In this document: positions 1-37,356 of the stretch, piece after piece | How the letters are laid out: each line of letters starts with the position of its first letter | Numbering within the stretch: the stretch's first letter is position 1 | DNA from: Elusimicrobiota bacterium | GTDB lineage: Bacteria; Elusimicrobiota; Elusimicrobia; UBA1565; UBA9628 | Assembly (NCBI GenBank): GCA_013044195.1 | Contig: JABEUV010000016.1 | Location: 1 to 37,356 of the forward strand | Direction: 5' to 3' | DNA length: 37,356 nucleotides | Notes under the pieces: generated by a model | Databases searched by the model: none | The model's input: only the letters and a program-made list of their open reading frames with translations | What the model was told of the DNA's origin: nothing | Position numbers and translations under genes: made by a program

Positions 1-509
1 CAGGCCACGACGGGGTTGTAGACGCGCCCGTTCGGCGCCAGCGCGCGCGGCGCCTCGCAAAGGAAGCGCGCGTTCAGGTCTCCGCCCGCGGCGCCGCCGT
101 CGACCGAGGAGATCAAGCGCCGGGGGAGCGCGGGATCGACCAAACTTCCCGGGAAATGCGGCGCGTTGTAGACCATCGCGTCGACTTTCACGCCGAGGGA
201 AACGAGCGGCTGGGTCAGCGGACCTTGCAGGAACCGGCAGACGCGCGCGACTCCGTTGCGGCGCGCGTTGGCGCGCGCCAAGCGCAAGGCCGCCGGGTTG
301 ATGTCGGTCCCGTAGACGCGGCGCGCGCCCAGCTTGGCGGCCAGGATCGCGTGAAGGCCGGAGCCGGTGCCGACGTCCAGAAAGACGTCTCCCGGACGCA
401 CGCGCATCTGGGCCGCGGAAAACCACGACATCAGGTTCGGCACGAAGACGTCCGTTCGATGAAGACCGAGCGCGATCATTTGTTCCTGGACTTTCGCGCG
501 GACCTGCAT
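1..509 (-). CDS. SAM-dependent methyltransferase, HemK/PrmC-like (partial, runs off left edge)
   Basis: Reverse-strand reading from ATG at 509: MQVRAKVQEQMIALGLHRTDVFVPN...DVFLDVGTGSGLHAILAAKLGARRVYGTDINPAALRLARANARRNG...VDAMVYNAPHFPG...DGGAAGG. Motif I (DVGTGSG), N-x-P motif IV and DGGxxG are present. Not in the supplied ORF list because it is open at the edge. Confidence 0.75.
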   Translation of the reverse strand, partial: MQVRAKVQEQMIALGLHRTDVFVPNLMSWFSAAQMRVRPGDVFLDVGTGSGLHAILAAKLGARRVYGTDINPAALRLARANARRNGVARVCRFLQGPLTQPLVSLGVKVDAMVYNAPHFPGSLVDPALPRRLISSVDGGAAGGDLNARFLCEAPRALAPNGRVYNPVVA

Positions 510-1493
510 GCGGGAATTCTAACGTTTTATAAGACTCACCCGCGAAAGTTCGCGCTCGCCGCCGTTCTCTTCCTGTCCGTCGCTCGGGCGCTTGCGGGAG
601 AAAAAATACCGCTGGTGTACGCCGTGCCGGCGGCGGTGCCGGCGGCCCTGCCGTTGGTCGCCGCCGATCGCGGCTTCTTTCGCGAAGAAGGGCTCGACGT
701 GCGCGTGGCGATGTTCTCCTCGGGACGAGAGGCTCTTCAAGCCCTGCTGGCGGGACAAGCTCAGATCCAATCGGTTTCCGAGACGCCGGTCGTACACGCC
801 ATCGTTCAAGGCAACGCCGTCGTCGTCGTGGCGACCGTCGCCCGGCACCAAGAGGCCAAGCTCATCCTCCGAAGCGATCGCGGCATCCTCAAACCCGAGG
901 ATCTGCGCGGCAAGCGCATCGCCACTTTGCCGGGCACGAACTCCGACTACTTCATGTACAAGTTCCTGGCGGCGCACGGGATGACGCCCGGCGATCTGAA
1001 GGTCGCGAACATGTCTCCGCCCGAGATGGTCGCCGCGTACGCCGACGGGGACATCGACGGCTACTTCGCCTGGGAGCCGCACATCCAGTTCGGTCTGGCC
1101 GCCATGCCGCAATCCCGCGTGTTCTATCCCGGCGCGTTGTACCGCGGCTGGATGACGGTCAACATGAACCCGGCCTATGCGCGGGCTCACCCGGACACCG
1201 TGCGCCGGATCGTGCGCGCGCTGATCAAGGCCGAAGCCTTTATCAAAGCGCATAAGTCCCAAAGTCTCCGGATCGTCGCTCGACGCCTGCGGATGGACGA
1301 CGACGTGCTGCGCATGGTCTGGGATCAGAATCAATACCGCGTGGAGCTCGACGCCTCCTTGGTCGACGAGATGACGGAAATCGGACGTTGGTCGCTCAAA
1401 CTGTCCAAGTCGGACAAACCGCTTCCGAATTTCAGACAATTCATTTATGCCGAGCCGCTTCGCCGCGAACGACCCAAGTCCGTCTCCCTCTGA
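459..1493 (+). CDS. ABC transporter substrate-binding protein, SsuA/NMT1 (nitrate/sulfonate/taurine/thiamine-precursor type)
   Basis: Signal-like KFALAAVLFLSVARALAG, then YAVPAAVPAALPLVAADRGFFREEGLDVRV...LLAGQAQIQSVSETPVVHAI...LRGKRIATLPGTNSDYFMYKFL; followed by permease and ATPase. Exact start uncertain (ATG 459, or a non-ATG start nearer 516). Confidence 0.85.
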   Translation: MKTERDHLFLDFRADLHAGILTFYKTHPRKFALAAVLFLSVARALAGEKIPLVYAVPAAVPAALPLVAADRGFFREEGLDVRVAMFSSGREALQALLAGQAQIQSVSETPVVHAIVQGNAVVVVATVARHQEAKLILRSDRGILKPEDLRGKRIATLPGTNSDYFMYKFLAAHGMTPGDLKVANMSPPEMVAAYADGDIDGYFAWEPHIQFGLAAMPQSRVFYPGALYRGWMTVNMNPAYARAHPDTVRRIVRALIKAEAFIKAHKSQSLRIVARRLRMDDDVLRMVWDQNQYRVELDASLVDEMTEIGRWSLKLSKSDKPLPNFRQFIYAEPLRRERPKSVSL

Positions 1494-2244
1494 GTCTTCG
1501 CGCGCGCTCGTCTCCCTCGGCTCGGCGGCGGCCGCCCTGCTCGTCTGGGAAGCGGCCGCCCGCTCCGGCGTCTATCCGCCGCATTTATTTCCGCCGCCCA
1601 GCGCCGTTTTGCGCGCGCTCGTCTTGGACGCGCGCTCCGGGGAACTCGCCTCGGACCTGGCCGCCAGCGGACGGCGCTGGAGCGCGGGGCTCGCGCTCGG
1701 CTCGCTGTGCGGCGCCGCCGCGGGTCTGCTGACCGGCGCCTGGCGTCCGGCGCGGCTGGCGGCCTCGCCGCTACTCCATTTCCTGCGCGTCGTTCCCTTC
1801 ATGATGCTGATGCCGTTGACTCTGCTCTGGTTCGGCATCGGCGAGGAGTCGAAAATACTCTTTGCCGCGTGGGGGGCCTTCTTTCCCGTCTGGCTGTCGA
1901 CGGAAACGGCGGTGTTCTCCGTGGAAAGGGAATACGTCTGGGCCGCGCGCACGCTCGGCGCCGACGGGCTTAGGCTTTGGTGGGAGGTCTATGTGCCGCG
2001 CAGTCTGCCCGGCACGGCGACCGGCGTGCGTTTGGCCGTCTCCACGTCGATGTTCGCGCTGGCCGCCGCCGAAATGGTCGGCTCTTTCGACGGCATCGCC
2101 TACCGCGCGTTCTACTGCTACCAGTTATTTCAGAGCGAGAAAATGATGGCCTGCATCGCGGCCGTCGGCGTCTGCGGCTATGTGGCCGATCGAATATTCG
2201 CGGCCGCCGTCCGACGCCTGTTGCCTTGGCAGGAGCCCGCGTGA
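1447..2244 (+). CDS. ABC transporter permease (SsuC/TauC type)
   Basis: Multi-TM protein with EAA-loop-like segment EYVWAARTLGADGLRLWWEVYVPRSLPGTATGVRLAVS; overlaps end of SBP gene and start of ATPase gene. Confidence 0.88.
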   Translation: MPSRFAANDPSPSPSESSRALVSLGSAAAALLVWEAAARSGVYPPHLFPPPSAVLRALVLDARSGELASDLAASGRRWSAGLALGSLCGAAAGLLTGAWRPARLAASPLLHFLRVVPFMMLMPLTLLWFGIGEESKILFAAWGAFFPVWLSTETAVFSVEREYVWAARTLGADGLRLWWEVYVPRSLPGTATGVRLAVSTSMFALAAAEMVGSFDGIAYRAFYCYQLFQSEKMMACIAAVGVCGYVADRIFAAAVRRLLPWQEPA

Positions 2245-2990
2245 GCGCGGCGCTGGAACTGAGGGGGGTCGGTTTCAACTACCTTTCGCGACGCGGACCC
2301 GTCTCGGCGCTGGTGGGCGTCGATCTGACGCTCGCCCCCAGCGAGTTCGTCTGCCTGCTGGGTCCGTCCGGCGGAGGAAAATCCACCTTGCTGGCGCTCG
2401 CCGCGGGCTTGCTGGCGCCGACCGCGGGACAGGTGTTCGCCCATGGCCGGCCCGTCCCGGGTCCGGGAGTCGAACGGGGACTCGTGCTGCAGAAGCACGC
2501 GCTGTTCCCGTGGAGGACCGCGCGCGGCAACGTCGAGTTCGGTCCGCGCCTGAAAGGATCGTCCGCGCCCGAACGACGACGGTGCGCCGAGGAACTCCTG
2601 GCCGCCGTCGGACTGCCGGAATGCGCCGACCGCTATCCCTCGGCCCTCAGCGAAGGCCAGCGCCAGCGCGTCGCGCTGGCCCGGGCTCTCGCCGGCGAAC
2701 CGGAGATCCTCCTGATGGACGAGCCTTTCGCTTCGCTCGACGCGCTGACGCGCCGACAGATGCAGGAACTGCTTGTCGCCGTCTGGACTCAACGTCGGCC
2801 GAGCGTGCTTTTCGTCACGCACGACGTCGACGAGGCGCTGACGCTGGGCGACCGCGTGGCCGTGCTGTCGGCGTGTCCCGGGAGGATTCTCTTCACGCGC
2901 GGGGTGCCGCGGCCGCGGGACGCGGCCGCGCGCCTGGCCCCCGAAACCGCCGCTCTGCGCGCCGAATGCCTGAGCGCGCTGGGAGCCTAG
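2241..2990 (+). CDS. ABC transporter ATP-binding protein (SsuB/TauB type)
   Basis: GTG start at 2241 overlapping permease stop; Walker A GPSGGGKST, signature LSEGQRQRVALARAL, Walker B ILLMDEPF, D-loop ASLDALT, H-loop VTHDVDEAL. Confidence 0.93.
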   Translation: MSAALELRGVGFNYLSRRGPVSALVGVDLTLAPSEFVCLLGPSGGGKSTLLALAAGLLAPTAGQVFAHGRPVPGPGVERGLVLQKHALFPWRTARGNVEFGPRLKGSSAPERRRCAEELLAAVGLPECADRYPSALSEGQRQRVALARALAGEPEILLMDEPFASLDALTRRQMQELLVAVWTQRRPSVLFVTHDVDEALTLGDRVAVLSACPGRILFTRGVPRPRDAAARLAPETAALRAECLSALGA

Positions 2991-2994
2991 CGGG

Positions 2995-3915
2995 ATGGAA
3001 CTGATCGACGCGCACGCGCACATCACCCGCCTCACCGACCTGGACGCCGTGGCCGCGCGTATGCGCGACGCCCATATCGCCGCCGCCGTCGTGATGGCCC
3101 GCGAAGTCCGCGAAGACCGCATACTGGAGTTCGCCCGACGCCGCCCGCGCCTCGTCTGGCCGATGTTCGGCGGCCGCGTCTTCCAGCGCGCGCTTCAGGA
3201 CGGTTCGCATAAATCCAGTCCGGGAGGCATACGGCATTACCGGGGCTTTCGTCAGGACTGGTGGCGGCGCCACGAGCGCCGCGTATTCTCCGCGCTCGAC
3301 GCCGCCCTGGACTCGGGACGCTTCCGCGGCATCGGCGAGATCCGCCTCAAGCACCGCGGCTGCGGCCGCGGCGTGCCCGAAATGAAGTGCGACTACGATT
3401 TCGAACCCGATCATCCCGTGATCCTGCGTCTGCTGGAAGTCGCCGCGCGGCGGCGCGTGCCCGTCGTGTTCCACCTGGAGGTGGACGATGACGCGCCGGG
3501 ACGCCTTGCCGCATTCTCCCGCGCGCTTTCGTCCTGCGCCCGAGCGCGGGTCGTGTGGGCGCACGCGGGGCCCTGTCCGCCCGCGACCTTGGAAAGGATG
3601 CTGGCGCGACACGCGAACCTCCATGGCGAAATCCAGCCTCTCACGCGCAACACCTACGCCGCGCGCGTCCCGATGCTGCGCACGTTTCCGGCGCTGACCG
3701 GACCCGGCGGCCGCCTCCTGCCCGCCTGGCACGAACTCTTCGAGACGTACGCCGACCGATTGATGTTCGGGGCGGACTGCCGCACGCCGGCCGAATACGG
3801 GCACCTGGCCGTGCGCGCCGAGGACATGCGCGGCTTGCTCGCGCAATTAAGCCTTCGCGCGGCGCGGCGGATCGCTCACGTCACGGCCGAACGCCTCTAC
3901 GGAGCGCGCCGTTGA
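2995..3915 (+). CDS. Amidohydrolase-family TIM-barrel hydrolase
   Basis: MELIDAHAHITRL (HxH), FHLEVD, VVWAHAGPCP and LMFGADC are arranged as in amidohydrolase_2 proteins. Confidence 0.75.
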   Translation: MELIDAHAHITRLTDLDAVAARMRDAHIAAAVVMAREVREDRILEFARRRPRLVWPMFGGRVFQRALQDGSHKSSPGGIRHYRGFRQDWWRRHERRVFSALDAALDSGRFRGIGEIRLKHRGCGRGVPEMKCDYDFEPDHPVILRLLEVAARRRVPVVFHLEVDDDAPGRLAAFSRALSSCARARVVWAHAGPCPPATLERMLARHANLHGEIQPLTRNTYAARVPMLRTFPALTGPGGRLLPAWHELFETYADRLMFGADCRTPAEYGHLAVRAEDMRGLLAQLSLRAARRIAHVTAERLYGARR

Positions 3916-4015
3916 CGCCGCGTTGCCAAACCGCCGTTCAAGAGGTAAAGTCAAGCCATGCGATCCTTTCGTGCGGCCTACGTCCGGCAAGGCTGAGTCT
4001 TCACCCGGAAGCACG

Positions 4016-5407
4016 ATGACCCATCGGCACGCACGTTCGACGCCACCCGAGACGCCCGACAGAACCGAGGCGTTGCTGTCGTCGCTTCGCCGCAAACGCA
4101 GCGAAGTCGCGGAGCGCTTTTCGCCGCGACGGCTCAACGGCTGCCGCCCGGCGGACGTGCGCAGCGTGCTGATGATCGTCTCCGCCTCGCGCAGCGGCTC
4201 CAGCGTGCTCCACTATTTGCTGGCGCGCCTGCCCGGCGTGGTTTCGCTGAACGGAGAGGACAGCGTCTTCACCCGTCTGCACGGCCTCGGCTGGGCGAAA
4301 TCGACGGACGACTCGGACTTCATCGCGCCCGAGGACGCCGCCGCTCTGCGCGTCGCGCCGTCGATCGCCGAAGACATCCTGTTGGACTCCGGCGAACTGG
4401 CGTCTCACGCGCCCGCCGACAAGCACTTGCGCGAGAATTATTTGGCCGACAGCGTGCAGCGCCTGCTCCTGCAGTTTCCGCAAGCCGACGCTTCTCCCGA
4501 CAAACTTTTGCAGGCCTGCACGGCGGCTCTCGGCGATCGCGCCCCGAACCAGCCGGGGTTTTCCGCCGCCGACTATTGGCGCCTCGCGCTCGAACGTCTT
4601 CACGGCGCGGGCCTGGACGCGCGGCTCGGCTATTACGACCTGCGCGGCAGCGATCCGGCCGCCGATTTCCCGAACCGCGGCAACTCGTTGCCGCCGCCGT
4701 TTTCCAATATCTGTCTGGAAGAACCGCCGTTCGTCGTCCCTCAGCCGCGGCGTCTGCCGGACCCGAAGGAATTAGAACACAAGACCCTGCTTTTAAAATC
4801 CTCCTCGGATTGTTATCGCCTCTGGCTGATCCGCCGCCTCTTCCCAAACGCACGCTTCAAGTTCGTGGTCTTGGCCCGCAACCCGGCCGCCGCGATCAAC
4901 GGCTTGATGGACGGCTGGCTGTCCGACGGCTTCTACTCCCAGAATCTCGGCCACATTGCCGCCCTGGACGTCCAGGGCTACAGCCGCGACGACCGCCCCT
5001 GGACGAGACAGTGGTGGAATTTCGACCTGCCTCCGGGCTGGGCTCAGGTCCGCACCCGGCCCCTCGAAGAAGTGTGCGCGCGGCAATGGCTCTCGGCCAA
5101 TCAGCATATCCTCAGCGGCATACGCAGCGGCCTTATCGAGGAACGCCTGGACGTCCGCTATGAGTCTTTCCTGGAGCCGCGTTCGCTGGCGGGGACGCTG
5201 AGCGCGATCGGCCGCTTCGCCGGCCTGACGGGGGACCCGACCGCGAGCGTCGGGTGCATCCCTCCAGTGATGTCGGTGACTCCGCCGGCTCCGCAAAAAT
5301 GGCGCAAGCGCCGCGATCTTTTGGCCGCGCTGGTCCAAGACGGTGAGATTGCCGCGCTGGCACGAGAGTTCGGCTACGCCCCCGAGCGGTGGGAGTCCTG
5401 GGCATGA
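4016..5407 (+). CDS. Sulfotransferase-like protein (divergent)
   Basis: 5'-PSB-like SASRSGSSVLHYLLARLPGVVSLNGED and 3'-PB-like FKFVVLARNPAAAINGLMDGW; ATG 4016 preceded by GGAAG. ORF also open from 3923. Confidence 0.65.
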   Translation: MTHRHARSTPPETPDRTEALLSSLRRKRSEVAERFSPRRLNGCRPADVRSVLMIVSASRSGSSVLHYLLARLPGVVSLNGEDSVFTRLHGLGWAKSTDDSDFIAPEDAAALRVAPSIAEDILLDSGELASHAPADKHLRENYLADSVQRLLLQFPQADASPDKLLQACTAALGDRAPNQPGFSAADYWRLALERLHGAGLDARLGYYDLRGSDPAADFPNRGNSLPPPFSNICLEEPPFVVPQPRRLPDPKELEHKTLLLKSSSDCYRLWLIRRLFPNARFKFVVLARNPAAAINGLMDGWLSDGFYSQNLGHIAALDVQGYSRDDRPWTRQWWNFDLPPGWAQVRTRPLEEVCARQWLSANQHILSGIRSGLIEERLDVRYESFLEPRSLAGTLSAIGRFAGLTGDPTASVGCIPPVMSVTPPAPQKWRKRRDLLAALVQDGEIAALAREFGYAPERWESWA

Positions 5408-6375
5408 CGCGCGCGACGCGACCCGCCGCCTATCAAGGGCCCGGCTGGCGGCCGCGCCGGGTAAGCCTGAGCGACGACATGGCGCGGGAGCGGGGCCCAT
5501 GGTCCCGCCGCCGCGTCGACTCTGAATACAAGCGGCTGGAAGAAGTGATTCTTCATTGCCCCGGCGACGAACTCTCGCGCGTCCACGTGCCGAACGCCGT
5601 TCAGCACCTTGAGCGCATCGACGCGGCGGCGATACGCCGGGAATACGCCGTCCTCGCCGCCGCGCTTCGTAAGTTGGGCATTGAGGCGCATCGGCTCCCT
5701 CTTGGATCCGGTAGCGCGTCGTGGCCGGCGCAGCCCAATCTCATGTTCGCGCGCGATCTTTTCTTCAACACGAAGGAAGGCGCCGTCGTGTCTCGCATGG
5801 GCAGCGCCGTGCGGGCGGGGGAAGAAAAGCACGCCGCGCTGGCGCTGGCGTCCTTGGCCGTTCCCATCAACCGGACCATTTCCGGCACCGGGACCTTCGA
5901 AGGAGCGGACGCGCTTTGGCTCGACGCGCACACGGTCGTCTGCGCGGTCGGCGGACGCACGAACCCGGAAGGACTACGGCAACTTCGCGAAGCCCTGAGA
6001 CCGCAAGGCGTCGACGTTCTCTCGGTCGCTCTGCCCCAAGGGTTTCAGCATCTGTTGGGCCTCCTCCAAATCGTCGACAAGCGCTTGGCCTTTTTAAGAC
6101 ACGAGCGCGCTCCCCAGGAACTCTCACGCCTGCTTCTGAAGCGTGGATTCTCGATCCGCCCCGTGCCGGAATCGGAGGAGACGGTCGTCCGGCAAGGAAT
6201 GAATCTGGTCGTCGTCGCGCCCCGGACGATCCTGATGCCCCACGACTGTCCGAGTCTCAAGCGCTATTACGAACGCTCCGGCTTGACCGTCGCCGCCGAG
6301 CTGGATATCCGGCAAATCCGACGCGGAGCGGGCGGGCTGGCCTGCGCGGTCGGAATCGTGTCGCGACGGACCTAA
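5404..6375 (+). CDS. Arginine deiminase / dimethylargininase / amidinotransferase-fold (pentein) protein
   Basis: NLMFARDLFFNTKEGAVVSRMGSAVRAGEE, GTGTFEGADALWLDAHTVVCAVGGRTNPEG, QHLLGLLQIVD, and C-terminal Cys motif GAGGLACAVGIVSR match the order of guanidine-modifying pentein motifs. ATGA overlap with upstream gene. Confidence 0.8.
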   Translation: MTRATRPAAYQGPGWRPRRVSLSDDMARERGPWSRRRVDSEYKRLEEVILHCPGDELSRVHVPNAVQHLERIDAAAIRREYAVLAAALRKLGIEAHRLPLGSGSASWPAQPNLMFARDLFFNTKEGAVVSRMGSAVRAGEEKHAALALASLAVPINRTISGTGTFEGADALWLDAHTVVCAVGGRTNPEGLRQLREALRPQGVDVLSVALPQGFQHLLGLLQIVDKRLAFLRHERAPQELSRLLLKRGFSIRPVPESEETVVRQGMNLVVVAPRTILMPHDCPSLKRYYERSGLTVAAELDIRQIRRGAGGLACAVGIVSRRT

Positions 6376-6376
6376 G

Positions 6377-7408
6377 ATGACGAACGACTCTCCGATCTTC
6401 ATCATCGGCACGGAGCGCTCGGGGTCGAACCTGCTCCGCCTGATTCTCAACGAGCATCCGTCGCTCGCCATCCCGCATCCCCCGCACCTGCTCAAGGACT
6501 TGATGCCGCTGGCGCCGTGCTACGGGGATTTGGGCGCGGACGAGAGCTTCCGCCGCCTCGTCGACGACGCCGTCACGCTGGTGGACCTGCATTTCTCGCC
6601 GTGGGACGTCCGCGTCGACCGCGAAGAGGTCTTCGCCCGGGCGCCCGGCCGCAGCGTCTACGGCGTCAAGGCCGCGATCTACGACCAATACCGCCGCTCC
6701 AAAGGACGCCGCCGCTGGGGCTGCAAGAGCACTTTCGTCATCCATTACGTCGACCAGGTCCTCGCAATCCACCCGGACGCGCGCTTCATTCACCTGGTGC
6801 GCGACGGACGCGACGTCGCCGTGTCGGCCAAGACCTCGGTCTTCAATCATTTCCATCCGCACTACGTCGCCCGTCTCTGGGCCGAACAGCAGAAAACGGC
6901 GATCGCCCTTTCACGCTCGCTCTCCGCGGAGCAGATGATCTGCGTTCGCTATGAAGATCTCTTGGACGATCCCGCCCGGGAGACGCGACGCGTGTGCGGC
7001 TTTCTCGGCGAAGACTATTCCGATTCTCTGCTGGACTATTTCAAGGGCGCCGAAGCCAAAAGACTTGCCGCGCAGAGCCGTTCATGGGAGAACGTGTCCA
7101 AGTCGGTGCTGAAGGGAAACCGCTCCAAATACAAGCGGGAGCTGAGCGCCCGTGAAATTCACGCCTTCGAGCTTCAGGCCTTCGAGCCTCTCGCGCACTA
7201 CGGCTACGCGCTGGAAAATGATCCGGCTCTGTTGAGGGCCGAAGCACGGAAGCCGCTCGCTGTCGCGACACGATTGCGTTATTGGACGGCCGAGCAGGCG
7301 ATGAGCGCGCGCATGGGCGCGCAGGCGCTTCTTGCCGACCGCAATGCTTTCCTGCGTTTAAGAAAGAATCTGTTCCTGCGCAAGCTGCGTCTGTTGCGAC
7401 GAGCCTAA
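6377..7408 (+). CDS. PAPS-dependent sulfotransferase family protein
   Basis: FIIGTERSGSNLLRLILNEHPSLAIP (5'-PSB), FIHLVRDGRDVAVSAKT (3'-PB), ICVRYEDLLDDPARETRRVCGFLG. Confidence 0.88.
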   Translation: MTNDSPIFIIGTERSGSNLLRLILNEHPSLAIPHPPHLLKDLMPLAPCYGDLGADESFRRLVDDAVTLVDLHFSPWDVRVDREEVFARAPGRSVYGVKAAIYDQYRRSKGRRRWGCKSTFVIHYVDQVLAIHPDARFIHLVRDGRDVAVSAKTSVFNHFHPHYVARLWAEQQKTAIALSRSLSAEQMICVRYEDLLDDPARETRRVCGFLGEDYSDSLLDYFKGAEAKRLAAQSRSWENVSKSVLKGNRSKYKRELSAREIHAFELQAFEPLAHYGYALENDPALLRAEARKPLAVATRLRYWTAEQAMSARMGAQALLADRNAFLRLRKNLFLRKLRLLRRA

Positions 7409-7431
7409 GCGCTCAGACCTGGGGTGGGACC

Positions 7432-8292
7432 TCAAGAAAGGCGCTGGAGCGCCTCGCGGGCTTCCGTATAGTCCGGGAACAGCAGCAGCGCGGTTTGATA
7501 ATGCGCGCGGGCTTCTTCATGTCGGCCCGAACCCGCACAGAGGTCGGCCAGCAGCTTGCGCGACGTCACGTAATTCGGGTCGCAGCGCAGGCAGGCGCGC
7601 GCATGCGCCTCCGCCTCCTTGGGGGAGCCCGTTTTCAAAGCCACATACGCCCGCGTGTGGTGCAGAAGCGCGTAGTCCGCGTCGAGCGCCGCGGCCCGGC
7701 ACAATTCGGCGCGAGCTTCCTCGAACCGCTCGAGATAGGCGAGCGCGATCGCCCCGTAGACCGGAGCGCGGAAATCGTCCGGCTCCGCGTTGGCGGCTTC
7801 CCGCGCCCAGGACAGCGCTTCCTCGTGGCGCCGCGCCTGCAGATGCGCCTGGGTCAACAGAAGCATGTTCGTCGAATCCTTCTCCAACTCGACGAGCGCT
7901 TGAAAGTGAACGACCGCACTTTCGACGGAGCCCGCTTCCAACTCGACCGAGCCCCGCGCCAACGTCATATCTGCGGGGGGCGCGTCGAGTTTTTCCGCCG
8001 CGGCCAACGCGGCGTCCGCCTCGGCACGACGAAGCAGGGACCCCAGCGTGATCGCCCGGTAGACATAGGCCGACGCGCAGACCGGGTCCAACCCCAACGC
8101 CACGGCAAACTCCGCAAGGCCGCGTGCGGTGTCGAAGCGGCTCTCCTTGACGCAGAAGAAGCCCAGATGCGCGTGCGCGTCGGCGGACGTCGGATGGCGG
8201 CGAACGGCCTCTTCAAAATAAATCCGGCCGGCCGTCCAGCGATCCCGCCGGAAGAAGCGCCGCGCCTCTTCACGCAAAAGGCCGGGGATCAT
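7432..8292 (-). CDS. TPR-repeat protein
   Basis: Repeated TPR-like helices: AGRIYFEEAVRRHPTSADAHAHLGFFCV, PDDFRAPVYGAIALAYLERFEEARAELCRAAALDADYALLHHTRAYVAL, EEARAHYQTALLLFPDYTEAREAL. Confidence 0.8.
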   Translation of the reverse strand: MIPGLLREEARRFFRRDRWTAGRIYFEEAVRRHPTSADAHAHLGFFCVKESRFDTARGLAEFAVALGLDPVCASAYVYRAITLGSLLRRAEADAALAAAEKLDAPPADMTLARGSVELEAGSVESAVVHFQALVELEKDSTNMLLLTQAHLQARRHEEALSWAREAANAEPDDFRAPVYGAIALAYLERFEEARAELCRAAALDADYALLHHTRAYVALKTGSPKEAEAHARACLRCDPNYVTSRKLLADLCAGSGRHEEARAHYQTALLLFPDYTEAREALQRLS

Positions 8293-8308
8293 CGCTTCGC
8301 GCCGCCTC

Positions 8309-10249
8309 TCAGACCGGCTTGCGGGCGGAGAACACGCACCATCTCCACAGGTCGCGGATTTCGCCGGAGGGCGAGATCGTGAAAGGATGAACGGCCTTGG
8401 CCTCCGCCGGGGCCTCGCGATACAAGCGGCGAATCTCGTGGCGGTGGAGGGGGGTCGTCTCGTAGCTGTCGATCCAGACGTCGATGGACTCCCAGACGTT
8501 CATCTCCTTCATCTCCAGATCGATGAATCCCGCGTCCGTCAGCAGACGCCGGAAATCCTCTTCCTGGAACATGTTGTAGATCAACGGCTGCTTCTTCTTG
8601 AAAATGCGGTACATCCACGCCGCGTCCGCCGCGCCGAACGGCAGTATTTGGCCGACGATGAACTGCCCGCCCGGCTTCAAGACGCGTCGGATCTCCGAAA
8701 CGGGCTTCTCCGGAAAAGGAAGCAGGTGCAGGACCTCACGCGTGCAGACCAGATCGAAGCGATCGGCCTCGAACGGTATTTTGTAGACGTTGCCCTGCCG
8801 CACCTCATCCAGCCGCGTGCGCGCAAGGTCCACCATTTCCGGCGTCAGATCGAGGCCCACGACGGTCTTGACCCGGCTCTTGAAAGACGCGCCCACCACG
8901 CCGCTGCCGCAGCACACATCCAGCACCGTGGCCTCCGGGCCTTGCCGGCAGAAATCCGCGTGCGCCTGCAGCAATTCGCCGTGCGTGATCCAAACGGCGG
9001 AGTCGTGCCAATTTTTGGAGCGGGCGCCGAACTGCTCCTTGTAAATCCGCTCGTCGACGTCTCGGTAGACCTGTTGGAAATAGATCTTGTCGGCGGCGCG
9101 GCGTGCCGCGATGCGGTCTCGTCGCACCTGCAGTATGCGGTCCGACACGATGCCGGCGGCTTGCGGATGCCGGCGCAGATACTCAAGAACCTGACCGCTG
9201 ACCGCGTCTTCAATGACGTCGGCGACGTCCGGGTTCGTGAGGCGGGATTTGGTTTGGCTTTCGAAATTGGGACGCGCCAGCTTCAAATTGACGACGGCTG
9301 AAAGGCCTTCCGTCGCCTCGTCGATTTCCGTGGGATCCTCGCCGCCGGTCTTGCCCATCTCCGACATGATGCGGTTGATCGCCCGCGTCAGGCCCAGCTT
9401 GAAGGCGGCGACGTGCGTGCCTCCGTGCCGGGTATTGACGCAGTTCACGTACGACCAGATCGCGGGACCGCGGCCGGTGGTCCACTGCAGCGCGGCTTCG
9501 AACATCAGGCCGTCCGCGTCCGCCCGCACCGCGATCAGCTCCGGGGTCAGCGCGCGCGCCTGGGCATTCAGCCGCGTCAGCAGCCCCGCGATCCCCGAAT
9601 CGGCACGATAGACCGAGGAAGACCCGCTTGCCTGCGCCGCCAGCACGAACTCGACGCCCGGATTCAGGAAAGCAAGCTCCTCAAGCAGCAAACGGGATTC
9701 ATCCTCGCTGAAGCCCTGAAAACCGCGGAAAATCTCCGGGTCCGGCCAGAACGAGATCCGCGTGCCGCTTCCCGCCTCCGCGCCGACCGCCTTCAACGGA
9801 TAAACGGGTTCGCCGCGCCGGAATTCCTGGACATGACGGCGGCCGTCGCGCACGATCTCGATTTTCAGCCAGGACGAAAGCGCGTTGACGCAGGACAGCC
9901 CGACGCCGTGGAGTCCCGCGCTGTAGAAGCCGGTGCCGCGCTCGAACTTCGTGCCCGAGTGCATGCGCGTCAACACCACCTCGCAGGCGGACACGCCTTC
10001 CGTGGGATGCCGTTCGACGGGTATGCCGCGACCGTCGTCCTCGACGCGGCAGAAGTCCGCTCCAAGGGTGACGACAATCCGCGAACAGGCCCCGGCCAGG
10101 GCTTCGTCGACCGCGTTATGCACCAGCTCACGCAAGAGCTGGTGCGCCCCCTCGGCGGAGACCGCCCCGATATACATCCAGGGATTACGCCGGACCGCCT
10201 CCAGCCCGGAGAGAACGACGACGTCGCCCGCCGACAGGCCGTCAGCCAC
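8309..10249 (-). CDS. GyrB/ParE-type GHKL ATPase + transducer domain fused to C-terminal class I SAM methyltransferase (no TOPRIM)
   Basis: GTG start at 10249. Residues ~1-390: GLEAVRRNPWMYIG, ELVHNAVDEALAG, EDDGRGIPV, MHSGTKF...YSAGLHGVGLSCVNALS, HGGTHVAAFKLGLTRAINR, NFESQTKSRLTNPDV. Residues ~395-646: TVLDVCCGSGVVGASF, VVGLDLTPEMVDLARTRL, DRFDLVCTREVLHLLP, IRRVLKPGGQFIVGQILPFG. No EGDSAGG or DADVDG TOPRIM motifs. Confidence 0.93.
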   Translation of the reverse strand: MADGLSAGDVVVLSGLEAVRRNPWMYIGAVSAEGAHQLLRELVHNAVDEALAGACSRIVVTLGADFCRVEDDGRGIPVERHPTEGVSACEVVLTRMHSGTKFERGTGFYSAGLHGVGLSCVNALSSWLKIEIVRDGRRHVQEFRRGEPVYPLKAVGAEAGSGTRISFWPDPEIFRGFQGFSEDESRLLLEELAFLNPGVEFVLAAQASGSSSVYRADSGIAGLLTRLNAQARALTPELIAVRADADGLMFEAALQWTTGRGPAIWSYVNCVNTRHGGTHVAAFKLGLTRAINRIMSEMGKTGGEDPTEIDEATEGLSAVVNLKLARPNFESQTKSRLTNPDVADVIEDAVSGQVLEYLRRHPQAAGIVSDRILQVRRDRIAARRAADKIYFQQVYRDVDERIYKEQFGARSKNWHDSAVWITHGELLQAHADFCRQGPEATVLDVCCGSGVVGASFKSRVKTVVGLDLTPEMVDLARTRLDEVRQGNVYKIPFEADRFDLVCTREVLHLLPFPEKPVSEIRRVLKPGGQFIVGQILPFGAADAAWMYRIFKKKQPLIYNMFQEEDFRRLLTDAGFIDLEMKEMNVWESIDVWIDSYETTPLHRHEIRRLYREAPAEAKAVHPFTISPSGEIRDLWRWCVFSARKPV

Positions 10250-10664
10250 CGGAAAGCTTCCTCAATTTTTGGACATGAGCGCGCTTCGCTTTCTCCAGCG
10301 TGTCGAACCAGCTGGCGATATCCGGAAACCCTTCCGCGCGCGCCGCCTTCGCCATCTCGGGATAGGTCCGGCCCTGCTGGCGCGCTTCGATCTGCAGAAG
10401 CGACTCCATATTTTTGAGCGTGCCGCCGACCGCCAGGCCGGAATCGGGGTCTCGCGCCAGCTTGAGAAAATCGAAGCAGCCCTGCACAAAATCCTCGCCG
10501 CCTTCGGCGATTTCTTTGAACAGCGCCGAATGCCGGTCCAAGCCTTCAAAATCCGCCAGCACGGAGAAGTAAAGGTATCGGTACGCCAGCGCCGCTTCCT
10601 CGGCGAAGGCGGCCCGAAGATTCTCGAACGTTGTGGACTTGGCGAACTCGCCCTCGTCGGACAT
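10242..10664 (-). CDS. Rubrerythrin/ferritin-like-fold protein with apparently degenerate metal site
   Basis: MSDEGEFAKSTTFENLRAAFAEEAALAYRYLYFSVLADFEGLDRHSALFKEIAEGGEDFVQGCFDFL...TYPEMAKAARAEGFPDIASWFDTLEKAKRAHVQKLRKL aligns by eye to rubrerythrin helices. Stop overlaps start of the GyrB-like gene by 8 nt. Confidence 0.7.
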   Translation of the reverse strand: MSDEGEFAKSTTFENLRAAFAEEAALAYRYLYFSVLADFEGLDRHSALFKEIAEGGEDFVQGCFDFLKLARDPDSGLAVGGTLKNMESLLQIEARQQGRTYPEMAKAARAEGFPDIASWFDTLEKAKRAHVQKLRKLSGG

Positions 10665-10675
10665 CGATCCCGGGG

Positions 10676-11422
10676 TCAACCCTTCTTCTCGGCGCGGATG
10701 AGAAGAAAAAGCATCGTGTCGAAGATGTCGTCTTCGGTCGTCTCCACACGGTGCAGGCGCTTGAACTCCGGCGAAGACGCCCGATACGCATCGCGGATGG
10801 CCTCGCGCTCTTCCGGCCGGTTGGCGCCGTGACCGATCCAGGTGTTGACCGACTCCCGCGACAGGTGGCGAACATTCCGGGTCACGGACAGCCCGGACGC
10901 CTCCAGCGCCGCTTCCAAATCGCCGGGCATGAAGAAATTGACCCGCGCCGGGTTGCGCAGCGCCTGAATTTTGAACGCGTCGGCGCGATCTTCCGGCCCG
11001 TACGCGTTCAGGTGGCAGAAAACCGCGCGCCCGCCTGGTTTCAGCACGCGCGCGACCTCCGCCAGAGCCTTCGGAAGGTTCGAAAACTGTAGCCCTTGGC
11101 GGCAAACGCACGCGTCGATCGACCCCGAATCCAGAGGGATGGCTTCCATCGGCGACAGGATCATCCGGTCCACGTGGGCCGAAGCGGACCGAGTCATGTC
11201 CGTCGATATGTCGAGGCCGATCACTTCCTTGGCCTTGCCGCGAAAGCAGCGGGCGACCAAGCCGGTACCCGTCGCCAAGTCGAGCAACGTCTCGCCCTCG
11301 GCGATCTCGGTCAACGAGAAAATGTTTCCAAGCAATTCCGCGTCTGAAACCCAGCGCGACGACCGGTCGTATGAGCGGCTGCGCTCTTTAAAATGCTTGA
11401 GGGCTTTTTCTTTGTTGTCCAT
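10676..11422 (-). CDS. Class I SAM-dependent methyltransferase (Methyltransf_11-like)
   Basis: LLDLATGTGLVARCFRGKAKEVIGLDIS, ALAEVARVLKPGGRAVFCHL. Similar by eye to the C-terminal domain of the fusion protein. Confidence 0.88.
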   Translation of the reverse strand: MDNKEKALKHFKERSRSYDRSSRWVSDAELLGNIFSLTEIAEGETLLDLATGTGLVARCFRGKAKEVIGLDISTDMTRSASAHVDRMILSPMEAIPLDSGSIDACVCRQGLQFSNLPKALAEVARVLKPGGRAVFCHLNAYGPEDRADAFKIQALRNPARVNFFMPGDLEAALEASGLSVTRNVRHLSRESVNTWIGHGANRPEEREAIRDAYRASSPEFKRLHRVETTEDDIFDTMLFLLIRAEKKG

Positions 11423-11448
11423 TGGTCTCGCGATCGCCTTGGTTCCAG

Positions 11449-11477
11449 ACGATAGCAGAACTGCGATTCAGCGGCAA
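11449..11477 (-). promoter_or_regulatory. Candidate promoter upstream of the methyltransferase/rubrerythrin-like/GyrB-fusion operon
   Basis: Reverse strand TTGCCG - 17 nt - TATCGT, 26 nt upstream of ATG 11422, within the 72-nt gap after the SDR gene. Confidence 0.35.
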
Positions 11478-11494
11478 GCAAACGCGGCGACTCG

Positions 11495-12376
11495 TCATCC
11501 GGGAGCCATCGCCCGCATACGGCCCAACCCCGCATCGACCCCGATCGGCGCGGCGCCCACGGCCGCCCGAACCTTATCCGTGCGTAGCGAACTCTCCTTC
11601 GGCCTCGGCGCAATCGAGCCGAACTCGGCGGAGGAGACGGGCCGGATCAGGCGATCGTCCAGACCGAACGCGCGCGCGGCGCGCGCGGCGAACTCGGCGC
11701 GGGAAATCCGGTCGGCGCCGACGACGTGAAAAACACCCGCCTCGCCCGAAGCCGCCAGTGAGGCCGTGATCTCCGCCAGGTCGTCGCAGAAAGTCGGATT
11801 GTAGCGAACGTCGCCGGCCACGCGCATTTCCTGGCCCGCCGACAGCCGCGCGCGCACCTGGAGCACGAAGTTCTTCGGCTCGCTCTGCCAGCCGTACACC
11901 CCGGAGGTCCGGATCACCAGATTGCGCGAACTCTCAGACAGCACTCCGCGCTCGGTTTCGGCCTTCTGACGGCCATACTCGTTGATCGGCGACGGGGGGT
12001 CGTCTTCCGTGTAGAAACCCTTGGCCCCGTCGAAGACATAATCGGACGAAAAGAAGATCATGCGCGCCCCGGACTCACGGCAGGCGCGCGCGACATTCAG
12101 CGTGCCGAGGACGTTGACGCGGCGGGTTTTCTCCGGCTCACGCTCGCAGCCGTCGACGTAGGGGTCGGCGGCGGGCACGGCGACCACGTCCGGACGCCGC
12201 TCCGTCAAAGTCCTACGGATCGAATCCGGGTCGGTCATGTCCAGCGCCGAGAAATCTCCGGCCCCGAAACCGCGTCGGGAGGTCGCCGATACGTCCGCAC
12301 CGAGCGCCCGCCAGGCGCGCAGAAGCGCACCTCCGACCAGGCCCGTGCCGCCGACCACAAGTATGCGGGAAGCCAC
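11495..12376 (-). CDS. NAD(P)-dependent extended SDR, RmlD (dTDP-4-dehydrorhamnose reductase)-like
   Basis: ILVVGGTGLVGGALLRAW, FFSSDYVFDG, INEYGRQKAETE (YxxxK), VIRTSGVYGW. GTG start. Confidence 0.87.
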   Translation of the reverse strand: MASRILVVGGTGLVGGALLRAWRALGADVSATSRRGFGAGDFSALDMTDPDSIRRTLTERRPDVVAVPAADPYVDGCEREPEKTRRVNVLGTLNVARACRESGARMIFFSSDYVFDGAKGFYTEDDPPSPINEYGRQKAETERGVLSESSRNLVIRTSGVYGWQSEPKNFVLQVRARLSAGQEMRVAGDVRYNPTFCDDLAEITASLAASGEAGVFHVVGADRISRAEFAARAARAFGLDDRLIRPVSSAEFGSIAPRPKESSLRTDKVRAAVGAAPIGVDAGLGRMRAMAPG

Positions 12377-12492
12377 TCCGGGAAGTCTAGCAAAACGCCC
12401 CGAGAGGGGGGGCCTAAAGGCCCAGGCGCCAAAGCGGCTCTTCGTGGTATCATACAGCCATCGACTACTTCATCCGTCGACGTCTCGCTCCG

Positions 12493-13215
12493 GTGTTCCT
12501 CGCGGTCTCGGTCGGCGCGGCCGCGCAGGGTCCGCGTGGACTCATGGTCGCCGCCCCGCGCCTCTCGGACCTGTACGCGGGCGCCCATCCCATTCTCGCC
12601 CCCGGCTCCGCCGCGACCCACCTCCACCAGCAACTTGTCGTCCCCGTCCCCATGCAGACGGCCGCCTACCGGCACACTTTCCGGACTTTGCTTGCCAACC
12701 CCAGCAAGACCGACCGCTATGACGAGCTGATCTTTAAATACGCGCTCCGCGACGGCCTGGATGCGCGCCTGCTCAAGTCGATCATGGCCGCCGAGTCCGA
12801 GTTCGATCCGTCCGCCGTCTCTCCGGCGGGCGCGCGCGGCCTGATGCAGGTCATGCCGCGCACCGCCGCCCACTTTGGGGTGTCGCCGTCGCGTCTGCGT
12901 GACCCCGAGGGGGGAATTCGCGCCGGCGCCGGCTACGTGCGCGAGCTCTTCCGCACGGCCTCGAGAGAATACCATCTCAAGGGCGTGCGCTACACCGACG
13001 CGCCGCCGTGGCTGGTTCAGCGCGTGATCGCGGCCTATCACTCGGGGCCTAAGGCGTTGCGCAGCCGCCGCTGGTATGCGTCGACGCGCGCCTACGTGCG
13101 CAAGGTCGTGCTCTACTACGATTCGAACGTGACCGACCTGCGCCGCCCGCTGGCCGCGACCCGCGCCCTGCCTGCGTTCGCGGAGACGCTGTCGTCGAGC
13201 GGGACGCTCTACTGA
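12493..13215 (+). CDS. Lytic transglycosylase (SLT domain)
   Basis: LLKSIMAAESEFDPSAVSPAGARGLMQVMPRTAAHFGV...AGAGYVRELF...VIAAYHSGPKAL. Start uncertain. Confidence 0.87.
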   Translation: MFLAVSVGAAAQGPRGLMVAAPRLSDLYAGAHPILAPGSAATHLHQQLVVPVPMQTAAYRHTFRTLLANPSKTDRYDELIFKYALRDGLDARLLKSIMAAESEFDPSAVSPAGARGLMQVMPRTAAHFGVSPSRLRDPEGGIRAGAGYVRELFRTASREYHLKGVRYTDAPPWLVQRVIAAYHSGPKALRSRRWYASTRAYVRKVVLYYDSNVTDLRRPLAATRALPAFAETLSSSGTLY

Positions 13216-13637
13216 TGATGCGTCGCCGGGCGCTCTTGCTGGCCGCCGCGGTCGCCGCTTCGGCCTGCGCGGTTCCCGCACCCTGCACGCGCGCCTTGTG
13301 CCCGACGCGCGTCGAGGGCGCCTATCGACTGCACGGCTGGAAGGGCGACGCGGTCGTCACGCCGCTGACGCCGCCCCTTCCGATCACCTCCGACGTCGAA
13401 GTCCGGGTTCTTTCCGGCGACCTTGAGTTCGTCAATAACGACGCGCTGGTGCGCGCCGTCGCCGGAGCCGACTTCCATATCGAGGTTTCCACCGCGCCGA
13501 TGCCGATCCCGGAACTCTACGTCTCTTCCGGTTCCGTCATCGTCGCGCAACGCCCCGGTCAACCGTTCGTGATCATTCCTCCCGGAACACGCTGGCTCCT
13601 GCCGCGCTCGCCGAAAGCCGTCTTGCACTTGTATTAG
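13215..13637 (+). CDS. Hypothetical secreted/lipoprotein-like protein
   Basis: N-terminal MMRRRALLLAAAVAASACAVPA; beta-rich remainder; coupled to upstream gene. Confidence 0.6.
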   Translation: MMRRRALLLAAAVAASACAVPAPCTRALCPTRVEGAYRLHGWKGDAVVTPLTPPLPITSDVEVRVLSGDLEFVNNDALVRAVAGADFHIEVSTAPMPIPELYVSSGSVIVAQRPGQPFVIIPPGTRWLLPRSPKAVLHLY

Positions 13638-13643
13638 CCCGCG

Positions 13644-15140
13644 TCAGCCCTGCTGAAAGAACAGCGCCACGCTGACGATCGTCGCCACCACGCCCACGCC
13701 GATCAGCACCCAAAGCAGGAATTTGATCTCGTCGCGGGACTGGGCCGGAGGCGCGGGCGGCGGGGCCGACGGCGGAACGGAGGGATCCTCCGCCGAAGGA
13801 AGAATCGACGGCACCGGATCTCGCCGCGGCGCGGCGGCGGGCGCGGCGCCGACGTAACCCTCGACCTCCTGGGAAATAAGCCTGCGCCGCTGAGCGGACT
13901 CCTCTTTGAGGCGCTCCAGTTCCGCGCTCAACGACTCCGGTTCGGGAGCGACCGCGCGTACCGCCGAACGCTCCGCGGCGATGTCGTCGTAAAGGCGGCG
14001 GCGCTCCGCCTCCAGCGTCTCGCGCATCCGCGCCAATTCGCGCTCCGAACTCTCGCGCAGGTCCGACTTCAAGGCCTCCAATTCCGCGCGCGCGGCGCGC
14101 TCAGCCTCGACGAGCGCCAGGCGAGCCTTATCGCGCTCCTCCGCCCGCTTGCGCTCCTCAAGCTCCGCGCGAAGCTTCGCCTCGCGCGCGCTCTCGAACG
14201 CCTCCACGCCCTCGCGGCGAATCTGTTCGGCGTTTTCGATCGCCGCGTCCGCTTTATGCCGCGCGGCGGCCAGCTCCGCCTCCAGCCGGACGCGCTCTTC
14301 GTCGAAGGCGCGCTTCTGCTCGGCGCGTTCCGCTGCGCCTTTCTGAGCGGACACGGCCGCCTCGCGTCCGGCCGCGGCCTCGTCGCGAAACTTCGCCGCC
14401 TCCGCGCGCGCCGATTCCAACAGCGCCGCGACCGAGTCCCTCTCCGCTTTCAGACGCTCTGACTCGGAGCGTAGTTGGGTCAGTTCCGCGCGCAAAGACT
14501 CCACGTGCGCCTCGTGGCCTTCCACTTTGCCGCGCAGAGCCTGGTGCTGGGTGCGCGCCTCGCGCAGTTCCGCCTCGTGCGCGCGCGCCCGTTCGCCCGT
14601 CGCCGCCGCAGCCCGTTCCGCACGCTCCACGCGCGCGGCCGATGCATCGACCTGAGCCCGCAGGGCCTCCAACTCCGCCTTCGCCTTCTCCTCGCTTTCG
14701 CGCCGACGCGCCGCGTCGGGCATTAAATCGCCCAGCTCCTTCTCCAGATTCTCGCGGCGCGCGCGCTCCGCCTCCAGCGCCGTTCCCAACTGGCGCCGCG
14801 CCTCGGCCGCCACCCGCAGCGTCTCATCCAGCTCGCGCGCCAGGGCCGTGGCCGAGACCGCCTCGCGGTGCAGCGCCGACGAAGTCTGCTCAAGCTCGGC
14901 GACGCGCCGCCCCAATTCCTCCGCGCGGGCGCGCAAGCGCTCCTTGGCGCGGATCTCCGACTCCAGTTCCAGCGTACGAGACTTCAAGCGCCGGTCCAGT
15001 TCGTCGGCCCGATGCTCTTGGCGCGCGATGTCCGCGTCGCGCCTCAGCGCCGAAGCCGCCCCGGACGGACTCTCGCTGAATTCCGCCGACATTTCCGATG
15101 CCGCGGCGCGCAATGTCCCGTCATCCCTATTCGTGTCCAT
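13644..15140 (-). CDS. Coiled-coil protein with C-terminal transmembrane anchor
   Basis: Long Ala/Glu/Arg heptad-like region, Pro-rich linker (PSAPPPAPPAQ), C-terminal hydrophobic KFLLWVLIGVGVVATIVSVALFF. Confidence 0.75.
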   Translation of the reverse strand: MDTNRDDGTLRAAASEMSAEFSESPSGAASALRRDADIARQEHRADELDRRLKSRTLELESEIRAKERLRARAEELGRRVAELEQTSSALHREAVSATALARELDETLRVAAEARRQLGTALEAERARRENLEKELGDLMPDAARRRESEEKAKAELEALRAQVDASAARVERAERAAAATGERARAHEAELREARTQHQALRGKVEGHEAHVESLRAELTQLRSESERLKAERDSVAALLESARAEAAKFRDEAAAGREAAVSAQKGAAERAEQKRAFDEERVRLEAELAAARHKADAAIENAEQIRREGVEAFESAREAKLRAELEERKRAEERDKARLALVEAERAARAELEALKSDLRESSERELARMRETLEAERRRLYDDIAAERSAVRAVAPEPESLSAELERLKEESAQRRRLISQEVEGYVGAAPAAAPRRDPVPSILPSAEDPSVPPSAPPPAPPAQSRDEIKFLLWVLIGVGVVATIVSVALFFQQG

Positions 15141-18024
15141 TGATTTTCCTTTCCAGCTCCGCGCAGCGCGCGGCGGCGGCCTTCAGCTTCTCCAGCGCCG
15201 ACGCCGTCTCCCGCTCCGCCTTTTGCGCGCGTTCCAGTCCTTCTTGCTGGAGCTCCCTCGCCCGCTCCAAAGAACCGGCCGCCAGCGTTCGTTCGGCCTC
15301 GGCCTCGTCTTTTAGGCGGTTCGTTTCGGCCACGGATTCCTTAACCTGCTCGCGCGTCTGGGCCAAGCGCTCGGTCAACTGCCGCGCGACGGCGCGCATC
15401 CGGTCGCGGTATTCAGCCAAAGTGCGCTCCATCTCTTCAGCGCGCGCGCGTTCCTTCGCGACGGCCTGGGAAAACTCCGCTTCCAGTTCGGCGCGCGTCT
15501 TCTTCTCGACGTTGCGCGCCTGCTCCAACGAGCGCGCCGCGATCTCACGCTCCATCGCCGCTTCGGCCTTGAGGTGCTTGGTCTCCTCGGCCGCCGCCTT
15601 CACCTGCGCGCGCGTCACCTCCAGCTTTTCGGTCAACTGCCGCGAGACGGCGCGCATGCGGTCGCGGTATTCGGCCAGCATGCGCTCCATATCGCCGGCA
15701 TGAGCGGCGGCCTGAGCGTGCGCCGCGCGTGAGCGTTCGAATTCCTGCTCCGCGCGCTCCGCGCGCGCTCTCTCCTCCGCCAACGCTCTCGCGTGCCCCG
15801 TCTCCAATTGCTCGCGTGTCCGATTCTCGACGTCGCGGGCCTGCTCCAGCGCCCGCGCCGCCAACTCGCGTTCGAGCGCCGCCTCCGACTTAAGACGCTC
15901 GGTCTCTTCAATCGCGGCCTTGACCTGCGCACGCGCGCGCGTCAGGCGCTCGAACAGGCGGTTCGAGGTCTCCTTCATCAGCTCGCGCTCGTCGACGATC
16001 CCGCTTTCCAGCTCCACCAGACGGCGCTCGGCGCTCTCCCGAGCCTCTTGAGCCTCGGCCCGCTCACGCGCAGAGCGCTCCGTTTGGGCGGTCAGGGCGG
16101 CGAGCCGCTCGGCGAACGCCGCCCCGACGCGCGCCTGAGTCTGCACCTCAATGGCGCGGGCCTGTTCCAAGGAGGCCGCCGCGATCTCGCGCTGCATCGC
16201 CGCTTCGGCCACCAGGCGCGAGGCGTCTTGCGCCGCCTGACGTGCGCGCGCCCGCGCCGCGCGCAGCATGCGCGACGTGGCGGTCGTGAAGCGCTTGAGT
16301 CTCTCCTGCGTTCGCGCCAGGTCCCGAGCGAGGGTTTCGGCTCTTGTGCGAGCCTCCGTCTCGGCCAGTCGGCCCAGTTCGAGGTGAATCTCCGCCTGAT
16401 CCGCGCGGGCACGATCGACCTCCAACTCCCGCTCCAGCTCTTTTCTTTGGGCCAGGAAGGTTTCGCGCTCGGCGCGGATGCCGTCGTCGACCAAGGTCGG
16501 AATCTGCGTCTCCAGCGCGACCGCGCGCTCCAGGCGCTCCTGGGCGGAATCCGCCAGGCGCTGGGCCTCGGCGCGACGCGTCTCCTGCTCCGCCACGGCA
16601 AGCAAGCGCGCGGCCAGCTCTCGCTCCAGTTCCGTCGCGCGCGCGCGCAGCGCGGAAAGCTCCGAGACCGCCGCATCGGCGCGCGCCGACTCCAGCCTTC
16701 GCTCTTCCTCGGCGACCTGTCGCCGTCCGGCCTCGATGCGCGCCGCCGCCAACTCCGACTCCAGTTTTGCCGCGAGTGCGCGCAGTCGCTCGGCCTCGTC
16801 GCGCGCACCCGACGCGCGCAACTCCAGTTCGAATGTCTCGACGCGGAATCTTTCGGTAAGTCGTTCGAGCTCGGCCTGACGCTGAGAAGAAAGCCGTTCG
16901 GACTCGGCTAAGGCGTCCGCGCCGCGCCGCTTGGTCTCGGCGATATCCGCAGCTCTGCGCCTCTCGGCCTCCGCCAAGCGGCCCGAGGCCTCCGCGCGCG
17001 CTTCGTCGGACGCGGCGCGCGACTGCTCCAGGGCGGCGGCCAGAGCCTCGCGGTCGGCCGCGCGCTGGCGCGCGTCCTCCAGCGCTTTTTCCCGTTCGTC
17101 CGCGGTCTTGCGAAGGGCCGCCGCTTCCGACTGCGCCGTCTGCGCCGCGGCGCGCAAGACAAGAACGGCCTCATCGGCCGCGAGGCGCTTCTCGCCCTCG
17201 ACGCGGGCCTGAACGAGCGTCGCCTCCAGTTCGCTCTGTAGCGCCTTAATGCGCGACTCAATCTGAGTCGGCGACAGCTCGGGGCGGCGCTCGGCGGCCA
17301 GCGCGCGCTCGCGCAGAACGGCCGTCTCGCCTTCCTTGGCCTCCAGAGTGAAGCGCAGTTCCTCCAGCCGCGCCTGAAGCAGCTTCGCCGACTGCCGGTG
17401 CGACGCCGACTCCAGTTCCGCGTCCGCCGCGCGCGCCTGCGCCGCCGCGGCCGCCCGGCGCGCCTCCTCCGCCGCGGCCGCGCGGCTCTCCGCCAACTCC
17501 AGCGCGCGCTTCTCCTGCGCAAGAGCCTCCTCGATGCGCGCCTGCGCCGTCGCCGCGCGGTCGGCGACCAGGCGTTCCAGCTCGGCGGCCCGCTCATCGG
17601 CGCGCGCCGCCGCCTCCTTGGCCTGGGTCAGAGCCTCGGCCGACGCGCGCTCGCGCTCGGCGGCGGCGGACAACTCCGCGGCGACGGCGTCGCGGCGCTC
17701 ACGCTCGCGCGCGACGGCGGCGGACAACTCCGCGGCGACGCTGTCGCTCCGCTCGCGCTCGCGCGCGACGGCGGCCGCGGCTTCCGCAAGGCCGCGGCGC
17801 GCTTCTTGCGCCCGCGCCTGCGCGTCATCCAGGCGGCTCTTCAGCGCGGCCGCCTCGGCGTGCACGCCGGCGGGGGGGATGACCAGGTCCGAAAGCCGTC
17901 CGGTGAACGCGTCGGCCGGCGTCGATTCCGGCGGCTCGCCGCGCTCGCGCGCGCGGCGGCGTGCGGCGAGAACCTCCTCGACCTCGCGGCGGTAGTCGTC
18001 CTTCCAGGGCTGAAACGAGTCCAT
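15127..18024 (-). CDS. Very long coiled-coil protein with internal repeats
   Basis: ATG at 18024 (MDSFQPWKDDYRREVEEV...). Nearly continuous heptad-like sequence; 18-aa and ~86-aa internal repeats. Supplied ORF extends upstream to 18321, but the 18024 start follows a promoter-like sequence. Confidence 0.75.
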   Translation of the reverse strand: MDSFQPWKDDYRREVEEVLAARRRARERGEPPESTPADAFTGRLSDLVIPPAGVHAEAAALKSRLDDAQARAQEARRGLAEAAAAVARERERSDSVAAELSAAVARERERRDAVAAELSAAAERERASAEALTQAKEAAARADERAAELERLVADRAATAQARIEEALAQEKRALELAESRAAAAEEARRAAAAAQARAADAELESASHRQSAKLLQARLEELRFTLEAKEGETAVLRERALAAERRPELSPTQIESRIKALQSELEATLVQARVEGEKRLAADEAVLVLRAAAQTAQSEAAALRKTADEREKALEDARQRAADREALAAALEQSRAASDEARAEASGRLAEAERRRAADIAETKRRGADALAESERLSSQRQAELERLTERFRVETFELELRASGARDEAERLRALAAKLESELAAARIEAGRRQVAEEERRLESARADAAVSELSALRARATELERELAARLLAVAEQETRRAEAQRLADSAQERLERAVALETQIPTLVDDGIRAERETFLAQRKELERELEVDRARADQAEIHLELGRLAETEARTRAETLARDLARTQERLKRFTTATSRMLRAARARARQAAQDASRLVAEAAMQREIAAASLEQARAIEVQTQARVGAAFAERLAALTAQTERSARERAEAQEARESAERRLVELESGIVDERELMKETSNRLFERLTRARAQVKAAIEETERLKSEAALERELAARALEQARDVENRTREQLETGHARALAEERARAERAEQEFERSRAAHAQAAAHAGDMERMLAEYRDRMRAVSRQLTEKLEVTRAQVKAAAEETKHLKAEAAMEREIAARSLEQARNVEKKTRAELEAEFSQAVAKERARAEEMERTLAEYRDRMRAVARQLTERLAQTREQVKESVAETNRLKDEAEAERTLAAGSLERARELQQEGLERAQKAERETASALEKLKAAAARCAELERKINGHE
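15371..15690 (-). repeat. Two ~86-codon coiled-coil modules within the long coiled-coil gene
   Basis: Protein segments MERMLAEYRDRMRAVSRQLTEKLEVTRAQVKAAAEETKHLK and MERTLAEYRDRMRAVARQLTERLAQTREQVKESVAETNRLK; DNA tcggtcaactgccgcg starts at 15371 and 15629 (258 nt apart). Confidence 0.7.
17652..17775 (-). repeat. 54-bp (18-codon) tandem repeat, about 2.3 copies
   Basis: gacaactccgcggcgacg begins at 17669 and 17723; encodes AAVARERERSDSVAAELS / AAVARERERRDAVAAELS / AAAERERA. Confidence 0.75.
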
Positions 18025-18035
18025 GTTGCTTCCGG

Positions 18036-18064
18036 AGTATAACGTCTCGATGTTACAGCCGCAA
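18036..18064 (-). promoter_or_regulatory. Candidate sigma70-like promoter for the coiled-coil gene
   Basis: Reverse strand TTGCGG - 17 nt - TATACT, 11 nt upstream of ATG 18024. Confidence 0.4.
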
Positions 18065-18147
18065 GTCGAAACGGGCCCGATGGTCCCATATATACCTAGG
18101 ACCTTCGGCCCTGCTTTGCATGGGTCTTGGCGCGTCATGCTGGCGCC

Positions 18148-19593
18148 ATGAGCATCGACTCCGCGCGCACGGCGGCGTTGGGAACGGCGGCCCTGCTCAT
18201 GGCCGGAATTTCGGCCCTGCTTCTGTTCCCGCCGGAGACCGAGCATGACTTGGAACCGGGTCTCGGCGGCCCCGGCTTTGAAAGGCCGGGTCCCGGCGGC
18301 CCCGGAACCTCGGCGCTCCAAACGCGCGGAGCTTCACGGGACCTCGCGGCCGCGGCGGCCGAAGACGACGACGCCGGCGAGCCCGACGATCTTCGCGACG
18401 CTCCCGCCGAGAACCCGGCTCGCGGCAGGCCCCGCGGCGAGCCGCTGTTTTCCAACGGCGGGCTTGATGCGCCACGCGGGACGCGCGGTTCGTCGCCGAG
18501 GACCGCCGTCGTCCGCGCCTCGGTCGAACGCGACGACCGCGGCTTGGCGCGGCCGTCGCCCCGACTCGGGCGTGCGACGGAGTCGTCGCCGCGCGCGTCC
18601 GTTCGCCGCGAGTCGACACGACGCTCGCTTGCCGACGACGCGCCAAGACGTCGGCTTGCCGCCGGCGCCGAAAGGACGGCGCGGCGCGATTCCTCATTCG
18701 CGCGCACGGCCGCGTCGCGCCGCGGCCGCTCGCGCACGGGCGACCTGGGAGGAGGCTACGGCCGCTCCGGGCACAGTCGCGCGGGGGGAGGGCGCGCCGC
18801 GTCCTTGTTCGAACCGTCCGGCTCCGGCGGCCGACAACGCGGGGATTCCCGCGAAAGACGCCGTCGTCGCCGCGATTTTTCGCCTCGCAGACTCCCGCGC
18901 CGCGCCCGCGGCGCAGCTTCCGGCCGCGGCCGCGCCTCCGCGCGCCGCTTCAAGCCGCTTCTACTGGGCTCCGCGCTGGGGCCCAAGTCTCTGCGCCCGC
19001 CGGACGGGAAGCTGGAGCCGCCGCCGGCACTCCTGGCGCTGCCCGACCGTCGCCCCCAGAACGACTCCGCCGGCCGACCGACGCCCGCGGCCTTCGCCGA
19101 TCTGGCCTCGGCGGAAGCCCTGAATCCCGCCGAGCTTGCGCGCGACCGGCACGCGGGTCCGCATTGGGACAAGGACCAATGGCACGACGGGCCCGCGCGC
19201 GGGGTCGATCAAGGCGTCTCGTGGCTGTGGACCTACCGCGACGGCCCGCGACTATGGGCCTTGGCGGGCCGGCCCGCCGCGCCCCTGCTGCGCCGCGGCG
19301 GCGTATGGTGGATGAAGCACGACGGCATGTGGTTCGTCGTGCACGAAGGCGAACCCTGGGCCCTGAGACATTTCGCCGACTGGGACGCGCAGGGCTTGTT
19401 TCAGCCCGCGACCGGAACGCAGATCGTCTACAGCTCCGACTACTCCCGCGCCGCGGTGATCAGTCCGGGCCAAGGCGCCGAGGTCTTCGACGCGCGCACC
19501 GGCGCGCTCATCGCAACGATTCCTGAAGACCGCATGCCCGCGCCGCGTCGGCCGAAAGCGCCGGAGTCCTTGCCCCCGCTTGCGACGCGCTGA
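18148..19593 (+). CDS. Hypothetical secreted/membrane-anchored protein with low-complexity middle
   Basis: MSIDSARTAALGTAALLMAGISALLLFPP N-terminal TM/signal; folded-looking C-terminus (HWDKDQWHDGP...GGVWWMKHDGMWFVVHEGEPWALRHF). Middle is Arg/Gly-rich and its reading frame is uncertain. Confidence 0.6.
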   Translation: MSIDSARTAALGTAALLMAGISALLLFPPETEHDLEPGLGGPGFERPGPGGPGTSALQTRGASRDLAAAAAEDDDAGEPDDLRDAPAENPARGRPRGEPLFSNGGLDAPRGTRGSSPRTAVVRASVERDDRGLARPSPRLGRATESSPRASVRRESTRRSLADDAPRRRLAAGAERTARRDSSFARTAASRRGRSRTGDLGGGYGRSGHSRAGGGRAASLFEPSGSGGRQRGDSRERRRRRRDFSPRRLPRRARGAASGRGRASARRFKPLLLGSALGPKSLRPPDGKLEPPPALLALPDRRPQNDSAGRPTPAAFADLASAEALNPAELARDRHAGPHWDKDQWHDGPARGVDQGVSWLWTYRDGPRLWALAGRPAAPLLRRGGVWWMKHDGMWFVVHEGEPWALRHFADWDAQGLFQPATGTQIVYSSDYSRAAVISPGQGAEVFDARTGALIATIPEDRMPAPRRPKAPESLPPLATR

Positions 19594-19594
19594 T

Positions 19595-20113
19595 TCAGCG
19601 ATCCCGGCGGTCGGGAGCCAGGAGTTCCAGCAGCGCCCAGCCGAGAGCGACGGCGGCGATGGCTTTCGGCAGCAAAGCAAACATCTGCGGGCGCCAAAAG
19701 TTCGAGCGGATGCCGATCCAGAAGCCAAGCAGGCCGCCGATCCAGACGACGGCCAGCAGGAACTTGGTGGCGATCAGCATCCAATTGGCGGTCGGCGCGG
19801 ATGTCGACTTTTTAAGCAGGCGCCGGTCCGCCCAGGACAGGCCGACGAACTCCACTCCGACCCACAGCGCAAAATCGGTGCGCTGCACCCAGACGATGCG
19901 CGCCCGACCCTTGAGTTCGCAGCCTTCGTCGAGTGCTAGACGGTAGCGGACGGGCTGATTTTCGGCAATGTCGCCGTGCATCTCGGCGCGAAAGCCCTTG
20001 ATCGACAGATCGTGCGCGACGGCGTGTTCGTCGATGACGCCCCCCTTGCCGTCCAGCAGGACGAGGGAGCAGTCGGTCAGGATGCGCGCGGCACCGCGGC
20101 GATCGTCGCTCAT
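19595..20113 (-). CDS. PilZ-like domain protein with two C-terminal transmembrane segments
   Basis: DLSIKGFRAEMHGDIAENQPVRYRLAL...KGRARIVWVQRTDFALWVGVEFVGL, then FLLAVVWIGGLLGFWIGI and IAAVALGWALLELLA. Confidence 0.65.
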   Translation of the reverse strand: MSDDRRGAARILTDCSLVLLDGKGGVIDEHAVAHDLSIKGFRAEMHGDIAENQPVRYRLALDEGCELKGRARIVWVQRTDFALWVGVEFVGLSWADRRLLKKSTSAPTANWMLIATKFLLAVVWIGGLLGFWIGIRSNFWRPQMFALLPKAIAAVALGWALLELLAPDRRDR

Positions 20114-20155
20114 AGGGACGGAATAAAGCTCCGCGTTATTATTCTACGTTTTTTC

Positions 20156-20161
20156 TATAAT
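20156..20161 (+). promoter_or_regulatory. Candidate -10 element (TATAAT) positioned for a leaderless transcript
   Basis: TATAAT ends 6 nt before ATG 20168; no clear -35 box. Confidence 0.4.
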
Positions 20162-20167
20162 GCGCCG

Positions 20168-20605
20168 ATGGAGCAGGAATACGATTTTGAGAAGCTGGCC
20201 CAGGAGATCGTCCTGGAGCGGCTGCGCGACCTACCCAACCCGCCGGCCGCGGCGGGGGAGATCGCGCTGAAGATCGCGGTCCCCGCGGTGACCAGCACGC
20301 GCCTGCGCCAGGACCCGCGGCTGACCGTCAGCGCGACCTGCCGCGGCGTGATGCGGGGAATGCTGCTGCTGGAAAAGGACCTCGGCGAGACGGCCGTGTC
20401 GCTGCTCAATCAAATGGCGGCGATCTCGCAGGAAGCGGACCTGGACCCGGCCGAGTGCATGACCTGGGCGATGGAAGGCATGGCCCCCATCTGCCGCATG
20501 GCGGACTCGCACGTGCAAGACGCGGTCAGCCGCGCTATTGAGGAGCACTTCATGGGCGCGGGCGAGGTGTTCCAGCAGTTGATCCAGTCGGCTCCGCGGG
20601 ACTGA
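20168..20605 (+). CDS. Hypothetical small helical protein
   Basis: MEQEYDFEKLAQEIVLERLRDLPNPPAAAGEIALKIAVPAVTS...; stop directly precedes nadE start. Confidence 0.65.
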   Translation: MEQEYDFEKLAQEIVLERLRDLPNPPAAAGEIALKIAVPAVTSTRLRQDPRLTVSATCRGVMRGMLLLEKDLGETAVSLLNQMAAISQEADLDPAECMTWAMEGMAPICRMADSHVQDAVSRAIEEHFMGAGEVFQQLIQSAPRD

Positions 20606-20606
20606 C

Positions 20607-22262
20607 TTGCGCATCGCGCTCGCGCAGATCGACGCGCGGGTCGGCGACCTGCGCGGCAACTCCGAGCGCATACTGAACGCGCTGGATGAAGCCGCGCGCC
20701 GCGGTGCCTCGCTGGCGGTCTTTCCCGAGCAGACCCTCGGCGGCTATCCGGCCCTGGACCTATGGGAAGAACCCGGCTTCGACGCGGCCAACGAGCGCGC
20801 GTTGGGAGCGCTCGCGCGCAAAGTGCGCGGCACGGCCGCTTTGGTCGGCTTCGTCTCGCGCAACCGCGACCGCGTGGGCAAGGCCGCGCGCAACTCGGTC
20901 GCGCTGCTCCATGAAGGGAAGATCGTCGCGGTCCGCCACAAGACGCTCCTGCCCACCTACGATGTCTTCGACGAGGCGCGCTACTTCGAGCCCGCGCGCG
21001 AGAATCCGCCGATCAGATGGAAAGGCCTCAAGCTGGGCGTGACCATCTGCGAGGACGCCTGGGCGGTCGACCCGTCTTCTTCGCGCCGCCTTTACAAAAA
21101 GGATCCCGTGGCGGCGCAGGCGAAGGCCGGCGCCGACATACTGCTGAACCTCTCGGCCTCGCCGTTCCTGCGCGGTAAGACCGCGGTGCGCCGCAAACTG
21201 CTCAACGCGCACGCACGGCGGCTCAAGAAACCCCTGCTCTACTGCAACGCCGTGGGCGGCAACGACGAGATCGTCTTCGACGGCGGCAGTCTGGCCTACG
21301 ACGCGAAAGGTGTGCTGCGCGCGCGCGCCGCGTTCGCGGCCCAGGACCTTCTGGTAATGGACACGGACACCTGGGAGGGGGCGACGCTGGCTGCCGAACC
21401 CAACGAGGTCGGCCAGTGCGGCGAGGTGCTGACTCTCGGCATTAAGGACTTCGCGGCCAAGTGCGGCCTGCAGACCGCGTTCGTGGGACTGTCCGGCGGC
21501 ATCGACTCCGCCGTGGTCGCGGCCCTGGCCGCGCGCGCGCTGGGCCCCCAGCGCGTCATCGGCGTGTCCATGCCCTCGGCGTATTCCTCGGCGGGCAGTG
21601 TTTCCGACGCGAAGGCGCTGGCGCGCAACTTAGGCATCGAGCTGAAAACAGCACCCATCGCCGGTATTTATCAGGCCTTCCTCCAGGCCTGCGGCCCGGA
21701 TTGGGGCCAAGGCACGCCGGACCTGGCGGAGCAGAACCTGCAGGCGCGCGCGCGCGGCGCCATTTTAATGAGCCTGTCCAACAAGTCCCATCGCGGCTTC
21801 GTGCTGACCACCGGCAACAAGTCCGAGCTGGCCGTCGGCTACTGCACGCTGTACGGCGACATGTGCGGGGCGCTCGCACCGCTAGCCGACGCGCCCAAGC
21901 GCCTGGTCTATCAGCTGGCCGCCTGGCTCAACGCCGAGCGCGAGTTGATCCCGCGCGCGACCATCGACAAGGCCCCGTCGGCCGAACTCAAGCCCGGGCA
22001 GAAGGACCAAGACGACCTGCCGCCCTACGACCAGATCGACGACGCGCTGGAGGCCTGGGTGCAGGAGCGCCTGTCGCCCGCGCGCGTGACGCGCGCCGTG
22101 GGCTCCCGCGCCGTCGCCGAGACCTTGATGGACCGCATGGACTGGTCCGAGTTCAAGCGCCGCCAAGCCCCGCCCGGCCTGAAGATATCGTCAAAAGCTT
22201 TCGGCCTGGGCCGCCGCATGCCCATCGCGAAGGCCGGCTGGCGAGAACGCGCCGGACTGTAG
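20607..22262 (+). CDS. nadE: Glutamine-dependent NAD+ synthetase
   Basis: N-terminal nitrilase-like glutaminase (FPEQTLGGYPALDLW, KTLLPTYDVFDEARYFEP, LGVTICEDAW) and C-terminal synthetase (VGLSGGIDSAVVAALAARAL, TTGNKSELAVGYCTLYGDMCG). TTG start. Confidence 0.96.
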   Translation: MRIALAQIDARVGDLRGNSERILNALDEAARRGASLAVFPEQTLGGYPALDLWEEPGFDAANERALGALARKVRGTAALVGFVSRNRDRVGKAARNSVALLHEGKIVAVRHKTLLPTYDVFDEARYFEPARENPPIRWKGLKLGVTICEDAWAVDPSSSRRLYKKDPVAAQAKAGADILLNLSASPFLRGKTAVRRKLLNAHARRLKKPLLYCNAVGGNDEIVFDGGSLAYDAKGVLRARAAFAAQDLLVMDTDTWEGATLAAEPNEVGQCGEVLTLGIKDFAAKCGLQTAFVGLSGGIDSAVVAALAARALGPQRVIGVSMPSAYSSAGSVSDAKALARNLGIELKTAPIAGIYQAFLQACGPDWGQGTPDLAEQNLQARARGAILMSLSNKSHRGFVLTTGNKSELAVGYCTLYGDMCGALAPLADAPKRLVYQLAAWLNAERELIPRATIDKAPSAELKPGQKDQDDLPPYDQIDDALEAWVQERLSPARVTRAVGSRAVAETLMDRMDWSEFKRRQAPPGLKISSKAFGLGRRMPIAKAGWRERAGL

Positions 22263-22326
22263 TCAAAAACGCAGCCAAAATACCCTTGCTTTGTCCCAAG
22301 CATGCCGGTCATCCAGTCATGGGAGG

Positions 22327-23679
22327 TTATCGCGTGGCGCCAAAGGGCAGGCCGAGTAGCGCGTCCAGCGTCAGGCGGTCGGAGTCAAGGGCCGCGCGCA
22401 ACCGGATGGATTCCTGCGCATCTTTCAAGAGCGATGTTTCGAGGCCCACGTAAGCGCCTGTGTCCATCGTCCCGCTGCGAAACTGCTGCTCGGCCGCGGC
22501 CGCGATCGCCTTCAGGGCCGAGGTTTGGGCCTGCAAGCGCTCGAGCTGCTTGGCCATGATGAGCGTGGCCTGCCAGAGCCGGTCGGCTTCGCTGTGGGCT
22601 TCGTCCAGTCGGGCCTGATAGTCGGCGCGCAGTACTGCCCGGCTTGCGCGCTCGATGGCGATTTGGCCTCTATTGCCGTTGAATACGGGAAGGCCGATGT
22701 CAAAGCCGAGATTGACCGCGGGAATGTTGTCTTGCGGGTCCTGGCCCTGCGATAGTCCGACGTTCAAGGCTGGAAACTGGGCCAGCACGGCTTTGCGCAA
22801 GCGCTGTTCCTGGCTTTCGTAGCCCGCCTGGAGCGCGAGGAGATCCACGCGGCGTCCTCCCAGAGCGGCGAGGGCGGCCTCGAATTGGTCCTGAGAAAAG
22901 GCTTGGTTCGCGGCTGCGCCCGGACGCTCAGGCTTCGCAAGCGCCGGGCGCGCTTGCGGAGCAAGGCCCAGCAGGTAGTTGAGCCGGTGTCGCGCCGTGT
23001 CGGCATCCAGTTGAATCCGGCGCAGGCCGGCGTCGGCGTCGGCCAGGACGGTGAGATCGGCCGCGACTTTCTGGATTGCGGACGCGCTTTGCTGAAAGTC
23101 GGCCTGATCGATGTCGTATTGCTCAGCGAGGAGTTTCCGGGTCCATTCAAAGACCTCCTCAAGATCCTCGTCCCTGCGCGCACGGACAAAGAGCCGGCCG
23201 GCCGTCACCGCCACCTGCCACTCCTGCCAAAGGATAGTCAAGTCGACTTCCTTTCGATGGGCCCGCGCCTGGGCTTGGGCCGCGCCGCGAAGGACAAAAG
23301 CTTGAAGATCCTCGCTGATGCCCTCGCTGTAGCCGGTGAACTGCGGCCCGCGCCCCACGCCGGCGCTCAGATGCGGATCGGGCAGGAGCCCCGCCTCGAT
23401 GAGTTGAGCCTCGGCCACGCCGGCCCGCAGGCGCGCGGCCTTGAGGTCAGGGTCATTGACGACGGCCAAGGCCATGGCGTCGCGCGCGTCGAGGCCCTGC
23501 GCGGCCTGCGTTGAGACGGCGAGGCCGGGGACTTGAAGACCCATGGCCGGCGCGCCAAGACTTGGCGTCTGAGCTAGATCGGGCACGGTCGGCAAGATCA
23601 TGGGGGAGTAGCTGGCGCAACCCGACAAGAGCGGTATTGCGACCGCCGCGAGCCAGAGCGCCGAAAGGCGGCGGGTCAT
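22327..23679 (-). CDS. TolC-family outer-membrane efflux lipoprotein
   Basis: Lipobox LLSGCASYSP; DARDAMALAVVNDPDLKAARLRAGVAEAQLIEAGLLPDPHLSAGVG is typical of OMF proteins; followed by RND genes. Confidence 0.87.
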   Translation of the reverse strand: MTRRLSALWLAAVAIPLLSGCASYSPMILPTVPDLAQTPSLGAPAMGLQVPGLAVSTQAAQGLDARDAMALAVVNDPDLKAARLRAGVAEAQLIEAGLLPDPHLSAGVGRGPQFTGYSEGISEDLQAFVLRGAAQAQARAHRKEVDLTILWQEWQVAVTAGRLFVRARRDEDLEEVFEWTRKLLAEQYDIDQADFQQSASAIQKVAADLTVLADADAGLRRIQLDADTARHRLNYLLGLAPQARPALAKPERPGAAANQAFSQDQFEAALAALGGRRVDLLALQAGYESQEQRLRKAVLAQFPALNVGLSQGQDPQDNIPAVNLGFDIGLPVFNGNRGQIAIERASRAVLRADYQARLDEAHSEADRLWQATLIMAKQLERLQAQTSALKAIAAAAEQQFRSGTMDTGAYVGLETSLLKDAQESIRLRAALDSDRLTLDALLGLPFGATR

Positions 23680-26600
23680 GATGCCGCGCCTCGCACCGTC
23701 TGTTTGAGCCGCCGGCGCAAGTAGAGCGCGGGAATGAGGTTGGTGCTGAGCAGCGCGCTCCAAATGATCCCGCCCAACGTGACGACGGCCAGCCCTTGCT
23801 CGGGGGCCGCACCCTGTCCGAAGCCGAGCGCCGTCGGAAACATCCCCAGCACGGCCGTCAGCGTCGTCAGCACGATGGGCCGGAAGCGGACATGTATGGC
23901 TTCGCGTACGGCCGCCTCGGGTTCCATACCGGAGAGCTCATTTCGATGGACGCGATAAAGGAGAACGATGCCGTGATTGAGGCCGATGCCGATGAGCGTC
24001 AAGAAGGCCACGAGGCCCGTGGCGTTGAGTCCCACGGTGCTCACGACCAGGGCGATGGCTCCTCCCGTGAAGGCAAGCGGCGTCAGCAGGAGCAGGAGTC
24101 CCGGGGCCAGCAGGCCGTCGAACTGTAGGATCATGATCCCGATCATCAGCGCGAACGCCGCCGCCGCAGCCGCGCCCAGGCCCAGGGCGGCGCGCTCAAG
24201 CTCCGGATAAAGGCCCCCGAAGGCGAAACGGTAGCCCGGCGGCAAGGCCACTTTCGAAAACTCGGCGCGAGCCGCGGAGATGGCGCTTCCCAATGGACCG
24301 GTCGGGATGGCGAGGATCTCGAGCGCGCGCGCTCCGCCGATATGAAGAAGCTGGTTGGGCGTGACCGCGAGGCTCAAGCGCGCCAATTGTCCGAGCGGCG
24401 TCCAGCCCGAGGTGCGGATGGGCAAGCGCCCGAGGTCGGCGAGAGATTTCTCGGGCGCGTCGGCCAGGCGAACGTAGAGGTCGAGCGGAACGTTTCCGTC
24501 GGGCACCCGCGCCGCGACCACTCCGTTGATCAGCGGCTCGACCTGGCGCTGCAAGTCGCCCGGAGTCAGGCCGTAGGCGGCTAGGGCGCCGGCGTTTGGT
24601 TCCAGCCGGATTTGGCTCACGGGATAGGCGTTGTTGTTGAAGATGGATGTCAGCGAGGGCACTTTACGCAGCGCCGCGGAGAAGTCCTCCGACAACCGGC
24701 GTAAAACGGAAATCCGGCTACCGAAGATATCAAGCACGAAAGGCTGCGGCAGGCCTGAAAGGCTCTCACCCACCCGCTCGAGAGTCGGCGTGCCTACGGC
24801 GGCCTGGACCCCCGTCATCCGGCCGGTCTCGAGCAGGCGCGCCCCGATTTGGTCGAGGCTGTTGAAGTTGACGTCGGGCTTGAGCGAGATCGTGATCTCT
24901 CCGGCGTAGGCCGGCTCCGTGTAGGCCGAGCTCGACGGTGAGCCCACGCGCGCTAAGACATGGTCGACGGCGGGATCCGCGCGCAGGCGCGAGGTGATGG
25001 CCGCGACGGCGGCTTGGGTGTCGGTCAGCGAGCTTCCGGGAGGCAACGTGAAGCTTTCAAGCAGAACGCCCTCGTTCGGCAAGGGTAGGAAGTTGACCGG
25101 AACGAGGGCCAGCGCGGCAAGGCTCGCGAAAAACAGGCCGATGCATGCGGCCAACGCCTTCCCCGGCCGGCGCAGGATCAACTCGAAGACCCGCTCGTTC
25201 ATGCGCCGCAGGCGCTCGAGAATCCGCGCGCCTGGAGCCGGCTTCGCGCCGTGCCTCGTTTTGATGAAGCCGAGGCTCAAGGGGATGAACGTCAAGGAGA
25301 CCAGCAGCGAGGCTAAAAGAGACAGCATCATCGCCAGAGCGAAGGGGATGAAGAAAAGCCCGGCGATGCCCCCGACGAAAAGAAGCGGCACGAAGACCGA
25401 GACGGTGGTCAGCGTTCCGGTGATGTCGGGGCCGGCGATATCCTTGACGCCCCGCGCGATGCCCGTCCAGTGCTCATCGCCCTGCTCCCAGCGGTGGTAG
25501 ATGCTCTCAAGAACGATGATCGCGTCGTCGGCCAGCAGCCCCACGGCGACCGTCAGCGCGCCCAACGTCATAAGATCGAGGCTTTGGCCCGCGGCGTAGA
25601 GAGCCGCCACACCCATGAGCAAGGACATCGGTATGCTCAGCCCCAGGATCAGCGTGTCCCAGCTTCCGCCCAAGGCCCAAATCAGTACGGTGATCGCGAG
25701 GACGCCGCCCGCGATGAGATTGGTTCCCAAGTCCTTGCCGACCGCGCCGACGAGGTGGCCCTGATTGTAGGTGCGCACCCAACGCACCCCCGGCGGAAGT
25801 GCTGGGAGGGTCTCGGCGAGCGCGGCCGCCACCGCGCGGGTGACGGGAACCGTCGAGGCGCCAGGCTGCTTGAAAACGGTCATCGCCAGCGCCGGCCGGC
25901 CGTCAAGCAAAACCGCGTTGAGCGTCGGCACGGCCGAACGCACGACGCGCGCGAGAGCGCGCAGCGGGATCGGGCCCTCGGGTCCGGCGACCGGGATCGC
26001 TTCGATCTGGGACGCCGTCACGGGGAGGCTGCGGACCTCGATGAAGACGTCCTGATGTCCCGCGCTCAGATAGCCTCCCGGGGTCAGGAGAACCTGCGCC
26101 TTAAGCGCCTCCACGAGGGACGTCACCGATATTTTATAGCGGTGCATCGCGGCCAAATCCGGCTGAACCCAGAGCGCCTCGTCGCCGGTGCCGTAAACGT
26201 CGACGAGCTGCACGCCGGGCAGGGCGCGCAGGGCCGGGACGACGTCGGCCAAGACGGAGCGCTGAGCCTGCGCCGGAGCAACGGCGACGGGCAGCTCCAG
26301 GGCGTAGTCCGCCACCTCGTTGATCGCGTTGCCCATGATCTGGGCCAACGGGTGAACCGAGGGGGGCAGATCGCCGCGCGCGAGGTTGATGGCTCCGTCG
26401 ACAGCCTGCAAGTCGAGCTGCGCGTCGCTTCCTTGCGCGAAGCGCACGTCGATCTCGACCGTGCCGTTGCCCATCGTCGAACGCACCGAGACCAGGCCCG
26501 GCAGCGACATGATCCGGCCTTCCAAGGGCCAGACGATCTGCGTTTCCAACTCGACGGCGGCGGCGCCGGGCTCATGGGCGACGACGCTGATCTGGGGGAA

Positions 26601-26738
26601 ATTGAAGCGCGGCAGTACCTCGACCGGGATGTTATGCCAGGCGTAGAGGCCGTAGGCGATGAGCGCCCCGTAAACCAGGACCCACAGCACGGGCCGCGTT
26701 AATATCTCGCGCAGGCCGGCCGGCTTCGGCTCAGGCAT
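23676..26738 (-). CDS. RND-family efflux permease
   Basis: About 1020 aa; IPVEVLPRFNFPQISVVAHEPGAAAVELETQIVWPLEGRIMSLPGL, GLLADDAIIVLESIYHRWEQG, LTLIGIGLNHGIVLLYRVHRN. Confidence 0.93.
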   Translation of the reverse strand: MPEPKPAGLREILTRPVLWVLVYGALIAYGLYAWHNIPVEVLPRFNFPQISVVAHEPGAAAVELETQIVWPLEGRIMSLPGLVSVRSTMGNGTVEIDVRFAQGSDAQLDLQAVDGAINLARGDLPPSVHPLAQIMGNAINEVADYALELPVAVAPAQAQRSVLADVVPALRALPGVQLVDVYGTGDEALWVQPDLAAMHRYKISVTSLVEALKAQVLLTPGGYLSAGHQDVFIEVRSLPVTASQIEAIPVAGPEGPIPLRALARVVRSAVPTLNAVLLDGRPALAMTVFKQPGASTVPVTRAVAAALAETLPALPPGVRWVRTYNQGHLVGAVGKDLGTNLIAGGVLAITVLIWALGGSWDTLILGLSIPMSLLMGVAALYAAGQSLDLMTLGALTVAVGLLADDAIIVLESIYHRWEQGDEHWTGIARGVKDIAGPDITGTLTTVSVFVPLLFVGGIAGLFFIPFALAMMLSLLASLLVSLTFIPLSLGFIKTRHGAKPAPGARILERLRRMNERVFELILRRPGKALAACIGLFFASLAALALVPVNFLPLPNEGVLLESFTLPPGSSLTDTQAAVAAITSRLRADPAVDHVLARVGSPSSSAYTEPAYAGEITISLKPDVNFNSLDQIGARLLETGRMTGVQAAVGTPTLERVGESLSGLPQPFVLDIFGSRISVLRRLSEDFSAALRKVPSLTSIFNNNAYPVSQIRLEPNAGALAAYGLTPGDLQRQVEPLINGVVAARVPDGNVPLDLYVRLADAPEKSLADLGRLPIRTSGWTPLGQLARLSLAVTPNQLLHIGGARALEILAIPTGPLGSAISAARAEFSKVALPPGYRFAFGGLYPELERAALGLGAAAAAAFALMIGIMILQFDGLLAPGLLLLLTPLAFTGGAIALVVSTVGLNATGLVAFLTLIGIGLNHGIVLLYRVHRNELSGMEPEAAVREAIHVRFRPIVLTTLTAVLGMFPTALGFGQGAAPEQGLAVVTLGGIIWSALLSTNLIPALYLRRRLKQTVRGAAS

Positions 26739-27397
26739 CAGTTCGGAGCCTGATAGCTTTGGGCGACGTTGCGGTGGAATCGTAGGTAGGCATCGGCGAC
26801 CACGATCCGCGTTCCAGGCTTGAGCCCGCGCTCGATGAAGGTCTGCCAGCCGCGCGTCGGCCCGAGTTCAACCTCCTGGGGCACATCGCCCGCGGGCGTG
26901 CGCGCAAGAACCCACCAGCGCCCGCCATCGAGGATCAGGGCGCGTGTAGGGACTGAGACCAGCGTCTCAACGGGTCCGATCAGCGTGACCGTGCCGAACA
27001 TTCCATTCGCCCAGTCCGGTCGCGGGGACGCCGCGAGCAGGGCCACGGACTCTCCGCCGTCGGCTCTCAAGAGGCCGAACTTCGCGCAGACCTTGACCGG
27101 CACCGTTCGACCTGAACTCGCGGGCACGAAGGTCCCGCTCATTCCCGCCCGGATGGCATTCACATCGGCGCCGTAAAAGGCGGCCTTGAGCCAAAGCCGG
27201 TCGGAGGCCGGGCAGCTTGAGGGGCGGGCGTTTCCCCATGCGACCGGCGGCTCGACCTGCGCGTAGACCGGGTAGCGAGTACTGACCGTGCTGGCGATGA
27301 CCGTTACGACGTCGGGGTCCGGCGCAGGACTCGCCGCAAGGGCCGCCGTGCCCACGAGTTGAAACGTCAGCATCACACCCAATAATCGCGGAAGCAT
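26738..27397 (-). CDS. Short RND membrane-fusion (adaptor) protein
   Basis: Signal peptide; beta-barrel-like LWLKAAFYGADVNAIRAGMSGTFVPASSGRTVPVKV and SVPTRALILDGGRWWVLARTPAGDVPQEVELGPTRGWQTFIERGLKPGTRIVVADAY. Confidence 0.75.
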   Translation of the reverse strand: MLPRLLGVMLTFQLVGTAALAASPAPDPDVVTVIASTVSTRYPVYAQVEPPVAWGNARPSSCPASDRLWLKAAFYGADVNAIRAGMSGTFVPASSGRTVPVKVCAKFGLLRADGGESVALLAASPRPDWANGMFGTVTLIGPVETLVSVPTRALILDGGRWWVLARTPAGDVPQEVELGPTRGWQTFIERGLKPGTRIVVADAYLRFHRNVAQSYQAPN

Positions 27398-27433
27398 GAG
27401 CCAATTAAATGATTTTTGCAGTGTGAAACACGG

Positions 27434-27874
27434 CTACTCTTCCTCGACGAACTTCCCGGCCTCGTCGAAGGTCGCCTCTCGGCGCTTGCGCCCGCGGCCA
27501 AACGTCAGCTCATAGGTGACCTTCCCGTCCGCCTTGGTCTGCTTCTCTGCGCGGGTTGCCTTTGCCTTCGGGTAGCGCGCGGAAAACGCCGACAGGACTT
27601 GCGCGGATACGCTCGCCAGCGTGAGGGTTTCCTCGGTTTGGAGGATCGCGCCGTCCGGCGCGACGTCGAGCTCCAAGCGCGTCTTTCGGAATTTGAGCTT
27701 TACCTCATATTGCTCCTTCCCATGTTCCTTTTCGGCCGTGCAGGAGGCAATGCGGGCACCGGGATGTGCTTTTCCTACGGCGTCAATGACGGGGAGCGGA
27801 CAAGGCGCCTTGGCGTAGGCGCCGGAAGCGGCGGCAAGCAGGACTGCGGCGACAACGGATGTGCGGTCAGACAT
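27434..27874 (-). CDS. Small secreted PepSY-like protein
   Basis: Signal-like MSDRTSVVAAVLLAAASGAYA; EQYEVKLKFRKTRLELDVAPDGAILQTEE and KVTYELTFGRGRKRREATFDEAGKFVEEE resemble tandem PepSY-like units. Confidence 0.55.
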   Translation of the reverse strand: MSDRTSVVAAVLLAAASGAYAKAPCPLPVIDAVGKAHPGARIASCTAEKEHGKEQYEVKLKFRKTRLELDVAPDGAILQTEETLTLASVSAQVLSAFSARYPKAKATRAEKQTKADGKVTYELTFGRGRKRREATFDEAGKFVEEE

Positions 27875-27935
27875 TGCAGTTATCTCCCGGCCCGCGGCCA
27901 TGAAGGAAACCGAGGGCCCTTCATCTTGCATACGC

Positions 27936-28194
27936 TCAAGAGCGACTTGTTTGAAGCATAGCACGTTGGCCTTGCCGCAACATGACCGGAACATTACAGC
28001 CCTTGCGTCCGTCGGGCCGCCGCACCGCGCCCAAAATCACGGTCCCGCCCATCACCACGGGCACGTCCGGCGCCCGCGCCAGCCGGACGCCCAGCTTCTT
28101 GAACCGACCGATCAACGCCAGGTGCTCGAACGCGTTGGTCAGCTGGGGGGGAGGTCCACACGCTGGGTTTCCCGGTCGAATTCTTCTTCGCCAT
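27936..28194 (-). pseudogene. Possible frameshifted small gene
   Basis: ATG 28194 reads MAKKNSTGKPSVWTSP up to a 7-G run (28145-28151); the shifted frame continues QLTNAFEHLALIGRFKKLGVRLARAPDVPVVMGGTVILGAVRRPDGRKGCNVPVMLRQG to stop at 27936. Confidence 0.4.
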
Positions 28195-28197
28195 GTT

Positions 28198-28551
28198 CTA
28201 CGGCCCGACGCGCTTGAGGCCGCTCAGGCTGTAATCGGCGCCCATTCCCTCCTTGTCCGAGGCGGCCTTTAGAGCGGCCTGGAGCTTCGCCGTCTTCACC
28301 GAGAAGCCCTTCTTGACCCTGAAGCTCACCGTCGACTTTTCCCGCGAGACGACGACGCGTTCGATCCCCGGGAACGTCTTGAGCGTCTTCTCGACTTCGG
28401 GCGGACACGCCGCGCACACGAGAGCCGCCGCCTTCGCCGAATAGGAGCCCGCTTTGAGAATTGCTTTCGCGCCTTTGCCCGCCGCGTTCGCGGCAAAGTC
28501 GGGCGTCGCCGCCAAGGCGGCCAGGACCAGCGCCAGCATCGCTATCTTCAT
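28198..28551 (-). CDS. Secreted heavy-metal-associated (HMA/MerP-like) protein
   Basis: Signal peptide; YSAKAAALVCAACPPEVEKTLKTFPGIERVVVSREKSTVSFRVKKGFSVKTAKLQAAL with a CAAC motif. Confidence 0.75.
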   Translation of the reverse strand: MKIAMLALVLAALAATPDFAANAAGKGAKAILKAGSYSAKAAALVCAACPPEVEKTLKTFPGIERVVVSREKSTVSFRVKKGFSVKTAKLQAALKAASDKEGMGADYSLSGLKRVGP

Positions 28552-28565
28552 TTTTTATTTCTCCA

Positions 28566-31500
28566 TTAGTGCGACTGACGTTCCGGGATCGGCAGCGTCG
28601 CGACATCGACCGTCCCAAGCTTCATCTCATAGCGCCACTTCCACAACAGGAAGATCGGCGGGTAGACGAGGAGTTCCATGATGAAGCTTGTCGCCAACCC
28701 TCCGATCATGGGTGCTGCGATGCGCTTCATGAGGTCCGCGCCCGTGCCCAACGACCACATGATCGGAACCAGGCCCAAGAAGGCGCAGGCGACCGTCATC
28801 AGCTTGGGGCGCACGCGCTTGACCGCGCCGTGGATGATCGCCTCCTCCAGATCGGCGAACGTCCGCATTCTTCCTTGGCGAACCATGTCGTAATAGGCCA
28901 TGTCCAGATAGAGCAGCATGAAGACGCCCGTCTCCGCGTCCAGGCCCATCAGCGCGATCATGCCGACCCAGACCGCGATCGACACGTTGTAGCCGAGCGC
29001 GAACAGAAACCAAACCGCTCCCACCAGCGAGAACGGCACGGCAAGCATGATAATGCCGGTCTTCGCCCAGGATTTCGTGTTCAGGTGCAGCAGGAATAGG
29101 ATGATGAACACCGTCAGAGGCAGGACCACCTTGAGGCGCTTGCGTACGCGCGCCATGTTCTCATACTGCCCGCTCCACTGCAACGAGTAGCCCGTCGGCA
29201 GAGTCAACCCCGCGGCGACGCGCTTCTTGGCTTCCTCGACATAGCTCCCGATGTCGCGGCCGGCCACGTCCACGTAAACGTAGCCCGCGAGCATCCCGTT
29301 CTCGTCGCGAATCATCGCCGGGCCCGTGCGCAGGCGGATGTCGGCGAGCTCGGCCAGCGGAATCTGGGCGCCGTTCGGCGTGGGTACCAGCACGCGCCGG
29401 AGCGCCGGCAGGTTGTCGCGCAGTTCGCGGGCGTAGCGCACGTTGACGGAGTAGCGTTCGCGCCCCTCGACGGTCGTCGTGACCGTCTCGCCGCCGATGG
29501 CCGACGAGATGACGTCCTCGGCCTCTTTGATCGTCAAGCCGTAGCGCGCCAGACGCTCGCGCTTGAGGTCGAAGTCGACGAAGTAGCCGCCGGCGGTGCG
29601 CTCGGCGAAGACGCTTCGCGTTCCGGGCACGGGACGCAGGATGGACTCCAGGTCGGCGCCGATGCGCTGAATCTCGGCCAGGTCGTCGCCGTAGACCTTG
29701 ATGCCGATCGGCGTCCGCACACCGGTGGTCAGCATGTCGATGCGCGCCTTGATGGGCATGGTCCAGGCGTTGCTGGTGCCGGGGATGAGAAGGTCCGCGT
29801 TCATCTCGGCCGTGAGCTCGTCCCAACTAATGCGGTCGTCCCAGATATGGCGCAGCGGCTTCTGAAAGAACTCCGGCAGGCTTGAATACCAGCGCGGCTT
29901 GCGCCGCCACTGCTCGCGCGGCTTCAGGATGATCGTCGTCTCCATCATGGACAGCGGCGCTGGATCAGTGGAGGTTTCGGCCCGGCCGGCCTTGCCGAAC
30001 ACCGACTCGACCTCGGGAAACGACTTCAGGATCGAGTCCTGGGTCTGCAGCAGCTTCTGAGCCTGCGCGACCGAGATGCCGGGCAAGGTCGAGGGCATGT
30101 AGAGGATCGAGCCCTCGTTGAGCGGGGGCATGAACTCCGAGCCCAGGTGCAGGTAGACGGGAATCGTCGACAACACGAGGAGTGCCGCCGCGGCGAGGAC
30201 CTTCCAGGGACGGCGCAGGACCCAGCGGCAGGCCGGCTCGTAATACTTGAACAGCACACGACTGACGGGATGCTTCTCCTCGGGATAGTAGGTCCCGACC
30301 GCCATCCGGCTGGCCAGCCGTGCCAGCCACGCGGGCTTGAACGTGAAGTCGTTCATGCGGCTGAACATCATGCGCACGGCCGGGTCGAAGGTGACGGCCA
30401 GAATCGCGGCGATGGCCATGGCCAGGTTCTTCGTGTAGGCCAGCGGTTTGAAGAGCCGGCCCTCCTGGTCCATCAGCGTGAAGATCGGCAGGAAAGCGGC
30501 CGCGATCACCAGCAGCGAGAAGAACACCGCCGGCCCCACCTCCTGGAGCGCTTTCAGGCGCACCTCGTGGAAGTCGCCCTGGCGGCCGCCTTCGATCCAG
30601 AGCTGCAGTTTTTTATACGCGTTCTCGACCTCGACAACGGCGCCGTCCACCAGTATGCCGATGGAGATGGCGATACCCGACAACGACATGATGTTCGCCG
30701 TCAGGCCCATGAAATACATCGGTATGAAGATCAGGACGACGGACACGGGGATGGTCACGATCGGAATGAGCGCCGACGGGACGTGCCACAAGAAGATCAG
30801 TATGACGACGCTCACGATCGCGAGCTCAAGCGCCAGTTCCTCCTTAAGCGTGCCGATCGCATCCTTGATCAGCACGGAGCGGTCGTAGGTCGTGACCACC
30901 TTGACGCCCGGCGGCAGCGACGGCTTCAGTTCCGCGAGCTTGGCCTTCACGCGCGCGATGACGTTGAGGGCGTTCTCGCCGTAGCGCATGATCACGATGC
31001 CGCCCACCGCGCCCCCATCGCCGTCCAGGTCGGCGATGCCCCGCCGGATATCGGGACCCAGCTCGACGCGTCCGAGGGACTTGATGAGGACCGGCGTCCC
31101 GGACTTGTCCCGGCCCACGACGATGTTCGCGATGTCCGCCGCGGACTTCGCGTAGCCGCGGCCGCGGACCATGTACTCCTTGCCGGAGAACTCGACAAGG
31201 CGCCCGCCGACGTCGTTGTTGCCGTCGCGGACGGCCTCGATGACGGTCCCGATCGGGATATTGTAGGCGGCGAGTGCCGCCGGATCGAGGTTGACCTGGT
31301 ACTGCTTTTGATAGCCGCCGATTGAGGCGACCTCGGCCACTCCCGGGACAGATTGCAGGGAGTAGCGCAGGTGCCAGTCCTGGAAGCCGCGCAGTTCGGA
31401 CAAGCCGAGCCTGCCCGTCTTGTCGACGAGCGCGTATTCGTAGACCCAGCCCACGCCGGAAGCGTCGGGGCCCAACTCGGTCTTTACGCCCGCGGGAAGC

Positions 31501-31856
31501 TGGGGGAGTATCTTGCTCATGTACTCGAGCGTGCGCGAGCGAGCCCAATAGACGTCGGTGCCGTCCTTGAAGACGACGTAGACGTAAGAGTAGCCGAAGT
31601 CGGAGAAGCCGCGGATCGCCTTGACGCCCGGAGCGCCCAGCATCGCGCTCACGATCGGGTAGGTGACCTGGTCCTCGATGACGTCGGGCGGGCGGTCCCA
31701 GCGCGAGTAGATGATGACCTGCGTGTCGGACAGGTCCGGCAGCGCGTCGAGACGCGAGTTCTTCATGCAGTCGTACGCGCCGGCCAGGGCCGCGACGGTG
31801 AGCAGGACGACGGTGAACTTGTTGCGCGCCGACCAGGCGATGATTTTTTCGATCAT
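28566..31856 (-). CDS. cusA: Heavy-metal efflux RND permease, CusA-like
   Basis: MIEKIIAWSARNKFTVVLLTVAALAGAYDCMKNSRLDALPDLSDTQVIIYSRWDRPPDVIEDQVTYPI, SEFMPPLNEGSILYMPSTLPGIS, TSTDPAPLSMMETTIILKPREQWR, RIDMLTTGVRTPIGIKVYG; Met positions associated with CusA metal relay appear kept. Confidence 0.95.
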   Translation of the reverse strand: MIEKIIAWSARNKFTVVLLTVAALAGAYDCMKNSRLDALPDLSDTQVIIYSRWDRPPDVIEDQVTYPIVSAMLGAPGVKAIRGFSDFGYSYVYVVFKDGTDVYWARSRTLEYMSKILPQLPAGVKTELGPDASGVGWVYEYALVDKTGRLGLSELRGFQDWHLRYSLQSVPGVAEVASIGGYQKQYQVNLDPAALAAYNIPIGTVIEAVRDGNNDVGGRLVEFSGKEYMVRGRGYAKSAADIANIVVGRDKSGTPVLIKSLGRVELGPDIRRGIADLDGDGGAVGGIVIMRYGENALNVIARVKAKLAELKPSLPPGVKVVTTYDRSVLIKDAIGTLKEELALELAIVSVVILIFLWHVPSALIPIVTIPVSVVLIFIPMYFMGLTANIMSLSGIAISIGILVDGAVVEVENAYKKLQLWIEGGRQGDFHEVRLKALQEVGPAVFFSLLVIAAAFLPIFTLMDQEGRLFKPLAYTKNLAMAIAAILAVTFDPAVRMMFSRMNDFTFKPAWLARLASRMAVGTYYPEEKHPVSRVLFKYYEPACRWVLRRPWKVLAAAALLVLSTIPVYLHLGSEFMPPLNEGSILYMPSTLPGISVAQAQKLLQTQDSILKSFPEVESVFGKAGRAETSTDPAPLSMMETTIILKPREQWRRKPRWYSSLPEFFQKPLRHIWDDRISWDELTAEMNADLLIPGTSNAWTMPIKARIDMLTTGVRTPIGIKVYGDDLAEIQRIGADLESILRPVPGTRSVFAERTAGGYFVDFDLKRERLARYGLTIKEAEDVISSAIGGETVTTTVEGRERYSVNVRYARELRDNLPALRRVLVPTPNGAQIPLAELADIRLRTGPAMIRDENGMLAGYVYVDVAGRDIGSYVEEAKKRVAAGLTLPTGYSLQWSGQYENMARVRKRLKVVLPLTVFIILFLLHLNTKSWAKTGIIMLAVPFSLVGAVWFLFALGYNVSIAVWVGMIALMGLDAETGVFMLLYLDMAYYDMVRQGRMRTFADLEEAIIHGAVKRVRPKLMTVACAFLGLVPIMWSLGTGADLMKRIAAPMIGGLATSFIMELLVYPPIFLLWKWRYEMKLGTVDVATLPIPERQSH

Positions 31857-32905
31857 GGGGCGCTCTGGAGCGCGGATTCCGAGTCTACGAGGAAATTGGC
31901 CGACGTCACGACTTTTTCTCCCGGCTTCAAACCGGCGAGGACCTCGTAGTAGCCGTCGGCCTCCAGGCCGACCCTCACTTCGCGCGGCTCCACGAGGCCG
32001 CCGCCCGCGTCGACGTAAGCGAGCTGCCGCGTCCCCGTGTCCAGCAGGGCGCTTTCAGGCAGCGCCAGCTTGCGTCCGATGCCGGCGCGGATCGTGGCGT
32101 CGACGTATGTCTCGAGCTTGAGCAAGCCCTCGGGGTCGGGGACCTCGATGCGGACTTTCAGCGTCCGCGTCTGGGAAGAAAGAATGGGGTCGAGAGCCTT
32201 GACGACGCCGTGCAGACGCAGGCCCGGGGAGGCCGGGCTCGTGATCTCGACGGTCTGGCCGGGCTTGACGAGCGGGATCTCGTATTCGTAGACCTGGGCA
32301 TAGACCCACACCGAGCCCCCGGGAACGCCGAACAGCAAGTTCGTCGGCGGCTGCGTCGACGCGGCGACGGCGGAGAGCTGCTCTTCGGAGAGGCCGAGTT
32401 GTCTCAACCGCAACTGAGAGGCACGCACCAGCGCGTCGGCGCGCAGGCGCGAGTCCGGGTAGGGGCTGTGCTTGACGGCGTCGCGGGCCTGGGCCGACTC
32501 ACGGTACTCGGCGATCGCCTGGTAGAGTTCGGGATCGTAGGCCACGCTCCCGCTGGCCCGCACAATCGCCGCGAGATCGCGAAATTCGACCGGCTCGGAC
32601 TTCATGCCGATCAGCCGCTTCTTCTCCGGAGACAGGACGACGTTGCCCTGCCCCGACACCGCGCTCGCGGGCCCTTTCTCGGCGTAGACGGGGACGTAGT
32701 CCATGCCCATGCCGTCCTTCATCGGCACGGGCGAGGTGACCGCCGGATCCATCGGGCTACGGTAAAACAGCGGCTTGCCTTCGGCCGCCGGGGCGACCGC
32801 GTCCTGCGACGCTCTCGAACGCGCGTCGAGAACGGCGCGCAGCGCCAAGCCGCCGGCCGTCAGAAGGGCGATGATCGCGATGAGGACCGACGCGGTTCGT
32901 TTCAT
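31853..32905 (-). CDS. cusB: Heavy-metal efflux adaptor, CusB-like
   Basis: LFYRSPMDPAVTSPVPMKDGMGMDYVPVYAEKG is characteristic of CusB; coupled to cusA-like gene. Confidence 0.92.
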   Translation of the reverse strand: MKRTASVLIAIIALLTAGGLALRAVLDARSRASQDAVAPAAEGKPLFYRSPMDPAVTSPVPMKDGMGMDYVPVYAEKGPASAVSGQGNVVLSPEKKRLIGMKSEPVEFRDLAAIVRASGSVAYDPELYQAIAEYRESAQARDAVKHSPYPDSRLRADALVRASQLRLRQLGLSEEQLSAVAASTQPPTNLLFGVPGGSVWVYAQVYEYEIPLVKPGQTVEITSPASPGLRLHGVVKALDPILSSQTRTLKVRIEVPDPEGLLKLETYVDATIRAGIGRKLALPESALLDTGTRQLAYVDAGGGLVEPREVRVGLEADGYYEVLAGLKPGEKVVTSANFLVDSESALQSAP

Positions 32906-34203
32906 GGCGCTCTTAGCTCCCGTCCGACGATGCGGCTCAACTCGGCCAGCCGCTGCTCGTATTCCTCGATATCCTGCAGATACTCCAAACGATAGTTCAG
33001 CAGCGACCTTTGGGCGTCGAGAAGGTCGAGGAAGGAGTTTGCGCCCGTCATATAGCCGGACCCGGCGACGGCGAGGGCTTCGCTCGCCTGGGGCAGCAAT
33101 GTGGTCCGATAGGCGTCGGCCAGGCGCTTGGCCGTCCGCGCCCGCGCCCAGGCCGTCCTCAGGTCGGCCGACGTTCCCACCCGCATGGCCTGTAGCTCGG
33201 CCTCGGAGCTTGCCTTTTGCGCGCGCGCCTCGTCGACCTTGGCCAGCGGCTTCCAAAACCAGAGCGGCACCGTGAATCCGACCACGGCGTCGCGCGAGCT
33301 GCCTCCGGGCTCCGTCGGCGCGTCGCGGTAGCGGAACTGGAGCATGAGATCGGGAAGGAACGCGGACTTGGCCAGGGAGAGATCGAGCGCCGCCTTGCGG
33401 GTCTCAAGCGTGGCCTGCCGAAGCTCCGGCCGCCCCGACTGCGCGTCGGCCTCCAGGCGGTCAAGCGGAAGGTCCAGGTCGCCCGGGTCGGGATCGGCGG
33501 GCGTTCCCAGCGGGACGCGCTCGTCGCGGTTGAGCAGGGCGTTGAGCTGGGCCTCGTCCGCCTCTTTTTCCCGATCGACGGCGACCACAAGATCGAGCAT
33601 CCGCGTCAGTTCGGTCTGCGCCTTGAGCGCGTCAAGCTGGCTGGAGCGGCCGGCGGCGTATTTCGACTCCGCGACTTTCGAGAAGCGGCGCATGATCTCG
33701 ACGTTCTCATTGAAGATGTCGAGCGCGCGATACGCCAGAAAAAGTCCGGCGTAGGCCTGCTCGGCCTGGGACGAAACCTCGCGGACCTTGGCGCGGTAGG
33801 CCTGCTCGGCGATCTCGGCCTCGCGCTGCGCCCGGCTGTGCCGGAAATAGAGGGTGGTCGGAAACGGCGTCTCCTGGGTGACGGCGATGTTCTTCTCCAT
33901 GGCGTTGTTGATGATGTTTCCGTTGAGCGGAGCGTACATCCGCTCGATGTCGACGCGCGGCTTGTCGGGCGTTGCGGCCTGCACGATCCGCTTTTGCGCC
34001 GCCTCCCAGCGGGCTTTCGCCGCGGCGATCTCCGGGTTGTCGCTCTCGACGACGGCCAGCACTTGAGCGAGGGTGATCGTGCCGGAGGAAACGAAGGCCG
34101 CCGTCTGAGCCGCGGCCGGATGTGACACGGCCAAGGAAACGGCTGGAATCATCAAAATGCACCGCCAAGTTCGCATGCTCACGGTTTTATCCTCCGTCCT
34201 CAT
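32902..34203 (-). CDS. TolC/CusC-type outer-membrane efflux protein
   Basis: Signal peptide; GTITLAQVLAVVESDNPEIAAAKARWEAAQKRIVQAATPDKPRVDIERMY, AIYRT...LPQASEALAVAGSGYMTGANSFLDLLDAQRSLL-type OMF repeats. Confidence 0.87.
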   Translation of the reverse strand: MRTEDKTVSMRTWRCILMIPAVSLAVSHPAAAQTAAFVSSGTITLAQVLAVVESDNPEIAAAKARWEAAQKRIVQAATPDKPRVDIERMYAPLNGNIINNAMEKNIAVTQETPFPTTLYFRHSRAQREAEIAEQAYRAKVREVSSQAEQAYAGLFLAYRALDIFNENVEIMRRFSKVAESKYAAGRSSQLDALKAQTELTRMLDLVVAVDREKEADEAQLNALLNRDERVPLGTPADPDPGDLDLPLDRLEADAQSGRPELRQATLETRKAALDLSLAKSAFLPDLMLQFRYRDAPTEPGGSSRDAVVGFTVPLWFWKPLAKVDEARAQKASSEAELQAMRVGTSADLRTAWARARTAKRLADAYRTTLLPQASEALAVAGSGYMTGANSFLDLLDAQRSLLNYRLEYLQDIEEYEQRLAELSRIVGRELRAP

Positions 34204-34634
34204 GGCTCGCTTGCGTTCGTTCCCATGTTGTAAGTAAAAACCAGTTCGCCGCCCAGATAGGCCGTGGCGAGCAGCGCGCCCGCGCAGGCCAGCCAAGCGG
34301 CGATAAAAAGCCTCGATCCACGGTCCTTGAAAAATTTCCTCCACAACGAGAGCGCCGAGAAGACTCCGACCGTCCAGAACGCCAGCGCCTTATGATCGGC
34401 AAGCGTCTCCCACGCCGGCGGCACATGCGGCGCCGTTTTCTCGGCAAACAGGCCCAGGCCCATCGCCGCCCAAGCCGACGCCGTCCCCAGCCACAAGAGC
34501 CATGAGACGGCGTCGGCCAGCCAGCCCCGCTTCCCGCCGCTGACCCGATCGGCCACACCGCCCGCGAGGCCCGTCAAGAGCAGCGCGATCGGGAAATGGA
34601 CGAACGCCGCGTGCAGGACGTAGAGCTTGGGCAT
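34200..34634 (-). CDS. Membrane protein, DUF2231-like
   Basis: LHAAFVHFPIALLLTGLAGGVADRVSG..., four predicted TM segments; overlaps start of OMF gene. Confidence 0.65.
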   Translation of the reverse strand: MPKLYVLHAAFVHFPIALLLTGLAGGVADRVSGGKRGWLADAVSWLLWLGTASAWAAMGLGLFAEKTAPHVPPAWETLADHKALAFWTVGVFSALSLWRKFFKDRGSRLFIAAWLACAGALLATAYLGGELVFTYNMGTNASEP

Positions 34635-34637
34635 CGC

Positions 34638-35033
34638 TCACTCCATGACGACGCTTTCGACGGCGATGGCTTGGACTCCGCCGCGCTCGTAGGCGTCGCC
34701 CTTGACCGTCATCGTGTCGCCGACCATCTCCCGGGCCTGCTCGTAGGGCTTGCGGGCCTTGGCCGAGGAGTGGTCTTCGATGAGCAGGTAGACCTTTCCG
34801 TCCTGAGTCAGTATGCCCAGCGGCGCCCCGTTCTTGATGCACATCCGGGCGCATTCGACGTGCTTCTTGCCCTTGCCCTCGTGGGGCATGTAGCAGAACA
34901 TGTCGAGGAGTTCGCCCTTGACCGTGACCTCCTTGCCTCCCGCGCCATGTTCCGCGTCATGGCCCGAATGCGACCAGGCGTATCCACCAAGGGCGACGAC
35001 CGACAGTGCGGCGACGAGAAGTGACTTCTTCAT
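34638..35033 (-). CDS. Small secreted Cys/His-containing protein of efflux operon
   Basis: Signal peptide MKKSLLVAALSVVALGGYAWS; HSGHDAEHG, LLDMFCYMPHEGKGKKHVECARMCIKNGAPLGILTQDGKVYLLIEDH. Confidence 0.7.
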   Translation of the reverse strand: MKKSLLVAALSVVALGGYAWSHSGHDAEHGAGGKEVTVKGELLDMFCYMPHEGKGKKHVECARMCIKNGAPLGILTQDGKVYLLIEDHSSAKARKPYEQAREMVGDTMTVKGDAYERGGVQAIAVESVVME

Positions 35034-35130
35034 TGCAGTATCTCCATAATGTGGGCAGTGCGGCTGTCGAACGGACCACGGACGCAAAGCGCCCGGACAC
35101 AAGACATGGGAACCCGGGCAAGCCGGGAGT

Positions 35131-35538
35131 TTAGAGGACGGCGAGGAGGGACGGCGGAGGGCGAGGCCCCCGCAGGGCGCCGGCAAGGAGGGACGATTCG
35201 GCGCCCGGAGGCGCGCGTGAGGAAAACGCGATTCGAGCCGGCGCGTCGGAACTTGCCGCCGATCGGTCGACGCAGATCAAGACGACCGCGTCGATCGGCG
35301 CGGGCAGCGCCGCCCGTGCAGGAAGCAGGGCGGACGCGGCATTCGGCCCGCGAACGCAGCACGGCGCCTGAGAACGGCGGGAGGGCGCGCCCTGAGCATG
35401 GCCGCGACAGTGGCCGCAAGCCTCAGCGACGGCCGCAGGCGCCGCGGAAAAATCCAGCGCGCACGCCTGGCGGCACAAGCCCGCGCATAGGCAGACGACC
35501 ATCACCGTCAGCGTCGTCACACGCCGCAAATGCAACAT
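35131..35538 (-). CDS. Hypothetical Cys-rich secreted protein, first gene of efflux operon
   Basis: MLHLRRVTTLTVMVVCLCAGLCRQACA signal-like; CGHCRGH and CC motifs; ATG directly follows a near-consensus promoter. Confidence 0.5.
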   Translation of the reverse strand: MLHLRRVTTLTVMVVCLCAGLCRQACALDFSAAPAAVAEACGHCRGHAQGAPSRRSQAPCCVRGPNAASALLPARAALPAPIDAVVLICVDRSAASSDAPARIAFSSRAPPGAESSLLAGALRGPRPPPSLLAVL

Positions 35539-35543
35539 GGCGT

Positions 35544-35572
35544 AGTATAACCCCGACGCCGCGAAAAGTCAA
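35544..35572 (-). promoter_or_regulatory. Near-consensus sigma70-like promoter for the metal-efflux operon
   Basis: Reverse strand TTGACT - 17 nt - TATACT, then 5 nt (acgcc) and ATG 35538. Confidence 0.65.
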
Positions 35573-35685
35573 ATTTCAAAAGTACCCGCCGCGGCGGGAA
35601 GCGGCCTGACGCGGCGTCTTAATCTTTAAGGAACGAGGGCTTCTGTTTTGCTAAGACATTCCCATAAAGCCGCAGGGAGAACGCC

Positions 35686-35979
35686 ATGAGCGACGCCGCC
35701 TATCAAGAACGCCTGGAGATCGACTACCCGAGCGAGGGGGAGCACATAGACCTCTCGGGCTATACGTTCCGCGTGGGCGCCGATCAGGCTCTGGCCTTCG
35801 CCGAAGTCTCCATCGACCGCGGCCCCTGGCTTGCCTGCCGCCAGGCCTGCGGCTTATGGTGGTACGACTGGACCGGCTACGCGCCCGGAGAGCACGCGGT
35901 GTCCGCGCGCGCCGTGGCGCAGGGCGGACGCACTTTGAACTCCACCCCGCGCCGCTTCGTCGTCGACGCCAAGCGCTGA
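35686..35979 (+). CDS. Hypothetical small protein
   Basis: ATG preceded by GCAGGGAG SD-like sequence; EIDYPSEGEHIDLSGYTFRVGADQALAFAEVSIDRGPWLACRQACGLWWYDWTGYAPGEHAVSARAVAQGGRTLNS resembles an Ig-like/bacterial beta-sandwich fold. Confidence 0.65.
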   Translation: MSDAAYQERLEIDYPSEGEHIDLSGYTFRVGADQALAFAEVSIDRGPWLACRQACGLWWYDWTGYAPGEHAVSARAVAQGGRTLNSTPRRFVVDAKR

Positions 35980-36001
35980 ACGCGACCGAGCGCGGCCGTC
36001 T

Positions 36002-37356
36002 TTATGCGGCCGGCGTCTGGATTTCCGAAAGATCCGCGACGCGCTTGAAGGCGCCGACCAGTCGCGCCAGCAGGGCGAGGCGCTGAAGCTTCAGCGCCTC
36101 GTCGTCGACCATGACCATGACGTTCTCGAAGAATCCGTCCAGGTGCGGCTTGATGGAGACCAGGCCGCCGAGCGCGCCCGCGTAGTCGCCGTCAGTCACG
36201 CGCGAGGCGACCTGGGCCTCGGCGCTCTGAACGGCGTCGTAAAGAGCCAGTTCGGCCTTGTCGACCAGTCGTGCGCGATCACCGACGACGCCGCGCTCCG
36301 CGCCCTTCGATTGCTTCAAGATGTTCGACGCGCGCTTGAAGGCCGCGGCGAGCGCCTCGAAGGACGGATCGCGGCGCGCGCCCTGCAAGGCCTTGAGGCG
36401 CTTCAGCGCGGCGGGAAGATCGCGGAGCGCGCCGGCGCGGACCGCGCGGATCTCGTCGACCGCGAAGCCCTGCTCCTCGAAATAGGACGTCGCCCGTCCC
36501 CAGACGAAATCGGCGAGTTTGGCCGACAGACTTTCGGGATCGGAAGAGCGAACCGGCTGAGCCTCGGCGGCGTTCTTGAACGCCTCTAAAAGATCGATCG
36601 ACAGATTCCTTTCAATGACGATGCGCACCGCGCCCAGGGCCTGACGGCGCAAGGCATAGGGGTCGGCCGAACCGGTGGGAATTAAGCCGACGGCGAAGCA
36701 GCCGGCCAGGCTGTCGAGCTTGCCCGCCAGCGACACGACGGCGGCCTCCGCCGTCGCGGGAACGGGACTTTTTGCCGCGACGGGGAAATAAAACTGCTCG
36801 ATGGCGACGGCGACGTTCTCCGCCATCTGTTCACGCCGCGCATAGACGCCGCCCATCGTGCCTTGAAGTTCCGGGAATTCCTTGACGACGTCCGTGACGA
36901 GATCGGCATAAGCGACCCGTGTTGCGTGAACGACGACGCTCTGGTCGACCGCGGCGCCCAATGCTCCACAGAGGTCGGAAGCGATATTGCCCACGCGCGT
37001 TCGCTTGCCCTCCATGCTGCCGAGTTCTTGCTGATAAGTCACCTTCGACAGCATCGGAAGCCTCGCCGCCAAGTGACCGGCGCAGTCGCGGCCGAAGAAG
37101 AAGGCGGCGTCGTTGAAGCGCGCCTCCAGCACCCGTCGGTAGCCTTCGGCCACCAATTTATTTCCTTCGGAGCGGCCGTCTCGCACGCCGATGAAGGCGG
37201 GCAGAAGTCCGCCCTTCGCGTCGATCACCGGGAAGAATTTCAACTGCTTCTTCATCACCAGCTTGAGCAGGGCCGCGGGCAGGCGCAGGTGCTCGTCGCG
37301 CAAGCGCACGACCACGGCGGAGGGATGCTCGACCATGTCCACGGTCTCGCGCACCA
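36002..37356 (-). CDS. glyS: Glycine--tRNA ligase beta subunit (partial, 5' end beyond window)
   Basis: FFGRDCAGHLAARLPMLSKVTYQQELGSMEGKRTRVGNIA, KEFPELQGTMGGVYARREQM, GLIPTGSADPYALRRQALGAVRIVIE. Confidence 0.95.
   Translation of the reverse strand, partial: VRETVDMVEHPSAVVVRLRDEHLRLPAALLKLVMKKQLKFFPVIDAKGGLLPAFIGVRDGRSEGNKLVAEGYRRVLEARFNDAAFFFGRDCAGHLAARLPMLSKVTYQQELGSMEGKRTRVGNIASDLCGALGAAVDQSVVVHATRVAYADLVTDVVKEFPELQGTMGGVYARREQMAENVAVAIEQFYFPVAAKSPVPATAEAAVVSLAGKLDSLAGCFAVGLIPTGSADPYALRRQALGAVRIVIERNLSIDLLEAFKNAAEAQPVRSSDPESLSAKLADFVWGRATSYFEEQGFAVDEIRAVRAGALRDLPAALKRLKALQGARRDPSFEALAAAFKRASNILKQSKGAERGVVGDRARLVDKAELALYDAVQSAEAQVASRVTDGDYAGALGGLVSIKPHLDGFFENVMVMVDDEALKLQRLALLARLVGAFKRVADLSEIQTPAA

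Follow-up and report, generated by a model that had tools for sequence, protein, structure and literature searches.

A GyrB-type ATPase clamp joined to a methyltransferase in a sulfotransferase gene cluster of Elusimicrobiota

The window analyzed in this work, a stretch of 37,356 nucleotides from an Elusimicrobiota MAG of 3.36 Mb in 299 contigs, contains a group of adjoining genes around an unusual gyrase-like reading frame. On the plus strand lie the sulfotransferase ST1 (3923..5407, Sulfotransfer_3), an enzyme of the DDAH/arginine-deiminase superfamily in which the catalytic Cys, His and Glu positions are kept (5389..6375), and the PAPS sulfotransferase ST2 (6377..7408, Sulfotransfer_3). These are followed on the minus strand by a TPR protein which adjoins the fusion and is found in genera g1 and g16 (7432..8292), the fusion gene itself (8309..10249), an erythrin, i.e., ferritin-like, pseudo-enzyme whose start codon is tentative and whose stop overlaps the start of the fusion by 8 bp (10242..10649), and a second class I methyltransferase, MT2, a conserved partner gene whose product is 27-28% identical to the fused methyltransferase (10676..11422). 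An RmlD-like NAD-dependent sugar reductase (11495..12376, minus strand) is adjacent in three g1 genomes, and its membership in the cluster is unsure. A minus-strand ORF at 12235-13281 was rejected as a gene, as the plus-strand SLT gene at 12493-13215 is far better conserved.

The fusion gene encodes a protein of 646 aa in which a GyrB-type GHKL/transducer ATPase is joined to a class I SAM methyltransferase. Its frame opens with a GTG at 10247-10249 and runs to the stop at 8309-8311. It is uninterrupted, as the first-pass annotation had described it, and a stop or join looked for between aa 385 and 415 is absent. The GHKL (Bergerat) ATPase domain comprises aa 1-218 (9596..10249, minus strand; HATPase_c, residue table and AF2 model), the transducer domain of S5 fold aa 219-388 (9086..9595, minus strand; DNA_gyraseB and PDB fold matches), and the methyltransferase approximately aa 398-646 (8312..9058, minus strand; Methyltransf_11, alignment to stand-alone homologues and AF2 model). 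The Pfam matches span aa 33-171 for HATPase_c (5e-13), 219-387 for DNA_gyraseB (2e-36) and 443-532 for Methyltransf_11 (1e-21). About 10 residues link the transducer helix to the methyltransferase, and in alignment the stand-alone homologues of relatives start near the same point as the methyltransferase half, at about aa 398. NCBIfam GyrB models cover aa 7-388 (8e-113) and end there; Pfam finds no Toprim match in the protein, the EGDSA motif is absent, and the fusion thus lacks the TOPRIM domain with EGDSA and DxDxD that marks the B subunits of type IIA topoisomerases. There is likewise no GyrA-binding C-terminal tail, the residues past the transducer being occupied by the methyltransferase, so that the earlier claim of a methyltransferase in place of TOPRIM holds. 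This second half shows the Rossmann fold and glycine-rich motif I (LDVCCGSG) of Methyltransf_11-type enzymes. Neither a DPPY/NPPY or PCQ motif nor a DNA-methyltransferase Pfam family was found in the fusion, in agreement with its initial assignment to the non-DNA methyltransferases, and the sole DNA-methyltransferase-like PADLOC match is a weak one to a generic MTase_II (2e-4). An assembly chimera was rejected, as the same architecture occurs in nine genomes, and a GyrB43-type ATPase with a methyltransferase and without TOPRIM is confirmed as a real single gene.

The GyrB motifs first read from the sequence are all present, including GLHG.G in the GHKL domain, and the protein carries the residues that define the GHKL ATPase and transducer of GyrB/ParE (E42/N46/D73/K103/Q335/K337). 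Across the full copies aligned, the equivalents of E. coli GyrB E42, N46, D49, D73, R76, G77, P79 and K103 are kept in seven of seven, as are those of G114-G117, G119, R136, T165, Q335 and K337; the Q335/K337 transducer loop corresponds to Q332 and K334 of the window copy. The Tyr109 equivalent is partly kept among the aligned copies and the dimer-arm Tyr5 is present in some members only. By these kept residues the fused protein would be a GHKL clamp closing on ATP, from which we infer hydrolysis and ATP-dependent dimerization. The best solved relatives of the GyrB half are the GyrB 43-kDa fragments of E. coli (1EI1/4WUB) and Thermus (1KIJ), which share its GHKL and transducer fold and its ATP-site residues and match it as far as aa 387 with about 40% identity. 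The fusion differs from these and from gyrase in the absence of TOPRIM and of the GyrA-binding tail, in the joined methyltransferase, and in two substitutions, G24W (in an invariant NPWMY) and G102S/T at the ATP-lid glycine, which occur in all aligned members and in neither of the two gyrases compared.

AF2 reached a pLDDT of 52.9 with an alignment of 8 rows and of 91.6 (pTM 0.66) with one of 69 rows. The latter monomer model predicts a GyrB43-like GHKL and transducer, a helix at 362-396 and a well-predicted methyltransferase from residue 400, and Foldseek aligns the model with GyrB43 structures at a TM to target of about 0.9. At this pTM the predicted orientation between the GyrB and methyltransferase parts is uncertain. 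Given the joint of about 10 residues, motion of the transducer should carry the methyltransferase along.

The fusion is not the gyrase of its host, because the same genome has a full-length gyrB of its own, 40% identical to the GyrB half, near gyrA in a dnaA-dnaN-gyrB-gyrA locus; this separate locus, together with the tree described below, also excludes the host gyrB or its pseudogene as the identity of the fusion. The architecture was found in nine of 341 genomes of the phylum, from uncultivated bacteria of two families, and in six of the 56 genomes of the order, with identities of 62-95%. The nine are the window genome (G000), G017 (95%), G202 (70%), G170 (69%), G199 (68%), G004 (67%), G052 (66%), G038 (65%) and G011 (63%). 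Seven of the eight further copies have open frames, that of G202 being split across two contig ends. The G038 copy (L116, G038:C30), with a frame of 641 codons, is open but for one TAG, which is in frame at aa 308 within the transducer and well before the junction; this may be a sequencing error, a pseudogene or a case of readthrough. The sensitive search covered this one phylum; a wider contig scan, made with short peptides from one sequence, had the 95% relative as the sole fusion among the matches listed. Extended matches L030, L046 and L067 were rejected, being ordinary gyrBs with TOPRIM, and plasmid carriage was rejected as well, with none of 41 plasmid matches covering 80% of the query. 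Phylogenetically, the GyrB halves of the nine fusions group in a single clade (support 100), which has a long branch and lies apart from every gyrB sampled, and G052, of family f1, groups with members of f10, a placement which suggests that the fusion has moved between families.

The erythrin gene is closely tied to the fusion. The overlap between its end and the start codon of the fusion is exactly 8 bp in all nine genomes, and homologues of at least 52% identity occur, among the 341, in exactly these nine. This coupling and this distribution indicate that the erythrin and the GyrB-methyltransferase protein travel as a unit. The partner matches sulerythrin and rubrerythrin (PDB 9ONM, 1J30) over its whole length, but in every member four of the six diiron ligands are lost (the equivalents of E53, H56, E95 and E126, in a numbering that is our own assignment to sulerythrin), so that the six-ligand site by which rubrerythrins and erythrins are recognized is not there; the ordinary erythrins L183 and L184 of related genomes (43% identity) keep all six. 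Exact translational coupling to such a pseudo-enzyme suggests a stoichiometric complex, and could be taken to mean that the GyrB domain is a constitutive dimer platform for the methyltransferase, MT2 and erythrin, with ATP merely stabilizing the fold. The faster evolution of the GyrB half relative to the methyltransferase half would fit such a platform, although the invariant hydrolysis residues suggest turnover, and we regard a scaffold of this kind as unlikely; with the decoy discussed below, it is one of the two chief competitors of our preferred reading.

Both halves are under purifying selection: dN/dS (Nei-Gojobori) is 0.10-0.38 in the GyrB half and 0.08-0.21 in the methyltransferase. 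These values, 0.08-0.38 over the two, together with the intact ATPase residues, speak against decay and uphold the original view that a decayed gyrase is unlikely. A neutral or decaying fusion, in which the methyltransferase alone matters, would be compatible with the faster change of the GyrB half and with the TAG found within the transducer of one of the nine copies; it is nevertheless very improbable in view of the dN/dS of that half, of ATPase motifs that are invariant at 54-62% identity, of the single origin of the fused clade and of the 8-bp coupling retained throughout.

The conserved neighbor set consists of ST1, the DDAH/ADI-like enzyme, ST2, the TPR protein, the fusion, the erythrin-like protein and MT2. 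Elsewhere the same locus also holds a B12-binding radical SAM gene, CysD and CysN (ATP sulfurylase) and APS kinase; an MFS transporter is part of the cluster in a subset of genomes. The window genome carries its radical SAM and CysD/CysN genes on a separate contig (C243); in the 95% relative they share the contig of the fusion, from which the radical SAM gene is separated by about 13 kb. This gene, at 64% identity or more, is present in 11 of the 341 genomes, including all nine with the fusion, a co-occurrence over order alone of p = 8.6e-7 with kinship ignored. More distant relatives of it (46-50%) occur in G190, G169, G210, G188, G179 and G325, and in G004 it is split over two frames (L110 5827-6504 and 6543-7385), by frameshift or assembly error. 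Both of the f10 genomes that were read at length also encode, close to the cluster, a type I phosphodiesterase/sulfatase-like protein of 658-659 aa (L142 2315-4291, L143 928-2907). The locus combines PAPS supply, sulfotransferases and tailoring enzymes, as is characteristic of sulfated natural-product clusters, and probably yields a compound that is both sulfated and methylated; no scaffold-making enzyme was recognized among the cluster genes scanned.

Two radical SAM genomes, G043 and G042, have no fusion. The locus of G043 comprises the radical SAM gene, two methyltransferases, ST1, DDAH, ST2, APS kinase, CysD and CysN, with the GyrB domain absent, while in G042 a methyltransferase of this kind adjoins the radical SAM gene at the edge of a contig. 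These unfused methyltransferases share 43-45% identity with the fused enzyme, and in an unrooted methyltransferase tree they fall on the fused side, with MT2 apart; a profile search found no erythrin in the loci read in the two genomes. The presence of unfused methyltransferases in these clusters indicates that the methyltransferase is a cluster member and that the GyrB clamp is the addition. The clamp is present in most but not all cluster versions and, the tree being unrooted, its gain would be the simpler reading compared with its loss. The unfused clusters also show that the chemistry has no strict need for the clamp, which counts against a gating role.

Three roles had been put forward for the protein, namely an ATP-gated methyltransferase, a clamp encircling DNA or a polymer so as to position a modifying enzyme, and a decoy for a gyrase-ATPase inhibitor. 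The gene cluster, MT2, the exact 8-bp overlap with the metal-less erythrin and the unfused forms of relatives had escaped that first reading. The first role is favored by the cluster, while a DNA-modifying enzyme is disfavored by the lack of DNA-methyltransferase motifs and families and of restriction or defense neighbors. An anti-phage system was rejected, as PADLOC yields generic methyltransferase and radical SAM matches only. More broadly, the clamp formed by GyrB43 in gyrase encircles DNA, and the fusion might do likewise or form mixed N-gate dimers with cellular GyrB and methylate something there. The fusion transducers are on average more basic than those of gyrBs (+5.0 vs. -2.9), yet the window copy is not basic (pI 5.9), it is only about 40% identical to the host's own GyrB, and its neighbors are biosynthetic, all of which makes a DNA- or gyrase-directed regulator improbable.

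The decoy proposal supposes that the product of the cluster inhibits GyrB at its ATPase site and that the fused GyrB43, with a tailoring enzyme attached, binds this product or its precursor and so captures a toxic intermediate. Every residue of the novobiocin/ATP pocket that was checked is in place (D73, R76, R136 and T165 equivalents), the gene stands among biosynthetic genes, joined in some genomes by an MFS transporter, and clusters without the GyrB domain exist. However, the invariant Q335, K337 and E42 serve hydrolysis and not inhibitor binding, and would be superfluous in a passive decoy; no known gyrase-inhibitor scaffold genes were recognized in the cluster. Target-based gyrase resistance as known relies on a full-length resistant GyrB with substitutions at the ATP/coumarin site, while here TOPRIM is absent and D73, R136 and T165 are unchanged. 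We regard the decoy reading as quite unlikely.

Our preferred reading, to which we give somewhat less than an even chance, is that a GyrB clamp which closes on ATP operates or gates a tailoring methyltransferase and that the metal-less erythrin is its partner. Tailoring is favored because of the cluster context, and gating because the hydrolysis residues are invariant, beyond those for nucleotide binding. If the protein behaves as GyrB43 does, the paired GHKL domains of a dimer would close when ATP is bound and open again once it is hydrolyzed through the conserved Glu and Gln-x-Lys loop; as the long helix of the transducer leads directly into the methyltransferase, closure could pair two methyltransferase domains or enclose a substrate. 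The metal-less erythrin, encoded just upstream, would be the likely stoichiometric partner. Against this reading stand the faster evolution of the GyrB half, the patchy retention of Tyr5, the uncertain orientation between the two parts, the lack of a recognized scaffold-making enzyme and the unfused clusters. In its fuller and still more tentative form this tailoring reading is of a metabolic methyltransferase with clamp-gated catalysis, i.e., a GHKL-transducer engine taken out of DNA topology which may pair or enclose active sites round a sulfated natural-product intermediate, again with erythrin in attendance.

The known settings of GyrB/MutL-type GHKL-transducer clamps are DNA topology and DNA repair. 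The absence of any described system of this kind, as asserted at the outset, is borne out within the open-access papers searched, in which no GyrB-methyltransferase fusion was found and the combination of architecture and cluster has no described counterpart. The closest parallels are the MORC/paraMORC GHKL-S5 ATPases of restriction-modification neighborhoods, where the engine is paired with effectors that include methylases in adjacent genes (PMC2292703). Those are of MutL/MORC type, DNA-directed and neighbored by DNA methylases, whereas the present protein is of GyrB type, has its non-DNA methyltransferase covalently attached and lies in a biosynthetic cluster; the helicase, endonuclease and DNA methylase neighbors that mark MORC/paraMORC systems were not found at the fusion loci. 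PDB 3CWV, named by its depositors "DNA gyrase, B subunit, truncated", is like the fusion a GyrB N-terminal half without TOPRIM, but its 369 aa include no methyltransferase and it is far more distant (8e-23, vs. 1e-83 for E. coli GyrB). Arabidopsis GYRB3 is a GyrB-derived domain in a fusion which is not a gyrase subunit; unlike our protein, it keeps the transducer only, with Gln at the Lys337 position, and is fused to a SANT-like domain (PMC2845627). Should this conserved and selected clamp indeed serve the biosynthetic methyltransferase, small-molecule chemistry would have recruited a GyrB-type clamp as its ATP-driven gate or scaffold; otherwise the fusion may be a new form of gyrase-linked self-resistance. 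As the module is a single gene these readings are directly testable, and the uncharacterized B12-radical-SAM/sulfotransferase/DDAH cluster is itself a target for genome mining.

Elsewhere in the window, an SMC-like coiled-coil ORF of 498 aa (13644-15140) and an ORF of 1064 aa with no Pfam match (15127-18321), both on the minus strand and both about 78-79% identical in G017, form a two-gene unit. Two RND-type efflux loci, at 22327-27397 and 28566-34344 on the minus strand, encode AcrB-like pumps of 1020 and 1096 aa together with outer-membrane factors.
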